Shown here piece by piece: positions 1-64,000 of a stretch of 64,000 nucleotides of DNA. Position 1 is the stretch's first letter. Each line of letters starts with the position of its first letter. The notes below the pieces were generated by a model. It did not search any database and was not told where the DNA came from. It saw only the letters and a list, made by a program, of their open reading frames with translations. The translations under genes and the position numbers were made by a program. The stretch is from a bacterium (GTDB lineage Bacteria > UBP6 > UBA1177), in contig JAGCNV010000079.1 in NCBI GenBank assembly GCA_017645765.1, positions 1 through 64,000 of the forward strand, read 5' to 3'.

Positions 1-92
1 CGTTTCGCCAATCTCCGATAACCGCCCAAGCCCAACTCATACTCTGTCAAAACCTGCTCACGCAACTCCAAAGGATAATGATTTACTCCCAT
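1..92 (-). CDS. IS3-family transposase OrfA, N-terminal fragment (cut by window edge)
   Basis: The 30 visible residues begin MGVNHYPLELREQVL and contain LGGYRRLAKR. This is the first helix and turn of the OrfA helix-turn-helix that binds the terminal repeats in IS150-like elements (family pattern GxGGYRxLAKKY). The ATG has an AGGTGG ribosome binding site a few bases upstream. In this family OrfA is normally extended by programmed frameshifting into OrfB, the DDE integrase domain; that part is off the window. The gene is partial only because the window ends. Confidence 0.68.
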   Translation of the reverse strand, partial: MGVNHYPLELREQVLTEYELGLGGYRRLAK

Positions 93-139
93 TTTTCCAC
101 CTCTCTTTAATGGGTGTCCAAACTTTGGGGGTCAGAACA
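1..139 (-). mobile_element. End of an IS3-family (IS150-group) insertion sequence, cut by the window
   Basis: Read on the minus strand from 139 the sequence begins TGTTCTGACCCCCAAAG and continues GGACACCC. This is the kind of TG-starting terminal inverted repeat known from IS3-family elements. It is followed by a strong RBS (gagaggtgg) and the start of an OrfA-like transposase. The other end and the direct repeat lie outside the window, so completeness cannot be judged. It sits about 50 bp beyond the toxN stop codon, placing the toxin locus in a mobile neighbourhood. Confidence 0.72.
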
Positions 140-160
140 CTACAGTGTGGGGATGGGAAT

Positions 161-182
161 GAGCCGTGTCAGGTCACGGCTC
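161..182. other. Perfect 8-bp hairpin downstream of toxN
   Basis: gagccgtg (161-168) and cacggctc (175-182) are perfect inverted repeats around a 6-nt loop, six bases beyond the toxN stop. There is no T-run on either side in the toxN direction, so it is a poor intrinsic terminator. It could protect the 3' end of the transcript or be a remnant of the element junction. Confidence 0.4.
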
Positions 183-187
183 TACGA

Positions 188-745
188 TTATTTGCTGATC
201 TCAGCTAATCTCGCTTTCAAATGTGCCAGATTTTCGGAAAGTTCAGTGTGTTTAGATTTCATAATAAATTCAACAGCTTTTTCTTCCAAAAGCCGAAAAT
301 CGTTGCAGCGTTCAGCAAGATGTGTTGAGCCGCCTTTTTCCATTTTGTATTCGTAAAGTTTTCTGGCGTTTTCACATATTTTATCTTCGAGGGATGTAAT
401 AACACGATGTTCCCTCTGCAAAAGAGCTTTATATTTTTGATCTTTAACCTTTTTGATGTCGAAATTCACTATCTGTGACTGAGGAACAGGAAACATATTG
501 TTCAGGTTTATAACGGCCAAACGCTTTATTTTTATCAAATCCAATCCTTCTTTCATGTATTTATGTTTTGCTTTGAACGAAGAAAGCGGTGCAAAATATT
601 TTTGATTATGTACTTCAAGCACGATTCCTATGTATTTTCGTTCATTTTGCTGATCCGGTTTTTTGTTGCGGAACAAATGCGGAATAAATGAAGCGAGATA
701 GTCGATGTAATCCGGATTGATTTCGTATATTCTCAAACTTCCCAT
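188..745 (-). CDS. toxN: Type III toxin-antitoxin toxin, ToxN/AbiQ-family endoribonuclease, with a ValS-derived C-terminal tail
   Basis: A 185-aa protein recognised as ToxN/AbiQ family from a run of family features: an N-terminal YEINPDYIDYL segment, KYIGIVLEV, KYFAPLSSFKAKH, LAVINLNNMFPV, and the late CNDFRLLEEK. In characterised members (ToxIN, AbiQ) the protein is a sequence-specific RNase that cuts its own repeat RNA and is held inactive by the processed repeats; these loci often give phage abortive infection. The context fits: promoter, short repeat-bearing RNA and terminator lie just upstream. The SD before the ATG is weak. Family homology ends near residue 163; the remaining 22 residues (SKHTELSEN...ARLAEISK) are identical to the ValS C-terminus. 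Whether the fused tail leaves the toxin active is unknown. Confidence 0.85.
   Translation of the reverse strand: MGSLRIYEINPDYIDYLASFIPHLFRNKKPDQQNERKYIGIVLEVHNQKYFAPLSSFKAKHKYMKEGLDLIKIKRLAVINLNNMFPVPQSQIVNFDIKKVKDQKYKALLQREHRVITSLEDKICENARKLYEYKMEKGGSTHLAERCNDFRLLEEKAVEFIMKSKHTELSENLAHLKARLAEISK
189..259 (-). repeat. 71-bp direct repeat, copy of the valS 3' end (distal copy)
   Basis: Matches 4522-4592 at all but 4 of 71 positions and is read in the same frame in both genes. All four differences are synonymous (Ser, Thr, Lys and Ser codons). Homology stops abruptly on both sides. This is the geometry of an attachment-site duplication at a gene 3' end, or of a recombination scar. Confidence 0.85.
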
Positions 746-756
746 AACAACTTCAT

Positions 757-787
757 AAAAAAAAGCGACTCAATTTCTTGAGCCGCC
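757..787 (-). terminator. Intrinsic terminator between ToxI-like RNA and toxN
   Basis: On the minus strand GCGGCTCAA and TTGAGTCGC form a 9-bp stem (one G-U pair) with a GAAA loop, followed by eight T residues. A leaky terminator directly before the toxin start is a hallmark of type III loci, where it sets the excess of antitoxin RNA over toxin mRNA. Confidence 0.88.
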
Positions 788-862
788 TTTCACGTTTACA
801 TTCTTGATCAGGACCAAGAGTAGTCACGTATAAATACTCTTCAGGGTAGAGCGTTACCACTG
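757..862 (-). ncRNA. toxI: Candidate ToxI-type antitoxin RNA with two divergent ~33-nt repeats
   Basis: Between a good sigma-70 promoter and the terminator lie about 105 nt with no credible reading frame. Two imperfect units are visible, at plus-strand 825-848 and 791-813. On the minus strand both follow the pattern CCTGA ... AGA ... ACGTG at a 33-34 nt period, and a weaker third half-unit may lie at 858-870. Known ToxI RNAs carry roughly 2-5 repeats of about 35 nt that fold as pseudoknots. The first unit also contains a perfect AAGAGTA/TACTCTT stem. The repeats are more diverged than in the best studied systems, so their limits are tentative. Confidence 0.65.
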
Positions 863-868
863 TGCAAT

Positions 869-896
869 ATATTAGTCATTTATTTCAGAAAGTCAA
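869..896 (-). promoter_or_regulatory. Promoter of the toxI-toxN locus
   Basis: Minus strand: -35 TTGACT (891-896), 16-nt spacer, -10 TAATAT (869-874). Transcription would start near 862, just before the repeat-bearing region. Confidence 0.7.
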
Positions 897-998
897 ATAA
901 ATTTTTGATTTTTATTTTATCTGTGTTTACAGCGGCTTTACAACTTATCTGCACAGAAAAGGGTGCAAAAATTCAAATCTCGCTTCTGAGCAAAATTC

Positions 999-2897
999 CT
1001 ACTCTTCCTTAAAAATTTCGTAGAAATATTTCCGAGATTCTTTTTTATTTTCTTTGTAGTGCTTTTCAGATGAAACCAGGTCGTTATTTTCATCATATTC
1101 AAAATCGATGCTGTACTCTTCCCATGCCGAACCTTCAGGTTCAAGATATTTTTCTGAAACGAGGTTTCCTTTCGGATCGTATTCATAAGCCGTTGTTCCG
1201 ATTTTATGCCAGATTTTATCCGTGCTCTGAGTGTTCCCGTGATAGTCGTAAACGAATCTGTCGTCTTCAATAAGCCTGTCAAAAGAATCGTATTTCAAGT
1301 ATTTGGCAAACATTGCAGCAGCATCGGGATTTTCTTCGTCCCATTCCTCGGCAAATCTCCTTTCAACCAGATTATCTCTTTCATCATAAAAACAGAGTTC
1401 AATCCCTAGTTGTCCTAAGAACTCATTCCCTTCCGCATCTTCAAAAGCCCAATAGAACTTTGATTCTTCAAGTTTTCCGTTCTGGGCATACTTGAAACGG
1501 GTGATTTCTCCTTTTATGGTGAGATCGTCTGCTGTCATGCCGTTTTCATAAATTTTGTTCCGAACAGTTATTCTTCCAAATTCGTCAAATTCATAGGAAT
1601 AATCCGCCATAGTGCATGAATCTTCGGAGCAATAATTTTCTGTTTTTACAAGGTTTGTTTCGTCATAATAAGTCTTTTCGACTCTTTTTTTTGCTTCTCC
1701 GAGAGCATTGAGTTCCTGATATACGGTTTCGCGCCCTTTTTCATCGTAAATTCTTTCAGTGGTAACTTTAGTCTGGCCGTCATCGCTTTCAACGTTCTCT
1801 CTTTTTCTTTTCAGAGAACCGTCGGAATAATATTCCCACTCGTCGTCCAGCCACGAGAATATCCCGATCAACGGATTTATGTTTACTCTTACTGGTTTCA
1901 GATTTTCGTCGTAAAAATAATCTCTTTCGTATCTGCTCTTCTTCCATCCGGCACCTATTGCATCGTAGAAATTATATATGTTGTGCCAACTCGTCACCGG
2001 AATTGCCGCTGAAACATAATAGTCGTATTTTACTGACTTTTTTGCCAGCAGCGTTCTGCTTAGAAAAGATGAATAGTCATACTTGTAGACGGAAATCAAA
2101 CGGTTGTTTTCATCGAACTCTTTGTAGGCAAAGAAGCGTTCTTTTCTGATCGTTTTCCCTTCATCGTTATAGAAATATTCCTCCGCTTCCGGCCAGTAGA
2201 GATCTTCAAGAAACTCGTCTGCACCAGCAACATAGCCCGGAAGCTTGTAATGAGTTTCCCGTTGAATTTTTCCGTTTTCGTCATAGCGGTAGTAAACACA
2301 TCCGGCTTCTTTGTCTGTAGATTTTCCGTTGCACATTTTTTCGACAGAACCGTCATCATTGAATTTATAGGAAAAGTAACGGCAGTAGGACTCAGTGCAG
2401 ATGCTTGTCACATTGCCCTTTTCATCGTATTCGTAAGACGACAAACCGTCGCATTCGTCCAAGTTTGCGGATGTGCATTTGGATTTGGTTTCGAATTTGA
2501 CGCGGCAGTTTTTGTCGTAATACCGGTCTATCTGATAGCTGTAATCGCCGTCGATACCGTTTTCAAAACCGTCACCTTGCCAGTCTATTTCAACAATTTC
2601 TTTTGTAAGAACCTTTTTGCCGAAACATTCCTGAGTCAGGGAATTTGCCTCATCCGGCAAATCTTCGTCGTTTTCAGAATCAGAATCTACATCTTGGCCT
2701 GGCATTTCATCAGAATCATCAATAAAATCCGAATCTTGCGAGCTGTTTTCTGCATCTTCGATGACCGTCAGATCATCGGAATCCGTGTGGCTATCAGAAT
2801 CTGTGTAAGAATCGTTTTCAGTATTTTTTGACGAGGAACAGGAAAACAGAAAAAAAACTGTTAAAACAAATAAAAACCATTTAAAAAAGGTCTGCAT
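999..2897 (-). CDS. Lipoprotein with tandem YD-like repeats and Asp-rich linker
   Basis: A 632-aa predicted lipoprotein. The start is the ATG with GGAGG five bases upstream, giving MQTFFKWFLFVL, a hydrophobic core and lipobox FSCSSS. Residues of about 25-85 are an Asp/Ser/Glu linker (DSYTDSDSHTDSDD). The rest is built from repeated motifs such as YEYDEKGNVTSIC, YRYDENGKIQRE, RIYDEKGRETVYQ and YEFDEFGRITVRN. These resemble the YD/RHS-type repeats that form beta-strand cages or fibres on cell surfaces. No catalytic motif was recognised. It is probably exposed on the outer membrane; function unknown. It stands alone, with 130 bp to the next lipoprotein on the same strand. Confidence 0.8.
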   Translation of the reverse strand: MQTFFKWFLFVLTVFFLFSCSSSKNTENDSYTDSDSHTDSDDLTVIEDAENSSQDSDFIDDSDEMPGQDVDSDSENDEDLPDEANSLTQECFGKKVLTKEIVEIDWQGDGFENGIDGDYSYQIDRYYDKNCRVKFETKSKCTSANLDECDGLSSYEYDEKGNVTSICTESYCRYFSYKFNDDGSVEKMCNGKSTDKEAGCVYYRYDENGKIQRETHYKLPGYVAGADEFLEDLYWPEAEEYFYNDEGKTIRKERFFAYKEFDENNRLISVYKYDYSSFLSRTLLAKKSVKYDYYVSAAIPVTSWHNIYNFYDAIGAGWKKSRYERDYFYDENLKPVRVNINPLIGIFSWLDDEWEYYSDGSLKRKRENVESDDGQTKVTTERIYDEKGRETVYQELNALGEAKKRVEKTYYDETNLVKTENYCSEDSCTMADYSYEFDEFGRITVRNKIYENGMTADDLTIKGEITRFKYAQNGKLEESKFYWAFEDAEGNEFLGQLGIELCFYDERDNLVERRFAEEWDEENPDAAAMFAKYLKYDSFDRLIEDDRFVYDYHGNTQSTDKIWHKIGTTAYEYDPKGNLVSEKYLEPEGSAWEEYSIDFEYDENNDLVSSEKHYKENKKESRKYFYEIFKEE

Positions 2898-3030
2898 TTG
2901 AACCTCCGGAGAATGATTATTCAAAAAGACTTGAAATTATATTTTTCATTGAAAATTTAGCAAGCGAAAAAGGCAAAATTTTTAAGAAAAATCAAAGGTT
3001 TTGACGGGAAAAGAACCTTTTCAGGAAATG

Positions 3031-4368
3031 TTATCTTACACAGCGGACTGAGAACGCGCCATGTGTATTTTCAGGAACTATATCGACAGAATTGCTTAAA
3101 CTGAAACGAAGAGTCCATACTGAATTCTCAATATCAGTTACGGAAGAAGATGACCAGAGCTCGATATTGCTGTCATCCACCTCGCTGAAATAACCTGGGA
3201 CTTCCGGGTATTGCGAACCGCTGCATACGCAGCTTCCCTCGCCACACTCTGCTTCCCACTCACCTTCGCAAGTGCCTTCCCATGCTCCGGCTTCTTTTGC
3301 TTCCATATCGGAAAGCAAATCGTTTTCACTTATTCTGCACTCTCCTTCCGATACCATCTTCGGGCAGTTCTTAACGAGTTTTCTGAGTTCGTCTATATTT
3401 GGAAGTTTCCAGTCGTCATGGCCGCATACAGAGAGGTTTTCACAATAATTTGCAGCTTCTTCCCAGTTCATTGTGGCGGAAGAAAGAGGCGACCACATGT
3501 TATCATCAATTGTATGGCATGCGTTGTATGTGTCGTCTGACCACTCTACCTCTTTGCAGTCGATTACTTCTCCGCCGGAATCGAGACATTCGCAGAGATC
3601 ATCCGGTGTTTTAAAATCGTAGATTGCTGCAAGTTCTTCCTTATCAAGGGTAAGTTCTGCTCTCATAGCGAGTTTAAATATCTCTCCTGCGGTAAAATTC
3701 TCGTTTTTGCCATAGCAGACCTGAGTTTTTCCGAGAGCGGTTTTTGCACCTGTTTCCGAGGCACTACTGTATTTATTTGCCGCAATCAGGCATCGTTTAG
3801 TGCTGAAGTCTTCTGAAAAAGCGGTGTCGAAGATCAGTATTTCCGGAGCCTCATCAACTCTATCGACCCCGTTTGCCTTCATTGTGTCAATGTACTGAAG
3901 CGGAACAGTGAAATATACATCGGTTGTCGTACGCCAGTCATAGTCTTTATTTCCATCGGCGAAAATTCTTCCATTTACACCCTGTTCGTATTCTGCAAAA
4001 AATGTATTCTGCTCTCCCTGGAAAAACTGTTTGCCGTTGATATCGGAAAATCCGAACGCTACTTTCGTGTGGTCAGCAGGTTCTGGGTTATTTATTATGC
4101 TTGCATTTATTATTCCGACACCTTTTAAAGCGAAATATGCACCGCCCTTTTCGCTTGCGGCAAGAAGCGAATCGTCAAGTTTGCACGGATCATCGTCTGT
4201 GTCTGTATCAGCATCATCCAAAGGCGCGCCGTTCCCAGCTGAATCGGAATTGCCGGTATCAGCTGTTGTGTCACCTGTGTCGGCAGTTTTTTCTTCTTTT
4301 TTGTCGCTTCCGCAACCGGCAAAAAGCAGAATCGCCAGAATGACTGTTAAAATCATCGATTTTTTCAT
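3031..4368 (-). CDS. Lipoprotein with C-terminal DUF1566 (Lcl C-terminal-like) domain
   Basis: A 445-aa protein starting at the ATG preceded by GGAGGTTGTC; an in-frame extension of 20 codons upstream lacks an RBS. Signal MKKSMILTVILAILLFAGC with lipobox FAGC, then a Thr/Asp-rich linker (TADTGDTTADTGNSD, DDADTDTDDDPC). The C-terminal 160 residues carry the DUF1566 signature NWEEAANYCENLSVCGHDDWKLPNIDELRKLV and end GAFSVRCVR. DUF1566 domains are related to the FGE/C-type-lectin-like fold and occur on surface proteins. The middle part (residues 80-280) was not recognised. It lies between the two copies of the valS-end repeat. Confidence 0.8.
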   Translation of the reverse strand: MKKSMILTVILAILLFAGCGSDKKEEKTADTGDTTADTGNSDSAGNGAPLDDADTDTDDDPCKLDDSLLAASEKGGAYFALKGVGIINASIINNPEPADHTKVAFGFSDINGKQFFQGEQNTFFAEYEQGVNGRIFADGNKDYDWRTTTDVYFTVPLQYIDTMKANGVDRVDEAPEILIFDTAFSEDFSTKRCLIAANKYSSASETGAKTALGKTQVCYGKNENFTAGEIFKLAMRAELTLDKEELAAIYDFKTPDDLCECLDSGGEVIDCKEVEWSDDTYNACHTIDDNMWSPLSSATMNWEEAANYCENLSVCGHDDWKLPNIDELRKLVKNCPKMVSEGECRISENDLLSDMEAKEAGAWEGTCEGEWEAECGEGSCVCSGSQYPEVPGYFSEVDDSNIELWSSSSVTDIENSVWTLRFSLSNSVDIVPENTHGAFSVRCVR

Positions 4369-4520
4369 GACAACCTCCATAAAGTTAAAAAACCAAACAA
4401 GCATATATTTAGTTGCACAAAGTGCCAATTTTTCTGACTCAAAAATTCAAAAAAAAAAAAAAATGACAAGACTTTAATTTTATTGATAAATTTTTGCGAT
4501 TTTTTTTATAAATCAGAGTT

Positions 4521-7181
4521 CTATTTACTGATCTCAGCTAATCTCGCCTTCAAATGTGCCAGATTTTCGGAAAGTTCGGTGTGTTTCGATTTTTCTTTTT
4601 CGACTACTTCTGGCTGCGCTTTTGAGAGGAAATTCGGGTTGTTGAGTTTCTTGTCGCAGAGTTCGAAATCCTTTTTGATCTTCGCGATCTCCTTTTCAAG
4701 ACGCTTGATCTCGTCGGTGAAATCGATGAATCCTGCAAGCGGAATGTAGAGCGTGCCGCCTTTTACGAGCGAACTTGCAGTCTCTTTGTCGGGAGTGAAA
4801 CCGCTGACGAATTCAACATCTTTTACTCTTGCAAGCTTGATTATGTATTCGAGTTTTTCGCTGAGCGCGCTCTTGAGTTCGTCCGCAAGATCTAGTTTGA
4901 GCGGAAGTTCAGCCGACGGTTTGATGTTGTTTTCAGCGCGGATCGTTCTGATGACGGTGATGATCTCGATGATCTCCTCCATCGTCTGAGGGTCACGCTC
5001 GAAAACAGGGCAGTCGCCTACTTCGGGGAAACGGCTGATCATTATCGATTCTTCGCGTCCGTCGAAGCTGAAGGGCAGGCTCTGCCACAACTCTTCGGTG
5101 ACGTGCGGCATGAAGGGGTGAAGCAGTTTCAGGCTGGCGTCGAGAACCTTGAGAAGAACGCGTTTCGAAACGGCTTTCGCGTTTTCGTCGGTACCAAAGA
5201 AGGTCGGTTTGACGAGCTCGATGTACCAGTCGCAGAATTCGTGCCAGAAGAAGTGGTATATTGCGCCGGCAGCATCGTTGAGCCTCATTTCGTCGAGGTT
5301 TTTCCGGACTTCCTCGGTTGCAGTTTCGAGTTTTGAAAGTATCCATTTGTCGGCAAACGCGAAGTCGTCGTTTTTGTATTCTACCGGATTGAAATCGAGT
5401 TTTTCACCTTCTGCAAACTGCATGAGGCAGAATCTCGTCGCGTTGTAGATCTTGTTGATGAAAGCCCAGTAGCCTTCGAACCATTCATCCGAAAGTTTAA
5501 CGTCTCTGCCAGCAAGCGGCATCATCGCGAATGTGAATCTGAGAGCATCGGCACCGTATTTTTCGGTAACTACGAGCGGATCGATGACGTTGCCTTTGCT
5601 CTTCGACATCTTCTGACCGAATTTGTCGCGGACAAGACCGTGGAAGAAAACTTTTCCGAAAGGTTTCTCGCCCATGAATTTGTATCCCATCATGATCATT
5701 CTGGCTACCCAGAAGAAGATGATGTCGAAACCGGTTTCCATGAGTGTCGTCGGATAGTATTTCGCAAGTTCAGGCGTCTTTTCGGGCCATCCGAGGGTTG
5801 AGAATGGCCAGAGCTGAGAGCTGAACCAGGTGTCGAGAACGTCGGGGTCGCGTCTGAGTTTCGTCGAGCCGCATTTCGTGCATTTCGTCGGATCTTCGCG
5901 GCTGACTATCATTTCGCCGCACTCTTCGCAGTACCATACCGGTATCTGATGTCCCCACCAGAGCTGGCGGCTGATGCACCAGTCCTTGATGTTGTACATC
6001 CATTCGTAGTATGTCTTTTTCCAGGTCTCGGGCTGGAAGACGATCTTTCCCGTTTCGACCGCATCTATTGCCGGTTTCGCGAGGTCTTCCATCTTCAGGA
6101 ACCACTGGTCTGAAAGTATCGGTTCGACGATGGTCTTGCATCTCTGGCAGTGACCGACTGCGTGCATGTGCTTTTCGACTTTGAGGAGAAGTCCGAGTTT
6201 GTCGAGGTCTGCGACTATCGCCTCTCTCGCTTCGGTCGTGGTCATGCCGGCATATTTGCCGCCGAGTTCGTTGATCTCGCCCTTTTCGTTGATGACGTTG
6301 ATCTCTTCAAGGTTGTGGCGTTTGCCAGTCTCGAAGTCGTTGAAATCGTGGGCAGGCGTGACTTTTACTGCACCTGTTCCGAATTCGATGTCGACAAGAA
6401 TAGCGTCGCCGATTATCGGGATCTCCCTGTCGGTAAGCGGCAGTTTGACCTTTTTGCCGATGAGGTGCGCATAACGCTTGTCTTCTGGGTGGACTGCGAC
6501 CGCGCTGTCGCCGAGAAGCGTTTCAGGTCTTGTCGTTGCGATAGTCAGGAACTCGTCGCTTCCCGAGATCGGATATTTGATGTGCCAGAGGTGTCCTTCG
6601 ACGTTCTCGTGATCGACTTCAAGGTCGGAAAGAGCCGTTCTGCAGTGCGGACACCAGTTGATGATGTATGTATTTTTGTAGATGAGACCTTCTTCGTAAA
6701 GCGAAACGAAGACTTCGCGGACTGCTTTCGAAAGGTTTTCATCCATCGTGAAGCGTTCTCTCGACCAGTCGAGCGATGCTCCGAGGCATCTGAGCTGGCG
6801 CGTTATCGTGCTGCCGTTCTCCTTTTTCCACTGCCATACTCTTTCGAGGAATTTTTCGCGTCCGAGGTCGTGTCTCGAGATCCCCTCTTTGTTGAGAGCC
6901 CTTTCAACAACCATCTGCGTCGCGATACCGGCGTGGTCCGTGCCCGGAAGCCAGAGAACGTCGTAACCCGACATCCTTTTGTATCTGCTCATCGCGTCCT
7001 GAACGACGACCATGACGGCATGTCCCATGTGAAGGACGCCCGTTACGTTTGGAGGCGGAAGAACTATCGTGTAAGGCGGTTTTTTGCTGCTCGGGTCAGC
7101 CTTGAAAAAGCCTTTTTCCTCCCAGAACTGATACCACTTTTTTTCGATTGACAGATGGTCGTATTTCTTGTCGATTTCCAT
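4521..7181 (-). CDS. valS: Valine--tRNA ligase
   Basis: An 886-aa class I aminoacyl-tRNA synthetase that charges tRNA-Val and edits misactivated threonine. The HIGH motif is in PPPNVTGVLHMGHA (about residue 42-55) and KMSKS in GQKMSKSKGN (about 525). The connective editing domain (TTRPETLLGD), the anticodon-binding domain and the C-terminal coiled-coil arm (KRLEKEIAKIKKDFE) are all present, so length and architecture are normal. It starts one base after the stop of the citryl-CoA-lyase-like gene, whose last codons supply the RBS (CGGAGAATAAA), so the two are co-transcribed. Its last 23 codons are duplicated at the end of toxN. Confidence 0.97.
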   Translation of the reverse strand: MEIDKKYDHLSIEKKWYQFWEEKGFFKADPSSKKPPYTIVLPPPNVTGVLHMGHAVMVVVQDAMSRYKRMSGYDVLWLPGTDHAGIATQMVVERALNKEGISRHDLGREKFLERVWQWKKENGSTITRQLRCLGASLDWSRERFTMDENLSKAVREVFVSLYEEGLIYKNTYIINWCPHCRTALSDLEVDHENVEGHLWHIKYPISGSDEFLTIATTRPETLLGDSAVAVHPEDKRYAHLIGKKVKLPLTDREIPIIGDAILVDIEFGTGAVKVTPAHDFNDFETGKRHNLEEINVINEKGEINELGGKYAGMTTTEAREAIVADLDKLGLLLKVEKHMHAVGHCQRCKTIVEPILSDQWFLKMEDLAKPAIDAVETGKIVFQPETWKKTYYEWMYNIKDWCISRQLWWGHQIPVWYCEECGEMIVSREDPTKCTKCGSTKLRRDPDVLDTWFSSQLWPFSTLGWPEKTPELAKYYPTTLMETGFDIIFFWVARMIMMGYKFMGEKPFGKVFFHGLVRDKFGQKMSKSKGNVIDPLVVTEKYGADALRFTFAMMPLAGRDVKLSDEWFEGYWAFINKIYNATRFCLMQFAEGEKLDFNPVEYKNDDFAFADKWILSKLETATEEVRKNLDEMRLNDAAGAIYHFFWHEFCDWYIELVKPTFFGTDENAKAVSKRVLLKVLDASLKLLHPFMPHVTEELWQSLPFSFDGREESIMISRFPEVGDCPVFERDPQTMEEIIEIITVIRTIRAENNIKPSAELPLKLDLADELKSALSEKLEYIIKLARVKDVEFVSGFTPDKETASSLVKGGTLYIPLAGFIDFTDEIKRLEKEIAKIKKDFELCDKKLNNPNFLSKAQPEVVEKEKSKHTELSENLAHLKARLAEISK
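4522..4592 (-). repeat. 71-bp direct repeat, valS 3' end (proximal copy)
   Basis: Partner of 189-259. Here it forms the natural C-terminal arm of ValS. Together the two copies bracket toxIN and two lipoprotein genes (about 4.3 kb). Confidence 0.85.
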
Positions 7182-7182
7182 T

Positions 7183-7959
7183 TTATTCTCCGATTTTCCT
7201 CTTTTCGTGTCCGTTGTATATCGCAGCTTTCTGGTCGATGTTGCGCATCGGTTTCTGCGTAGTCTTTTCTTCTACGTAATGAGCCATGAGCCCCGGAACT
7301 CTCGAAATCATGAATATTCCGTTCGCAAGTTCCGCCGGGATGTCGAGAGCGAGAAGGACGGCGCCGATCATTCCGTCAACGTTGACCGGAAGTTTCGTTC
7401 CCTTTACTTTGAAAATGTTGGCTTCGATCATTTTTGCGAGTTTGATGAAGAAAAGTTTCTCTTCGGGAAGGTTTTTGAAGCAGATCTCTGCAAGTTTGAC
7501 GCTTCTCGGATCTTCGGTGTGGACTCTGTGGCCCATGCCGGGGAATCTGAATTTCTGCTCGAATTTCATCTTTACGAACTCTTCTACTTTCGCTTCGTCA
7601 AGCTCGTTTCCGCAGTATTCAGCGGCCGATTTGAGCATTTTCATCGTGTTTTCTATTGCTCCGCCGTGGAAAGCGTTGATCGCCAGAAGTCCCGATGCTA
7701 CAGCAGCATTGAGCGGTGCGCCCGTCGAAGTCGCGTTGAGGGTAGCCAGTGCGCTAGGAGGAGTTACGCCGTGATCGACTGAAGAAACCAGAACAGCCTG
7801 GAAAACTCGTCCTTCTTCTTTTGTCGGAAGTTCGCCCTTCAAAATCAGGTAAACCGTTTCCGCGTAGCTCAGATTTTCCATGATGTCTTCTATCGCATAG
7901 CCTCTGATCAAAATTTCGTTCGGTTTGATAGAAGTAACAGCCGTTGTCCATTCTGCCAT
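7183..7959 (-). CDS. Citrate synthase-family protein, probably citryl-CoA lyase-like
   Basis: A 258-aa protein, much shorter than citrate synthase (about 370-430 aa) and close to the length of citryl-CoA lyases. It keeps the family catalytic set: His in NAFHGGAIE, His in GHRVHTEDPR and Asp in NVDGMIGA. Citryl-CoA lyase cleaves citryl-CoA to acetyl-CoA and oxaloacetate, as in the two-step reverse TCA route; a citrate-synthase-like condensation on another acyl-CoA cannot be excluded. The start chosen is the ATG after GGAGGAAATC, four codons inside the longest frame. No citryl-CoA synthetase or other TCA gene is in view; the only partner is valS, one base downstream. Confidence 0.7.
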   Translation of the reverse strand: MAEWTTAVTSIKPNEILIRGYAIEDIMENLSYAETVYLILKGELPTKEEGRVFQAVLVSSVDHGVTPPSALATLNATSTGAPLNAAVASGLLAINAFHGGAIENTMKMLKSAAEYCGNELDEAKVEEFVKMKFEQKFRFPGMGHRVHTEDPRSVKLAEICFKNLPEEKLFFIKLAKMIEANIFKVKGTKLPVNVDGMIGAVLLALDIPAELANGIFMISRVPGLMAHYVEEKTTQKPMRNIDQKAAIYNGHEKRKIGE

Positions 7960-8076
7960 GATTTCCTCCAAAATTTCAATAAATTAAATAACTTACATTA
8001 GAGCCGGCAAATTTCCCGGAAACCGGAAAACAAGCGGTCCGCTAAAAAACCAAATATATTAGCAGAAACGATTTTT

Positions 8077-8105
8077 TTTTCAATTATGGCGATTTGAAAT
8101 ATAAT
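8077..8105 (+). promoter_or_regulatory. Probable promoter of dgt
   Basis: A perfect -10 TATAAT (8100-8105) with a poor -35 (TTTTCA, 17-nt spacer) in the divergent gap between the citryl-CoA-lyase-like gene and dgt. Confidence 0.5.
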
Positions 8106-8159
8106 CCTGCGAACGTAGAGACGTCATATTATGGCGTCTACAAAGGTTAGGAGAGAGAA

Positions 8160-9206
8160 ATGATAGAAAACATCCGTGAACATCTTGAAGAAATAGAAAA
8201 ACGGGAACTTTCGTGGGCTGCGGCGCTGAGTTCGCAGTCAAAAGGAAGAATGCGCGAAGAGGAACCGTGCAGCATCCGCCCCGCATTCCAGCACGACCGC
8301 GACAGGATCGTCCACACCAAGGCTTTCCGCAGATTAGGCGACAAAACACAGGTTTTCCTTTCGCCGAAAGGGAGCAACTACAGCAACCGCCTCACCCACA
8401 CGCTTGAAGTTTCGCAGATAGGCAGAACTGTGGCGAAGGCGCTTCTTCTCAACGAATCGCTGACAGAGGCGATAGGTCTAGGCCACGATTTGGGACACAC
8501 TCCTTTCGGTCATTCAGGCGAAAGAGCTTTAGGAAGACTCCTCAAAAACGGCTTCAGGCACGAGCAGCAGAGCCTGCGCGTCGTCGATTTTCTCGCGAAA
8601 AACGGCCAGGGGCTAAATCTTACTTACGAAGTCCGCAACGGGATAGTGCTTCACTCCAAAGGCAAAGGGCCTCTCATCAAAAAAACAGGCATTCCCGAAA
8701 CTCTTGAAGGTCAGATCATCCGCTTTTCTGATATCATTGCATACCTGAACCACGATATCGACGATGCCGTCCGCGGCGGATTCCTCGACATTAAAGACGT
8801 TCCGCACAAAGACATTCTGGGTGAAAGAGGCTCCCAGCGCATAAACGCGATGACGACAGACCTTATCTACAACAGCTACGAAGCGATTTCGGCACACGAG
8901 AAAATCATCCGCTTTTCCGACAAAATGGTGCAGATTATCGGCGATTTAAGGGAATTCATGTTCAAAAACGTTTATGAACTTCCCGCCATCAGAAAGGAAT
9001 TCGCCAAGGCCGAGCAGATTATTTCCGTCCTTTTCAAGCATTTTCAGGAAAATTACGAACTCATCATCAATTCGAACTTCATCCCAGTTTCGGATGATCA
9101 GGAAACAACGATTGCAGACTTCATCGCGAGCCTCACCGACTCTTACGCGATCCACCTCTACAACAATTTCTTCATCCCGAAAACACTGAAATTCCCGGAT
9201 ATTTAG
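8160..9206 (+). CDS. dgt: Deoxyguanosinetriphosphate triphosphohydrolase-like HD-domain protein
   Basis: A 348-aa HD-superfamily phosphohydrolase of the dGTPase type, releasing triphosphate from dNTPs to control the pool. Visible signatures are DRDRIVHTKAFRRLGDKTQVF (residues about 39-59), the first metal His in RLTHTLEVSQIGR, the HD pair in GLGHDLGHTPFGHSGE, and an Asp in IAYLNHDIDDAVRGG. Length is that of the shorter dGTPase-like family. The RBS is TAGGAGAGAGAA. It is transcribed alone, and its last four bases overlap the stop of the convergent lipoprotein gene. Confidence 0.9.
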   Translation: MIENIREHLEEIEKRELSWAAALSSQSKGRMREEEPCSIRPAFQHDRDRIVHTKAFRRLGDKTQVFLSPKGSNYSNRLTHTLEVSQIGRTVAKALLLNESLTEAIGLGHDLGHTPFGHSGERALGRLLKNGFRHEQQSLRVVDFLAKNGQGLNLTYEVRNGIVLHSKGKGPLIKKTGIPETLEGQIIRFSDIIAYLNHDIDDAVRGGFLDIKDVPHKDILGERGSQRINAMTTDLIYNSYEAISAHEKIIRFSDKMVQIIGDLREFMFKNVYELPAIRKEFAKAEQIISVLFKHFQENYELIINSNFIPVSDDQETTIADFIASLTDSYAIHLYNNFFIPKTLKFPDI

Positions 9207-11131
9207 TCAATATTTCTTACGCACCAGACTTTTCCCTGCACATTTGCCGAATTGACTGAGGAAAACGAACCGATAAAACCGCTGTTCCAGCCGAGAACAA
9301 GGTTGTGATTGTCGGAACGAATAGATGAAGACCATATAAAATCATATTGACGCAAAAATTCTTCTTCGGACAAATCATTGCATTTGCAGTTTTCCAGACA
9401 GGCTGCCGACAAACAGCTGTTTTTCTCGCTCGCTTTGCACTCTCCGTCCGGTTTTACCTTTTGGCACCCGGTTTCAAAGATCCTGAGTTCGTCTATGGTG
9501 GGAAGTCTCCAGTCTGCATAGCCGAAATCTTTAAGATCTTCGCAGTATTGTTTAGCTCTTTCCCACTTCATAAAGCGCTCGGCAGGAAAAGCCCACAATG
9601 TTTTTGCAGAAGAATTTTTGCAAGGAAGACCATTGCCGCCGCAGGATTTTATAGACACGCAGCTGCTTCCTGCTCCGGGAAGGTTGTAATAACCCTCAAG
9701 ACAGCCGCAGATATAATGTTCGGAATCGGTCACAGTGCAGATTCCGTCAGCCCCCTCGACTTCTTCGCATGGATTGTCTTCGCACGGGCTATTGCATTTC
9801 CCGTTTTTCCAGTAAAAACCTTCATCACATTGGCAGAGAGGTTCGCCTAAAGAAGATTTTTCCAGACATAATCCTGTCGAATGTTCGATATCTTTGCACA
9901 GATTGTCGTCACAGAGTTTTTCGCAAAGCGACCCGTTCCACCCATAACCTTCCTGACAGACGCATCCGTCCTCTTTCAAAAAAAGCTCTGCAAACGAAGC
10001 GCACTTTTTTCCTGTCCAGAGCTCCCCGTCGCCGCATGGATCCGAGGCGGCGCACAATACATTTAAACGGGTGTCCTTGGATACTGCGTCAACTATAAGC
10101 AAAACATCGGAGGAATAAGTTTTCCACGCAAATGTCGGATTTGACGCAGATGTCGTTGATGTCCAGAAATCATCACAATTCTTGTGAAGAGACAAAGCTT
10201 CATTTCTGTTCGGCAGCTTCCAGTCCGATATTTCGGCATAAGTCAGATTTTCGCAGTAAGAAAGAGCCTCTTCCCAGTTTTTGCCGCTGTATTCACTGCC
10301 CTGCAGCACAAGCCTGTTTTGGACATCGTTGTATATTTCGTAGCCTTCTCCTGAAAAGAGATAAGCGTTACAGCTTGAACGCCGTCTTACTTTGCCGCGA
10401 ACGCATCTGATGTTGTTGTAATCTTCCGGAACATAGTTTCTTATCTGAATATCTGAATAAGAACCGTCCTTGAAATCGACCCCGAGGTTGTAAACATTTT
10501 CAGAATGGTTCCCGAGAGCCTCGTGATAGAATTCTCCGGAAAAGAAAAATTTTGAAGGAGTGTCAGGAAAATAAACTGTATCGACGGCAGGTTCGAAAGT
10601 GCCTCCGTCAACTATCAGAAACAGTTCTTCCATAGCCGGCGTTCTCCAGTCCCAATAACCGCCGATTTCCTTTCTTTTACCGCAATAGTCATACATTATC
10701 TGGTTATGGTTGCCTTTTGCTGAAAAACTCTGCCTGTCCCACTCAAGCCCGGTGTTGTTGTCAACAACCGTTTCGCCGTCGTCGTACTTGTTGACTGTAT
10801 AATTTTTCGGAAGACATTTTCCAAGCTTGGCATACTGTGCATCCTGACCGTAAAAAGGTTTCCCTTCTTTCGGACACGGAATCTCCTTTTCCATATCGTA
10901 GCACTTCGTCTGACCTGTGCAGACTGCACCTCTGAAATCAGTAATGACATCTTCTTCAGGAGCTGAATCATCATTGTTTTCGGTGTCGGTTTCAGAATCG
11001 TTTTCGGGAACTCCGTCAGCTGTATCAGAATCAGGTACAACCGCCGCTACATCATCGTCAAGAGGCGTTTTTGAACCGCCGCCGCATGAAATAAGAAGGA
11101 AAATCAATAGAATTGAAAAAAGAGTTTTCAT
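9203..11131 (-). CDS. Large lipoprotein with three DUF1566-like modules and EGF-like Cys-rich segments
   Basis: 642 aa; signal MKTLFSILLIFLLISC with lipobox ISCGGG, then an Asp/Glu linker (DSDTADGVPENDSETD). Module one has WDRQSFSAKGNHNQIMYDYC and YWDWRTPAMEELF; module two has NWEEALSYCENLTYAEISDWKLPNRNEA; module three has KWERAKQYCEDLKDFGYADWRLPTIDELR. Each is a DUF1566-type DW[RK]LP repeat. Between modules two and three lie Cys-rich EGF-like stretches (CVCQEGYGWNGSLCEK, CQCDEGFYWKNGKC, CGCLEGYYNLPGAGSSC). RBS GAGGTCTCGTC. Likely a surface adhesive or binding protein; ligand unknown. Confidence 0.82.
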   Translation of the reverse strand: MKTLFSILLIFLLISCGGGSKTPLDDDVAAVVPDSDTADGVPENDSETDTENNDDSAPEEDVITDFRGAVCTGQTKCYDMEKEIPCPKEGKPFYGQDAQYAKLGKCLPKNYTVNKYDDGETVVDNNTGLEWDRQSFSAKGNHNQIMYDYCGKRKEIGGYWDWRTPAMEELFLIVDGGTFEPAVDTVYFPDTPSKFFFSGEFYHEALGNHSENVYNLGVDFKDGSYSDIQIRNYVPEDYNNIRCVRGKVRRRSSCNAYLFSGEGYEIYNDVQNRLVLQGSEYSGKNWEEALSYCENLTYAEISDWKLPNRNEALSLHKNCDDFWTSTTSASNPTFAWKTYSSDVLLIVDAVSKDTRLNVLCAASDPCGDGELWTGKKCASFAELFLKEDGCVCQEGYGWNGSLCEKLCDDNLCKDIEHSTGLCLEKSSLGEPLCQCDEGFYWKNGKCNSPCEDNPCEEVEGADGICTVTDSEHYICGCLEGYYNLPGAGSSCVSIKSCGGNGLPCKNSSAKTLWAFPAERFMKWERAKQYCEDLKDFGYADWRLPTIDELRIFETGCQKVKPDGECKASEKNSCLSAACLENCKCNDLSEEEFLRQYDFIWSSSIRSDNHNLVLGWNSGFIGSFSSVNSANVQGKVWCVRNID

Positions 11132-11236
11132 GACGAGACCTCACGAAAATTAAACAAAAGCGGAAACATTATATTGATGTTAGAATTAAAAGAAAGAGAT
11201 GTTTGCAACTATCTAGCAGAAATTTAACCGACTTTT

Positions 11237-12574
11237 TTACAGGCACATCGCCATGTAAAGCGGAAGATGCAGTATCCCGTATTTTTCTGCGACATCTTTC
11301 GGGTAAAGAATGTATGGTGTACCAGTTTTTGCAGAAAATTTTCTCAAAAATTTGTCAAGTGATGCGTGGGAACGGTAAGAAGCTGATTTAACTTCTATCG
11401 GAGAGATCTTTTTGCCGTTTGCGATAAGGAAGTCGATTTCTATGTGATTTTCCCGATGAAGGTTGTCGCAGCGAGAGTAAAAATAGAGTTTATGGCCGTT
11501 TGTGCGAAGCATCTGCGCTACGATGTTTTCCATGATCATCCCTTCGTTAATATCGATTTTATCGAAGAGAACCGCCTTGTAGAGCTCGTTTGCGGTATAG
11601 GATTTATCCATGAAAGTCAGCGTTACAAGAAGTCCTGTGTCTGCCATATAGCATTTCTGCGTCGAGTGTTCCGAGGTCAGGGCAAGCCCGATGTTGGGAT
11701 CCGTCGAATTGTAGCAGGAATTTGTAACCATAGCTTCGTTAAGCCAGATAAAAGAATCCTCGTAACTTCTGAAACGGGCGTTTTTGTCGATTGCGGAAAA
11801 AGTGTATTTCTTTTCCTTTTTCGAGAGCTGTCCGGGAATTTCGTCAAAAACTGCGTAAACTTTTTCCTCGTAACCTGCCGCAAATTTGGAAATGTCATCG
11901 CGGTAAAGGCGTAAAATCTTTCTTTTTGCTTCGTCAGCTGCGGCAAAATCCTTTTCTTTGAGATATGCAAGAACCGATTGCGGCATTCCTCCAACAAGGA
12001 CATACTGTCTGAAATCATTCATTATTTTTCTGTGAAGTGCCTGTCCTAACGGTTTCTTTTCTTCAAAACACTGCCGGATTAAAGGAACCGTCGCCTCATC
12101 ACCCATGGCCCAGAGAAATTCCTCGAAATCAAGCGGAAACATCTCGATATGCTCTTCTTCCGAAGGAATTATGATGTTTTCGGTGTTCTTTTTCAGCCTG
12201 ATCAGCGAACCTGTTTCCAGATAATCGTAACGCCCGTCAGCAACCAGATATTTTATCAGCTGGCGTGCTCTCGGAAACTGCTGGACCTCGTCAAAAACGA
12301 TCAGAGAGTCTCTTCTATAAAGTTTTGTAGAATAAAAAGATGAAAGCTTTGCTAAAAAAAAGTCGAGATTAGAGCTTTCGTTTTCAAAAAGTGAAGTTAT
12401 TTCCGGCGACACATTGCCAAAATCTATAATGATATAGCTTTTATACTCCTGTTTTGCGAACAGACTTGCGATATAACTTTTTCCGACACGCCGAGCCCCG
12501 TCAATAAGGAGAGCCGAAGAACCGCCTGACTTCGTTTTCCACTCAAGCATTTTCTGATAAATTTTTCTTTTCAT
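11237..12574 (-). CDS. AAA+ ATPase with C-terminal DUF4143
   Basis: 445 aa. The N-terminal AAA_14 ATPase has Walker A IDGARRVGKSY (about residues 24-34), Walker B SLIVFDEVQQFPRAR (about 91-105) and a sensor-like YLETGSLIRLKK. It is followed by LVGGMPQSVLAYL and a DUF4143/PD-(D/E)XK-like C-terminus with HIEIDFLIANGKKISPIEVKSA. Proteins of this class are abundant in anaerobes, often in many copies and with clade-hopping phylogenies, but their role is not established. The visible E-x-D...E-V-K residues fit a nuclease-like fold. Its 5' side holds a regular array of short repeats, described separately. Confidence 0.85.
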   Translation of the reverse strand: MKRKIYQKMLEWKTKSGGSSALLIDGARRVGKSYIASLFAKQEYKSYIIIDFGNVSPEITSLFENESSNLDFFLAKLSSFYSTKLYRRDSLIVFDEVQQFPRARQLIKYLVADGRYDYLETGSLIRLKKNTENIIIPSEEEHIEMFPLDFEEFLWAMGDEATVPLIRQCFEEKKPLGQALHRKIMNDFRQYVLVGGMPQSVLAYLKEKDFAAADEAKRKILRLYRDDISKFAAGYEEKVYAVFDEIPGQLSKKEKKYTFSAIDKNARFRSYEDSFIWLNEAMVTNSCYNSTDPNIGLALTSEHSTQKCYMADTGLLVTLTFMDKSYTANELYKAVLFDKIDINEGMIMENIVAQMLRTNGHKLYFYSRCDNLHRENHIEIDFLIANGKKISPIEVKSASYRSHASLDKFLRKFSAKTGTPYILYPKDVAEKYGILHLPLYMAMCL

Positions 12575-12624
12575 ACCAAGCCTCGAAAGAACTTAATAAA
12601 ATCAGTATCATAATAATTAAAAAT

Positions 12625-12737
12625 CACGAAAAAGCAAGTTAATAAGTGCCCATTTTGCACGAAAAAGCAAGTTTCTGACACCGATTTTGCACGAAAAAGC
12701 AGGTTCAAGAATGTAATTTTTCACGATTGCACCGGTT
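12625..12737 (-). repeat. Four regularly spaced 16-bp repeats upstream of the DUF4143 ATPase
   Basis: cacgaaaaagcaagtt occurs at 12625-12640 and 12658-12673, with one change (aggtt) at 12690-12705 and in degenerate form (cacgattgcaccggtt) at 12722-12737. The period is 33, 32 and 32 bp. Copies 2-4 are preceded by a T-rich stretch (ttttg in two of them), so a TTGC...GCAA micro-hairpin forms around two units. The spacers are unrelated. The array ends 50 bp before the ATPase start codon and faces it, so it is part of that gene's leader or operator region. Confidence 0.85.
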
Positions 12738-12772
12738 TTAAAGATAAGTTATTGAAGGATTTTCTTCAGAAA

Positions 12773-14722
12773 TTATTTCAGCATCTTGAGGTCAAGTCCG
12801 CCGGGATACATGTAGCTTACATCCATTCCCCAGCCGTAGACGAGGATCCCGCATGAATCGGAACAGGTCAGGTGGTGGCGCATGAACCACGAATCGAGTT
12901 CGAAAATGTAGTAGACTTTGTCGCTGCCGTAGACTGCACCCTGCATTTCGCCGTCCATTGCCGGTACCGGGGTTTCGCCGTCAAGCAGTATCTCGACTCC
13001 GGGATCTGTGATGACTTCGACGAAATTGGCGTTTCCGCCGTCGGTTTCGGTATCTTCGACCGAGTATGCGAAGAAATAGTATTCGTTTCTGAACTGCTCT
13101 ACCGGTGGGATTATGGTCATCGCGGGATCGCCGAAACAGTATGAATGCGAAGAACCGGGAGAATCATCACGGCAGTCTGAGCTGATATCCTCAGAACCGC
13201 TTAAATACTGAGTTACCTGCACAGGTTTGTCCGCTTCGATAAACGATGTTCCGGAAGTAAACCAGCTGCCGCCGTCATCAATATAGTTGAGTTCGTATTC
13301 GAAAAACTGTCCGGCGTTGAGTGTAACAGTTTTTTCGGTGCCGTTTCTGTACTCTTCATCCTTTATCTTTATCGAGACATTTGTCGCATCGTTAGCCGCA
13401 ACGACACGGACAAAATCACGGGCGTAACTTCTCGGTTTCGTTTTTACGACCGCATAGTGGGTTCCCCAGCGGGTAACCGGAAGAAGCTGATGTTCAAGAT
13501 GGTCGCAGTAGCCTCTGTCTTTCGGGATATCGGCACAGCCGTGACCGCCGAAAACAGCGACCGGCGCACACTTTAAATATGGATTTTTGCACGAGATCCT
13601 CGTTCCCGTAAAATCAGCACCGTTCATCGTCGTAACGATGTTCAGGACTTCTCCTTTCGCAACTTCGACAGTCATCGGAACACCTGCCGAAGTACCGGGA
13701 ATCTTACCGCTCGGTGCAATGTCGGCAGTAGGCGTGATCTCAAGTTCGACAGGTATGTCATAGGCTCCGATTATCGTGAAATAGCCGGGACCGTCGCCGC
13801 CTACGCCGGTTTCATCGGGATAACTCGCGACAATATAGTCCGCACCGAGCTTCGTCGAAGGAAGTACAAGTGAAGCATCATTCGAATGAAGGTTGTAGAA
13901 CGGGTTGAACTGGTAGACGATTATCGGAAGATCCGATTTTATGTGGTAACTAAGGAAACTCGCGGCAGTGCCGATAAGCATTCTGTCTTCTTGTCTCGGT
14001 GTTACGACAATGGTTTCCTGAGGATTTACCGTGATGACAAAAGATGAATCGTGCTTATCGCACTTCATATCGTCATATTCCTGGCCAAGAAACGACTTTG
14101 TGACTTTGTAGCAGTATTCAAAACTCTCGATCTTTGTTTCAGAGCCGTCTTCCAGAGTCTTGAAAAATTCAATTGTCGCAGTTTCCGTCGGATGAGAGTT
14201 GGCAAGAGCAACCGCAAAAGAATCATTGCTCGTGATTCTTTCACTCTTTCTGCCGTTGTAGAGTTTAGCCGTGTAAAAATCGCATCCGAGATAGCTGCTT
14301 CCAGCCGAAGCACATGCCTTAGTTTCGCATTTTCCGTAAGAGCAGAAGAAACCTTCCGCACACTTCTCTACGGCAGGCGTTTCAACTCCAGATCCATCAT
14401 CTTTGCATAAGAAAATGCTGCCCGGATCGCTAGCGTCACAAACTTTCATCCCTGGATTACAGCGTGTTGTGACAGGCGTCGTATCACTATCAGGCTGCTC
14501 CTGACTGTTTCCGCCGTCAGTATCCGCATCAGGCAAAGAACTCTCGCCGTCATGACCCGGATTGTTTTCAGAATCGTTCGTTTCAGAACCGTCTCCGTCG
14601 GAAACCACTTCTCCGCCGTCGCTGTCTGGAAGCGCAATTTCTTCTTCATCATCCGATACCGTGCATCCCGCAAACATAAACGCCGAAACAAAAACAAACA
14701 TTAAAAAAATCACTTTTTTCAT
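12773..14722 (-). CDS. Lipoprotein with IgGFc-binding-like domain
   Basis: 649 aa; signal MKKVIFLMFVFVSAFMFAGC (lipobox FAGC), Asp/Glu/Asn-rich linker to about residue 85, then a Cys-containing patch (CNPGMKVCDASDP...CAEGFFCSYGKC). From about residue 145 a long domain matches the IgGFc-binding N-terminal family common in Myxococcota: FAVALANSHPTETATIEFF, VVTPRQEDRMLIGTA, YHIKSDLPIIVYQFNPF, SNDASLVLPSTKLGADY, KPVQVTQYLSGSE and GDPAMTIIPPVEQFRNEYYFF. It probably acts as a surface-exposed beta-rich binding protein; the name reflects a mammalian mucin-associated protein and should not be read as function. RBS GAGGTGAACCA. Confidence 0.85.
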   Translation of the reverse strand: MKKVIFLMFVFVSAFMFAGCTVSDDEEEIALPDSDGGEVVSDGDGSETNDSENNPGHDGESSLPDADTDGGNSQEQPDSDTTPVTTRCNPGMKVCDASDPGSIFLCKDDGSGVETPAVEKCAEGFFCSYGKCETKACASAGSSYLGCDFYTAKLYNGRKSERITSNDSFAVALANSHPTETATIEFFKTLEDGSETKIESFEYCYKVTKSFLGQEYDDMKCDKHDSSFVITVNPQETIVVTPRQEDRMLIGTAASFLSYHIKSDLPIIVYQFNPFYNLHSNDASLVLPSTKLGADYIVASYPDETGVGGDGPGYFTIIGAYDIPVELEITPTADIAPSGKIPGTSAGVPMTVEVAKGEVLNIVTTMNGADFTGTRISCKNPYLKCAPVAVFGGHGCADIPKDRGYCDHLEHQLLPVTRWGTHYAVVKTKPRSYARDFVRVVAANDATNVSIKIKDEEYRNGTEKTVTLNAGQFFEYELNYIDDGGSWFTSGTSFIEADKPVQVTQYLSGSEDISSDCRDDSPGSSHSYCFGDPAMTIIPPVEQFRNEYYFFAYSVEDTETDGGNANFVEVITDPGVEILLDGETPVPAMDGEMQGAVYGSDKVYYIFELDSWFMRHHLTCSDSCGILVYGWGMDVSYMYPGGLDLKMLK

Positions 14723-14822
14723 TGGTTCACCTCTGAAATCATCGAAAACAACAGTGCTAGAGTATATTTTTTATTTTAGGGATAGCAAGATAACAAGATA
14801 AGGATCATCATTTTCACATCTC

Positions 14823-14850
14823 TTGATTATTTGACGTTTTTTCGTAAAAT
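14823..14850 (+). promoter_or_regulatory. Promoter of the lipoprotein-trmD-rplS operon
   Basis: -35 TTGATT (14823-14828), 16-nt spacer, -10 TAAAAT (14845-14850), leaving a leader of about 20 nt before the ATG. Confidence 0.6.
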
Positions 14851-14875
14851 ACCGCGTTTTTAAGTGAGGTGACTT

Positions 14876-16966
14876 ATGAAAATCAGACTTTTTGCATTAG
14901 TTTTAATATTTATTTCGGCTTTATTTCAGATAAGCTGTTCGACTCTTGAAGCAAATGAAACTCCGGCGAATCCGGAATGGGAAGAAGTCGAAGCAAAGTA
15001 TAAATCATTGGAATCAGAGAAGAATTTCACCGAGATGGAATCTTATTCGAAAGAGCTTTTCGCTTTCGAATGGGCAAAATGGCAGATCAATCAGATAAAA
15101 TTCATGCTCGCATCGGCTCTCTACAATCAGCAGAAGTACGGCGAAGCACTCAAAGTTTTGGAAGAACTCAAAGATGTCGCTCCTTTCACCCACAAAACGC
15201 ACGTCATGGCAGGGAACGCGGCGCTAGCGGAAAAAAATTACAACGATGCGCTGAAATGGATTTTTTCGGTTTATCTCAAACTTGAAAAAGAACCCAAACT
15301 TGCAGCTTCAAAAACAGTTTTCTTTGCATATCTCTACTCGAAAAGATTTGATGCGGCGGCAAGGTGGTACAACGAATTTGACGACGAAAAGAAGGCAAAC
15401 CTTCAGCCCGAATTTGACGCATGGCTGAATGAAAGCGAGGAAAACAGGCGCAATTTCAACAATGCGCTGAACGGAAATTCGGAACCGGCAGCCGAGGAAG
15501 AACAGCCGAAAACCATAGAAAACATTATTCAGGAAGCGGACAAAAACAATGCCGGAGAAGCGGCAGAACCAGTCCAAGAAAGCGCTGAAAATATTGAAGA
15601 AAGTCCAACAGCCGCCGTTTTTGAATTTGACGGAAGCTATGTTCCCGACTGGAAAAAAGTCTGCATCGCGCTCTCTTCAAACGACAAGTGGAGCAAATAC
15701 AACGAAGTAATTAAAACTTACATAAACTGGCATCTTGAGAAATTCGACAAAAACGGAATAAAACCCGAATTTATCGAATACGAAAGCACCGTCACAGTTG
15801 ACGATCTAATTAAAAAAGCTAAAGAAATCAAATGCTTTGCCATTATAGGTCCGTTTTTTGCACCCGAATTTGCGGAAAGTTTCATAGAAAAATCAGCTGA
15901 ATATTCTATTCCCGTAATCTCATACATTCCTTTCGGCACAAACCCGGATTCGCTCTTTTTCAATGTACGCCAGACAAAAGACCTCGAAGCTGAAAACCTT
16001 GTAAAATACGCTGTTTCCGAAAGAGAAAAAACAAAATTCGCCATCGCCTACATTGACGATGCAAACGGAAGGGCTCTGCGCGACACATACTGGAAAAAAA
16101 TCGAGGATGCAGGCGGACAAGTTACGGATATTATTGATATTTCACCGGCAGACAGAGCATACAAGGACGATGTCGAAAAAGTTGTCGGCAAGCAGGACAA
16201 CTACGATGAAGCGATCCGTGCGTTCAAGTGGCGCAACAAAGAGAAATTCACGACAAACGCCATCATGAACCGCGCTGTAGACAGCTTCATAAAGAGGATC
16301 CCCGGCAAATGCAACTTTGAAGTTCTCGTCGTTCTCACCGATCCGAAACAGACGGCAAGCCTTCTTCCGGCGTTCCCCTACCTCAACGTTGAATTTGCAT
16401 ACTTCCAGAAATATCTGAACCGTGCCGTAACACTCAAAAAGCAGGAACTGAGAAAAGACGGCTACGACTGGGATATTCAGCAGATCCTCGTTCTCGGACC
16501 TTCAGAAATGCTGAACAGCACGAAAAATATTGAAGAACTCGACAAACTTATTGACGGCATGGTAATTTTCTCTCCCAGACCAGACACAACTGAAAAAAAT
16601 GAGAAATATTTAAAAATATCAAAGGCTTTTAAAGACGCCAACAACCGCAGTCTCTACTTTGCCGAAACAATTGCGGCAGAAGTGACGGACACGGTTCTTT
16701 CGGCTCTTGCGGCTTCGCAGAAAAGCGATATGGGCAACTTCGTAGAGGCGCTGAAAAACACTTCATACACCTCGCTCATTTCAGGAAAAGCGGTAAAATT
16801 CGACGAACTCAACCGCATGGCCGGAAGCGGCGAGATACTTATCGGCAGGAAAAAAGAACCTTTCATGACCAAGGAAGAAATCGAAGAGGAGCTTAAGCGC
16901 AAAGCCGAGGAAAAACTTAAAGAAGGAAAACCGGAAGAGGCGGAAAATGACGCACCTGAAAATTGA
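14876..16966 (+). CDS. Lipoprotein: TPR-like N-terminus plus periplasmic-binding-protein (LpoA/LppC-like) domain
   Basis: 696 aa; signal MKIRLFALVLIFISALFQISC with lipobox QISC. Residues of about 30-190 are helical and TPR-like (NPEWEEVEAKYKSLESEKNF, KYGEALKVLEEL). An Ala/Glu linker follows (about 195-245), then a type 1 periplasmic-binding fold: CIALSSNDKWSKYNE, KCFAIIGPFFAPEFAESF, IPVISYIPFGT, KFAIAYIDDANGRALRDTYWK and MVIFSPRPDTTEKNEKYLKISKAF. TPR plus this fold is the layout of penicillin-binding-protein activators (LpoA/LppC), so a role in cell-envelope assembly is plausible but not shown. The C-terminal 40 residues are charged (EEIEEELKRKAEEKLKEG). The reading frame overlaps trmD by 20 bases. 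Confidence 0.72.
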   Translation: MKIRLFALVLIFISALFQISCSTLEANETPANPEWEEVEAKYKSLESEKNFTEMESYSKELFAFEWAKWQINQIKFMLASALYNQQKYGEALKVLEELKDVAPFTHKTHVMAGNAALAEKNYNDALKWIFSVYLKLEKEPKLAASKTVFFAYLYSKRFDAAARWYNEFDDEKKANLQPEFDAWLNESEENRRNFNNALNGNSEPAAEEEQPKTIENIIQEADKNNAGEAAEPVQESAENIEESPTAAVFEFDGSYVPDWKKVCIALSSNDKWSKYNEVIKTYINWHLEKFDKNGIKPEFIEYESTVTVDDLIKKAKEIKCFAIIGPFFAPEFAESFIEKSAEYSIPVISYIPFGTNPDSLFFNVRQTKDLEAENLVKYAVSEREKTKFAIAYIDDANGRALRDTYWKKIEDAGGQVTDIIDISPADRAYKDDVEKVVGKQDNYDEAIRAFKWRNKEKFTTNAIMNRAVDSFIKRIPGKCNFEVLVVLTDPKQTASLLPAFPYLNVEFAYFQKYLNRAVTLKKQELRKDGYDWDIQQILVLGPSEMLNSTKNIEELDKLIDGMVIFSPRPDTTEKNEKYLKISKAFKDANNRSLYFAETIAAEVTDTVLSALAASQKSDMGNFVEALKNTSYTSLISGKAVKFDELNRMAGSGEILIGRKKEPFMTKEEIEEELKRKAEEKLKEGKPEEAENDAPEN

Positions 16967-17663
16967 TGTTCTGACGCTTTTTCCCGAATTTTTTGAGTCG
17001 CCTTTTTCGGTCAGCATGATGAAAAGGGCGCTGGATAACGGCACGCTCGAACTCAATCTGCATCAGATCCGCGATTTCGGGCTCGGAAACAGAAGACAAG
17101 TCGACGATTCCCCCTACGGCGGCGGCGCAGGGCTCATAATGAAGCCTGAAGTGATAACAGCGGCATGGGAAGCGCTTCCTAAAACCGAAAAAACCATCAC
17201 GATCGTGATGTCGCCGCGCGGGAAACTCTTCAATCAGCAGAAAGCGGTCGAATTTTCCGAAACCGCCGAACATCTGATCATTGTCTGCGGCCACTACGAA
17301 GGGATCGATCAGCGTTTCATCGAAATTTCGGGAGCAATAGAACTTTCTGTCGGCGATTACGTTCTTACGGGCGGCGAGCCTGCGGCACTTTCGGTGATAG
17401 ACGCCGTGACAAGGCTTATCCCGGGAGTTCTCGGAAATGAAGAATCTTTCAAAAACGAGTCTTTTTCGCTTCCGCTGCTTGAACACGACCAGTACACAAT
17501 GCCGCGTGTCTTCAGAGGTCTGGCGATTCCGAAAGTGCTCACCGGCGGCAACCACGCAAAGATCGAAGCGTGGAGACTGAGAAACGCCCTTGCAAAAACT
17601 GCCGAAAACAGACCCGATCTGCTTTCAAAAATTCCACCTGAATTCTGGGAAGAGATGAAATGA
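16947..17663 (+). CDS. trmD: tRNA (guanine(37)-N1)-methyltransferase
   Basis: 238 aa, normal length. A SPOUT-class methyltransferase that makes m1G37 next to the anticodon and so prevents +1 frameshifting. Motifs: IDVLTLFPEFFESPF, FGLGNRRQVDDSPYGGGAGL and the knot region IVCGHYEGIDQRFIE...DYVLTGGEPAAL, where the SAM-binding trefoil knot lies. RBS GAGGCGGAAA lies in the end of the preceding gene. It overlaps the next gene by ATGA. The trmD-rplS order matches the classical rpsP-rimM-trmD-rplS operon, but rpsP and rimM are not here. Confidence 0.96.
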   Translation: MTHLKIDVLTLFPEFFESPFSVSMMKRALDNGTLELNLHQIRDFGLGNRRQVDDSPYGGGAGLIMKPEVITAAWEALPKTEKTITIVMSPRGKLFNQQKAVEFSETAEHLIIVCGHYEGIDQRFIEISGAIELSVGDYVLTGGEPAALSVIDAVTRLIPGVLGNEESFKNESFSLPLLEHDQYTMPRVFRGLAIPKVLTGGNHAKIEAWRLRNALAKTAENRPDLLSKIPPEFWEEMK

Positions 17664-18208
17664 AAAATTTTTATATCGGACTAATCCATAGCCCCGTTTT
17701 AAGAAACGGCGCAGCTATAACTTCTTCGATAACCAACCTTGATCTTCACGATATTGCAAGAGTGTGTGCAACTTATGATCTCGGCGGATATTTTGTGATC
17801 CATCCGGACGAAAAAATGCGCTCGATAGCAACTCAGCTCGCCTCTCACTGGACTCAGGGCGAAGGAAAAAACTACAATCCCGACAGGTTCAAGGCGCTTC
17901 AGGTCATGAAGATAGTTCCGAGTCTGGATGAAGCAAAAAAAGAGATCGAAGAAAAATGGGCAGTAAAACCTATAACGATCGGAACGACTGCGAGAAAAAA
18001 AGAAAAATCAATCACGATAAAAGAGCTGAAAGTTGAAAAAAACAGACCCGTTCTGATACTCTTCGGAACGGCTGGCGGAATGGAAGATAACTTTTTAGAT
18101 TCATTGGATTTTTTGCTTGAGCCGATAGACTTGGGAACAGGCTATAACCACTTAAGCGTAAGAAGCGCGGTGTCGATTTTTATTGACAGATTGAGTAGAA
18201 CTGACTAA
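17660..18208 (+). CDS. SPOUT-like RNA methyltransferase (Methyltrn_RNA_4 family)
   Basis: 182 aa. The N-terminus NFYIGLIHSPVLRNGAAITSSITNLDLHDIARVCATYDL and the C-terminus LILFGTAGGMEDNFLDSLDFLLEPI...YNHLSVRSAVSIFIDRL match a small family of predicted SAM-dependent RNA methyltransferases found next to trmD in deltaproteobacteria and some other anaerobes. The C-terminal GTAGGM and NHLSVRSA segments would form the trefoil knot. The target RNA is not known. It overlaps trmD by 4 bases (ATGA) and precedes rplS, so it is translated with the ribosome-modification genes. Confidence 0.78.
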   Translation: MKNFYIGLIHSPVLRNGAAITSSITNLDLHDIARVCATYDLGGYFVIHPDEKMRSIATQLASHWTQGEGKNYNPDRFKALQVMKIVPSLDEAKKEIEEKWAVKPITIGTTARKKEKSITIKELKVEKNRPVLILFGTAGGMEDNFLDSLDFLLEPIDLGTGYNHLSVRSAVSIFIDRLSRTD

Positions 18209-18241
18209 TATGCCGCCGCGTTATTTTTGGAGGAGTTAAAA

Positions 18242-18601
18242 ATGACAACCAACATTATTCAAAAACTTGAAAATCAGCAGAGAAGAATCGACCATTACTA
18301 TGTAAAACCGGGAGATAAAATCGAAGTTCACACCCGTATCATCGAAGGTGAAAAAGTTCGTATCCAGATCTTCAAAGGCGATGTCATCGCTATTAAAAAC
18401 GGTAGAGACAACAACAGAACGACAATAACAGTAAGAAAGTTCTCGGGCGGCTACGGCGTTGAGAAAATTTTCCCGCTTCACTCCCCGATGATCGAAAAGA
18501 TAGAGCTTGTAAACAGAGGTCTCGTCCGCAGAAGCAAACTTTACTATCAGAGACTTCGTAAAGGCAACGCAGCTAGAATCAAACCGAAAAACATCTGGTA
18601 G
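18242..18601 (+). CDS. rplS: 50S ribosomal protein L19
   Basis: 119 aa. Family signatures: PGDKIEVHTRIIEGEKVRIQIFKGDVIAIKNG, TITVRKFSGGYGVEKIFPLHSPMIEKIELV and the basic tail VRRSKLYYQRLRKGNAARIKPKN. L19 sits at the interface of the ribosomal subunits. The ATG with GGAGGAGTTAAAA is preferred over an in-frame ATG five codons earlier, which overlaps this RBS. The stop overlaps the GTG of the next gene by one base. Confidence 0.97.
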   Translation: MTTNIIQKLENQQRRIDHYYVKPGDKIEVHTRIIEGEKVRIQIFKGDVIAIKNGRDNNRTTITVRKFSGGYGVEKIFPLHSPMIEKIELVNRGLVRRSKLYYQRLRKGNAARIKPKNIW

Positions 18602-19596
18602 TGTTTTCGTTTTTATTCGCGTTATTTCTCGCATTTTCAGCAGAAAATCCTGTTTGCCAGTCAAGATTCGAAACAGCCGAAGAGTTATATAAATCGATTA
18701 TACTTCATTCTGACGATATTTCCGTCCGTCGGCAGTATCTAAAAAAATTCGGTTCCTGTATTTCGGAAGAAGGCATCAATATCATTGAAGAAAAGAATAT
18801 TGTTATCGTTGAAGAGCTTGACTGCACAAACCCGCTCGACGGAATAGAATTTTTCTTCAGAAATAAAAAACTGTGCTCACGCTCGGTCACTTTTTTCCCT
18901 TCAAAAAAAGTTTTCACAGCAAAAAAGAAAACTGTGCAGATATCACTTCCGGAAAACTGGAAACACATCGAAACTGCCGAAACGACGCTTTTTTACGACT
19001 CTACTGCAAAATTCGAGGAAAACAGCGACACGACTGGTCAGATTCTGGCAAAAAGCGGAGACGGAATTTTCACGAACCATCTCGGAAAAGTTATCCATCC
19101 CGAATTTATCTATGCGAAAGGAAACTGGGAAAAAGTTTTTCCGCTGCGCGAACTTTTCAGCCTCAAAATCAACAAAGACAACTCTTTCGATGTCAAAATC
19201 ATAACCGAAAACCGGCTTCCCTACGAAAAAAAGGAGCTTTTCGAGCTTCTGGATATCAAAGCCGACTCAACTAAAGAACCTTCTTTCGCTCCGAGCAGCT
19301 GCACCGTCAAAGGAAAAGACCTGAAAGGTATCAGAATTCCGAAAACCGAATACCTTGCGGATAAGGAAAGCGACCACGGAACATACAAAATCTCCTTACA
19401 TTATCCTGACTTGCAGAAAAAAGAGGCGGTTACTGCAAAAACTGAAAACTACGAGCTGAACATCATTTTTTCGGACGGATCGCTTGAAGCGACCCTCACT
19501 GTTTTCGTCAAGAAACTGACTCCTGAAGAAGCCTTGAACATCAGGGCTGCAATAAACCGCGAAATTCCGGCTTTCTTCGTTCAGACGGCAAAATAA
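18601..19596 (+). CDS. Predicted secreted protein of unknown function
   Basis: 331 aa. It begins with GTG that shares its first base with the rplS stop codon (TAGTG), which implies translational coupling. The N-terminus MFSFLFALFLAFSAENPVC is a signal-like hydrophobic stretch. The rest is a mix of beta-strand-like segments (VQISLPENWKHIETAETTLFYD, YKISLHYPDLQ, YELNIIFSDGSLEATLTVFVKKL) without a recognised motif. The only pair of nearby Cys is after the signal. No homolog was recognised. It is the last gene of the operon, with a terminator just beyond. Confidence 0.7.
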   Translation: MFSFLFALFLAFSAENPVCQSRFETAEELYKSIILHSDDISVRRQYLKKFGSCISEEGINIIEEKNIVIVEELDCTNPLDGIEFFFRNKKLCSRSVTFFPSKKVFTAKKKTVQISLPENWKHIETAETTLFYDSTAKFEENSDTTGQILAKSGDGIFTNHLGKVIHPEFIYAKGNWEKVFPLRELFSLKINKDNSFDVKIITENRLPYEKKELFELLDIKADSTKEPSFAPSSCTVKGKDLKGIRIPKTEYLADKESDHGTYKISLHYPDLQKKEAVTAKTENYELNIIFSDGSLEATLTVFVKKLTPEEALNIRAAINREIPAFFVQTAK

Positions 19597-19607
19597 ACAA
19601 AACCGCA

Positions 19608-19633
19608 GCGCCTCAAAAATAGGCGCAATTTTT
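19608..19633 (+). terminator. Intrinsic terminator ending the trmD-rplS operon
   Basis: gcgcct / aggcgc stem with a 7-nt A-rich loop followed by aattttt. Confidence 0.7.
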
Positions 19634-19635
19634 CC

Positions 19636-19663
19636 TTGCATTGGATATTTTTTTTACTATAAA
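19636..19663 (+). promoter_or_regulatory. Promoter of the glycine cleavage operon
   Basis: -35 TTGCAT (19636-19641), 16-nt spacer, -10 TATAAA (19658-19663). The leader is only about 40 nt, so no glycine riboswitch fits before gcvT. Confidence 0.6.
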
Positions 19664-19705
19664 CAACTGATTTTTTGTTTTCTTATAAATTTAAGAGAGG
19701 GAACT

Positions 19706-20815
19706 ATGAACAAGACTCCGTTATTTGAAAGACATGTAGCAATGGGCGCTACAATGGCTGAATTCGGCGGATGGGATATGCCGCTGTGGTATAAAACCGG
19801 TCAGACTGCCGAGCATAAGGCAACGCGTGAAAACTGCGGCCTTTTCGACATCTGCCACATGGGTGAATACATCATCACCGGAAAGGATTCCTTCGCTTTC
19901 TGGCAGAAGATCCTCACAAACGATGTAAGAATGATCGAAGACGGTCAGGCTCAGTACAACTTCATGCTCAACGAAAAAGGCTGCGTCATCGATGACTGCA
20001 TCGTTTACCGCTTCAACGAAGAAAAGTGGATGCTCGTCGTCAACGCAGGAACTCAGGACAGTGACTTCGAATGGCTCAAAAAGAACGCTCTTCCCGACAT
20101 GAAACTTGAAAATATCAGCGCTACTACCTGCAAACTTGACCTTCAGGGGCCTGCTGCTCCGAAACTCATCGCCGAAATCGCAGGAAGAGAGACAATCGAA
20201 GGACTTAAATTCTTCCGCTTCGCAGACAACGTAAACCTTGACGGAATCAAGGTTCTCCTCAGCAGAACGGGCTACACCGGCGAGATCGGCTTCGAGATCT
20301 ACTGTGATATAAAAGAGACCGTAAAACTTTGGGATCTTCTTCTTACGAGAGGCGAAAAATACGGGATCATGCCGGCAGGACTCGGCGCAAGAGACACTCT
20401 GAGACTTGAAGCAGGTCTTCCGCTTTCGGGTCACGAAGTACGTCCGGACGTAGTTGCAGCGGGAACTCCGTGGGAATTCGCGATCAGCTACGAGCACGAT
20501 TTCATCGGCAAAGAGCCGCTTATGGCTGCAAAAGGAACGATCTTCGCTTATGCGATCACGGTCGAAGGCAAGAGAAAACCGGGCGACCACTCGAAAGTTC
20601 TCTACAAAGGCGAAGAGATCGGCGTTCTCACGTCCGAGATCATGGCTGTTTCACTCGGAATGGTTCCTGCAGGATTCATCAGAGTAAACAAAGAGCTTGC
20701 TCTTGACGAAGAGATCGAACTTCTGAACGAAAAAGGCAAGACTTTCAAGGCTTTTGTCAAGGCAAATCCGCTTGTAAAGGGCACTTCAAGAAAGAAAATG
20801 GCTTCAATGTTATAA
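19706..20815 (+). CDS. gcvT: Glycine cleavage system T protein (aminomethyltransferase)
   Basis: 369 aa. It transfers the methylene group from the aminomethyl-lipoyl arm of the H protein to tetrahydrofolate and releases ammonia. Signatures: PLFERHVAMGATMAEFGGWDMPLWY, the catalytic-region FDICHMGEYIITG, NDCIVYRF-type segment DDCIVYRFNEEKWMLVVNA, LSRTGYTGEIGFEIY, and GLGARDTLRLEAGLPLSGHEV with the folate-binding residues. RBS AGAGAGGGAACT. First gene of gcvT-gcvH-gcvPA-gcvPB, cytoplasmic; no lpd is in view. Confidence 0.96.
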   Translation: MNKTPLFERHVAMGATMAEFGGWDMPLWYKTGQTAEHKATRENCGLFDICHMGEYIITGKDSFAFWQKILTNDVRMIEDGQAQYNFMLNEKGCVIDDCIVYRFNEEKWMLVVNAGTQDSDFEWLKKNALPDMKLENISATTCKLDLQGPAAPKLIAEIAGRETIEGLKFFRFADNVNLDGIKVLLSRTGYTGEIGFEIYCDIKETVKLWDLLLTRGEKYGIMPAGLGARDTLRLEAGLPLSGHEVRPDVVAAGTPWEFAISYEHDFIGKEPLMAAKGTIFAYAITVEGKRKPGDHSKVLYKGEEIGVLTSEIMAVSLGMVPAGFIRVNKELALDEEIELLNEKGKTFKAFVKANPLVKGTSRKKMASML

Positions 20816-20845
20816 CTTTTAATAACTTTTTTTGAGGAGAAAATC

Positions 20846-21247
20846 ATGGCAAACTACAATGTTCCTTCCGAACTCAGGTATTCGGAAACTCACGAATGGG
20901 TAAAGGATCTCGGTAACAAAAGATACCGTCTCGGTATCTCCGACTTCGCAGCTCAGCATGCCGGCGACATCACCTACGTTGAACTTCCGGAAACTGAGAC
21001 CGTTATCGACAAAGACGGCGTTGACTGCACGATCGAGACCGTAAAAAGCTCCGAAGACATCTGCAACCAGATCTCCGGAACCATCGTTGCTGTAAACGAC
21101 ATGCTTGAAGACAGCCCCGAGACAGTAAGCAGCGACTGCTACGGCGACGGCTGGCTTTACGAAGTCGAAGCGGAAAGCGACGAGGATTTCAACTCGCTCA
21201 TGACTGCTGAAGAATACGAAGAATTCCTTGCAACACAGGAAGACTAA
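20846..21247 (+). CDS. gcvH: Glycine cleavage system H protein
   Basis: 133 aa. Carries the lipoyl arm that moves between the P, T and L proteins. The lipoylated Lys is in CTIETVKSSEDICN (about residue 65), in the usual ExVKxxxD setting. The N-terminal YSETHEWV and late DGWLYEVE segments are typical. RBS TGAGGAGAAAATC, 30 bases after gcvT. A clear hairpin-T-run follows it, before gcvPA. Confidence 0.96.
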   Translation: MANYNVPSELRYSETHEWVKDLGNKRYRLGISDFAAQHAGDITYVELPETETVIDKDGVDCTIETVKSSEDICNQISGTIVAVNDMLEDSPETVSSDCYGDGWLYEVEAESDEDFNSLMTAEEYEEFLATQED

Positions 21248-21272
21248 GCGTTTCAGGACTTTTTGAATGTCG

Positions 21273-21300
21273 GGGGAGCGTTTTTCGTTCCCCTTTTTTT
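21273..21300 (+). terminator. Intrinsic terminator inside the gcv operon, between gcvH and gcvPA
   Basis: ggggagcg (21273-21280) pairs with cgttcccc (21286-21293), one G-U, loop of five T, followed by seven T. It probably reduces rather than blocks transcription into gcvPA, giving more T and H protein than P protein. Confidence 0.78.
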
Positions 21301-21323
21301 ATTAAACACTTGCGAGGTAAAAA

Positions 21324-22682
21324 ATGAGATACCTTCCGATAACGGATAAAGAGAGAAAAGAGATGCTTGACAAGATCGGCGTACAGTCGGTCGAAGCGCT
21401 CTTTTCACCGCTTCCGCAGAACGTTCTCCTCAAAAAAGAGCTGAATATCCCTTCTGCGAAAAGCGAACCTGAACTTGAAAAGATCATGGACGAGCTCGGT
21501 AAGGAAAATTCGGGCGCGAACATGCTTTCCTTCCTCGGCGGCGGCTGCTACAAACACCACTGCCCCGCTCTCGTCGACCAGATGATCTCGAGAAGCGAAT
21601 TCTACACATCCTACACTCCCTATCAGCCCGAAGTAAGCCAGGGAACGCTGCAGGCGATCTTTGAATTCCAGACAATGATAGCGAACCTTTTCAAAATGGA
21701 TGTCGCGAACGCTTCGATGTACGACGGCGCAACGGCTTCGGCTGAAGCAGTCCTCATGTCGCACAAGATCCAGACGAAGAGACACAAAGTCCTCATCGCT
21801 TCCACCGTCAATCCGCAGTACATCCAGACGATCAGAACCTACACAGGATTTGTCGTAGATTCGATCGAACTCCTTGAAATGGATGCCGCTACGGGCTGCG
21901 TCGCAGAAAAAGAACTCGAAAAGATCGATGAAGACACCATCTGCGTAGTTTTCCAGTATCCGAACTACTTCGGCATGATCGAAAACATCCGCAAGATCTC
22001 GGCAGTTACGCACGAAAAAGGCGCTCTGCTCATTCCGGTCATCACCGAAACGACGGCTCTCGGAATCCTTGCCGCACCCGGCGACATCGACGCTGACATC
22101 GCAGTCGGCGACGGTCAGGCACTCGGTATTCCGGTAAACTTCGGCGGCCCCGGCGTAGGTCTTTTCACCTGCAAGGAAAAATACATGAGAAAGATGCCCG
22201 GCAGACTTATCGGCCAGACAGTCGACAAGAACGGCAACCGCTGCTTCGTTCTCACCCTTTCGGCACGTGAACAGCACATCAAACGCGAAAAGGCGACCTC
22301 GAACATCTGCTCCAACCAGGGACTTATGGCGACGGCAGCTTCCATCTACCTCGCTACGATGGGCAAGGAAGGAATGAAGGAAGTCGCTCTCATGAACCTC
22401 AAACGTGCGGATTACCTCAAGAACAGGATCGAGAAGGAGACTCCGTGCAAAGTCGCTTTCAAAGGAAGCAACTACAACGAATTCACGATCCTCACACCGG
22501 GATGCGCATGCTGCGTACTCAAAGCACTTGCGGAAAAGGGAATCCTCGGCGGAATCCACGCGAAAAAATACTACCCCGAACTTGAAAACGCGGTCATCGT
22601 CAACACGACGGAGATCCACAGCTACGAAGAGCTTGACAAGTTCGTTGCGGCACTCAAAGAAGTTACAGGAGGTGCAAAATGA
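21324..22682 (+). CDS. gcvPA: Glycine dehydrogenase (decarboxylating) subunit 1
   Basis: 452 aa. N-terminal half of the two-subunit P protein, which decarboxylates glycine using PLP and loads the aminomethyl group on the H protein. It has the PLP-fold type I scaffold without the Schiff-base Lys. Signatures: RYLPITDKERKEMLDKIG, FLGGGCYKHHCPALVDQM, YTPYQPEVSQGTLQAIFEFQTMIANL, YDGATASAEAV, and VGDGQALGIPVNFGGPGVGLF. RBS TGCGAGGTAAAAA. Ends with an ATGA overlap into gcvPB. Confidence 0.96.
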   Translation: MRYLPITDKERKEMLDKIGVQSVEALFSPLPQNVLLKKELNIPSAKSEPELEKIMDELGKENSGANMLSFLGGGCYKHHCPALVDQMISRSEFYTSYTPYQPEVSQGTLQAIFEFQTMIANLFKMDVANASMYDGATASAEAVLMSHKIQTKRHKVLIASTVNPQYIQTIRTYTGFVVDSIELLEMDAATGCVAEKELEKIDEDTICVVFQYPNYFGMIENIRKISAVTHEKGALLIPVITETTALGILAAPGDIDADIAVGDGQALGIPVNFGGPGVGLFTCKEKYMRKMPGRLIGQTVDKNGNRCFVLTLSAREQHIKREKATSNICSNQGLMATAASIYLATMGKEGMKEVALMNLKRADYLKNRIEKETPCKVAFKGSNYNEFTILTPGCACCVLKALAEKGILGGIHAKKYYPELENAVIVNTTEIHSYEELDKFVAALKEVTGGAK

Positions 22683-24148
22683 GTTACCCCGGAATGAAAG
22701 ACCTCAAACTTAAAGAATCGGTCATTTTTGAAAGAAGCCGCGAAGGAAGACGCGGATATTCGCTTCCCGAAGAAGACCTCAAAGGCGCTGAAAACATACT
22801 TCCGGCAGAGCTCCGCAGAGACGATCTCGACCTTCCGGAACTCAGCGAAGTCGATGTCGTCCGCCACTACACGAGACTTTCGACTTACAACTACAGCCTT
22901 GACCACGGTTTCTATCCGCTCGGCAGCTGCACGATGAAGTATAACCCGAAGATCAACGAAAAACTTGTCAGAAACCCGCAGTTCACAGAGCTTCACCCCG
23001 AAACTCCGGCTCCTTACGCGCAGGGAACTCTCAAGATCATGTTCGAAATGCAGAGAATGCTCGCTGAGATCGGCGGCTTTGCGGCATGCACGCTCAATCC
23101 CGCTGCAGGCGCACACGGCGAATACACCGGTATCGGCATCATCAGAAGCTACTTCGACAAGATCGGCGACAAGAAACGTAAAAAAATAATCATCCCCGAC
23201 AGCGCGCACGGCACCAACCCGGCAAGCTGCGCTCTAAACGGATTTGAAGTCGTAGTCCTTCAGAGCGACGAACACGGAAAGGTCAACCTTGAGACGCTCA
23301 AATCGCTCCTCACAGACGAAGTTGCAGGCATCATGCTCACCAACCCGAACACGCTCGGCGTTTTCGAAAGCGACATCCTCGCGATCACGAAGATGGTCCA
23401 CGATGCAGGCGGCCTTGTTTACGGCGACGGCGCAAACATGAACGCACTTCTCGGTGTTGCAAGACCTGGAGACATGGGGATCGACGTCCTTCACTACAAC
23501 CTGCACAAGACCTTCTCGACTCCTCACGGCGGCGGCGGCCCCGGAGCAGGTCCTGTCGGCGTATGCGAAAAACTCGTTGAATTCCTTCCGAACCCGTTCG
23601 TAGTCCTCAAAGACGGACTTTACACCTTCAACGATTCCGACAATTCAATGGGAAGAGTCCGCTCATTCTACGGAAACATGGGCGTAACGCTCAAAGCGTT
23701 CATCTATATCCTTGAATACGGAAAGGAACATCTCGGCGAGACCGCTAAAAACGCTGTTCTCAACGCGAACTACATCAAAGCGTGCCTTCGTGACTACTAC
23801 CACCTCAAATACAAATCAGACACGCTCCACGAAGTCGTTTTCGACGATTCCGAAATGCCGAACCACATCACCACGATGGATATCGCGAAAGCACTCATCG
23901 ACCGCGGCTACCATCCGCCGACAGTCTACTTCCCGCTCATCGTTCACGGCGCACTCATGATCGAGCCCACCGAAAGCGAAAGCAAAGAGACTCTTGACGA
24001 GTTCATCGAAGCGATGATCGACATCGCCGAGACCGCGAAGACCAACCCCGAAAACATCCTCAACGCTCCGCTCAACACCGCTGTCAGCCGCCCGGATGAA
24101 ACACTCGCGGCAAGAAAACCCGTTCTGAAATGGACAAGAGGGGAATAA
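22679..24148 (+). CDS. gcvPB: Glycine dehydrogenase (decarboxylating) subunit 2
   Basis: 489 aa. Carries the catalytic PLP site; the Schiff-base Lys is in DVLHYNLHKTFSTPHGGGGPGAGPVGV (about residue 275). Other signatures: YPLGSCTMKYNPKINE, HPETPAPYAQGTLKIMFEMQ, HGTNPASCALNGFEVV and MLTNPNTLGVFE. The RBS (CAGGAGGTGCAAA) lies in the last codons of gcvPA. Split P proteins of this type are usual in anaerobes and Gram-positives. Confidence 0.96.
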   Translation: MSYPGMKDLKLKESVIFERSREGRRGYSLPEEDLKGAENILPAELRRDDLDLPELSEVDVVRHYTRLSTYNYSLDHGFYPLGSCTMKYNPKINEKLVRNPQFTELHPETPAPYAQGTLKIMFEMQRMLAEIGGFAACTLNPAAGAHGEYTGIGIIRSYFDKIGDKKRKKIIIPDSAHGTNPASCALNGFEVVVLQSDEHGKVNLETLKSLLTDEVAGIMLTNPNTLGVFESDILAITKMVHDAGGLVYGDGANMNALLGVARPGDMGIDVLHYNLHKTFSTPHGGGGPGAGPVGVCEKLVEFLPNPFVVLKDGLYTFNDSDNSMGRVRSFYGNMGVTLKAFIYILEYGKEHLGETAKNAVLNANYIKACLRDYYHLKYKSDTLHEVVFDDSEMPNHITTMDIAKALIDRGYHPPTVYFPLIVHGALMIEPTESESKETLDEFIEAMIDIAETAKTNPENILNAPLNTAVSRPDETLAARKPVLKWTRGE

Positions 24149-24166
24149 TCAGGGAAATATCAAGTA

Positions 24167-24193
24167 TAAAAAAAGGGCGGCTTCTGCCGCCCC
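24167..24193 (-). terminator. Strong terminator shared by the RiPP precursor gene and gcvPB
   Basis: gggcggc (24175-24181) and gccgccc (24186-24192) form a 7-bp GC stem. Read on the minus strand it is followed by at least seven T, ending the precursor gene; in the plus direction the flank is CAAAAATTTTTGG, a weaker terminator for gcvPB. Confidence 0.82.
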
Positions 24194-24219
24194 AAAAATT
24201 TTTGGATGTTGTCTGATTG

Positions 24220-24486
24220 TTACTGCATATAACCCTGACATGAAGCTGTGCAACCGCCATAGCAGCTTCCATCACAAGAGCCCTGACAACCGTAACCACA
24301 AGCTGTAGGCTGCTGAGAAATTTCTTCAGCATCTACAACAGCTGATGCCGGAAGAGAAAGAAGCTGATTCAGGTCGTTAACATCTTTTTCAGGCAGCGTA
24401 AACTGTGCAACAACCGGTGTAAACATTGCAAAAAGCATTGCTTCCTTAACAAGATTTTCCGGAAGCAGAAGTTTTGAAATTTTCAT
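24220..24486 (-). CDS. Putative RiPP precursor with six Cys at an exact 4-residue period
   Basis: 88 aa, starting at the ATG after AAGGAGGATCTC. Residues 1-60 look like a leader: MKISKLLLPENLVKEAM, a hydrophobic stretch (LFAMFTPVVAQF) and an acidic/Leu-rich part (LPEKDVNDLNQLLSLP). The last 27 residues are the presumed core, with Cys at 63, 67, 71, 75, 79 and 83 separated by small and polar residues (GYG, QGS, DGS, YGG, TAS). Such CxxxC ladders next to a SPASM radical SAM enzyme are typical of sactipeptide/ranthipeptide-type precursors, for example the Clo7bot-like Cys-rich peptides. The precursor role is inferred from this neighbourhood. Modification, cleavage and export genes are not obvious apart from the maturase. 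Confidence 0.78.
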   Translation of the reverse strand: MKISKLLLPENLVKEAMLFAMFTPVVAQFTLPEKDVNDLNQLLSLPASAVVDAEEISQQPTACGYGCQGSCDGSCYGGCTASCQGYMQ

Positions 24487-24511
24487 GAGATCCTCCTTAA
24501 AAAAAATTATT

Positions 24512-24532
24512 AAAAAAGGGGTTGTTAACCCC
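24512..24532 (-). terminator. Hairpin-T-run between the radical SAM gene and the precursor gene
   Basis: Minus strand GGGGTT AAC AACCCC followed by six T, three bases beyond the maturase stop codon. The precursor lies downstream, so it is either expressed by read-through or from its own promoter in the short AT-rich gap. Confidence 0.75.
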
Positions 24533-24534
24533 AA

Positions 24535-25650
24535 CTAAACTCGTTTCCCTCCGAACAGACTGTTTATCTTTAAAACAGCTTTTATTGTCTGCTTTTCTGT
24601 TTCTGTGATTTCAGACATATTTTTGTTTAGAAATCTTTTACCCTGGAAATATGCATTTGCAATCGCTTTAATTTTGGCAAGTTCACATTTCATCTGCGAT
24701 TTTTCGGCGAAAGATCCTGTTAAAGCAAAATTAGCTGCATAGCAGTCGATGCAGACAGGAAAAAGATAACAATTGTTAAAACAATCATCATTTATAAACA
24801 GTTTCTCATCTGATAAATCCATTTTCTTTATTTCAGCAATCTGTTCTTCATTCATGGAAACAGGAGAAGAAAATGTACAAAAATATTCCTGACCGTCTAA
24901 ATCTATTACGCGCATTCCGTTGCCGCCTATTCCGCACTGTCTGCGATATTCTTTTTCAGCTTCACATCTTGCCAAAGGAAGACTGAAAATCTGTGCCGGC
25001 TTAACTTCGGGGTGAGCAACATACCAGTCAGCCAGTTTAAAAAGCTGCTCCGTTATGATTTCCAGATTTTTACCGGGATCCTTGATATCCTGACCTTCGG
25101 CAAAATTTGATCCGTTGATCTTAAACCCTTTTTCATGTAAAAAAATGAAGTCTTCAGCAAGATCAGCTAAATTTTTATCGGAAATAGTCATTTTTACAGG
25201 TTCGTCAGGCCAGTTTTTATGAAAAAAATCCAAATCAATTTTATCAAATGAATTGCTGCGGTTCAGATCATGCGTCTTTTTTTTGCCGTCCAGACTAAGA
25301 CAGATATAAAAATAATTCTTGTGGGCAGTCAGCCATTCTTTAATTTCGTCCGTCAGAACAGTTCCGTTCGTATCTGCATAAAAGCAGTAGCTCTTAGGCC
25401 AAGTCCTGCTCCATGTCCACTCGCAGACTTCTTTTACAATAGGAAATTCAAGGAAAGGTTCTCCACCGAAAAAACCTATTTTAATCTCTTCGTAATCTCC
25501 TGTTGTCAGGTACTTTTCAACAGTTTTTTTGGCAAATTCGATATCCATTTTTCGCAAATCTTTGTGATGTTCGTAACAGTAAACACAGTTCAGATTGCAA
25601 CGGTGCGTTATAATCAGCGTCAGTTCAAAGGGCGGCTTCTTTTCAACCAT
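24535..25650 (-). CDS. Radical SAM/SPASM peptide maturase
   Basis: 371 aa from the ATG preceded by AAGGAGAAAATA (an upstream in-frame start overlaps this RBS). The radical SAM [4Fe-4S] motif is CNLNCVYC (about residues 24-31), followed by GFFGGEPFLEF (the GGEP SAM-binding motif) and SLDGKKKTHDLNR. The C-terminal SPASM-type region has CGIGGNGMRVIDLDGQEYFC and CFNNCYLFPVCIDCYAANF plus a later Cys, enough for auxiliary clusters. Enzymes of this class install thioether or C-C crosslinks in Cys-rich peptides, and the Cys-ladder peptide immediately downstream is the evident substrate. Divergent from an XRE regulator. Confidence 0.85.
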   Translation of the reverse strand: MVEKKPPFELTLIITHRCNLNCVYCYEHHKDLRKMDIEFAKKTVEKYLTTGDYEEIKIGFFGGEPFLEFPIVKEVCEWTWSRTWPKSYCFYADTNGTVLTDEIKEWLTAHKNYFYICLSLDGKKKTHDLNRSNSFDKIDLDFFHKNWPDEPVKMTISDKNLADLAEDFIFLHEKGFKINGSNFAEGQDIKDPGKNLEIITEQLFKLADWYVAHPEVKPAQIFSLPLARCEAEKEYRRQCGIGGNGMRVIDLDGQEYFCTFSSPVSMNEEQIAEIKKMDLSDEKLFINDDCFNNCYLFPVCIDCYAANFALTGSFAEKSQMKCELAKIKAIANAYFQGKRFLNKNMSEITETEKQTIKAVLKINSLFGGKRV

Positions 25651-25689
25651 TATTTTCTCCTTATCAGCATGAACCAAAAAATTCCGGTA

Positions 25690-25717
25690 AATATACCACG
25701 AAAGGTTGTAAAATCAA
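25690..25717 (-). promoter_or_regulatory. Promoter of the radical SAM/RiPP locus
   Basis: Minus strand -35 TTGATT (25712-25717), 16-nt spacer, -10 TATATT (25690-25695), within the divergent region shared with the XRE gene. Confidence 0.55.
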
Positions 25718-25792
25718 GAAAACAAAACCTTTTATTGGTGTTTTTGCTTTAAAAACTACATTAAATGCGGTTCTTTTAGAAATTTTTATATT

Positions 25793-25798
25793 TATATT
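25793..25798 (+). promoter_or_regulatory. -10 box suggesting a leaderless XRE transcript
   Basis: TATATT ends eight bases before the ATG of the XRE gene, which has no Shine-Dalgarno sequence. Transcription would begin at or next to the start codon. No convincing -35 is present. Confidence 0.35.
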
Positions 25799-25806
25799 TA
25801 CACGCC

Positions 25807-26145
25807 ATGGATGTGAAGAAGATTTTCGGCAGTAATCTGCGCCAATACAGAAAAAAGAATCACCTGACACAGGAAGCTCTCGCTGAAGCAATAGGTGTAA
25901 CTTCCAAGCATCTGGGGCTTATCGAAAACGGTTCGACTTTCGTTTCGGCAGAGCTTATCGAAAAAGCTTCAGCATTCCTCGGCATTTCTCCGGCAACTCT
26001 CTTTTATTCCGATGAAGAAATTTCAGGCAGTGACAGTTTCTTAGGCACAGTTAACCGCGTGATTGATGAAGAAATGGCTGAGGCATTAAAAAATATCAGG
26101 CATAAAATCCGCGAAAATCTTAAAGCAGAATCTTCCGGGAAATAA
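25807..26145 (+). CDS. XRE-family transcriptional regulator
   Basis: 112 aa. The N-terminal HTH (residues about 9-65) reads LRQYRKKNHLTQEALAEAIGVTSKHLGLIENGSTFVSAELIEKASAFLGISPATLF, a classic Cro/C1-type fold. The C-terminal part is short and charged, without a ligand domain. It is divergent from the radical SAM gene and probably controls it. The gene has no visible RBS and may be leaderless. A terminator hairpin follows, overlapping the end of the convergent RAYT gene. Confidence 0.88.
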   Translation: MDVKKIFGSNLRQYRKKNHLTQEALAEAIGVTSKHLGLIENGSTFVSAELIEKASAFLGISPATLFYSDEEISGSDSFLGTVNRVIDEEMAEALKNIRHKIRENLKAESSGK

Positions 26146-26192
26146 GCAGGGAATAAGAATCAACTTTCAAATAATCAGTTCAGTCTTTTCCG

Positions 26193-26210
26193 ACGGATTT
26201 TATCCGTTTT
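26193..26210 (+). terminator. Terminator of the XRE gene
   Basis: acggat / atccgt perfect 6-bp stem with a 3-nt loop followed by TTTT. It includes the stop codon of the convergent transposase-like gene. Confidence 0.6.
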
Positions 26211-27201
26211 CAATTATAAATTTTCCAATCTCATTCAACGCCACAAAACGATAACGTTGCGTTGATGCGGAAACAGGCTGATAAGCAATATGTTTTTCTT
26301 CCGCCTTTTGTCGAAGCGTTTTTTCTGCGGCTGTGCTAATCATCTGAGAAGTAATTGTCTGTGTCGTCGGTTCCAAAAGCAGCAAATGTCCTTTTGAACA
26401 CGATTCAAAATAAAGGCCGCCAGGCTTGTAATACTTTTCATGCGGAGAACCTTCGCCCGGGAAACCGTCGCTTAGCAGAACAACCAAGTGCATGCCTTGT
26501 TCACGCAATGTACGGGCAATTACCTGTTCGCCCCTGCTGATTGCCGCCGTGTAAGTAACTGCGCCGTTTTGCGCAGCCGTCAATACGAATTGCAACCGCT
26601 GTTTAATTTCTTCGTCTGTGCTGCTTCTGGACATTTCCACAAACTGACGATCGGGCCAATTCAGCAGAAAATGGTTGCCTAAAGACGTGAATGTCAAGCC
26701 GCAGATTCCTGTCTGACGGTGCATACGAAACATATCGGGATTCTGTTTGCGCTGCCAGGCACGTTCTGCATTGGCATACACATATTCTATCATCGCTTTC
26801 AACTGTCCTTTGTGCGAAAGAACACGGTAAAACGGCGGTGCATCATAAATATTTCCGTCAAATCCCAACTTCAGAGCTTCGGCTTTGCAACCCTGCATAT
26901 AGCCGCGCACGACTTCTCTTATGCTTCTTCTCATGGAACATATTACCTGTAAAACCATGTGGTGGTGATCCGGCATCACTTTGTCGGCGAGAATTTTTAC
27001 TTCCGGACACAATTCAAGCATACGCTCTTGCTGTTTTATGAGAATCCAGCCTATCGGAGATTTTTCTACTACAGCGCAACGACCATCGTGACCAAGTTTG
27101 CCGAAAAGCGGCCTACGGTCTTTTGCAACCATTGTTGCATGCACGATAATCGGTTTTCGCCACGCGCCTGGCTGTAGCCATGTAAATTTTTCATTCGTCA
27201 T
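26200..27201 (-). CDS. IS200-like (RAYT-type) HUH transposase with C-terminal extension
   Basis: 333 aa. The N-terminal Y1-transposase-like domain has IIVHATMVAKDRRPLFG, the metal-binding HUH segment KVMPDHHHMVLQV and a candidate catalytic Tyr in REVVRGYMQGCKAEALKLG. The C-terminal half (HLVVLLSDGFPGEGSPHEKYYKPGGLYFESCSKGHLLLLEP) is an extra domain that reminds me of DprA/SMF-like Rossmann folds; similar fusions are common in Bacteroidetes. Chosen start: ATG after GAGGCGGTCAATTT. Single gene with no terminal repeats of its own in view, as expected for RAYTs. Transfer from another phylum is plausible but not tested. Confidence 0.72.
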   Translation of the reverse strand: MTNEKFTWLQPGAWRKPIIVHATMVAKDRRPLFGKLGHDGRCAVVEKSPIGWILIKQQERMLELCPEVKILADKVMPDHHHMVLQVICSMRRSIREVVRGYMQGCKAEALKLGFDGNIYDAPPFYRVLSHKGQLKAMIEYVYANAERAWQRKQNPDMFRMHRQTGICGLTFTSLGNHFLLNWPDRQFVEMSRSSTDEEIKQRLQFVLTAAQNGAVTYTAAISRGEQVIARTLREQGMHLVVLLSDGFPGEGSPHEKYYKPGGLYFESCSKGHLLLLEPTTQTITSQMISTAAEKTLRQKAEEKHIAYQPVSASTQRYRFVALNEIGKFIIENG

Positions 27202-27331
27202 AAATTGACCGCCTCTATATCGAATTGAGAATAAAATTCTCAAGCAATTAACCGAACGATATATTTACAATCATTATTAAATAAATCAAATTATTCTTTG
27301 ATCTTTGAATTTTACTAGAATCTGTTACCGT

Positions 27332-28183
27332 CTACAGTTTCTTCGCCCGTTCCGTAAAGATGCGGTAATTCGTGTCGTCGAACGGCGGGCAGTATACCGC
27401 GAATTCGATCATCTTGAAGGCGTATTCGTATTCTTTTGCAAGCGAAAGCATAACATCGGCGACTACGGCCGGGCTGTTTCTGAAGGCTCCGCAGCCGAAA
27501 GCTCCAAGAACAAGCACGTCGACTTTATTCTGCACGGCGACATCAAAGATCCTGCGGTCGCGTTTTCTGTGGACGCGGGAAAGCTCATCGTCGGAAAGCA
27601 GCAGTCGTTCTCTTCCGTCGCCATTGTTGTAGCGGTTGATTGGATTTTCGCGGAGATTCGGCGCGGCGCAGGTGATCACGTCGCAGTTAAACCAGTCGCT
27701 TTCCGCCATGCGCTCTGGATTTGACGAGTCCGTTTTGAACACAACGATATCAGGCGTGTAGAGAATATCGTCGTTGTGGATCGGGTCACGGCCTATTCTG
27801 TGCGGCTTGTAGAAGCGTTTCCAGTTTTCGTCTGTATCGAGCGTAAAATAAAGCGTAGAAACGCGGCACAAAGACTCTTCCTGCGCACTCGAGCCGTTCA
27901 CCACTCCGCCGCCCGGGTTCGTTGCGGAAGCAAAGTTGAGAACGCACACCCTGCCACCCTTTCCCGTGTAGGCAGAAGCCGCCTCGAAGGTGCGTTTTTT
28001 GCTCACGATGATCTGCGCCGGCGTTTCAAAGCGTTTGATGAGACTTCCGTCCGGTACTGAATCGTTCTCGGCGATGAATATTTGTGATCTCAGGCTTGCG
28101 GCGACTGCTTCCTGCAGATGTTTCGTGTTCTGCACAAGGTCCACGGTGTCTTCAAAAATCGATATGTTTTTTGGATTAGGCAT
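27332..28183 (-). CDS. Microbial-type poly(ADP-ribose) glycohydrolase (TIGR02452 family)
   Basis: 283 aa. Macrodomain-fold protein with the PARG signature GGGVVNGSSAQEE: GGG at residues 91-93 and catalytic QEE at 101-103. Other family pieces are VCVLNFASATNPGGG, PDIVVFKTDSS, VITCAAPNL and VLVLGAFGCGAFRNSP. Such enzymes remove ADP-ribose polymers or ADP-ribosyl groups from proteins. No ADP-ribosyltransferase was seen in the window. RBS CGGAGGAAAAA. It follows the CysN-like gene by 37 bases on the same strand and may belong to that operon. Confidence 0.9.
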   Translation of the reverse strand: MPNPKNISIFEDTVDLVQNTKHLQEAVAASLRSQIFIAENDSVPDGSLIKRFETPAQIIVSKKRTFEAASAYTGKGGRVCVLNFASATNPGGGVVNGSSAQEESLCRVSTLYFTLDTDENWKRFYKPHRIGRDPIHNDDILYTPDIVVFKTDSSNPERMAESDWFNCDVITCAAPNLRENPINRYNNGDGRERLLLSDDELSRVHRKRDRRIFDVAVQNKVDVLVLGAFGCGAFRNSPAVVADVMLSLAKEYEYAFKMIEFAVYCPPFDDTNYRIFTERAKKL

Positions 28184-28220
28184 TTTTTCCTCCGAATTTG
28201 TTTTTTGCGCAGGTTAATTT

Positions 28221-29819
28221 CTAAAGAGAAAGTATTCCAGAAGCTCTCAGTTCGTTTACTGCGGCTTCGACAGAGCCGTTTTTATCATCCGAAAGGTGCA
28301 CCATTAAGTTTTGTCCGTTTTTGATGTCTTTTGCAGCGTTATCAGCCGATTTAACGATGACTAACATTCCAGACTTTGCCAAAAGCTCCAGTTCATGCAG
28401 GTTTCGCTCAATATCCAAGTCGGGGAAATAGCAGACGAAGGCACCAAGTGCAAAAAGATTTTTTTCGAGTTCTACTGCAAAATTTTCTTCTTTAACTGTG
28501 ATAACTGCCGCTTTATGACCGAACCTGCGCTCTCTTTCCGATTCATCGATTTTTGCCGCCGAAGGTGCATCTGACAAGGGTTTCAGAATAATTCCGCCGC
28601 CTCTGATTTCGTAGTCTCCGACAATTACAAACCTTCCTGTCTCCTGATTTTCGTTGATAAGATCGAAAGCAAGAGGTTTTCCAGCTTCGAAAATGCACTC
28701 AGCCGCTTCGAACTTACCTACTTCCGAGCCAGTTTTGCTCTCAAGCGACGATGTATCAATGAGTTTTGTCACTTCGACAAGCCTGAGAGTAGTACGAGCG
28801 GTTCCTACTTTTATGAAATATGTCCGGTTTTTGCTCAAAGGTTCGCTTCCGAGCCAGAATACTGCCGCTTTAAAACGCGATGCACCCACAGGTGCTGGTT
28901 CATCAGCTTTTGCGACAAGTTCTCCGCGTACGGCATAAATCTGCTCAGTAAGCGTGAAACCCGCCGTAAAACCTGCTTCTACCGAGATTTTGTCACTTTC
29001 AGGGAACGTTTCTATTTTTGCGACTCTGCTCTTTTTGCCAGACGGATAAAAAACAACTTCATCACCTTCATGAAGAGTGCCGCTGCTCACCGTTCCAGCA
29101 TAAATCCTGCGGTTGTCGCCGCTTTCTGTGAAACGGTAAATATCCTGAAGAAACATTCTGAAAGGCTGTTTCGCGCTATGTTCCTTCGCTTTGAAAACAT
29201 CGAGAAATTCATAAAGCGTTCTGCCGTCATACCATTGTGTTTCGGGGCTTTTAGAACTGATGTTCACCCCGTTTATTCCGCTTACGGGAACGAAACCAAG
29301 CGGCGTTATCCCGATTTCGGAAAGAAATTCGCTGTATTCATCCTTGATTTTGCAGAAGACCTCTTCGGAATAACCGACAAGATCCATTTTGTTGACTAAA
29401 ACGACAATCTGCCTGATCCCCAGAATTGAAAGCATATAGCCGTGACGCCTTGAATTTTCCCGCACACCTTCGTCAGCCGCGATCACAAGAACTGCCGCTT
29501 CCGCTCTGCTCGCCCCTGTCACCATATTTTTCAGGAACTCGATGTGGCCGGGCGCGTCGATGATGACAAAATCGCGCTTTTTCGTGCTGAAAAAGACTCT
29601 TGCGGTGTCGATCGTGATTCCCTGTGACTGTTCGTCCTTAAGCGCGTCGATGAGAAAGGCGTATTCAAAAGGGCGCGAATTGGTTTTGCAGTAATTCTTT
29701 ATCGCTTCGAGCTTTCCCTCAGGCAAGCTGCCGGTTTCGCTCAGAAGTCTGCCGATTATCGTGCTTTTTCCGTGGTCGACGTGACCTGCGAAAACAAGCG
29801 GAAATTTTTCACTCTGCAT
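28221..29819 (-). CDS. CysN-like GTPase fused to a vestigial APS-kinase domain
   Basis: 532 aa. Residues 1-425 match the large subunit of ATP sulfurylase: P-loop [36 protein letters not shown] in [19 protein letters not shown] in [14 protein letters not shown], then two beta-barrel domains. The C-terminal 95 residues begin [10 protein letters not shown] and continue [21 protein letters not shown] and [17 protein letters not shown]. These align with the APS-kinase half of CysNC proteins, except that the Walker A loop (GLSGSGKST) and the following DGDN region are deleted. No cysD partner is in view. RBS GAGGCAGAT. It follows a kinase and a SUMF1-like lipoprotein; sulfate activation is therefore doubtful. 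Confidence 0.82.
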
Positions 29820-29830
29820 ATCTGCCTCGA

Positions 29831-30916
29831 TTATTTCGGTGAAGAAACACATCTGAAACCGAAGTCTATCGCGGGATCATCAAGTTTCGACGAACTTCTG
29901 AACGATGCACGTGTGTGGTTTTCGCCGTAGATATACGAGCCGCCGCGGATGACTTTGTATTTGTCCTTTTCAGGTTCCGCCGGTCCCTGAGTATCGGCTT
30001 TCGACGCTTCTTCAGTTGAGTAGAACTTCTTTTCATACCAGTCTTCGGTGTATTCGGAGACATTTCCCGAAAGATCGAAGATCCCCTGTTCCGAAATACC
30101 TGAGGCTTTCGAGCCGATTGGAGATGTCGTATTCGAACCACAGCCGTTTGCCGCACCTTTCATAACGGTGTTGTCACAGCTTGCAACAGGTGTGTTTCCC
30201 CACGGGTATATCTGCACTTTGCCCGATTTCGCGGCATTTTCCCACTGCGCTTCGGTTGGGAGACGCTTTCCGAGCCACTCGCAGTAAGCCTTTGCACCGT
30301 ACCACGTCACGCAGTTTGCAGGATGATTCTTTCTCTCCGGATTTCCGATGTTGCACTTGTCAGATTCAGACGATGTACGGTAGTGCGGCTCGTCGGCATT
30401 ATCGTTCGTGCAGACATTTTCGGCTATGCAAAGTTCGAAAAGTTCAACCGGGACCTCGAATTTGTCCATAACATAGCTTGAAAGCGCTACTTCGTGAACC
30501 GGAACTGTATCTTCCGGACAATTTCCTTCCATATCTTTATTACATCCCATTTTGAAAGAACCAGAGGAAATAGTAACACTTCCCGAGACACAGTCACCTT
30601 CATCGACCCACTTTCCGTCTTTGCAGAGCTGTTTCTGGAATTTGTCACTGTCCCCAGGGCATACTTTGAACTGAGTTGCCCCTTCATAAAGAACCGCACC
30701 GCCTGAATAGCAGAAGGATTCCGGTGTATTTGCGCCCTCATCTTCATCAGGCGTTTCCTGCCCGTTATCGGCAATTATCACCTCAGGGATAGAATCGTCA
30801 AAATCTTCCGTGTTTTCATTCCCGTTGTCGTTTACATCGGTATCTTCCTCATCTTCGCTTCCGCATGCTGCGAAAAGAAATGACAAAAAGATAAACATTA
30901 AGACCACCTTCTTCAT
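29831..30916 (-). CDS. Lipoprotein with SUMF1/FGE-like domain lacking the catalytic cysteines
   Basis: 361 aa; signal [18 protein letters not shown] (lipobox FAAC), Asp/Glu/Asn linker to about residue 65, a small Cys-rich part, then from about residue 110 an FGE-sulfatase-fold domain: [72 protein letters not shown] and [23 protein letters not shown]...DFGFRC. True formylglycine-generating enzymes carry a Cys pair after GGS (CxxxxC); here GGSYIYGEN has none, so it is likely a binding or structural relative. It overlaps the histidine kinase gene by ATGA. Confidence 0.82.
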
Positions 30917-32727
30917 TCCGACCTCCGTTTTTTGTTGATGTTATTGTAAATTTCAAGCATTAAATCCGTTTCGGAAAATGGTTTGGACAAAAATCCGTCG
31001 AAACCGCTGCTCATTATCATATCTCTGCTACGCTTCATCGTGTAGGTCGTTCCGGCTATTACCGGAGTGTAGCTTTTGTTTTCAGCTTCCGCGGCACGAA
31101 TGCGACTAATCGTATCAACTCCGTCCATGACAGGCATCCTGATGTCGAGCAGAACCATGTCGAAATCGTTTTTTTTCATTATGTCAAGAGCGACTTCACC
31201 ATTCGGAGCGGTCGTAACATGTGCCCCTTTTTTGCCAAGCAGCGCTGTTACGAATTTGAGGTTAGTCTCGTTGTCTTCGACACAAAGAATGCTTTTACCA
31301 GCAAGGAAATTCTCAGGTATCGACTCATTCTGCTTAACCGGGATATCACACTCTTTATCCGGCATAACAAGCGGCAGTTCGAAGAAAAAAGTCGTTCCGG
31401 CTTCAGGGCTGTTAGACCGCACACCGATCCTACCCCCCATCATCGTTACCAGATTTTTGCATATCGCAAGCCCAAGTCCCGCACCGCGATACTGCTTTTT
31501 AAGAGTCGAATCTAACTGGTAGAACTGATCAAAAACAAAAGGCATCTTGTCGTCGGGAATACCTATTCCAGTATCCTTGACTCCGAAAAGAACCGACTCT
31601 TTGCCGTCGGAAAATATTTTGCGGCAGTCTACAGTTATTGTTCCCTTTGTGGTGAATTTCCATGCGTTTGAAAGCAGGTTGTTGAGTATCTGCGCAATTC
31701 TGTTTTTATCACCGACGACAAACTTAGGGAGACTTTCATCAATATTTATCTCAGTTATGATTCCGTCTGCATTCATCCTGTGTTCTATATTCGCAACCGA
31801 AGCTCTGACAAGCTCTTCAATCGAATAGGGCTTATTCTCAAGTTTAATCTTGTTCGCCTTTATCAGAACCATGTCGAAAAGGTCGTTCACGATGTTGTTG
31901 AGCACTTCGCAGCTCGATTTCGCGTATTTTATGTAGTCTTTCTGCTCTTCGTTCAATGCGCTGTCCTGCAGCATGGAAAGCATTCCGTAAATACCGTTTA
32001 TGGGCGTTCTGATCTCGTGGCTCATATTGGCAAGGAACTCCGATTTTGCCTTGTTTGCCTCTCTTTCGACAATCTTTTCTGCCTGTTCTTTTTCAAAATT
32101 GATCTTGTTAAGGAACGATTTCAGACTTTCGCTGTAGGCTATGTAGTTTATGCACACGGCAACGATTATCGTACTCGTGATATCGGAAATCAGTCCGGGG
32201 AAAAATCCTCTGACACGGGGAACAAAAAGCCATATGGAAATAATATCGAGTATGCACAACAATACAGAATGAGCAAGGTATACGCTCAACTTTACCTTGA
32301 AAGCAGATGCAAGAACAATAACAGCTACAAACAGCGTCGTCAGATTTCTATACAGTTGGAGACACGGTGCAGAAGTCGTCAGGGCATAAACGTATGCAGA
32401 AGAGAAAAAAACACGCCAGAAATACTTGTAAAACGGACTTCCGACCGGCAGCCGGCCGTTTCTGGTTCTGACTTTGCCGATGATTATCAACGCTGGAAAA
32501 ACAATGCAGGAAAGCAGATGGATTATGGTTATTTCGGTGTATCCGTATTGTGAAAAAAGTTCCCGCGAATAGACAAACCTGTAAATATCCAGAAGAAGCA
32601 GCGGAAAATTTATGATAGTAAGTGCAATGGAAACGTGGATAGCCCTTTTAAAGTTGCTGAAATCGTTATCAATATCGAATTTTCGAAGCAACTCTTTATC
32701 GTAGCCTTTTCTTATATTTAACGGCAT
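30913..32727 (-). CDS. Membrane-bound hybrid sensor histidine kinase
   Basis: 604 aa. The N-terminal 200 residues have about six hydrophobic segments ([46 protein letters not shown] and others), a coiled linker, then HisKA with the phospho-His in [19 protein letters not shown]. The ATPase N, G1 and G2 boxes are present ([29 protein letters not shown]). The C-terminal receiver has [11 protein letters not shown], the phospho-Asp in [13 protein letters not shown] and a late KPF. There is no output domain, so the phosphate must go to another protein or the receiver acts as a sink. The start is the ATG after CAGAGGTTCAAAT. First gene of kinase-SUMF1 lipoprotein-CysN-like. Confidence 0.93.
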
Positions 32728-32861
32728 ATTTGAACCTCTGAAAAACAAAAAAGCAGAGCATTATAGCCGCTTTTTCGGGAAAATCCACGCGGATTTGCAG
32801 CAATCTGTTTTTATGCTATAAAGCACAGTTTTTTGTGCAGACTCTTTTACGGCGGTGCGTT

Positions 32862-33773
32862 TTGGAAATTTATCTTGCCCCTCTTGCGGAAATAACTTCG
32901 AAAGAATTCCGTATGCTTTGCTACGAAGGCGGTGCTGACGCCTGTTTCAGCGAAATGATTTCAGCGAAAGCGGTCACTCTGCGCAACAGAAAAACCATCT
33001 CGCTTTCAGAAATTGATGAAAAAGAGCCGCGAACTTTTCTACAGTTTTTCGGCGGCGATCCCGATGTCATGAAAGAGGCAGCCGAAAAGATTCTTGAACT
33101 GGTAAAACCTGCCGGAATCGACATAAACGCTGGGTGTCCGGTGAGAAAAGTCGTTGCGGCGCGCGCCGGGAGCGCTCTCATGGACAATCCCGAAAGACTC
33201 GGAAAAATCGTGAAAACCCTCCGCGGAGTCACAAATCTTCCTCTTTCGGTCAAGATAAGAAAAGGGTTCAAAACTCCTAATTACGAGCGCTGTGCAGCCG
33301 AGGCAGTAGACAATGGCGCGGATTTTCTGACAATCCACCCGCGTCTTAGAACCGATATGTTTACAACTGGAACCTGCGACTTTGATGTTTCGATCGAACT
33401 TGCCGAAAAACTGCCGGTTCCCGTGATCCATTCAGGTGACATCAGGCAGAAAAGCGATCTCGACAGATTCAAAGGCACGAAGATCGCAGGGCTGATGGTC
33501 GGTCGCGGCGCACTCGGAAAACCGTGGATATTCCGCGAACTCAAAGGAGAAACAGTGAGCGATGACGAAAAAAAAGAGATGATGACGAAGCATTTCAGAT
33601 ACTATCTCGATCTTGATACCAAAACCGCCCACACAATGATACGACGCCACGCATCATGGTATTCGACAGGATTTCACGGAAGTGCCGAGTTCAGAAATTC
33701 GATATTCAACCTCGACAACGATATCAAAGAAGTTACTAAAATTATTAACGATTTTTTCGGAATAAAGCTGTGA
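32862..33773 (+). CDS. dus: tRNA-dihydrouridine synthase
   Basis: 303 aa from a TTG preceded by CGGCGG; the longer frame from GTG at 32835 has no RBS and adds nine non-family residues. FMN-dependent reduction of uridines in tRNA D-loops. Signatures: EIYLAPLAEITSKEFRML, FLQFFGGDPDVMKEAAE, GIDINAGCPVRKVVAARAGSALMDNPE with the catalytic Cys, LPLSVKIRKGF, FLTIHPRLRTDMF (His for substrate) and VIHSGDI / GLMVGRGALGKPWIF for FMN. Closest in style to the DusB group. The next gene starts within its stop codon. Confidence 0.9.
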   Translation: MEIYLAPLAEITSKEFRMLCYEGGADACFSEMISAKAVTLRNRKTISLSEIDEKEPRTFLQFFGGDPDVMKEAAEKILELVKPAGIDINAGCPVRKVVAARAGSALMDNPERLGKIVKTLRGVTNLPLSVKIRKGFKTPNYERCAAEAVDNGADFLTIHPRLRTDMFTTGTCDFDVSIELAEKLPVPVIHSGDIRQKSDLDRFKGTKIAGLMVGRGALGKPWIFRELKGETVSDDEKKEMMTKHFRYYLDLDTKTAHTMIRRHASWYSTGFHGSAEFRNSIFNLDNDIKEVTKIINDFFGIKL

Positions 33774-34519
33774 AGAAAATTCTTGGACAAAGCGAAACTT
33801 CAAAAGAAATGCGCCGGATGCTGCGCAGTGCCGAACCGGGAGGAACATACCTTATCGGCGGCGAACCGGGAACAGGAAAAGGCTTTTTAGCAGGCCTCAT
33901 AGCCTCAAAAATAAGTAAGGACGAAGCTGAAAAAAACATTGTCCGCGTCAAAAAAATCGAGGATTTCAGGAAAAAAGGGCTTGTTTTCATCACCAAGAAC
34001 CGTTCCATTTTCGATATGAAAGCCCAGAGTTTCACTGCATCGCTCTGGCTGCTGCCGCTGCGGGAACGCAAAGCAGACATGTCTGAACTTATCGAATACT
34101 TCATTCAGGAAGGCGGCGTAGTTTCGACGCGCTGGTATGAAAAGGACGCGCTTCATCTGCTTTCGTCATACTGGTGGCCGTTCAACATTCAGGAACTCAA
34201 ACGGGTCGTCGGAACGGAAGACGGCTACAAACTTCTCCCTTACCAGAATATCGGAAAAATCTTATCCAACTACAGCGCAACCGAGATTTTAAGAGCCAAA
34301 ATAGGCAATCTTTTCGATGACTTAGGTAAAGAATCCAATGCAGGAAAAATATATCAGCTTTTCATCGATTCGGTCGAAGGGGTGTTTATCGAAGAGTCGC
34401 TGAAATACTGCGGAGGCTCTGTTTCGAAAACAGCAGAATTCTTAAGCGTTCACCGCAATACTCTGACGCAGAAAATCAAAAAATTGAAAATCGATCCGAA
34501 GCAACAAATAAAAAAATAA
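33770..34519 (+). CDS. Compact degenerate NtrC-like AAA+/Fis protein lacking GAFTGA
   Basis: 249 aa; GTG start overlapping the dus stop. It keeps Walker A (YLIGGEPGTGKG, about residues 28-39), LPLRERKADMSELIEYF and WWPFNIQELKRVVG, all standard landmarks of enhancer-binding proteins, and ends with a Fis-type HTH (SKTAEFLSVHRNTLTQKIKKLKI). The part that normally holds the GAFTGA sigma-54 loop and a clean Walker B is missing: about 60 residues lie between Walker A and LRERK instead of about 110. It therefore probably binds DNA without activating sigma-54 polymerase. Coupled to dus as fis is in enterobacteria. Confidence 0.75.
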   Translation: MKKILGQSETSKEMRRMLRSAEPGGTYLIGGEPGTGKGFLAGLIASKISKDEAEKNIVRVKKIEDFRKKGLVFITKNRSIFDMKAQSFTASLWLLPLRERKADMSELIEYFIQEGGVVSTRWYEKDALHLLSSYWWPFNIQELKRVVGTEDGYKLLPYQNIGKILSNYSATEILRAKIGNLFDDLGKESNAGKIYQLFIDSVEGVFIEESLKYCGGSVSKTAEFLSVHRNTLTQKIKKLKIDPKQQIKK

Positions 34520-34547
34520 TTGCAAAAAATAAAAAAAAGAGTAATAT
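34520..34547 (+). promoter_or_regulatory. Promoter of the EF-G2-type gene
   Basis: -35 TTGCAA (34520-34525), 16-nt A-rich spacer, -10 TAATAT (34542-34547). The 100-nt leader contains a TGCCGG...CCGGCA hairpin and a TAACA...TGTTA hairpin followed by seven T, so attenuation is possible. Confidence 0.6.
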
Positions 34548-34651
34548 TGCGCGCTTTTAGCAGACTTTCTCTGCCGGCCCGCTTTTTCCGGCATCGGGAA
34601 TGACTTAACAGCTGATAATTGTTATTTTTTTAGCCAATATAGGAGGAACAG

Positions 34652-36721
34652 ATGGCTGATTTCAACAAAAGCTCTTTACGCAACGTTTGTGTCGCAGGAC
34701 ACGGCACATCGGGAAAAACGACTCTCGTCGAATCGCTGCTTTTCAACGCAGGCGCAATCAACAGACAGGGAACTGTCACTGACGGAAACACCGTTTCTGA
34801 CTTCACCGAAGAGGAGAAGAACAGAGGAATTTCGATTTCCGCATCGATCAACGCTGTGGAGTACAAACAGAATCTGCTCACTTTCATCGATACTCCCGGA
34901 TACTTCGATTTCGGCGGCGAACTTGCAGCTTCAATGCCTTTCTGCGAAGCGGCTCTTCTTACCGTTGAAGGTTCGACGGGCATTGACGCAGGAACCGAAA
35001 AAGCTTTCAAACTTGCGAAAAGACTCGGAAAATCGATCGCTTTCTTCATCAACGAAGTAGACCGTGACAACATAAACCTTGAATCGGCTTTCGACAGCAT
35101 CGCGAAAGAACTCGAAATTTCGCTTGCTCCGATCACCTACCCGGCTGCAACCGGTCAGAACGCTGATTCGATCATCGATATTTTCAAAGGCAAACTTGTT
35201 AAATACGCTAACGGCAAAAGAGCTTCCGAAAGCGAGATCCCGGCTCAGTTCGCAGACAAAGTTGCAGAACTCAAGGAAAAACTCATGGAAGCAGTTGCAG
35301 AGAGCGATGAAGAGCTTATGACCAAATACTTCGACGAAGGCGCTCTTTCGGAAGAAGAGATCAACACCGGTCTCCACAAGGCTTTCTCGAACGGAACAAT
35401 CTATCCGGTATTCTTCGGCGCTCCGAACAAAGGCATCGGCGTTGACATCGTCCTTGACTCTGTCGTTGACTTCTTCCCGTCACCGGAAGGAAAAATCATG
35501 CAGTTCGGCGAAGGCGAAATCGACACAAACGATGATTCCGTAACGAAAGGTATCATCTTCAAAGTAAACTCTATCCCGCAGTTCGGCGAAGTCTACGCGT
35601 TCAAACTTCTCCAGGGCAGCTTGAGTGAAGGTGCAGATATTTACAATATGTCGTCGGCATCGGCTGAAAAATTCGGCCAGCTTTTCTACACAAGAGGCAA
35701 AGACCGTTTCCCGGTTAAAAACGTCGTTGCAGGCCAGATCGCTGTAACCGTTAAACTTAAAAACAGCAAGACCGGCGACCAGTTCTCCGACAACAAAGCT
35801 GCAGAAGTTTACCCGTTCCCGCTTATCGAGTGGCCGGAAGCGATTGTCCGCGGCGCGTTCGCAGGTGCTTCGAAAGAAGATACCGATAAAGTCGCTGCAG
35901 CGATCAAAAAGATGCAGATCGAAGACGCATCATTCAGAATGGTCAACGATCCTGAGCTCAAACAGCTTTTCGTCGACGGTCTCGGCGAACTTCACCTCGA
36001 AGTTTTGGCTAAGAAAATCAAGAACCAGTTCGGACTTGATGTCAAAATACTTGAACCGAGAATTCCTTACAGAGAAACGATCAAAGGAAAAGCTGAAGCA
36101 CGTTACCGCCACAAAAAACAGTCGGGCGGATCGGGCGAATTCGCGGAAGTCAACATCGTTCTCGAGCCGAACAGCGAAAGCGAATTCGAATTCGTTGACG
36201 CTATCGTCGGCGGCGTAATCTCCGGCAGATTCATTCCGGCAGTTGAAAAAGGTATCCGCGAAGTTCTCGCTGAAGGCGTTCTTTCGGGCTGCAAATTCAT
36301 CAACTGCAAAGTTACACTCAACGATGGTAAGGAACATCCGGTCGACAGTAAGGAAGTCGCGTTCAAAAAAGCTGCACAGATGGCTTTCAAAGACGCCGTC
36401 AAGAGAGCTAACCCGATCATTCTTGAACCCATTTACGAAATCAAAATCACAGTTCCTGAAGAATTCGCAGGTTCTGTAATGGGCGATATCTCCAGCCGCC
36501 GCGGCAAACCGCAGGGCATGGAAAGCGAAGGAAGACTGACAGTCATCAAAGCTCTCGTTCCTCTGAAAGAAGTTCACGGATATTCGACACAGCTCCGTTC
36601 GATGACAAACGGCCGCGGAACATACACCATCAAATACGACCACTACGAGCAGGTTCCCGCTGACATCCAGAAGAAGATCATCGACGAATACGAAGCAAAC
36701 AAAGACAACAAAGACGAATAG
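34652..36721 (+). CDS. fusA: Elongation factor G, EF-G2-type
   Basis: 689 aa translational GTPase with all EF-G domains. P-loop VCVAGHGTSGKTTLVESLLF, switch I DFTEEEKNRGISISASI, switch II FIDTPGYFDFGGE, domain II, and domains III-V with RYRHKKQSGGSGEFAEV and GDISSRRGKPQGME. Two G motifs depart from the canonical form: DTPGH is DTPGY, usual in EF-G2-like proteins, and the NKxD base-recognition motif reads NEVD (FFINEVDRDN). So it belongs to the EF-G-like branch; whether it performs main translocation or a special task cannot be told. RBS TAGGAGGAACAG. Confidence 0.88.
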   Translation: MADFNKSSLRNVCVAGHGTSGKTTLVESLLFNAGAINRQGTVTDGNTVSDFTEEEKNRGISISASINAVEYKQNLLTFIDTPGYFDFGGELAASMPFCEAALLTVEGSTGIDAGTEKAFKLAKRLGKSIAFFINEVDRDNINLESAFDSIAKELEISLAPITYPAATGQNADSIIDIFKGKLVKYANGKRASESEIPAQFADKVAELKEKLMEAVAESDEELMTKYFDEGALSEEEINTGLHKAFSNGTIYPVFFGAPNKGIGVDIVLDSVVDFFPSPEGKIMQFGEGEIDTNDDSVTKGIIFKVNSIPQFGEVYAFKLLQGSLSEGADIYNMSSASAEKFGQLFYTRGKDRFPVKNVVAGQIAVTVKLKNSKTGDQFSDNKAAEVYPFPLIEWPEAIVRGAFAGASKEDTDKVAAAIKKMQIEDASFRMVNDPELKQLFVDGLGELHLEVLAKKIKNQFGLDVKILEPRIPYRETIKGKAEARYRHKKQSGGSGEFAEVNIVLEPNSESEFEFVDAIVGGVISGRFIPAVEKGIREVLAEGVLSGCKFINCKVTLNDGKEHPVDSKEVAFKKAAQMAFKDAVKRANPIILEPIYEIKITVPEEFAGSVMGDISSRRGKPQGMESEGRLTVIKALVPLKEVHGYSTQLRSMTNGRGTYTIKYDHYEQVPADIQKKIIDEYEANKDNKDE

Positions 36722-36756
36722 TTCTCACTTAGCGCGCTAGCGCACTTCTTTTTTAA

Positions 36757-36784
36757 GCCGCCGCGTAATGCGGCGGTTTTTTTT
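36757..36784 (+). terminator. Strong intrinsic terminator after the EF-G2-type gene
   Basis: CCGCCGC / GCGGCGG stem with a 5-nt loop followed by eight T. A separate GC palindrome (agcgcgctagcgc) lies 15 bases before it. Confidence 0.92.
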
Positions 36785-36857
36785 ATGCGCGCCATTATTA
36801 TCGTAACGTCGTCACGCCGTTTCGCCGTAACAGGCGCTTTTTTCGTTATTATCGGTT

Positions 36858-36919
36858 CGCCGCCTCTCGATATATCGATATTTCGAAATTTCGATATATC
36901 GACAAAAAATTGGGCGGCG
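36858..36919. repeat. Large nested palindrome between the EF-G2-type gene and lysS
   Basis: A 36-bp near-perfect palindrome (36867-36902, one mismatched pair) made of TCGATATATCGA arms around TTCGAA is enclosed by cgccgcc (36858-36864) and ggcggcg (36913-36919). No gene lies in the 220-bp gap between EF-G2 stop and lysS stop; the rest of it holds a strong terminator and repeated cgtaac/cgtcgtcacg-like words. Confidence 0.85.
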
Positions 36920-36942
36920 TCGAAAAAAAAACGATTTTTAGA

Positions 36943-38475
36943 TTATTTCTCAGGTTTCATCGTCGGGAAAAGAATGACATCGCGGATGCTCGGCGAATTG
37001 GTCATGAGCATGACAAGTCTGTCGATACCGATTCCCTGTCCTGCTGCCGGCGGCATGCCGTATTCAAGGGCGCGGATGTAATCGCTGTCCATATCTATTG
37101 TTTCGTCGTCGCCTGCTTTTTTAGCTTCGACCTGAGCTGCGAATGAATCATACTGCTGTTTTGGGTCGTTGAGTTCGCTGAATGCGTTGGAAAGTTCTCT
37201 TCCTGCGACAAAAAGCTCGAATCTGTCGGTGTATTCGGGGTTTTCGTCGTTTCTGCGAGCAAGCGGGCTCACTTCGGTCGGATATTTTGTGATGAATGTC
37301 GGCTGGATAAGGTGTTCTTCGACGAAGTTGTCAAAGAATTCCATGATGATCTTGTAGCGTGACATTCCTTCAAGCGTTGCTTTGTCGAGGCCGTTTTTGA
37401 CGCCGATCTCAATGAGTTTTTCTCTGTCTTTGAGGTCTTCTTCGGTGCAAACGCCCGATTTTACGATGCTTTCTTCGACTGTCATTCTGTTCCAGGGAGC
37501 TTTGAAATCAATCTTCATTCCGTCGTATTCAACTTCGGTCGAGCCGTTTATCTCAACGCAGAGTTTGCTTATCATTTCCTGCGTGAAGCGGATCTGGTCT
37601 TCATAGGTCGCGTAGGGCCAGTAGAATTCCATCATCGTGAATTCCGGGTTGTGTTTGAGGTCCATTCCCTCGTTTCTGAAGCTGCGGTTGATCTCGTAAA
37701 CTTTGCCGAGTCCGCCGACGAGAAGTCTTTTGAGGTAACACTCCGGCGCGATCCTCATGTAAAGCGGAATGTCGAGCGCGTTGTGGTGCGTGATGAAAGG
37801 TTTCGCCGCGGCGCCGCTGACGAGCGGGTGCATCATCGGAGTTTCGACTTCCATGAAACCTGCGTTATTCATGTAGTTTCTGATAAAATTGATGATTTTG
37901 ACTCTCTTTTTGAAAGTCTCTCTGACATCGTCGTTCATGATGAGGTCAAGGTATCTCTGACGGTAGCGGAGCTCTTTATCGGTAAGTCCGTGGAATTTCT
38001 CGGGAAGAGGTCTGATATTTTTGGTAAGAAGCTCCGTTCTGTGCGCTAAAACCGAGTATTCGCCCGTTCTTGTTACGAAAACTTCGCCTTTTACCCAGAC
38101 GATATCGCCGACATCGAACGATTTTTTGAATTTCGCGAAATCTTCGCCGAGAAAATCCTTTGCGAAAAGAACCTGGATCGAAGCTGTCTCGTCTTTCAGG
38201 TTTGCGAACGCGAGTTTTCCCATGATGCGGAGGAACATGATCCTGCCTGCGATCGCGAATTCAAGCGGTTTTCCGGTCTGCTCGAGATCTTCCTTGGTCT
38301 GGGTCTTGCAGTATTCGATGACCTTTTCGACTGTCGAATCGGGCGCGAAACTATTTGCGTAAGGGTGGATCCCTTCTTCGCGCAGCATTTTAACTTTCTC
38401 TTTTTTGCGGGCTATGATCTCGTTTTCATCCATCTGCGGAACTGTTCTCTGTTCCTGAGCTTTGTTTTCAGCCAT
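36943..38475 (-). CDS. lysS: Lysine--tRNA ligase (class II)
   Basis: 510 aa. N-terminal OB-fold anticodon-binding domain (FAIAGRIMFLRIMGKLAFANLKDETASIQVLF), then the class II core: motif 1 GFMEVETPMMHPLVSGAAAKPF, motif 2 FRNEGMDLKHNPEFTMMEFYWPYA and motif 3 GMPPAAGQGIGIDRLVMLMTNSPSIRDVILFP. Standard length. The start with GGAGGAAAAA is chosen over an in-frame ATG 14 codons upstream that lies before this RBS. Single gene, convergent with the EF-G2-type gene. Confidence 0.97.
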   Translation of the reverse strand: MAENKAQEQRTVPQMDENEIIARKKEKVKMLREEGIHPYANSFAPDSTVEKVIEYCKTQTKEDLEQTGKPLEFAIAGRIMFLRIMGKLAFANLKDETASIQVLFAKDFLGEDFAKFKKSFDVGDIVWVKGEVFVTRTGEYSVLAHRTELLTKNIRPLPEKFHGLTDKELRYRQRYLDLIMNDDVRETFKKRVKIINFIRNYMNNAGFMEVETPMMHPLVSGAAAKPFITHHNALDIPLYMRIAPECYLKRLLVGGLGKVYEINRSFRNEGMDLKHNPEFTMMEFYWPYATYEDQIRFTQEMISKLCVEINGSTEVEYDGMKIDFKAPWNRMTVEESIVKSGVCTEEDLKDREKLIEIGVKNGLDKATLEGMSRYKIIMEFFDNFVEEHLIQPTFITKYPTEVSPLARRNDENPEYTDRFELFVAGRELSNAFSELNDPKQQYDSFAAQVEAKKAGDDETIDMDSDYIRALEYGMPPAAGQGIGIDRLVMLMTNSPSIRDVILFPTMKPEK

Positions 38476-38577
38476 TTTTTCCTCCATTAAGTCTCTGCTC
38501 TTCAAAAGCCGCGGCATTTTAAGGATTTTTAGAAAAAATGCAAGAATTTGCGGGCGAGCAAACCGCGCTCCGGCAAT

Positions 38578-38667
38578 TTACCACAGCACTGCGATGAGTC
38601 CGGTGAAACCCATGAATGCAAGTGCGAGAAGACCTGCGGTGACAAGTGCGATAGGTGCGCCTTTCAT
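38578..38667 (-). CDS. Tiny hydrophobic protein (possible second half of a frameshifted membrane protein)
   Basis: 29 residues, MKGAPIALVTAGLLALAF followed by a short Gly/Thr/Leu segment: one membrane helix. No RBS precedes the ATG. The open frame continues upstream for 11 more codons (FELDENPRT...) without a start, up to the stop of the preceding 32-aa gene in another frame. A -1 shift there would join the two into a protein of about 70 aa with two membrane helices. Real gene or C-terminal half: undecided. Confidence 0.35.
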   Translation of the reverse strand: MKGAPIALVTAGLLALAFMGFTGLIAVLW

Positions 38668-38699
38668 AGTTCGGGGATTTTCGTCCAGTTCGAAGTGAC

Positions 38700-38798
38700 T
38701 TAAAAGAAAATCAAAAATACAATTAGCGCAACAATTCCCAAAATACCCAGCAATATCAAGCCCATTATGATTATAGAGCAACCGCAGCAGGATTCCAT
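38700..38798 (-). CDS. 32-aa Cys-rich single-helix membrane peptide
   Basis: A short gene with a good context: GGAAGG eight bases upstream of ATG, and its start directly abuts the stop of the preceding 67-aa gene (TAAATG). The product is MESCCGCSIII followed by an unbroken Ile/Leu/Val/Phe membrane helix to the end. The CCGC head before a single helix could bind a metal or be lipidated or modified. It is downstream of, and probably co-transcribed with, the second RiPP operon. No family recognised. Confidence 0.6.
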   Translation of the reverse strand: MESCCGCSIIIMGLILLGILGIVALIVFLIFF

Positions 38799-39002
38799 TT
38801 AAAAATCCTTCCTCTCAAATTTAAGGCAATATCCCCAAGAAGGCTGAGGCGTTTTGCGCACAGTGCATGTTCTCCGCGCCGAAAACTCAAATTCCCAAAA
38901 ATCGCCTGTGTTTTTAGGTCTCAGAGCGGAACTGCCCGGATCCCACCAATGTTTGCAGACACAGCAAAGTTTTGTCAACTTAATATTTACAATTTTCCAC
39001 AT
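38799..39002 (-). CDS. Small Cys/Trp-rich protein of unknown function
   Basis: 67 aa: MWKIVNIKLTKLCCVCKHWW, then PGSSALRPKNTGDFWEFEFSA, RRTCTVRKTPQPSWGYC and a Lys-rich end. The CCxC...C...C spacing suggests a small metal-binding or disulfide fold. RBS AGGAGCAGGTT. It sits in a chain of short genes with gaps of 0-30 bp after the amidohydrolase. I do not recognise the family. Confidence 0.6.
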   Translation of the reverse strand: MWKIVNIKLTKLCCVCKHWWDPGSSALRPKNTGDFWEFEFSARRTCTVRKTPQPSWGYCLKFERKDF

Positions 39003-39011
39003 AACCTGCTC

Positions 39012-39248
39012 CTATCTATGCAAATCTTCCGGCGTTAATACTTCACCGCGTTCTTTAAGAATTTGAGCTGCAACTATTCTTTTAAGCGAATGAGATGTGT
39101 TTCTCACGGTATTTTTTAAAGTAGCCGTAGAACAGCCGCTTAGTTCTTCGTAAAGCTTATCCTTATCTTGTTGCATTTTTTTCCCTTCATTAATAGCCAT
39201 TTGCGTTCCTTTCACTGCCAATTTTGCCAAATCACTTAAAAAACTCAC
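39012..39248 (-). CDS. Small helical protein of unknown function
   Basis: 78 aa from a GTG start with CAGGAGAAAGGC upstream; a longer frame reaches into the amidohydrolase gene without an RBS. The sequence is helical and charged (SFLSDLAKLAVKGTQMAINEGKKMQQDKDKL, SLKRIVAAQILKERG), with one Cys. The 30-bp gap to the amidohydrolase suggests the same operon. Not recognised. Confidence 0.6.
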   Translation of the reverse strand: MSFLSDLAKLAVKGTQMAINEGKKMQQDKDKLYEELSGCSTATLKNTVRNTSHSLKRIVAAQILKERGEVLTPEDLHR

Positions 39249-39277
39249 GCCTTTCTCCTGCGTTACCCCGCCGGGAA

Positions 39278-40051
39278 TTAAAAAAACAATGAATATTCCA
39301 AACAATATTCTGCTGATTCGCTGTCTTTCTCATATTCACGCTCAAAACTGATTTTTTGTCCGTGCCTTTCTGTTGCATGCCAGTGCGTTATCGGAAAATC
39401 CGTCCCGAAAAACAATTTTCCGTTTTTACCGGCGAAGCAGTTTTCTTTAAGAATATTCAGCGATTTTTGATCGACAAAAGAGCTGTCAGCATAAACATTC
39501 CGATATTTAGAAAGCATTTTTACAGTCTGTTCTATCGGTCTGCAGTGAGCAAGTATAACTTTAACATCCTGATATTCTTTAAAAAAACGCTCGAATTTTC
39601 CTGCCTCCTCGAACTCGTCATATCCGCTGTGGATAAGCAGAGGCACGTTGTTCCGCCCGGCAAAATCAAAAATTTCGTGAACAATATCCGTTGTGCCGCA
39701 ATCATTCAAATCCCAGTTGTGTGCCCTGGGATGGATTTTTATTCCGCAATAAGGCAGAGTTGCAAAAGCCTTTTCAACCGGAACTCCCTGTTTGCGATAG
39801 TCAGGCACATACCAAAGCAATGGTTTGACAACACTTTGAGAATATTGAGTTTTTCCGTCTTTTACCGAATATATTCCACCGATTTCCGCTTCTATTTCTG
39901 AATATTTCACGCCGAAAATACAACTGCTTGTTGAAGAAAAAACCAATCCGTCGATTTTTACTTTTCGGGAGGTCAGAACTGTATCAAAAACCTGTTGATA
40001 ATCGTAATATCTGTCGCTCCACCAGCCGATATGAACATGGTTGTCAATCAT
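39278..40051 (-). CDS. Amidohydrolase-family (PF04909-type) metal-dependent hydrolase
   Basis: 257 aa TIM-barrel hydrolase of the ACMSD-like type. Metal ligands in the expected order: HxH in DNHVHIGWW, His in LLIHSGYDEF, His in VILAHCRPIEQT and Asp in LFFGTDFPITHW. The segment CGIKIHPRAHNWDL lines the active site. It overlaps the radical SAM gene by ATGA, so the two are translationally coupled and it likely acts on the same peptide or on a fragment of it. Substrate unknown. The C-terminus is slightly short but shows no frameshift. Confidence 0.78.
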   Translation of the reverse strand: MIDNHVHIGWWSDRYYDYQQVFDTVLTSRKVKIDGLVFSSTSSCIFGVKYSEIEAEIGGIYSVKDGKTQYSQSVVKPLLWYVPDYRKQGVPVEKAFATLPYCGIKIHPRAHNWDLNDCGTTDIVHEIFDFAGRNNVPLLIHSGYDEFEEAGKFERFFKEYQDVKVILAHCRPIEQTVKMLSKYRNVYADSSFVDQKSLNILKENCFAGKNGKLFFGTDFPITHWHATERHGQKISFEREYEKDSESAEYCLEYSLFF

Positions 40052-41511
40052 TTTTTGTGTTTTTCCTGATATTCAATCGCCCATCTGTCAACAATTTCGC
40101 GGTTTTTCGCAACAGCGTCGCAAAAATGGCGATTAAGTTTAAGCGGATCACCGTCCGGATTTTCATTTGCATTTCTTACCATGCACATCGAACAGAAAAT
40201 CTGGTTTTTACAATCGGCGCACTCTTTGAAATCTTTATTTCTCAAATTACGTAACCAGTTGATTTTGGGAGAGTTTTTCCAAATATCCTTCAAGCTTTTC
40301 TCATAAAGATTTCCGCAGACACAGTTCTGCCAGCCGGCACACGGATAAACATTTCCGTTCGCAACCATGCAAATCGAAGAAATTCCGACTCCGCAGACGA
40401 TTCCTTCAGGATCTTTTTTATATTCGGCACACTGTTTGAAATAATCATCTGTCATTGTCAGATTTTTATATTTTTCACCATCTTCCACAATTATTTCAAT
40501 CACATCGCCGACTTCATCGATCGAAAGCCTGTTTTCCAAATTTTCTGTAGTATTGTCGCATTTTGCCATAATGCAGTAATTAATCAGAACACGCACTCTC
40601 AGCTTGTCGCCAAACCTTAAAACTCCACTAAAACTCTCTTTGTTCTGCTTCATAACGGGGCAAGAAATTTGAAGCGGGATATCGTTTTCAACAAGTTTTA
40701 TAATTCCGTCGTATGTTTTCTGCCAAGAGCCGGGAATTGTCGTAATTTTATCGTGAATTTCAGGAATCATGCTGTAAAGCGAAGTCTGGACAGAAGAAAT
40801 CCTGCTCGTTTTCATCGCCTCGACTATTTCATCTGTCAAAAGAGTCAGATTTGATAGAACATTCAATGAAAAATCGTAATGTTTCGCCATTTTGAAAAAT
40901 TCGAGAAACTGGGGATGCAGCATTGGCTCGCCGCCTGACAAAGTCAGTTCTAAAACCCCCATTTCCCTGCATTGATCCAGCACTGAATAAAAAAGTTCCG
41001 GTTTTATGTCTGTATTTTTACATTCATGCGGAATATAGCAGTGAATGCACCTTTCATTGCAACGGCTCGTCAGCTCTATCTGTAAGCTGGTCAGATGCGG
41101 ATTCTGTTTGAAATGCTCAGCAAGAAAATACGGCGTCGTTTCTTCCGCCCTCGGCACTTTCGGAGCAAAATTTTCTTTAACAGTTTTCGCTTCAAGCTGA
41201 GAATAGGAAAAACGGACATCTTTTCTGTCAAGTTCTTCAGGCGTTTCTCCGCTCACGATAAAACCGTCTTCCTCCAAAATACGATAAAAATCAATCACAT
41301 CCTGACGAATATCCTCAATCGTGACATCGTTGAAAGCAACGATGATTTTATTCAGCAGTTCTTCCAAACTTTGCGGTTCTCTCGAAAGGGCGAGAAGAAA
41401 AACCGCACCACTTTCATTGCAGACTCTGTCGCTGAAATCAGCTTTGTTTGTGATGTAACCGACATTTTCATATTTTCTGATAAATGCGTCGAATTTCTGT
41501 CTATATAACAT
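40048..41511 (-). CDS. Radical SAM/SPASM enzyme with N-terminal PqqD-like domain
   Basis: 487 aa. Residues of about 1-95 resemble a PqqD/RRE-type peptide-binding winged helix (CNESGAVFLLALSREPQSLEELLNKI...FYRILEEDGFIV). The radical SAM core has CNERCIHC (about residues 151-158) and LTLSGGEPMLHPQF, and the SPASM part has CGVGISSICMVANGNVYPC, CVCGN and CADCKNQIFCSMC. This layout is that of peptide maturases that recognise a leader through an RRE. Its start overlaps the stop of the 116-aa gene (TAATG) and its stop overlaps the amidohydrolase start. The candidate substrate is the 53-aa Cys peptide at the head of the operon. Confidence 0.85.
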   Translation of the reverse strand: MLYRQKFDAFIRKYENVGYITNKADFSDRVCNESGAVFLLALSREPQSLEELLNKIIVAFNDVTIEDIRQDVIDFYRILEEDGFIVSGETPEELDRKDVRFSYSQLEAKTVKENFAPKVPRAEETTPYFLAEHFKQNPHLTSLQIELTSRCNERCIHCYIPHECKNTDIKPELFYSVLDQCREMGVLELTLSGGEPMLHPQFLEFFKMAKHYDFSLNVLSNLTLLTDEIVEAMKTSRISSVQTSLYSMIPEIHDKITTIPGSWQKTYDGIIKLVENDIPLQISCPVMKQNKESFSGVLRFGDKLRVRVLINYCIMAKCDNTTENLENRLSIDEVGDVIEIIVEDGEKYKNLTMTDDYFKQCAEYKKDPEGIVCGVGISSICMVANGNVYPCAGWQNCVCGNLYEKSLKDIWKNSPKINWLRNLRNKDFKECADCKNQIFCSMCMVRNANENPDGDPLKLNRHFCDAVAKNREIVDRWAIEYQEKHKK

Positions 41512-41861
41512 TATTTGATCTCCAGTTTTTCCTTCAATTCTTGAGCTGTCCTTATTTCATACTTCAACAATTCAGGCTTCAAGACAGAATTTGCTGAAAT
41601 TGATATCTTTTTATTATCACCTTTAACATCAATCACATCCTGTCTGTTGAAACATAGAAATCTCGGATTGTTTGTCGGATTTTCGAAAACAACTATCATT
41701 AAAAAATCGCACCCTTTCTTGATACTGTCCAACGAATTGTTTGTACTGTCATTTTTTATGTAAGTTGTTTTTATCTGTATCTTTTTCGGATCGATTAGTT
41801 TGTCAAATTCATCCTCAACAATTATTTGACCGATTTTGTTCATAGCTTGTATGTAATTCAA
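41511..41861 (-). CDS. Protein of unknown function in the second RiPP operon (TTG start)
   Basis: 116 aa. The best start is TTG, four bases after GGAGG; the first in-frame ATG is 18 bases further and has no RBS. Segments such as FLMIVVFENPTNNPRFLCFNRQDVIDV look beta-rich, with a helical end (ELLKYEIRTAQELKEKLEIK). No motif recognised. Placed between the precursor peptide and its maturase, it may be a partner or immunity protein. Confidence 0.65.
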   Translation of the reverse strand: MNYIQAMNKIGQIIVEDEFDKLIDPKKIQIKTTYIKNDSTNNSLDSIKKGCDFLMIVVFENPTNNPRFLCFNRQDVIDVKGDNKKISISANSVLKPELLKYEIRTAQELKEKLEIK

Positions 41862-41890
41862 AAAACCTCCGTTTTTTTAACAAATCCTAA

Positions 41891-41910
41891 AGGGTGGCTT
41901 TCACCACCCT
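41891..41910 (-). terminator. Attenuator-like hairpin after the 53-aa precursor gene
   Basis: AGGGTGG / CCACCCT 7-bp stem around six bases, just beyond the precursor stop. The downstream T-run is poor (TTAGGATTTG), so it would stabilise or partly terminate, giving more precursor than enzyme transcript, as is common in RiPP operons. Confidence 0.6.
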
Positions 41911-41923
41911 AAAATTGCAATAG

Positions 41924-42085
41924 TTACTGTGTCACCGCACAATTTTTACATTTCATAGCCTCGGAAGGACAACTATTGCGGCCACGACTAGCATTCATTG
42001 TGCTGCCTATGTTTGTCGGGCAACCAGCCGCATAGCTTCCTTGCGGAGCTGTTTGTGCATAAAATACAGGTTTTTGATAAGGCAT
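41924..42085 (-). CDS. Putative 53-aa RiPP precursor with four C-terminal Cys
   Basis: Starts at the ATG after GGAGGAAAAA. Leader-like part MPYQKPVFYAQTAPQGSYAAG, then Cys at 22, 39, 46 and 49, with CKNC near the end (KCKNCAVTQ). It is the first gene after a strong promoter, followed by a hairpin and then an RRE-bearing radical SAM enzyme, which is the usual position of a precursor. The sequence is unlike the 88-aa Cys-ladder peptide at 24.2 kb. No known family recognised; it could instead be a small metal-binding protein. Confidence 0.68.
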   Translation of the reverse strand: MPYQKPVFYAQTAPQGSYAAGCPTNIGSTMNASRGRNSCPSEAMKCKNCAVTQ

Positions 42086-42203
42086 TTTTTCCTCCATTGA
42101 AAAAACAGTAAAATATCTGAAACGGGACTCCCGAAACAGTCTTTTTGAAAAATCATAATAACTTACCCTCCCCCCGACTACGGAAACGCAGGATTCCGGC
42201 AAT

Positions 42204-42232
42204 ATTTTAACGTTTTATTTACCATTAGTCAA
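42204..42232 (-). promoter_or_regulatory. Promoter of the second RiPP operon
   Basis: Minus strand -35 TTGACT (42227-42232), exact 17-nt spacer, -10 TAAAAT (42204-42209). The -35 overlaps a pair of similar words (TTAGTCAA and AACAGTCAA) that could be operator half-sites for the divergent XRE protein. Confidence 0.72.
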
Positions 42233-42271
42233 CATAATCTTTACTAACAGTCAAAAATTATTTTCAGTATG

Positions 42272-42280
42272 TGCTATATT
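42272..42280 (+). promoter_or_regulatory. Extended -10 promoter of the divergent XRE gene
   Basis: TGC-TATATT, an extended -10 element, 22 bases before the ATG; the -35 region is weak. Confidence 0.5.
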
Positions 42281-42302
42281 GAAAAAAGGAGGTGGTTTGA
42301 GT

Positions 42303-42635
42303 ATGGATGGCAAAACACTTGGCAAACGGGTGAAAGCATTAAGGCGTAAAGCCGGAATAACACAGCTTGACCTCGCATGCCGGGTAAATATCAGCGAAAG
42401 CTACATCGCGTTGATAGAAGCAGACAAACGAAAACCGGGAATGGATATAATCTCTACTTTGGCAAACGAATTTCATGTCTCCGTTGACTATCTTTTAAGC
42501 GGCAAAATATCAGAAGAAGACAATCTCATGCTCAAAGAATGGACATCTCTTATAAAGGAAAGACCTCAAAAAGATATCGAAAGCGCACTTAAAATCGTCC
42601 GCACTTTTTTTGAATGTGTGGACAGCAAAAAATAA
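42303..42635 (+). CDS. XRE-family transcriptional regulator of the second RiPP operon
   Basis: 110 aa; the ATG follows GGAGGTGGTTTGAGT. HTH in residues about 6-62: LGKRVKALRRKAGITQLDLACRVNISESYIALIEADKRKPGMDIISTLANEFHVSVDYLL. The short C-terminal part (DNLMLKEWTSLIKERPQKDIESALKIVRTFFE) is helical and may dimerise. It is divergent from the precursor gene, as the XRE gene at 25.8 kb is from its own radical SAM gene. Confidence 0.9.
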   Translation: MDGKTLGKRVKALRRKAGITQLDLACRVNISESYIALIEADKRKPGMDIISTLANEFHVSVDYLLSGKISEEDNLMLKEWTSLIKERPQKDIESALKIVRTFFECVDSKK

Positions 42636-42644
42636 TTCGAGTTT

Positions 42645-42659
42645 ACAACTCAGAGTTGT
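42645..42659. terminator. Small hairpin between the convergent XRE and PIN genes
   Basis: acaact / agttgt 6-bp stem with a 3-nt loop. On the minus strand a T-run (ATTATTTTTT) follows at a distance of 10 bases, so termination is only possible, not certain. Confidence 0.35.
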
Positions 42660-42675
42660 TGCACAAGCACTGGAG

Positions 42676-43074
42676 CTAAAAAAATCGGTCAAAAAATTCT
42701 GTAACAGTTATGATTTCTATGTCTTCAAAACGTTCCAAAGCAAGCAAATCGTTGTCGCCGCTGACAACATACAGGCATTTCGCTTCCGCAGCACATTCCA
42801 GAAATTTGTTGTCATCGCGGTCACGGCAGACGTCAATTTTGCGTGTCGGACTAACAAGACGGCATATCGAAATAAATTCATTTAAGGAAAAATTTTCTTT
42901 TTTTCCCGAATATTTGTCAGAGATTCTTTCAATAAGTTCGTTGTATTCTTCAATAATTTCTTTCGAAACAACCACTTCAAGTACTCCAGTAATCGCACAA
43001 TGAAGAAGTTTCTGCGGTTTTCCGCCGAAAAACAACGCCGAAACAACGACATTCGTATCTATAACGATTTTCAT
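42676..43074 (-). CDS. PIN-domain toxin of a type II toxin-antitoxin pair
   Basis: 132 aa of the COG1569-like group. PIN acidic residues are in MKIVIDTNVVVSALFF (first Asp), EEYNELIER (Glu) and VCRDRDDNKFLECAAEAKCLYVVSGDNDLLAL (later Asp cluster), so an active Mg-dependent RNase site seems complete. Toxin and antitoxin genes overlap by ATGA. Confidence 0.87.
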   Translation of the reverse strand: MKIVIDTNVVVSALFFGGKPQKLLHCAITGVLEVVVSKEIIEEYNELIERISDKYSGKKENFSLNEFISICRLVSPTRKIDVCRDRDDNKFLECAAEAKCLYVVSGDNDLLALERFEDIEIITVTEFFDRFF

Positions 43075-43310
43075 TCAGCGACTCTCTGGTTTTCAGATCT
43101 GATTTCTTTCAATGTGACTAAAATATCCTGTTCGCTAAGCCCGGTTTCTTTTGCCCAAGCCTGCGCTTTAGCACATTCGTCATCAAAACGCTCAGCCGCT
43201 GTTTTTTGCTTTTCATAGCGATAAATCACATAATTGACATAGTTTGAAATTTCATCAAGACACTCTTCTGGTGCGGCCTTTATCTGTTCCAAAAGTGCTT
43301 CGTAACTCAT
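43071..43310 (-). CDS. Antitoxin partner of the PIN toxin
   Basis: 79 aa from the ATG after TTGGAGGCAAAT. An N-terminal helical part (YEALLEQIKAAPEECLDEISNYVNYVIYRYEK, similar to DUF2281-like antitoxins) is followed by a charged stretch and a possible toxin-binding tail (GLSEQDILVTLKEIRSENQRVAE). It precedes the toxin in the same operon, as usual. Confidence 0.78.
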   Translation of the reverse strand: MSYEALLEQIKAAPEECLDEISNYVNYVIYRYEKQKTAAERFDDECAKAQAWAKETGLSEQDILVTLKEIRSENQRVAE

Positions 43311-43385
43311 ATTTGCCTCCAATTGAAGTCACACCTGCAAATTATAGTGAAAAACTGACGAAAAACAAGGGGTTACTTTCAGCAT

Positions 43386-45431
43386 TTAAATATTCAAGAA
43401 ACTGATTTCACCGATATTTTCGGCAACCAGACTGGTGACTTTGCCGATAAGGTTCATTCTGTTCGCCCTGATCCTGAGGTCGTCGTGCATTACGAAGACT
43501 GCGTCGAAAAAGGCATCGAGCGCGGGTTTGAGCGAAAGGATCTTCATCGCGATTTCGAAGTTGTCCTTCATCGATCTTATCTCGTTTTCGACTTTGCAGA
43601 CTTCTTCGAAAAGTTTTTTCTCTTCATCCTGCTCAAAAAGGGTGCTGTCAACCGCTCCGACTGAAAATTCCTGTTTTTTCAATATGTTGCAGCCGCGCTT
43701 GTAAAGCTGAACGAGTTCCGCGATCCCGCTTTCCTTGAGAAGACGCGAAATCGTTTCGGCACGTTTTGCAACTGTTTTCGGAAGTTCGGCGTCGCGTGCC
43801 GTCGCAGCCTGGATTACAGGGGTGTCGAAGCTGAGGACACCGTTGTATCTTGCGACTATGAAGTCGATTATTTCCTGTTTCATCTCCTCTTTCGCGTTTT
43901 TGATGCGAGGTGAGATCAGATCCCATACGAATCCGACAACTTCCTTGATGTCAAGGCTGTAATTCTGCGCGACGGTGAGGAAACCGATCGCGTTTCTGCG
44001 GATCGCGAACTTGTCTTTGGAGCCGCTTGGCTTCATTCCTGCCATGAATCCGCCTACGATGGTGTCTATTTTGTCAGACATGCTGAGGATAGTTCCGACC
44101 TCTGTTTTCGGAAGTTCGTCTCCTGCGTTTATCGGGAGATAGTGCTCGTACATCGCCTCGCAGACATCGTTTTCAAAACCGGCGTGACGCGCATAGTAGC
44201 GGCCCATGATCCCCTGAAGGTCAGGAAATTCAAAAACGACGCCAGTTACGAGGTCGTTCTTTATCATCGAACCGGCCTTGAGAAGCCTCTCTTTCGCCGC
44301 AGCGTCAAGAGTGAAGCATTTTCCGGCGATAAAAGCGGCAATTTTGCAGATACGCTCGACTTTTTCGCTGTAAGTTCCGAGATCTTTCTGGAAAAGGACA
44401 CCTTTCAGCTTTTCCTTGAGCGCGCCGAAATCTTTTGCAAGGTCGTCGTTGAAATAAAATGCGGCATCGGAAAGACGTGCCGCGACAACTTTTTCGTTTC
44501 CTTCGATCACAAGCGAATCATTGCGCGGAATGTTGTTGAGAACGCTTGCGAACTTGATAACCTGCGAATTTTTATCGCTCAAAGTGAAGTATCTCTGATC
44601 CTTTTTGAGGACTTTTACAACGAGTTCTACCGGCAGGTTTTTGTATTTTTCGGGAATATTTCCGATGACTACATGCGGATATTCGACCATGTCGGTTACT
44701 TCATCGAGAAGATTTTCGTCGATATTTGCGATAAGTCCGAGTTCTTCTGCCTTTTTCGCGACTTCTGAGCGGATGAATTTCTTTCTTTCAGTTCTATCGA
44801 CCATGATGTAGTGCGCCGTAAGAATTTCGCAATAATTTGAAGCATTTATATCAAGCGCGCCGTTTGAAAGGAAACGGTGTCCGAAAGAAGTTTTCGAGAA
44901 TTTTATCCCTTCGAAATCGTCTTCAACAGGTTTTCCGTCGATCGAAAGAAGGATCCATCTGATCGGTCTTGCGAAAGCGAAAGTGTTCTCTGCCCAGCGC
45001 ATGCTTTTTTTGAAGTTTGCAGCGTGGAGAGCCGCTTTTACGATAGGAGCGATGACTTCTTCGAGAGTTTTTCCCTTTTCTTCGACGTATCCTGCGATCA
45101 CTTCGCCTTTTTCACTATTTTCAAAGAAATAGTCAGTGATTTTGTTCTTTGCAAGAAAGGCTTCGCCAGCTTTGGAAAGAGTTCCGTCAGCGTTGAGCGC
45201 GACTTTTTTCGGTGCGCCGGTAACTTTTTCGCGGATGTCAGGCTGTTTTTCGGGAAGTCCCGTGCAGACGAGAGCGGTTCTCGAACATGTTGAAAACTCT
45301 CTGCAGTTTCCGACAGTTACGCACTGTTTTTCAAGCTCGGAAAGTATTTTTTCCTTAAGCTGCGAGACAAAAGGAAGAATAAAACTTGCTGGAAACTCTT
45401 CATAACCGATTTCAAAAATAAAATCCGACAT
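43386..45431 (-). CDS. glyS: Glycine--tRNA ligase beta subunit
   Basis: 681 aa. Beta chain of the bacterial alpha2beta2 enzyme, which binds and discriminates tRNA-Gly. Signatures: FIFEIGYEEFPASFI, SMRWAENTFAFARPIRWIL, SFGHRFLSNGALDI, EVTDMVEYPHVVIGNI, LSDKIDTIVGGFMAGMKPSGSKDKFAIRRNAIGFL, and a C-terminal DALR-like anticodon domain. It starts directly after the glyQ stop, with AAGGAGGAATAA as RBS. Confidence 0.96.
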   Translation of the reverse strand: MSDFIFEIGYEEFPASFILPFVSQLKEKILSELEKQCVTVGNCREFSTCSRTALVCTGLPEKQPDIREKVTGAPKKVALNADGTLSKAGEAFLAKNKITDYFFENSEKGEVIAGYVEEKGKTLEEVIAPIVKAALHAANFKKSMRWAENTFAFARPIRWILLSIDGKPVEDDFEGIKFSKTSFGHRFLSNGALDINASNYCEILTAHYIMVDRTERKKFIRSEVAKKAEELGLIANIDENLLDEVTDMVEYPHVVIGNIPEKYKNLPVELVVKVLKKDQRYFTLSDKNSQVIKFASVLNNIPRNDSLVIEGNEKVVAARLSDAAFYFNDDLAKDFGALKEKLKGVLFQKDLGTYSEKVERICKIAAFIAGKCFTLDAAAKERLLKAGSMIKNDLVTGVVFEFPDLQGIMGRYYARHAGFENDVCEAMYEHYLPINAGDELPKTEVGTILSMSDKIDTIVGGFMAGMKPSGSKDKFAIRRNAIGFLTVAQNYSLDIKEVVGFVWDLISPRIKNAKEEMKQEIIDFIVARYNGVLSFDTPVIQAATARDAELPKTVAKRAETISRLLKESGIAELVQLYKRGCNILKKQEFSVGAVDSTLFEQDEEKKLFEEVCKVENEIRSMKDNFEIAMKILSLKPALDAFFDAVFVMHDDLRIRANRMNLIGKVTSLVAENIGEISFLNI

Positions 45432-46289
45432 TTATTCCTCCTTAAAACTTTCAGCGTATTTTTTTGCAGCTGCACACGCAAGGTCTCTGATGCGCATGAT
45501 GTATCTCTGTCTTTCAGTGACCGAGATCGCGCCTCTTGCGTCGAGAATATTGAACGCGTGGCTTGCCTTGATGCAGAATTCATAAGCGGGGCGAGGAAGC
45601 GATTTTTCGATAAGTTCCTTTGAAATTTTCTCGTATTTGTCGAAAAACGCGAAAAAATCTTCTACCGGAGCCTCTTTGAAGTTGAAAGTCGAAAATTCGA
45701 CTTCGTCAGCCTTGTGGACCGTGCCGTATTTGACTTTGTCGTTCCACTGCAGGTCGTAAACGTTTTCGACTCCCTGCAGGTACATGCAGATCCTTTCCAG
45801 ACCGTAGGTAAGTTCGACCGGAACCGGTTTAAGGTCGATCCCGCCTACCTGCTGGAAGTATGTGAACTGGCTGATCTCCATTCCGTCAAGCCATACTTCC
45901 CATCCGAGACCCCATGCACCCAGAGTCGGGCTTTCCCAGTCGTCCTCGACAAAGCGGATATCGTGCTCCGCCGGGTCGATCCCGATGACTTTGAGGCTTT
46001 CCAAGTAAAGCTGCTGGGCATCTTTCGGGCTCGGTTTTATGAGAACCTGAAGCTGATAGAACCTCTGCATCCTGTTCGGGCTTTCGCCATACCTGCCGTC
46101 AGTCGGTCTGCGCGACGGCTGGACATAGACAGAGCTTATATTCGCCGGATTCAGCGCGTAAAAAAACGTCGCCGGGTGGAATGTTCCGGCACCCATTTCC
46201 AGATCCCACGGCTGAACCAGTATGCAGCCGCGTTCCATCCAGAATTTTTCAAGTCGAACGATCATTTCCTGAAAGGTAAGTCCTTTCAT
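45432..46289 (-). CDS. glyQ: Glycine--tRNA ligase alpha subunit
   Basis: 285 aa class II catalytic chain. Signatures: [69 protein letters not shown] and [38 protein letters not shown]. glyQ-glyS order is standard. Confidence 0.97.
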
Positions 46290-46359
46290 ATTGGCCTCCC
46301 AAAAAAATTAGCGCGCGAATATAGCACAAAGAAGTGCTAAGTCAAAAATTGAATAGGAA

Positions 46360-47382
46360 TTAAAGGAAAAATTCGGACATAAAGCGTTCGATTTCTATGT
46401 TTGTTTCGGTAGTTCCCGTTTCTGCAGCTCCTTTCATGCCGAGTTCTATTCTGGAAATGCGTTTCAGCGCCTGAAGAATGGTCGAATTTTTATATTTTGC
46501 AGCTACTGCCGTTGCGTTGTTTCTAAGATAAAAGACTTTCGAAGCGGCTAAATATGATGAAATTTCGCCGGTCCTCCCTTCGTGAGCCATGATTTTTATC
46601 TGCATAAGCGCCTTGAAATGCTTGAAAAACATCGAAATCATGACGGGATTGACCTTCTGCTCCGCTTCAACGATCAGAGTTTCGCGGTAAAGCGATATCG
46701 CCGCCGCCTTTTTACCCGAAACAAGGAAATCCATTATTTTGAAAATAACCTGCTCGCTGAGGTCATTGAGAACGACCGACATCGCGTCGTAAGTCATCGT
46801 CCTTATCTGCTTCGCTTCGGCGTAAAGTTTCAGTTTTTCGATCTCGTTGTGGATGAAAAACATATCCTGATTGGCACCGTTCTGGAAAAACGCAATGAGG
46901 TTTTCGTCGGGCTGGAACGGCTGAAATTCGTTTTTTATGAAATTTTTTAGTTCAATCGGAGAGGGAAGCGGGACCGGAAAATAGATTTTAGTCATTTTCT
47001 GCAATGATTTAAAGAATTTGAGTCTTTTATCGACCTCATTCAGAAAGACTATGAGAAAGTTCGCCGTTTCGCAGGAATCTATATATTGTTCCAGGATTTT
47101 CTGATCCGTTTCGGTAATTTTTTCTGGAATATCAAGAAGAACTATTCTGCAAGTTGAAAAAATCGTCATCTCTCTTGCATAGCCGATTGCATCTGTTACC
47201 GCGTTTTTGTTTTCACCGGCATCGAAAAAACACACTTCGACACCGTTTTCACCGTTTGACAAAGCGGCGATCTCGGCTTTCATCGTCTTTAAAACATAGC
47301 GTTCCGGGCAGTGAACGAAAAAAATCCCTCCGCTTTTGCCGAAATCAATGAAATCTTTTATTGAAGGCGGATAATTTTTCAT
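46360..47382 (-). CDS. holA: DNA polymerase III subunit delta
   Basis: 340 aa. Clamp-loader wrench subunit: N-terminal KSGGIFFVHCPERYVLKTMKAEI (degenerate P-loop), FSTCRIVLLDIPEKI, FLIVFLNEVDKRLKFFKSL, DMFFIHNEIEKLKLYA, SEQVIFKIMDFLVSGKKAAAISLYRETL, and the C-terminal collar helices (VMISMFFKHFKALMQIKIM). Only two bases separate it from the DUF1232 gene; the RBS is weak, so coupling is likely. Confidence 0.88.
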   Translation of the reverse strand: MKNYPPSIKDFIDFGKSGGIFFVHCPERYVLKTMKAEIAALSNGENGVEVCFFDAGENKNAVTDAIGYAREMTIFSTCRIVLLDIPEKITETDQKILEQYIDSCETANFLIVFLNEVDKRLKFFKSLQKMTKIYFPVPLPSPIELKNFIKNEFQPFQPDENLIAFFQNGANQDMFFIHNEIEKLKLYAEAKQIRTMTYDAMSVVLNDLSEQVIFKIMDFLVSGKKAAAISLYRETLIVEAEQKVNPVMISMFFKHFKALMQIKIMAHEGRTGEISSYLAASKVFYLRNNATAVAAKYKNSTILQALKRISRIELGMKGAAETGTTETNIEIERFMSEFFL

Positions 47383-47384
47383 GG

Positions 47385-47810
47385 CTACAACAAAGTATTA
47401 AGAACACTTTGGATGTCGTTTTCATCAACTATTCCGAACCAATCAGTAAGCTTGCCGCGTGCCTGATTGATTATGTCGTTGTCAATATAGGACGTAACTT
47501 TTTTAAGCGCTACATAAAGCGCCGTCAAGTCATCGGCATAACCTACAACCGGAATAAAATCGGGAATAAGGTCGATCGGAAGAATGAAGTAGCCGAGCGC
47601 GGCAACCACAAGAGCCTTTTCAGTCATCGGCATTTTGTCGCTTTTCATCGCATAAAAAAGAAGAAGTGCTGCAAAAACGACCTTAGCTCCTGCTGCCTTA
47701 CCGTATTTAACGATTTTGCTGAAAAACGATTCTTCGCTAAAATGTTTTGAATATTTCGAACCGTTGTCAATAACTTCCTGAGCCGCTTCTTTTTCTTTGC
47801 CTTCGTACAT
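47385..47810 (-). CDS. DUF1232 (YkvA-type) membrane protein
   Basis: 141 aa from the ATG after TTGGAGGTTTTT. Typical DUF1232 core: PMTEKALVVAALGYFILPIDLIPDFIPVVGYADDLTALYVALKKV, flanked by a hydrophobic segment (AKVVFAALLLFYAM). The family is widespread and membrane-associated, function not known. Forms a two-gene operon with holA. Confidence 0.88.
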   Translation of the reverse strand: MYEGKEKEAAQEVIDNGSKYSKHFSEESFFSKIVKYGKAAGAKVVFAALLLFYAMKSDKMPMTEKALVVAALGYFILPIDLIPDFIPVVGYADDLTALYVALKKVTSYIDNDIINQARGKLTDWFGIVDENDIQSVLNTLL

Positions 47811-47883
47811 AAAAACCTCCAAATTCTAAGTTGCGGCTATTTTTTTAATGCAATATTTCGGAAAGTCAACCCGTAAAAAATCA

Positions 47884-48642
47884 TTAAGAACGATTTTCAT
47901 ACATGATTTCCATTCCGGTTTCCGAATATTCGCCGTTCATGTCACGGAGCTCAAAAATTTCGGCATCGGAAAGGGAAAAAAGTGCGGTTTCGCTGCCTAA
48001 AACAAAAGATGCGGCGAAAGTTGCCGGTTTTGTTGAGGCGTTTTCGCGGAAAAATGCGATATTTTTCAAAGTGTAGCCCGATTTTGCAGCAGAAAACAGA
48101 GCGAACTGAACTCTCGAAGCGGGAAAAATCACGATAAATTTTCCGCCCTTACGCAGAATGTTTTTAGAAATTTCAAAAAAATCGGCGAGGCTTCCCGCTA
48201 CTTCGTGTTTGGCGAGCGTTTTTTCTGAATCAGCGCTCAAGTGCCCGCTTTCTTTGGCAAAATAAGGCGGATTTACAAAAACGAGATCATATTTTTTCCT
48301 TTTCGTATTCGCGAAATCGGCAAAATCGGCGCAGAACGCTGAAATTTCATTTGAAAGTGCATTGCTTTCGATATTTTTTTCGAGGATTTCGCAAAGAGAC
48401 TTCTGGATTTCAACGCAGTCGATTTTGGGCAGAAAGCCGCGTCTTTTAAGAACGATCGAAACTATTCCGCTCCCCGCCCCTATCTCAAGAGCCGAGTTTT
48501 CAGACCCTATACCGGAGCAGATTCTGTCCACAAACCATGACAAAATCATTGAATCTGAATTGAAGCGGTAACCGTTTTTACTTTGGTATAACTCTGTGTT
48601 TTTGTTATAGATTTTGTTTAAAGTTAAATCAGGCAGAACCAT
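47884..48642 (-). CDS. trmN6: tRNA1(Val) (adenine(37)-N6)-methyltransferase-like protein
   Basis: 252 aa. Class I SAM methyltransferase: YRFNSDSMILSWFV, motif I ALEIGAGSGIVSIVLKRRG, the catalytic N6-adenine motif LVFVNPPYFAKESG and GGKFIVIFPASR. This is the TrmN6/YfiC pattern, which modifies A37 of tRNA1-Val. Last gene of a tight operon with tsaC and purE (gaps of 1-2 bases). Confidence 0.83.
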   Translation of the reverse strand: MVLPDLTLNKIYNKNTELYQSKNGYRFNSDSMILSWFVDRICSGIGSENSALEIGAGSGIVSIVLKRRGFLPKIDCVEIQKSLCEILEKNIESNALSNEISAFCADFADFANTKRKKYDLVFVNPPYFAKESGHLSADSEKTLAKHEVAGSLADFFEISKNILRKGGKFIVIFPASRVQFALFSAAKSGYTLKNIAFFRENASTKPATFAASFVLGSETALFSLSDAEIFELRDMNGEYSETGMEIMYENRS

Positions 48643-48644
48643 AA

Positions 48645-49277
48645 TTAAAGGATTTTTCTGAAAATATCTTCTTTTTTGATCGCCCCTTCACGGACGATTT
48701 CAAAATTGTGGTGTTCGACTCTGACGATCGTTGAAGGAATGTTCGTCGGACTTGCGTGATGCTCAATCGAAATCGAGTCGTCGCAGATGAGAACGCCGTC
48801 GATTGCGCCATCAAAGTACGAAAAAACGTCGGTATAGTTCGTAGCCGGAGCCTGACCGGTGATATTTGCGCTCGTGCTGACAATCGGATGGCCGACTAAG
48901 TCTATGAAACTATTGACAAAAGAGTATGGTGAGCAGCGGATTCCGACATAGCCTGTTCCGCCTGTTATAAAATCGGGAAGATCGGGTCTGCATTCGTGGA
49001 TGATCGTAAGCGGTCCCGGCCAGAAAAATTTTGCAAGTCTCTGTGCAACAGGAAGAAAACCTTCGATAAGTTCAGAAAGCATCTCCTCTTTTTTGTTGTT
49101 CGAAATGAGAACGGAAAGCGGCTTGTTTGCCGCAATTCCTTTGATCTGCTTGATTCTCATGACAGGTTCTTCTTCAAAAATTATCGAGCCCAGACCGTAA
49201 ACCGTTTCAGTCGGATATGCGATAACCTGACCGTTTCTGACTTTCCACGCAGCTTCTTCGATTGAAAGAATCTCCAT
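48645..49277 (-). CDS. tsaC: L-threonylcarbamoyladenylate synthase
   Basis: 210 aa YrdC/Sua5-domain enzyme making the TC-AMP used for t6A37 in ANN-decoding tRNAs. Motifs: VIAYPTETVYGLGSIIFEEEPVMRIKQIKG, NKPLSVLISN, FFWPGPLTIIHEC, VGIRCSPYSF and PIVSTSANITGQAP. No Sua5 C-terminal domain, hence TsaC-like. Start at the ATG with GTGAGGTGTAGT; one base separates it from purE. Confidence 0.93.
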   Translation of the reverse strand: MEILSIEEAAWKVRNGQVIAYPTETVYGLGSIIFEEEPVMRIKQIKGIAANKPLSVLISNNKKEEMLSELIEGFLPVAQRLAKFFWPGPLTIIHECRPDLPDFITGGTGYVGIRCSPYSFVNSFIDLVGHPIVSTSANITGQAPATNYTDVFSYFDGAIDGVLICDDSISIEHHASPTNIPSTIVRVEHHNFEIVREGAIKKEDIFRKIL

Positions 49278-49278
49278 A

Positions 49279-49767
49279 CTACACCTCACACGCCAAGTCT
49301 TGAATTTTACTATCTTTTACTTCAACTTCATCTTTCATTTTCATCTTGTATGCCTTTAATGCCGAAGCAAGTTTTTCATCGTTCAAAGCAAGGATCTGGA
49401 CTGCGAAAAGACCTGCATTTTTCGCGCCGTCGATAGCCATCGTCGCAACGGGAACACCAGAAGGCATCTGAACAGTCGCATAAAGCGCGTCAAGCCCGTG
49501 AAGCGCACCGGAATCGAGAGGAACCGCGATGACCGGTTTTGTCGTATGAGCCGCAACGACTCCCGCAAGATGAGCCGCAGCACCGGCACCGGCGATAAAG
49601 CACGCACCGTCGAAATTTTCGACCAGAGCAACCGTTTTTTCGGGAGTTCTGTGAGCCGAACTTACGTGAACTTCGAAATCAACGCCGAATTCCTTGAGAA
49701 CAGCAACCGCTTTCTGCATTACTTTCCAATCGGAATCGCTGCCCATGATGATCATAACTTTTTCCAT
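49279..49767 (-). CDS. purE: N5-carboxyaminoimidazole ribonucleotide mutase
   Basis: 162 aa. Purine biosynthesis enzyme converting N5-CAIR (class I) or AIR (class II) to CAIR. Signatures: IIMGSDSDWKVMQKAVAVLKEFG, VSSAHRTPEKT, FIAGAGAAAHLAGVVAAHTTKPVIAVPL, and MPSGVPVATMAIDGAKNAGLFAVQIL. No purK is in view. RBS AGAGGTGAAA. Second gene of the operon. Confidence 0.95.
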   Translation of the reverse strand: MEKVMIIMGSDSDWKVMQKAVAVLKEFGVDFEVHVSSAHRTPEKTVALVENFDGACFIAGAGAAAHLAGVVAAHTTKPVIAVPLDSGALHGLDALYATVQMPSGVPVATMAIDGAKNAGLFAVQILALNDEKLASALKAYKMKMKDEVEVKDSKIQDLACEV

Positions 49768-49769
49768 TT

Positions 49770-50243
49770 TCACCTCTGTTTCTGCTGATTAGCATTGTTT
49801 TTATTCTGTTTTTTATTGTACATTTCACTCAAAAGATCCAACTTTTTATGCGAAAGTTCAAGACATTTTGACACTTCGTCCGCCGAAGTCTTAGGTGCTC
49901 CCGACGAATATTTTTTTATCTCCCCGGAACACTTCTGAAGCTGGTCAAATGCCGAAATTATCTCTTTCGTGAGTTGATCAGGCGAAGTGTTTTTTGTTGA
50001 AATTATCGATTTTCCGTTTTCTACCGTAGCATCGACTTCATCAAGGATCGCCGTTATATATTCTTTATCGACCGCCTTTGCCGCAGCGAGGCTCATCGTG
50101 AGTGTTTCGAGCCTGTATGCAAGCGAGATCTCGCCTATCGCAGTTGCCTGATATTTCAAAGTGAGAAGCGTTGTTTCGGCACTGTCCGCAAAAAGAGAGA
50201 AAAATGAAAAGAGAATTAGAAAAACAAGAAAAACGCGCTTCAT
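49770..50243 (-). CDS. Predicted secreted helical protein of unknown function
   Basis: 157 aa; signal peptide MKRVFLVFLILFSFFSLFADS. The mature part is helical (TTLLTLKYQATAIGEISLAYRLETLTMSLAAA, DQLTKEIISAFDQLQKCSGEIKKY, CLELSHKKLDLLSEMYNKKQ) with two Cys and an Asn/Gln/Lys-rich tail. Periplasmic, function unknown. It leads the purE-tsaC-trmN6 operon, two bases ahead of purE. Confidence 0.7.
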   Translation of the reverse strand: MKRVFLVFLILFSFFSLFADSAETTLLTLKYQATAIGEISLAYRLETLTMSLAAAKAVDKEYITAILDEVDATVENGKSIISTKNTSPDQLTKEIISAFDQLQKCSGEIKKYSSGAPKTSADEVSKCLELSHKKLDLLSEMYNKKQNKNNANQQKQR

Positions 50244-50307
50244 AATACACCCCGTAAAAAAAGCGCGTTATTATACTTTTTTTAAGAAAAAAGTCAAAAA
50301 ACCGAAA

Positions 50308-50364
50308 GCCGCCGAATCTTGACGGGATACCGTGATCACGTAATCCCGAGATCCCGGAGGCGGC
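50308..50364. repeat. Nested palindrome upstream of the secreted-purE operon
   Basis: gccgcc (50308-50313) and ggcggc (50359-50364) enclose cgggat (50323-50328)...atcccg (50343-50348), with a perfect central cgtgatcacg (50331-50340). The plan, GC outer stem around an AT or mixed inner palindrome, resembles the element at 36858-36919. It lies in the gap between two genes on the same strand. Confidence 0.78.
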
Positions 50365-50384
50365 GACCGAAATTAGCGGCGGCG

Positions 50385-51383
50385 TTAATTTTTGGAAGTG
50401 TATTCAACCATCCAGTTGTAGTGGTCGCGGAAGATTTCTTCGACACCTCTGAACTTCATGCCGAGTTCTCTCTGTGCCTTTTCTGACGAAGCGTGAAGGT
50501 CGCTTTTGAGGATTCTTGCACTGCCGCGGGTGATTACGGGTTCAACGCTCTTGAAAAAGCGGTAGAAGCAGTTTTCAGCCAAAAATCCGGCAGTGTACAT
50601 GAGCCAGTAGGGAAGCGAAACTTTGGGGCGTTTTCTGCCTGAAAGTTTTTCCAAGATCCCCATCATTTCGTCGTTTGTCGTGTGTCCGCCGGTGAGGAGA
50701 TAAAATTCGCCGCTTTTTCCTTTTTCGCCTGCAAGGATTATTCCTTCGACGACATCTCTGACATCGACCCAGTCAAATCCGCCGTAAGCTGGATATGCCG
50801 GAAGTTTGCCTTTGCGGAAATTCATTTCCATCGTTCCCATCTGCGACGGACGGAAATCGTTCGGTCCCAGAATTCCGACGGGACATACCGTTACTGCGTC
50901 GATTTTCCCTTCTTCGACAGCTTTCTGAACGAGAAGAGAGCCTTCAGCCTTCGTGATTCCGTATTCAAGCATCGCTCTGTCAGGGTTGAAACCAAGTTCT
51001 TCAGTCGCAACGACGCCTTCGCCGGGATCGCCCAGAGCCTCGATCGAGCTGACATGGACGAGCCTTCTCACTTTGTCTGCGATGCAGGCGTCGATGACAT
51101 TCTGAACGCCGTCGACGTTGACTGTTTTGATTTTGTCGTAAACACCGCATTTTATTGAGATCGCAGCGGCGCAGTTGTAGACGAGATCTGCACCCTCGAA
51201 AGCCTTTTTCAGCGATTCGAGATCTCTTGTATCGCCTTTGACTTCTTCGAAATCGAGCCCTTCGATCGCCTTTCTGACGGTCGTTTCCTCGTGAATGAGA
51301 ATCCTCGGCTTGATGCCGCGTTTGTTGAGTTCGCGGACAAGATTGTTGCCTACATGACCGCTTGCACCCGTGATAACTATCAT
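50385..51383 (-). CDS. Extended SDR (NAD-dependent epimerase/dehydratase family)
   Basis: 332 aa from the ATG after TTGGAGGGAAAA. Rossmann motif VITGASGHVGNNLVREL, LVYNCAAAISI, the active-site Ser in LVHVSSIEALGDP, then YGITKAEGSLLV (YxxxK) and VTVCPVGILGPND. Resembles dihydroflavonol reductase-like or 3-beta-HSD-like epimerases; substrate unknown. The last part (EKLSGRKRPKVSLPYWLMYTAGFLAE) may be membrane-associated. Confidence 0.85.
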   Translation of the reverse strand: MIVITGASGHVGNNLVRELNKRGIKPRILIHEETTVRKAIEGLDFEEVKGDTRDLESLKKAFEGADLVYNCAAAISIKCGVYDKIKTVNVDGVQNVIDACIADKVRRLVHVSSIEALGDPGEGVVATEELGFNPDRAMLEYGITKAEGSLLVQKAVEEGKIDAVTVCPVGILGPNDFRPSQMGTMEMNFRKGKLPAYPAYGGFDWVDVRDVVEGIILAGEKGKSGEFYLLTGGHTTNDEMMGILEKLSGRKRPKVSLPYWLMYTAGFLAENCFYRFFKSVEPVITRGSARILKSDLHASSEKAQRELGMKFRGVEEIFRDHYNWMVEYTSKN

Positions 51384-51478
51384 TTTTCCCTCCAAAGTGA
51401 TAAAAAACCAACCAGCGGAATATAACGATTATTAGATATTTTTCAATGAAGACGGTTACAGACCAGAGAATTTTTATT

Positions 51479-52270
51479 TCACTTTTTTTCGCAAATCGAG
51501 CTGAACGCCGCATCGGCCGCCATGCTTCTCGGCATGAAACGAAGGCAGAATGCCCCAAAGCGGTTCATCAGGCGCGGCATGACTATCGGCTTGTTTTTAA
51601 GCAGCGCCTCTATCGCTTCAACTGCCGCAGGATAACTTTTTCCTATGGTTTTTTCGAGGAACCACGAGCGTTTCTGACCTGCTGTTTCGACAAATTCCGT
51701 TGCCGTGAAACCGGGGCAGAATGCGGTTACGCAGACATTTGTTCCGTTTTTCTTAAGTTCCGTTCTGAGAGCTACCGAAAAATTCATAAGAAATGCTTTG
51801 GTCGCGCCGTAAACCGCATAAAAAGGAGTCGGATTGAAAGCTGCAAAAGAGGCCGTGTTGAGAATCCATCCTGAATTTTTCGCTGAAAAATCCTTTGCGA
51901 AAAGGTTGGCGAGAATCATTGCCGAAACAACGTTGAGCTGGACCATTCTGTTAAGTTCTGCAACATTCTGCTTTTCAAACCAGCCGTACATTCCGTAACC
52001 TGCATTGTTTATGAGCATGTCGATGTTTTCGTCCTTCACTTCGGCATAAAGCCTGTCAGCCGCATCGAAACCCGTGAGATCCATAGCGACAACACGCACA
52101 CTGACACCATACTTTTTAATGATGTTTGTTTTAAGAGCGTTTAGTTTATCTTCGCGCCTCGCCGTTATGACAAGATTCATTCCTTTTTTGGCAAGAATAT
52201 CTGCAAAATCAGCTCCGAACCCGCTTGAAGCACCTGTGATAAGAGCCTTTTTTCCTTTAAGATCAACCAT
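51479..52270 (-). CDS. Classical short-chain dehydrogenase/reductase
   Basis: 263 aa. KALITGASSGFGADFADILAKKG (TGxxxGxG), LINNAGYGMYG (NNAG), and the catalytic Tyr-Lys in FYAVYGATKAFLMNFSVAL, with WILNTASFAAF before it (Ser of the triad). NADPH preference is suggested by the basic ITARREDKL. Substrate unknown. It begins one base after the stop of the first subtilase, probably through read-through coupling; no clear SD. Confidence 0.87.
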   Translation of the reverse strand: MVDLKGKKALITGASSGFGADFADILAKKGMNLVITARREDKLNALKTNIIKKYGVSVRVVAMDLTGFDAADRLYAEVKDENIDMLINNAGYGMYGWFEKQNVAELNRMVQLNVVSAMILANLFAKDFSAKNSGWILNTASFAAFNPTPFYAVYGATKAFLMNFSVALRTELKKNGTNVCVTAFCPGFTATEFVETAGQKRSWFLEKTIGKSYPAAVEAIEALLKNKPIVMPRLMNRFGAFCLRFMPRSMAADAAFSSICEKK

Positions 52271-52271
52271 C

Positions 52272-54836
52272 TTACATTACAACGACGGAACAGCCGCCGC
52301 TTTTTTTCTTATCTTCAGATTTGCTGTCGTCAGCCTGTTCTTCTCCGCCTTCTCCGCCTTCAATGTCGCTATCGGAAACGATCTCTTCATCCTGATTTTC
52401 ACCGTTATTTTCATCAGCTGCTGCTTCACTGTCATCTTCCGGTTCTTCCGGCCAGCCTTCCCAGCCTTCAAGCGCACAGTAACCGTCTTCGTTACAGACA
52501 GCATCTTCGTCGGCACAGTCGGAAGTGTTGCGGCACTCTCTGTAGCATACGCCGGATTTTGACCCCATCTGTGGATGGCAGCGATATCCTTCACTTGTTC
52601 GACAGTCTTTATCGGAAGTGCATGAAGCAAGACAATGGGTTCCCTCCCACCTGTTTCCTGTGACACATTTTGCGCCGTCGGGACAAACACTGTCATCGTT
52701 GTCGAAACATTCCTGAGTGCAGTAACCGCCTTTCGACCATTTGTTGCAGGTCGTAAATTCACCAATGCACTCCTCATCTTCTGCACAAGAACCTCCGACC
52801 GGAGACGGAATTTTCTCGCATTTTTTTTCATCGTTGCAGAATGAACCTTCATTGCAGTCTGAATTATCGGAACAATAAGGCAGGCAGACACCGAGAACAT
52901 CGTCGGAACAGTAGTAACCTTTTCTTTCGCAAGGTTTCAGGCTGCTGCACTCAAGAGCGCAGATATAATTCTGTCTGTCTTCTGTTGTATCGAAAGGCAT
53001 CGTTCCGTCAGGGCACGGAGTTTTGCCGGTTTTTACAGCACAGTAGCCGCCGTCAAAAACCCAGTAACGGCGCGCTTGAAGACACTCGACATCAGTTACG
53101 TCCAAAGAAGTCATCAGACAGTCTTCGGCTTTTTCGCATGATTTTCCGGCAGCCAGTTCTTCCGCGCATCCTTCATCAACAAAACCGTCGCAGTCATCGT
53201 CGAGGTGGTTCCCGCAGACTTCTTCTTTTTCACCGTCGCACATCGGAAAACCGGCAGCAAGACGGGCAGCTTTTTCAAGGTTGACCCTGCCGTAACCGAA
53301 TTTTACGCTGAAACCTTTATCATCCCAAAGTCCCGTTTCGGGATAAACTTTGTCGGCACTTTTCTTCAGAATTTCGATCGCTTCTTCGAGCGTAAGGTCA
53401 GGATTTATGCTGAACACCGCACCGAAAAAGCCCGAAACGACGGGAGCGGCCGCGGAAGTTCCCGAAAAAACAAGGGTATAGTCCTTTTTGTAATCGCCGT
53501 AGCCCGGGATCGCGGTCGTAGCGATACCGACAATCGGAGTTTCCGAAAGCGACGGAGCGATGACGGTTGAAGCGAATCCGTAGTTTGAATATTCGACTCT
53601 TGTATCCCATGCAGTCGATGCGTTTACGGTAACGACCCTGTTTTTGACTTCGACTCCGTTTCTTTCAAAAACGAAATCGTGTTCAAGAAGCTGTTCGTAT
53701 GATGAATCGATCCCGTCGTTTCCGGATGCGTAGACAATAACGCCGCCCTTGCCGTTTCTGCCGTTCTGCATGAAGTTCATGTGCGCTTTAATTTCATCCG
53801 GCAAAGCAGGAATAATTCCGTAGGAAGAATCGGGACCGAAACTACAGTTTACCGTAGTGATATTCGGGTCCGCCACATATTTTTCATAAACTTTGAGCAT
53901 CGTATCGCCTGACATCGCAGTACCGGTCGTTCCTTCGAGATACCTGACCGGATAGAGCAGACACCACGGACACATTCCGCTCATTCCTATTTCGTTGCCG
54001 ACACCGGCGCTGACTCCGGCACAGGTCGTTCCGTGACCGACACTTGCAGCGTAGTATTCTGCATAAGGCGAACCTTCCAGCACCGAAGTATCGGGATAAC
54101 CGCCCTCTTTATCGTTCAAAGCGTCGTAACCGGGTTCGATATTCGTCAGATCTTCATGATCCGGCACGATACCTGTATCCATGATCGCGACTTTCGTATC
54201 CGTATTCACTTCGATGTTGTTGGAATTCAGAAATTCGAGCATCTGGATGAATTTCGTATCGGCATTTTTCATAATTGCGACATCGTCACCGTAATAATTT
54301 TTGACCGTTCCCCTGTTCTGCAAGTGCCACTGGACATCGAAGTAAGGATCTTTCGGAGCACTTTCAGGCACCATCCTGAGCGAGGTTTCGCGAACCAGAT
54401 CAGGAAATGCGTAGCCGTCTCCGTTTTTCACGATTTTCTCTGCAACTTCAACGCTGTCGCCTTGAACGGAAAAGGAGTAAAGCGGGTAAGTCGGCAGAAT
54501 TTCGACCAGCTTCAGTCCGTATCTGCTTTCCATATATTCGACAGATTTTTCACCGTGCCAGAAAAGCGTGTTCTCTGCAACGACAGGCATATCGCCGAGA
54601 AAATAAACCGGAAGTTTGCCGCCTCTTCCGCTGACTATCGAAAAAGCCGATTTCCCGAGATTCAGGCGGTAAAGTTCGTTTTTAGGAGCAACAACCGATG
54701 TACCGTCGATTCTGAGGGCACTGAAACCTTCAGCTTTCGTGATAACAACACTCTTTCCGTCACTGTAAAAAAGCTCCGTAGCGCTTACAGTAAGAACGCT
54801 TAGAACAAGCGCAAACATAAGAAGAATCTTTTTCAT
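52272..54836 (-). CDS. Secreted subtilisin-like protease with MopE-like motif and C-terminal GGCS tail
   Basis: 854 aa; signal MKKILLMFALVLSVLTVSA. Propeptide-like region, then an S8 domain: Asp in KVAIMDTGIVPDHEDL, His in GHGTTCAGVSAG, Asn in VIVYASGNDG, Ser in FSGTSAAAPVVSGFFGA. After it comes a MopE-like acidic motif (EVCGNHLDDDCDGFVDEGC), several Cys-rich modules (CSDNSDCNEGSFCNDEKKC, CTSDKDCRTSEGYRC) and an acidic linker. It ends DKKKSGGCSVVVM. Tandem paralog of the next gene. Probably exported and surface-held, with the tail as a possible anchoring signal. RBS GAGGTCTGAG. Confidence 0.88.
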   Translation of the reverse strand: MKKILLMFALVLSVLTVSATELFYSDGKSVVITKAEGFSALRIDGTSVVAPKNELYRLNLGKSAFSIVSGRGGKLPVYFLGDMPVVAENTLFWHGEKSVEYMESRYGLKLVEILPTYPLYSFSVQGDSVEVAEKIVKNGDGYAFPDLVRETSLRMVPESAPKDPYFDVQWHLQNRGTVKNYYGDDVAIMKNADTKFIQMLEFLNSNNIEVNTDTKVAIMDTGIVPDHEDLTNIEPGYDALNDKEGGYPDTSVLEGSPYAEYYAASVGHGTTCAGVSAGVGNEIGMSGMCPWCLLYPVRYLEGTTGTAMSGDTMLKVYEKYVADPNITTVNCSFGPDSSYGIIPALPDEIKAHMNFMQNGRNGKGGVIVYASGNDGIDSSYEQLLEHDFVFERNGVEVKNRVVTVNASTAWDTRVEYSNYGFASTVIAPSLSETPIVGIATTAIPGYGDYKKDYTLVFSGTSAAAPVVSGFFGAVFSINPDLTLEEAIEILKKSADKVYPETGLWDDKGFSVKFGYGRVNLEKAARLAAGFPMCDGEKEEVCGNHLDDDCDGFVDEGCAEELAAGKSCEKAEDCLMTSLDVTDVECLQARRYWVFDGGYCAVKTGKTPCPDGTMPFDTTEDRQNYICALECSSLKPCERKGYYCSDDVLGVCLPYCSDNSDCNEGSFCNDEKKCEKIPSPVGGSCAEDEECIGEFTTCNKWSKGGYCTQECFDNDDSVCPDGAKCVTGNRWEGTHCLASCTSDKDCRTSEGYRCHPQMGSKSGVCYRECRNTSDCADEDAVCNEDGYCALEGWEGWPEEPEDDSEAAADENNGENQDEEIVSDSDIEGGEGGEEQADDSKSEDKKKSGGCSVVVM

Positions 54837-54921
54837 CTCAGACCTCGATAAGAAATTCAAAGAAAAAAGCGTATGATTATATTTAGATTTTTATAAAAAT
54901 CCATAGAGTTTTTTGAGATTA

Positions 54922-57900
54922 TCAGAGCACAAGAAGCGAACAGCCGCCGCTTTTTTTCTTATTTTCATCACTTGCGGAACTGTCGTCGGTCTCGACCGCA
55001 TCATCATCGGATGAAACGGAACCGTTGTCAACACTTTCTTTGTCATCGGAAGTTTCACCGTTGTCGGGAACTGTGTCACCTTCATCCGGAGCAGTGTCGC
55101 TTTCATCCGGAGTTGTGTCGCCTTCGTCCGGAACAGTGTCGCCTTCGTCTGGAGCAGTGTCGCTTTCATCCGGAGTCGTATCACCTTCGTCCGGAGCAGT
55201 GTCACCCTCGTCCGGAGCTGTGTCGCCTTCGTCTGGAGCAGTGTCGCTTTCATCCGGAGCCGTGTCGCCTTCATCCGGAGTCGTATCACCTTCGTCCGGA
55301 GCAGTGTCGCCTTCGTCTGGAATTTCCGATTCCTCCTTGCATTCTGCCGTGCAACGACCGTTTGTACCGTTCTCAGCACCATCGTCGCAGATTTCGCCGT
55401 TGTCTGTGTCGATTATGCCGTCTCCGCAGTATGAAGTTATTCCGGCTGCTGTTTTACATTCAGTCGTGCAGACTGTACAGCTCGTTTCGCCGTAAGCGCA
55501 AGCTGTTATCATTCCGTTGTCTGCTCCGTCATCGCAGCTTTCACCGTTGGATTCATCTATTCTGCTGTCACCGCAGTATGAAGTTATTCCGTCCGCTTCT
55601 TTGCAGAACTCTGTACAGACAGTGCAGCTCGTTTCGCCGTAAGCACAGTTCGTTCTGCCGTTGTCTGACGCGTTATCGCACTGTTCATTGCTTTGTGTAG
55701 TTCCGTCTCCACAGCGTCCGGTTACTGTCTTGCAGTCAGCAGAGCAATAGTCGCCGTCTTCATTGTTGCCGTCGTCGCAGGCTTCGCCGTAATATGAGTT
55801 TTTGACTCCGTCACTGCAGTATCCTATGAGTATTCCGTCCGTTATTCGGCAAGTTGTTGTGCAGACTTCGCAGTTCGTTTCACCGTAAGCGCAATACTTA
55901 TAAGGATTTTCCCCTCTGTCACATTCCTCGCCGTTGCGCACATCAATTTTGTAATCTCCGCAGGAAGATTCCTTCCCATCCACCAACTGACAGGTCTTTG
56001 TGCAGACTTTGCAAGGTCCATTATCGTATTCGCAATCAGTTTTCCCGTTGTCTTCGCCGTAGTCGCACTCCTCGTTCGCACCTTCGGTAACAATGCAGTT
56101 GTCGTATCCGTCGCAGTCTTCGCGGTTGATTATTCCGTTTCCGCATTCTGTAACACAATGACCGTTCTCGTTGCATACCGCTCCGTTTGCGCAGTCAGTA
56201 TTGTCCGAGCAGAGCGGCAGGCAGACTCCGAGAACTTCATCCGAGCAGTAATATCCCGGCCTTGTACAAGGATTGGTTCTGTTGCACTCGAGTGCGCAGA
56301 AAAATCTGGAGTTTTCTGTTATATTACCCAACTTTTGGGTTCCATCGGGGCACTGATATGACCTTCTGAAGCAGTAACCACCTTCAAAACCCCAAGAAAG
56401 AAGCTCGTTTACACATGAGACATCGGCGGCACTCAAAGAGTCTGTCAGGCATTCGGCATCGGTTTCACACGGCTGCCCTGCCGTCAGTTCTTCCGCACAC
56501 CCTTCATCGACATAGCCGTCACAGTCGTCGTCGAGGTGATTTCCGCATTCTTCCTCTTTTGTTTCCGCACACATCGGAAATCCTGCCGCAAGACGCACCG
56601 CTTTTTCAAGGTTTACCCTGCCGTAACCGTATTTCACGCTGAAGCCGTTTTCATCCCAGAGACCTGTTTCAGGATTGATTTTATCCGCGCCCTGTTTGAG
56701 TATTTCCATCGCATCTTCAAGCGTAAGTTCGGGATTTATGCTGAAAAGGACACCGAACAAGCCTGAAACGACAGGAGCTGCAGCAGAAGTTCCGCTGAAA
56801 AATGTATAATTTGAATCCTTGGTGCCGTCACCTTTGTTATAATTACCGTAACCCGGAACTGCTGTCGTTCCTATACTTGTGCCTGGAGCCGCAACAGTCG
56901 AAGTGTAACCATAATTTGAGAAAGACGCTTTCATATCCAGAGAAGTTGATGCATTCACAGTAACGACTCTGTTCGTGACAACTCCTACCCCCTCTCTTTC
57001 AAAGACGAAATCGTATTCGAGAAGCCGGCTATAAGAAGAATCCACATTATCGTTTCCCGAAGCATAGACAATAACGCCACCCTTTCCGCCTCTTCCGTTC
57101 TGCATAAAATTCTGTATTCCTACAGCTATTCCGGGAAAAACGTAATCTATTCCAATGGAAACGCCAGGGCCAAAACTGCAGTTGACCACAGAAATACTGG
57201 AATCTAATGCGTATTTCTCATAGATTTTAAGGATTGTATTTTCCGATATTCCGGTTCCGTTATATTCTTCGTCCGAATACGTGTCAGTAAGCGGATATCT
57301 CACAGGATAAATCCAGCACCACGGGCAGACTCCGCTCATTCCGGTTTGATTACCGATCTCGGCACTGACTCCGGCGCAATGCGTTCCGTGAGCCACGGCA
57401 CTTTTAATATCGTCGCTCACATTTTCTCCTTCCAGCAAATGCAAATTCGGAGTTCCGCCGCCAGACACTTCTCCGTCCTGAAAAATATCATAACCCGCTT
57501 CAGTAATCTTCAGATCTTCATGGTCTCGCGACACGCCGCTGTCCATTATCGCGATTTTAATATTCGGATCGACTTCGATTCTTTTGGAATTTAAAAATTC
57601 GAGCATTTGCTTGAATTTTATGTCTGCATTTTCCAGACCGCTTGTTCCGGTGTTATGCAGATGCCACTGCTTGCTGAAATAAGGATCTTCCGGCTCGCTT
57701 CCCGGCACAAAACCAATGGGAACCGGAGCCTCTCTGACAAAATCCGGAAACGCGTAACCGTCGCCGTTTTTCACTATTCTTTCGGAAATTTCGACGCTGT
57801 CACCCTCGACGGAAAAGGCATAGAGCGGATAGCTCGGGAAAATTTCGGAAAGTTTCATCCCATACTTTTTTTCCATCTCCCCAACCGTTTTTTCGCCGCG

Positions 57901-58191
57901 CCAGAAAACAGTCCTTTCGGCTACAGCCGGCGTATCGCCGAGGAAATAGACCGGTAGTTCGTCTCCGCCCTTTTTTCCGGTGCTGCTTACAAAAGAATAA
58001 ACATTGTTTCCGGTATTCAGGCTGTAAACCGCCCCTTTCTGGTTTTCTGCATCCGAAGCTTTGATTTTGACAGCAACGAACTCTTGTGATTTCTCGATCA
58101 AAACGCTTGTTCCGTTGTTGTAGAAAAGTTCCGCGCCGCTTACTGTAAGAACACTAAAAAAGATTGCTAACATAAGAAAAATCTTTTTCAT
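54922..58191 (-). CDS. Secreted subtilisin-like protease with DUF4215-type Cys repeats, PDEGDT repeat and C-terminal GGCS tail
   Basis: 1089 aa; signal MKKIFLMLAIFFSVLTVSG, chosen over a start 32 codons upstream without RBS. S8 triad: KIAIMDSGVSRDHEDL, AHGTHCAGVSAE, FFSGTSAAAPVVSGLFG, plus the Asn in YASGNDNVD. Then MopE-like EECGNHLDDDCDGYVDEGC, a Cys-rich part, and about six units like CGDGIIDTDNGEICDDGAENG (Myxococcus Cys-rich/DUF4215 type). A 13-unit PDEGDTA repeat follows, then the end KKKSGGCSLLVL. The catalytic domain is clearly paralogous to the gene downstream. Confidence 0.88.
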   Translation of the reverse strand: MKKIFLMLAIFFSVLTVSGAELFYNNGTSVLIEKSQEFVAVKIKASDAENQKGAVYSLNTGNNVYSFVSSTGKKGGDELPVYFLGDTPAVAERTVFWRGEKTVGEMEKKYGMKLSEIFPSYPLYAFSVEGDSVEISERIVKNGDGYAFPDFVREAPVPIGFVPGSEPEDPYFSKQWHLHNTGTSGLENADIKFKQMLEFLNSKRIEVDPNIKIAIMDSGVSRDHEDLKITEAGYDIFQDGEVSGGGTPNLHLLEGENVSDDIKSAVAHGTHCAGVSAEIGNQTGMSGVCPWCWIYPVRYPLTDTYSDEEYNGTGISENTILKIYEKYALDSSISVVNCSFGPGVSIGIDYVFPGIAVGIQNFMQNGRGGKGGVIVYASGNDNVDSSYSRLLEYDFVFEREGVGVVTNRVVTVNASTSLDMKASFSNYGYTSTVAAPGTSIGTTAVPGYGNYNKGDGTKDSNYTFFSGTSAAAPVVSGLFGVLFSINPELTLEDAMEILKQGADKINPETGLWDENGFSVKYGYGRVNLEKAVRLAAGFPMCAETKEEECGNHLDDDCDGYVDEGCAEELTAGQPCETDAECLTDSLSAADVSCVNELLSWGFEGGYCFRRSYQCPDGTQKLGNITENSRFFCALECNRTNPCTRPGYYCSDEVLGVCLPLCSDNTDCANGAVCNENGHCVTECGNGIINREDCDGYDNCIVTEGANEECDYGEDNGKTDCEYDNGPCKVCTKTCQLVDGKESSCGDYKIDVRNGEECDRGENPYKYCAYGETNCEVCTTTCRITDGILIGYCSDGVKNSYYGEACDDGNNEDGDYCSADCKTVTGRCGDGTTQSNEQCDNASDNGRTNCAYGETSCTVCTEFCKEADGITSYCGDSRIDESNGESCDDGADNGMITACAYGETSCTVCTTECKTAAGITSYCGDGIIDTDNGEICDDGAENGTNGRCTAECKEESEIPDEGDTAPDEGDTTPDEGDTAPDESDTAPDEGDTAPDEGDTAPDEGDTTPDESDTAPDEGDTVPDEGDTTPDESDTAPDEGDTVPDNGETSDDKESVDNGSVSSDDDAVETDDSSASDENKKKSGGCSLLVL
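55048..55320 (-). repeat. 21-bp tandem repeat coding 13 PDEGDT[A/T/V] units
   Basis: Thirteen 7-residue units in register, all in the linker of the second subtilase: G or S in the fourth position and A, T or V in the seventh vary; the last is PDNGETS. Third-base differences show several duplication rounds. Length is probably strain-variable by slippage in steps that keep the frame. Confidence 0.92.
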
Positions 58192-58230
58192 TTTAAACCC
58201 CGTCGAAATTTTAAAGAAAAAAAGCAAAGC

Positions 58231-58258
58231 ATTATATATTGTTTTTAATTTTTTTCGA
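58231..58258 (-). promoter_or_regulatory. Possible promoter of the second subtilase
   Basis: Minus strand TATAAT (58231-58236) with a poor -35 (TCGAAA at 16-nt spacing). Lies in the divergent gap to the CotH genes, 40 bases before the start codon. Confidence 0.4.
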
Positions 58259-58363
58259 GTAAAAAATTCCTCTTTCTCCGACAACAAAAACTCTTGTTTT
58301 CCCTGAGATTTTTTTTAAAATCGACTGTTTTTATGACGTTTGGTCATTTTTCGGAGATTCGGC

Positions 58364-60217
58364 GTGAAAAATTTTTATTTCTGGCTACTTATTTTTGCTG
58401 TTTCAGTCCTTGTCAGCTGCGGCAGCAAAAAAACGGAAAACAACGCAGAAACCGACAACGATTCCGGCAGCATAACAAACGACAACGACATTTTTTCTGA
58501 TTATGACGCGGCTGCCGACGATGATGATGCAGCAGATTACGACGAAACGACAGACGATGATAACATCACTGATTCCGATGGAACAACGGATGACAACACT
58601 GCGGCTGATGAAGATACGATAGCGGATTTTGATTCAACCGTTGACGAAGATATTCAGACAGATGATGACACCTCAGTTGATTCCGATGAAACCACTGATG
58701 ATGACGATCCCATGTGCGATCTCGAAAACGGAGTCACTTTTATCAAAAAACCCGAAAAAATGAATGTCGTACAGAAAAACCGGAGTGTCTTCCTTTCATG
58801 CGAAGCAGAGGCGCATGGCTGTGAAATAACCTATCAGTGGTACGAAAGCAAAAACAATTCTACAGATTCCGGTATCGCACAGCCTGATGCAACGAACACG
58901 ACTTTTGAAACGCCGGTATTTACCGAAAAAGGAATCCGTTACTACTACTGCGCCGTAACCGCCGTAACTCCGGCAGGTGAAAGCAGAACTTTCCTCTCAA
59001 ATATTGCCAGCGCGGCATACACCGCACTTCCTACGCTCTATGTAAACACTCCCGGCGGCGTCGAAATCAATTCAAAGGAAGAATGGATAAAAAATGCATC
59101 CGTTTCTCTTGCCGGAGCAGCCGACGAAAGCTGGAACTTCGAAAATGTCGAAACAAGCATCAAAGGCAGAGGCAATTCGACATGGAAAAAACCTAAAAAA
59201 CCTTACGCGCTGAAACTCAAACAGGCACGTGAAATCATGGGAATGCCGGCACACAAACGCTGGGTCCTCATTGCAAATTACTACGACGGTTCTTTCATGC
59301 GCAACACTGCCGCATTTTATCTCAGCAGACTCTTTGAAATGGACTGGACTATCCGCGGCGAATTCGTCGATCTCGTTTTAAACGGAAAATACAACGGTCT
59401 CTACTGGTTCGGCGAAGCGATAAAAGTTGATCAAAACCGCGTGAACATCAATGACGGAAATCCAGAAATGACAGACGGCGAAGACAAGGATTATCTTATC
59501 GAAATCGATATCTTTTTCGACGAAAACATAAAATTCAAGAGTGAAATCAGAAACTTGCCCTACATGGTTCAGAATGATGACTACATGGTTGACGAAAACG
59601 ACCTTATAACAAGCGGCGGAGCTGCCAGACTTGACAGGCTGCAATCCAAAATAAACGACCTTGAAAAGCTGCTTTACCCTGATTTTACCGAAGGAATGGA
59701 TACAAATGACTGCTCGGCGCCTGATGAATCGTATTCAGAGATCATAGACATCGATTCATGGATAAAATTATGGTTTGTGAACGAAATTATGGACAACAGG
59801 GAACTGGAGTTTCCGAGAAGTTCGTTTTTCACTTTCAACAGTACTGACAACATTTTCAAAGCGGGTCCTGTATGGGATTTTGATCTGGCGGCAAACCTCA
59901 GGCCGTCGTCATGCCAGCTGAACAAAACGATCTACTACAACGCCCTTTTCAAATCTCCGAAATTCGTAGAGCGCACAAAAGAACTCTGGAACGGATATTC
60001 AGCTCTCATTAACATCGGGCCGCATATTGCAGCGCTGCAAAGCAGGATATCACTTGCAGCGAAATACGATGCAATGCTCTGGGTCGGACATCATGATTAC
60101 ATAAATATAGCACTTAATAATGAGAACGTGACCGTTTTTGAGGAATATGCGGAATTTCTGAAAGAGAGTGTCCGTCAAAAAATCTTGGTTGTGGAGATAT
60201 TTATCGGAAATTTATAG
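58364..60217 (+). CDS. CotH-kinase lipoprotein with Ig-like domain (first of a tandem pair)
   Basis: 617 aa from GTG with CGGAGATTCGGC upstream. Signal VKNFYFWLLIFAVSVLVSC (lipobox LVSC) and a long Asp/Thr/Ala linker to about residue 120. An Ig-like module (FIKKPEKMNVVQKNRSVFLSCEAEAHGCEITYQWYES...YYYCAVTA) comes next. The CotH domain follows: LYVNTPGGVEINSKEEW, SIKGRGNSTWKKPKKPYALKL, GMPAHKRWVLIANYYDGSFMRN, DLVLNGKYNGLYWFGEAIKV, AGPVWDFDLAA. CotH proteins are atypical secreted kinases that phosphorylate proteins; the WDFD and GEA segments carry conserved acidic residues. Substrate unknown. Confidence 0.87.
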   Translation: MKNFYFWLLIFAVSVLVSCGSKKTENNAETDNDSGSITNDNDIFSDYDAAADDDDAADYDETTDDDNITDSDGTTDDNTAADEDTIADFDSTVDEDIQTDDDTSVDSDETTDDDDPMCDLENGVTFIKKPEKMNVVQKNRSVFLSCEAEAHGCEITYQWYESKNNSTDSGIAQPDATNTTFETPVFTEKGIRYYYCAVTAVTPAGESRTFLSNIASAAYTALPTLYVNTPGGVEINSKEEWIKNASVSLAGAADESWNFENVETSIKGRGNSTWKKPKKPYALKLKQAREIMGMPAHKRWVLIANYYDGSFMRNTAAFYLSRLFEMDWTIRGEFVDLVLNGKYNGLYWFGEAIKVDQNRVNINDGNPEMTDGEDKDYLIEIDIFFDENIKFKSEIRNLPYMVQNDDYMVDENDLITSGGAARLDRLQSKINDLEKLLYPDFTEGMDTNDCSAPDESYSEIIDIDSWIKLWFVNEIMDNRELEFPRSSFFTFNSTDNIFKAGPVWDFDLAANLRPSSCQLNKTIYYNALFKSPKFVERTKELWNGYSALINIGPHIAALQSRISLAAKYDAMLWVGHHDYINIALNNENVTVFEEYAEFLKESVRQKILVVEIFIGNL

Positions 60218-60235
60218 ATATTCCGGAGATAAGGC

Positions 60236-62128
60236 ATGAAAAAGTTCCATTTTTTTCTGTTTCTTTCAGCTGTTTTTTTCATTATCAGCTGCGGTGACAG
60301 GAAAACGGAAAATCAAACCGGACTTAGAGACGATCCGAAGGATGACGATATTTATGCTGACTATGACCCGACGTCTGATGACGATATTTATGCTGACTAT
60401 GACCCGACGTCTGACGATGATATTTCTGCAGACAATGACTCTGCACCGGATGATGATATTGTTACGGACACCGACAGCACGGCAGACGGAGATATTGAAA
60501 CAAATGACGATGCCGTAACTGATTCTGACTCTACAGACGACATTTCTTCAACTGATGCTGACGACATTGAAGATTCCGATGAAACAGCGGATGATGACGA
60601 TCCTAAATGCGATCTCGAAAACGGAGTCACCTTTACCAAACAGCCGGAAAAAATGAGTGTCGTCCTTGACAACCGGAGCGTTTTCCTCTCGTGTGAGCTG
60701 GAAGCAGAAGGCTGCGGTATAACATACCAATGGTATGAAAGTCAGGACGAACCGGAAGATCCCGGAACCGCCATACCAGATGCACTAGAAACTACTTTTG
60801 AAACTCCTGTATTTACCGAAAAAGGGATCCGTTACTACTACTGTGCCGCGACCGCAGTTTCTCCTTCAGGCGAAAGCAGGACATACATTTCCGATATTGC
60901 AAGCGTGGCATACACTGCCATTCCAATCTTATACGTAAATACTCCTGACAGCGTTGAAATCATTTCAAAAGAAGAATGGATAGAAGATGCTGACATTTCC
61001 CTTGTCGGAGCAGCAGACGAAAGCTGGAATTTCGAAAATATTGAAACAAGCATCCGCGGCAGAGGCAATTCGACTTGGAGCAGACCAAAAAAGCCTTACG
61101 CGCTAAAGCTTAAAACAGCCCGTGAAATCATGGGCATGCCGGAACACAAACGCTGGGTCCTGCTTGCAAATTATTTCGACAATTCTTTCATGCGTAACGA
61201 AGCCGCATTCTATCTCAGCGAACTTTTTGAATTGGGTTGGACTGTTCACGGGGAATTCGTTGATCTCGTTTTGAACGGAAAATACAACGGTCTCTACTGG
61301 CTGGGAGAAGCAATAAAAGTTGATAAAAACCGCGTGGACATAGATGACGGGAATCCGGAAATGACAGACGATGAAGACAAAGATTATCTTGTCGAAATGA
61401 ATATCTATTTTGATGAAACTCTGAAATTTAAAAGTGAAATCAGAGATCTGCCGTACATGATCCAAAACGAAGACTACATGGTCGATGAAAACGACGTGAT
61501 AACAGCCGGAGGGCAGGCGCGGCTTGAGCGGTTTCAGGCAAAAATAAACGAACTCGAAAAACTGCTTTACCCTGATTTTACAGAAGGCATGGACACTAAT
61601 GACTGTTCCGCGCCGGATGAATCTTATTCAGAGATTATCGACATAGATTCCTGGATAAAATTCTGGTTTGTGAATGAAATTATGGACAACTGGGATGCAG
61701 GACATCCCAGAAGCGATTTCTTCACTTTCGACAGCACAAATAACATTTTCAAAGCGGGTCCCGTATGGGATTTTGATCTTGCAGCCAGTCGTAGACCTTC
61801 GACATGTCAGTTAAACAAAACTATTTATTACAATGCTCTCTTCAAATCTCCCAAATTCATCACCCGTACAAAAGAACTGTGGAATGAGTATTCAGCTCGC
61901 ATTGATATCGATCCGCAGATCGAAACAATGAAAAACAGAATTTTCATTGCCGCCGAATATGACGCAATGCTTTGGGGGCGTCATGACTATATAAATGGTA
62001 CTCTGAACAATGACGACTTAAAGATTTTTTATGACTATGCTGAATACCTGAAAGAAAGTATCCTTCTAAAAATCTCCGTCGTGGATTCATTTATTGAAAA
62101 TCTGCCTGGATCAGAAGTTAATCCTTAA
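60236..62128 (+). CDS. CotH-kinase lipoprotein with Ig-like domain (second of a tandem pair)
   Basis: 630 aa; ATG after CGGAGATAAGGC, 18 bases beyond its paralog, so the two form an operon. Signal MKKFHFFLFLSAVFFIISC (lipobox IISC), Asp-rich linker with a duplicated DDDIYADYDPTS unit, Ig-like module (TKQPEKMSVVLDNRSVFLSC...YQWYESQ...YYYCAATA) and CotH domain (SIRGRGNSTWSRPKKPYALKL, GMPEHKRWVLLANYFDNSFMRN, LVLNGKYNGLYWLGEAIKV, AGPVWDFDLAA). The catalytic region is nearly identical to that of the first copy while linkers differ, as after a tandem duplication with linker drift. Confidence 0.88.
   Translation: MKKFHFFLFLSAVFFIISCGDRKTENQTGLRDDPKDDDIYADYDPTSDDDIYADYDPTSDDDISADNDSAPDDDIVTDTDSTADGDIETNDDAVTDSDSTDDISSTDADDIEDSDETADDDDPKCDLENGVTFTKQPEKMSVVLDNRSVFLSCELEAEGCGITYQWYESQDEPEDPGTAIPDALETTFETPVFTEKGIRYYYCAATAVSPSGESRTYISDIASVAYTAIPILYVNTPDSVEIISKEEWIEDADISLVGAADESWNFENIETSIRGRGNSTWSRPKKPYALKLKTAREIMGMPEHKRWVLLANYFDNSFMRNEAAFYLSELFELGWTVHGEFVDLVLNGKYNGLYWLGEAIKVDKNRVDIDDGNPEMTDDEDKDYLVEMNIYFDETLKFKSEIRDLPYMIQNEDYMVDENDVITAGGQARLERFQAKINELEKLLYPDFTEGMDTNDCSAPDESYSEIIDIDSWIKFWFVNEIMDNWDAGHPRSDFFTFDSTNNIFKAGPVWDFDLAASRRPSTCQLNKTIYYNALFKSPKFITRTKELWNEYSARIDIDPQIETMKNRIFIAAEYDAMLWGRHDYINGTLNNDDLKIFYDYAEYLKESILLKISVVDSFIENLPGSEVNP
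60341..60412 (+). repeat. Perfect 36-bp tandem duplication in the second CotH linker
   Basis: 60341-60376 and 60377-60412 are identical, coding two copies of DDDIYADYDPTS; a third, diverged unit (DDDISADND) follows. The identity at silent positions shows the duplication is recent. Confidence 0.95.
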
Positions 62129-62141
62129 AAAAATCAGAGGC

Positions 62142-62765
62142 TTACTTTTCGAGTAATTTAAGAACCGCGGCGTTGGCAAGCCCCGAAACAGTATTCTTTT
62201 TGAGCTTCATTCCCGCCTTTTTCATCGCACTTTTCTGCTTTACCGAAGGAAAAGCATAAGGATAAAGACCGAACATGAACGGAAGAAACTGATAGATAAA
62301 AGCTTCGATTTCGGCTTCACTCAGCGCAGGTTTCAGTTTTTTCAGGCAGTTTTCAAGCGCGCCGACTGCCGCTTTGTAGGTTTTCTTGAACTCGACAAGA
62401 TTTTCGAGGCGGCTGTTTTCCTCGATCGCATAAAGGTTCATGCTCAAAAGCTTAAGCAGCTGAAACCTTTTTCCCAAAGATAGTGAAAGCTGTTTTGCAA
62501 GCTGTTTTGCCGTCAATTTTCCTTTCGGGCTGCCGATAGAATCGATATCAGCCACCCACTTCCCGTATTCACGCTGCAATAGCGCCAGAAAGATCTCCTC
62601 TTTCGTGTGAAAGTAAGTGTAGATCGAGGTCCGCGTGAAGCCGCTCGCCTTCCCTATCTCGGCAAAAGTTATTTCGCTGAAAGTCCTGCTCTGATAAAGC
62701 GTTTCACAGGCATCGACAATTTTTTCTCTGTGCGCGTTTTTGATTTCAGGAACATATTTCGGCAT
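62142..62765 (-). CDS. TetR-family transcriptional regulator
   Basis: 207 aa. The N-terminal HTH (residues about 12-58) reads REKIVDACETLYQSRTFSEITFAEIGKASGFTRTSIYTYFHTKEEIFLALLQ. The C-terminal helical ligand domain has no assignable ligand. RBS TAGGAGAAGAAA. It sits directly downstream of the DUF362 lipoprotein gene on the same strand (27 bases), so both may be co-transcribed and the regulator may control it. Confidence 0.9.
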   Translation of the reverse strand: MPKYVPEIKNAHREKIVDACETLYQSRTFSEITFAEIGKASGFTRTSIYTYFHTKEEIFLALLQREYGKWVADIDSIGSPKGKLTAKQLAKQLSLSLGKRFQLLKLLSMNLYAIEENSRLENLVEFKKTYKAAVGALENCLKKLKPALSEAEIEAFIYQFLPFMFGLYPYAFPSVKQKSAMKKAGMKLKKNTVSGLANAAVLKLLEK

Positions 62766-62791
62766 TTTCTTCTCCTATTTCCAAAACAAAA

Positions 62792-63898
62792 TCACTTTAT
62801 CTCAACAAGTCTGTAATTTCTGTTTCCGAGCTTGATCTCTTCAGCGTAGTCGAGTGTATGAAGTCCCTGACGGGATTCGATGCGCTCTTTCAGGGATTTT
62901 GAATCAGTCGCGGCGTAAACCATGTCTATCGAAGCCTGATCGATCGCAAGCGGGTCGAGAGAAGCGACGATACCGATATCGTGCATGTCGGGTTCAGTCG
63001 GGTTTCCGTTGCAGTCGCAGTCAACGCTGAGGCGGTTGAGAACATTGATGAAAGCGATGTTTTTGCCTCCGTTCATAGCCTGGCATACTCCTTTTGCCGC
63101 TTCAGCCATAGATTCGAGAAACGCAGTCTGCTCAGCCGTGACCCAGCCTTTTGTCGCCTGACCAGCGGAGTGGATGTAGATTTTACCTGAGTGCTCGACG
63201 TCGGTCCCGCTTCCGAAGCCGATAGAAAGGTTCTTTATCGCGCCGCCGTAACCGGCCATCTGATGCCCTTTGAAGTGCGAAAGAACGAGGTATGAGCCGT
63301 AATTTTTGAAGTGCGTTCCGACATAGTCGCCTTTGACCAGATGCTTTGCGCCCTCGATCGGGATCAGCATCTCGCCTTCCTCGTCAAGAAGGTCGAACGG
63401 AGCGATCTCAAGGTATCCGCGCTGCTTGAGCGCTTCGAAATGGGCTTTGTTAGTGTTGCGGTTGCCGGGGTAAGCTGTATTGCACTCGACTATCGTGCCG
63501 TTTATTTTCTGGATGAGGTCCTTTATCAATGCGGGTCTCAGGTGGTTCGACTTTTCCGATTCGCCTGTGCTGATCTTGACTCCGGTTTTGCCTTCGGGTT
63601 TCCAGCCGAGAGTGTCGTAGATTTTTACAAGTGCTTCGGGAGTGATTTCTTTTATGAAATATACTACCGGCGCGTTTTCATCGTTTGTCTGGTGGGGAAG
63701 CATAGCTTTTTCCTCCGTTTTGTTCTCTTCCGCCGGAGCGGGAGTTTCGTTCTGAGCTCCTTTTTCTTCTTCCTGTTTTTCTGTATTTTCAGCTGCTGTC
63801 TGCGAAGCTTCCGACTTGCTTTCAGCCTTTTCCGAAGCCGATTTGCAGGAAATTACTGCAAACACAAGAACTGCTGCTAAAAGTAAAATTTTTTTCAT
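62792..63898 (-). CDS. DUF362-domain lipoprotein
   Basis: 368 aa; signal MKKILLLAAVLVFAVISC (lipobox VISC), then a Glu/Ala/Lys-rich linker to about residue 70, unlike the Asp-rich linkers of the other lipoproteins. The DUF362 domain has GVKISTGESEKSNHLRPALIKDLIQKI, ECNTAYPGNRNTNKAHFEALKQRGY, YLVLSHFKGHQMAGYGGAIKNLSIGF, a DCDCNG stretch and GIVASLDPLAIDQASIDMVY. DUF362 proteins often carry Fe-S or metal sites; here the ferredoxin part is absent. RBS CTAAGGAGAAAACC. Confidence 0.85.
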   Translation of the reverse strand: MKKILLLAAVLVFAVISCKSASEKAESKSEASQTAAENTEKQEEEKGAQNETPAPAEENKTEEKAMLPHQTNDENAPVVYFIKEITPEALVKIYDTLGWKPEGKTGVKISTGESEKSNHLRPALIKDLIQKINGTIVECNTAYPGNRNTNKAHFEALKQRGYLEIAPFDLLDEEGEMLIPIEGAKHLVKGDYVGTHFKNYGSYLVLSHFKGHQMAGYGGAIKNLSIGFGSGTDVEHSGKIYIHSAGQATKGWVTAEQTAFLESMAEAAKGVCQAMNGGKNIAFINVLNRLSVDCDCNGNPTEPDMHDIGIVASLDPLAIDQASIDMVYAATDSKSLKERIESRQGLHTLDYAEEIKLGNRNYRLVEIK

Positions 63899-63908
63899 GG
63901 TTTTCTCC

Positions 63909-64000
63909 TTAGTTTGCTCTCAATTCTCTACGTCTTTCAAACACTGCGAGCACTGCGAATACCGCAAGACCGCAAAGAATGATTATTGCTCCAAGAACAG
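63909..64000 (-). CDS. C-terminus of a membrane protein (cut by window edge)
   Basis: The last 30 codons read VLGAIIILCGLAVFAVLAV and FERRRELRAN: one membrane helix followed by a basic cluster, then TAA. This could be the last helix of a multi-span transporter or a C-terminal sorting-type anchor; the window does not show more. Confidence 0.6.
   Translation of the reverse strand, partial: VLGAIIILCGLAVFAVLAVFERRRELRAN

Follow-up and report, generated by a model that had tools for sequence, protein, structure and literature searches.

Among the described SPASM radical SAM peptide maturases, CteB and PapB fall on the side of QhpD and form non-alpha thioethers (PMC11002830). PapB links cysteine to aspartate or glutamate in CX3D motifs and tolerates spacings from CX0D to CX6D (PMC9413430), and most ranthipeptide systems possess an RRE (PMC7470986), in contrast to the enzyme described here. 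For the CXXX-repeat peptides and their TIGR04115 maturases no paper was found in the literature searched, and the crosslinks of these peptides therefore appear to be undescribed.

Three adjoining genes in a window of 64,000 nucleotides (the whole stretch of DNA that was analysed) were here compared with these systems. The window belongs to a 2.65 Mb MAG of a rumen bacterium (109 contigs, 99% complete; G000 in the following), in which each of the three genes is present as a single copy. Judged from sequence, peptide and enzyme most likely form a CXXX-repeat RiPP system, which is short and on a separate branch. The best explanation of the locus is a three-gene RiPP cassette in which an RRE-less SPASM enzyme would make a chain of thioether rings in the ladder of the precursor; we assign to it a probability of about 0.62. 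Two points are new with respect to an earlier inspection of the letters (the sequence-only reading in the following): the CXXX repeat is an already predicted target family, and the three genes are a discrete, horizontally exchanged cassette. The coordinates of all features are collected in Table 1.

Table 1. Features of the cassette and its borders in the window.
Feature	Position	Strand	Remarks
Left direct repeat CAGGGAA, 7 bp	24150..24156	+	possible target-site duplication
Mobile unit, three genes	24166..26147		~1.98 kb; common to G014, G015 and G016; absent at empty sites
Intrinsic terminator of peptide transcript	24166..24193	-	GGGGCGGCAGAAGCCGCCC followed by T-run; strong, predicted at 24174-24193; left edge of shared unit
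Precursor peptide gene	24220..24486 (including stop)	-	88 aa; leader 1-62, core from 63
Ribosome binding site AGGAGG	24492-24497	-	5 nt upstream of ATG; read from sequence
Radical SAM/SPASM peptide maturase gene	24535..25653	-	372 aa; no N-terminal RRE
Putative divergent promoter/operator region	25654..25806		between enzyme and XRE genes
XRE-family HTH regulator gene	25807..26145	+	112 aa; HTH_3 above Pfam cut-off; stop codon is right edge of shared unit
Right direct repeat CAGGGAA, 7 bp	26147..26153	+	flanks G000 copy

The start codon of the precursor gene is the ATG at 24486, which is supported by the orthologues; a mechanical ORF call begins at an upstream TTG and is 16 aa longer. The 88-aa peptide with six cysteines at an exact four-residue period, on which the sequence-only reading had been built, was recovered when coordinates and positions were re-read (Cys 63, 67, 71, 75, 79 and 83). 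Given the composition of the 33-residue C-terminal part itself, the exact odds of six cysteines in one period-4 run are 1.2e-5, and 14 of 1,000,000 shuffles of the same part contained such a run. The core comprises 26 residues of the form (C-x-G-x)n with the ladder CGYGCQGSCDGSCYGGCTASCQGYMQ. Its six cysteines are accompanied by one acidic residue only (D72), and the residue at i+4 of every core cysteine is again a cysteine or, for the last one, a methionine. The hydrophobic leader stretch that had been called unusual is likewise present: residues 16-27 (AMLFAMFTPVVA) have a mean Kyte-Doolittle value of 2.06 and are followed by Q-F. In the orthologues the variants VVA, AVA and VVS occur at this place, and small residues at -3 and -1 are kept. 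Judged solely from hydropathy and a few substitutions, the stretch may be a Sec-type signal with -3/-1 positions compatible with type I signal peptidase. The leaders of the relatives with 40% identical enzymes are not hydrophobic.

The SPASM radical SAM enzyme reported next to the peptide was confirmed by a match to Pfam Radical_SAM (PF04055) above the cut-off, a CX3CX2C motif (residues 19-26) and the complete set of seven SPASM cysteines (C240, C259, C291, C295, C301, C304 and C323), which are conserved in 8 homologues. No RRE domain was found in the enzyme: the first barrel strand lies at residues 9-14, before the CX3CX2C motif, and the predicted model contains no wHTH; since the chain starts directly with the barrel, there is no room for such a domain. 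A stand-alone RRE was also missing, as the 2-kb unit holds no further ORF of that size. Going by the model, the recognition of the leader by the enzyme must be RRE-independent. The AlphaFold2 model had a pLDDT of 77 and a pTM of 0.79, with the cluster loops and the SPASM part predicted partly at low confidence. CteB was the best PDB match both of the enzyme profile by sequence (5wgg/5why, E 3e-34, aligned only past CteB residue 93) and of the model by fold (E 7e-14, TM 0.68).

For the placement in known families, enzyme and peptide were scored against NCBIfam. The top match of the enzyme was PapB (NF047865; 127 bits, E 9e-37, cut-off 340), followed by the CXXX-repeat maturase TIGR04115 (106.8 bits, cut-off 350), the nif11-type (103 bits), CcpM (100 bits), SCIFF (TIGR03974; 86.5 bits, cut-off 425), RumMC (68.6 bits), NF038107 (CefA/CefB, 'Cys-every-fifth'; 59 bits, cut-off 600) and AlbA (36 bits), so that the maturases of thioether/ranthipeptide type outscored the sactipeptide enzymes RumMC and AlbA. 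The peptide scored 21.3 bits against TIGR04117 (positions 60-83 of the model; cut-off 50) and 12.5 bits against TIGR04114 (positions 1-18; cut-off 20). The curated cut-off was thus passed by no model for the peptide and by no named maturase family for the enzyme. The comparison with TIGR04115 was validated by two true members on the IMG/VR contigs L100 and L104, which reach 483 and 461 bits and stand beside long CXXX ladders. In a maximum-likelihood tree, which was midpoint-rooted and has several long branches that limit finer claims, the window enzyme, its relatives from the genus and the thinly sampled Bacteroidales homologues came out together as one clade (10 enzymes, support 100/100), which neighbours the TIGR04115 group and lies outside the TIGR04115 clade. 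Membership of the peptide in TIGR04114 or TIGR04117 and of the enzyme in TIGR04115 or PapB was rejected on the basis of the scores below cut-off and the tree position.

The Bacteroidales homologues of the clade are encoded on the Phocaeicola massiliensis plasmid OY725981 and on MT836223. The former enzyme lies beside two copies of the short CXXX peptide CGCSGDCGSNWM, and the latter beside the short CXXX peptide CKGTCRGTCGGSCNGR. MT836223 (L029, 615-5923), which is filed as a phage, comprises a radical SAM gene, the CXXX peptide, a further radical SAM gene, a ClpP-like protease and an ABC transporter, after which a TonB-receptor-like and a SusD-like gene follow. When viral contigs were scanned with only the two Bacteroidales enzymes as queries, nothing was found. 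The IMG/VR contigs L100 (4887-6944), L104 (4902-6896), L109, L113 and L101 encode CXXX-repeat maturases next to proteins with Cys ladders, the longest of which has 223 aa; in L101 a long C-terminal part without cysteines comes after the Cys region, and this part might be structural.

Within the genus, orthologous copies were present in four genomes, with enzymes 96-100% identical. The six cysteines are invariant across these copies, the X residues vary (GYG/GYS, QGS/SGS, YGG/HGG and TAS/TAT), precursor dN is below dS, and the Cys codons differ synonymously; the ladder is under purifying selection. Three further genomes of the genus (G012, G009 and G017) encode enzymes of approximately 40% identity. 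In G012 and G009 these stand beside CX3C ladders with an unrelated leader, namely one and three precursors, respectively, of which the longest ladder has about 18 CXXX units. In G017, whose enzyme is a close relative of that of G009, a tandem series of 'MTISEIIEL'-type peptides with many Cys, Asp and Glu residues was found, together with one short G009-type peptide. An adjoining Cys-rich peptide thus accompanies the enzyme in each of the 7 genomes of the genus that encode it, and a search of the genus with the peptide gave matches in enzyme-positive genomes and none in enzyme-negative ones. The sequence-only reading had stated that its interpretation would fall if the peptide were absent, or the Cys pattern lost, beside homologous enzymes. 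On the first count the interpretation stood throughout the genus, as a Cys-rich peptide adjoins each of the 7 enzymes; on the second, the relatives at 40% identity have retained the exact ladder only in part, and from the Cys/Asp/Glu-rich peptides that take its place in G017 it follows that a ladder is not obligatory in the wider clade. A tandem array of 'MTISEIIEL'-type Cys/Asp/Glu-rich peptides was observed in L012 (1464-2739), upstream of an enzyme gene with 84% DNA identity to one that adjoins CX3C ladders, i.e. a maturase with exchanged substrates.

That the peptide is a radical-SAM-modified RiPP, as had been proposed from the letters, is well supported by the strict pairing, the Cys conservation and the kinship to CXXX-repeat maturases, PapB and CteB; that the enzyme acts on this peptide and forms thioethers we infer, the latter as the likeliest reaction from its kinship to the QhpD/CteB/PapB side. 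The 88-aa precursor would be translated as a 62-residue leader and a 26-residue (C-x-G-x)n core, and its leader would be bound directly by the RRE-less enzyme, which would generate a 5'-deoxyadenosyl radical. The thiolates of the cysteines, for which an auxiliary Fe-S cluster is the probable anchor, would be joined to carbons of nearby ladder residues, and a chain of small thioether rings would result, with 2 Da lost per ring.

Several acceptor residues were considered. A ranthipeptide of the PapB/freyrasin type, in which every cysteine is bonded to an Asp or Glu at its beta or gamma carbon, would agree with PapB as top NCBIfam match, with its tolerance of CX0D to CX6D spacing (PMC9413430) and with the Cys/Asp/Glu-rich peptides of G017; with D72 as the one acidic core residue and Cys or Met at every i+4, however, at most one ring could be formed, and the score is far under the PapB cut-off, so that this reading is very unlikely. 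The PapB-type CX3D linkage across the ladder was rejected, as there is no Asp or Glu at any i+4, and this exact chemistry cannot account for the ladder.

Of the 103 CXXX units collected from 12 peptides, 60 have Gly at X2 and 71 have Ser, Gly or Thr at X3. For this reason the acceptors are probably the small residues Gly, Ser and Thr at X2 and X3, and more speculatively the next cysteine. The same predominance of Gly, which is the most conserved ladder residue and offers an alpha carbon only, would suit a sactipeptide with the Cys sulfur bound to the alpha carbon of Gly (or Ser/Ala) at X2 or X3. This reading is possible but on balance unlikely, as Gly may merely allow tight turns and the enzyme is closer to the non-alpha maturases QhpD, CteB and PapB than to AlbA, SkfB and RumMC. 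A bolder proposal combines a continuous ladder of Cys-to-Cys thioether/dithioacetal staples, in which the RRE-less enzyme would join the sulfur of each cysteine to a carbon of the next cysteine (i+4) or of an intervening Gly or Ser, with an exact ~1.98 kb unit in which the three genes travel and which has no transposase of its own; as a whole it is very unlikely. If true, the Cys-to-Cys staple ladder would be a crosslink type undescribed for known ranthipeptides.

The divergent XRE gene of the sequence-only reading was found again (25807-26145 on the forward strand), and in the proposed thioether cassette its product would control both transcripts. Between the enzyme and XRE genes only short AT-rich inverted repeats were found in the search for an operator, none of them convincing, and a promoter-like site on the reverse strand (25717-25690) did not score above shuffles. 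No exporter, peptidase or immunity gene adjoins the cassette, in agreement with the earlier statement that peptidase and exporter are missing there. The bifunctional peptidase-ABC exporter for which a genome search had been recommended did not turn up: Peptidase_C39 was found nowhere in the host genome, while the control search gave hits in 8 of 14 genomes, and a genome-encoded C39 peptidase-exporter was rejected. The modified peptide would probably exit by the general secretion route, for which the hydrophobic part of the leader would serve as a kind of signal sequence. The missing exporter, together with six cysteines within 21 residues that could bind Zn or Fe-S, would also fit a metallothionein-like peptide, whose ladder binds metal or forms disulfides and which the enzyme modifies otherwise; this is most improbable, since the peptide is strictly paired with a SPASM maturase and relatives of that enzyme adjoin CXXX ladders.

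The three genes are part of a mobile unit. Compared with G014, G015 and G016, the unit shows 95-98% DNA identity and the flanking DNA 78-93%, and in all copies the shared sequence stops a few bases at most from the terminator at one end and just past the XRE stop codon at the other. G009, G010 and G018 have the end of gcvPB joined straight to a RAYT-like gene without the cassette, and the 7-bp repeat that flanks the G000 copy occurs only once in the empty site of G009. In G016 the gcvPB site is empty and the cassette lies elsewhere, between genes which we take, from sequence recognition, to be MNT/HepT-like and purine-nucleoside-phosphorylase-like; the insert at this site measures 2.77 kb and consists of the cassette and the MNT/HepT-like genes, and G007 and G015 are without it. 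G014 and G015 share the gcvPB neighbourhood of G000 and may not represent a separate insertion; two independent insertion sites are certain and three likely. The unit contains no transposase or integrase gene, and between its ends no inverted repeat was seen by eye, only the 7-bp direct repeats of the G000 copy. Between G000 and G015 there are only ~5 differences in the central ~1.6 kb of the unit but ~20 in its final 250 bp, a part in which G014 is almost the same as G015. Recombination explains these mosaic copies, with MAG chimerism as a caveat that is lessened by the 440-kb contig of G014. The cassette is exchanged horizontally between species of the genus, which suggests that such cassettes spread ready-made between rumen species. 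The RAYT-like ORF next to the unit (26200-27243), with the HUH-type motif MPDHHHMVLQV, is present at the empty sites of the relatives, absent in G014 and G015, and had no Pfam or PHROG match.

A small mobile unit with its own XRE gene, adjoining an MNT/HepT-like pair in G016 and carrying neither exporter nor immunity gene, could also be a selfish element, in which a toxin-like or signalling peptide is kept by linkage to XRE and is not a secreted antibacterial. Such a role is compatible with thioether chemistry, but PADLOC gave no match for the peptide and only weak viperin matches for the enzyme, which are common across the radical SAM fold, and the patchy presence equally fits ordinary bacteriocin islands; it is regarded as quite unlikely. 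An anti-phage defence role was rejected on the same PADLOC result.

A second RiPP-like locus was noticed at 40048-42635 of the window, with a PqqE-like SPASM radical SAM protein of 487 aa that has an N-terminal extension, and with a small protein, a divergent XRE gene and a short Cys peptide (MPYQKPVFYAQTAPQGSYAAGCPTNIG...CPSEAMKCKNCAVTQ). A near-identical XRE gene occurs in L013 (2909-3364) with no radical SAM gene immediately beside it. Intergenic imperfect tandem CGTGACGACGAAACGACGTGACG repeats surround a 23S rRNA-IVP-like gene with a zinc ribbon in L015 (9800-11000) and L016 (10200-11300), and numerous large lipoprotein-like ORFs, rich in Cys or Asp and with acidic N-terminal stretches of the NDxDSDxD type, lie at 999-14722 and 52272-62128 of the window.

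With one 88-aa precursor, one RRE-less 372-aa enzyme and one regulator, the cassette is about the smallest complete CXXX-repeat version seen here, and it is therefore convenient for asking which bond the ladder receives and how a maturase without RRE finds its leader. With RumMC/ruminococcin C, AlbA and SkfB it has in common the radical SAM/SPASM formation of thioethers on cysteine that is proposed here, whereas the similarity is lower and SkfB is only a partial structural match; the precursors of these sactipeptides are not known to be ladders. CefA/CefB (NF038107) resembles it in the periodic-Cys target named for a SPASM maturase. CteA/CteB (SCIFF, thermocellin) provides the closest solved structure by sequence and fold, but the ~90-residue N-terminal extension of CteB before the aligned core is missing in the window enzyme. 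PapA/PapB (freyrasin) is the best family match and shares multiple cysteines with i+4 spacing and a SPASM maturase, whereas the core here is without CX3D or CX3E, the enzyme is without RRE and the score is under the cut-off. The CXXX-repeat systems (TIGR04114, TIGR04115, TIGR04117 of Syntrophobacter type and TIGR04119) differ in that the scores of the window proteins are far under their cut-offs, the ladder is short, the enzyme forms a separate clade with Bacteroidales enzymes and starts, with its 372 aa, at the radical SAM core, and the cassette is mobile and bears an XRE gene; shared with them are a small neighbouring ORF with cysteines at an exact period of four, C-x-G-x units and a SPASM enzyme beside the target, and in the tree theirs is the neighbouring clade.
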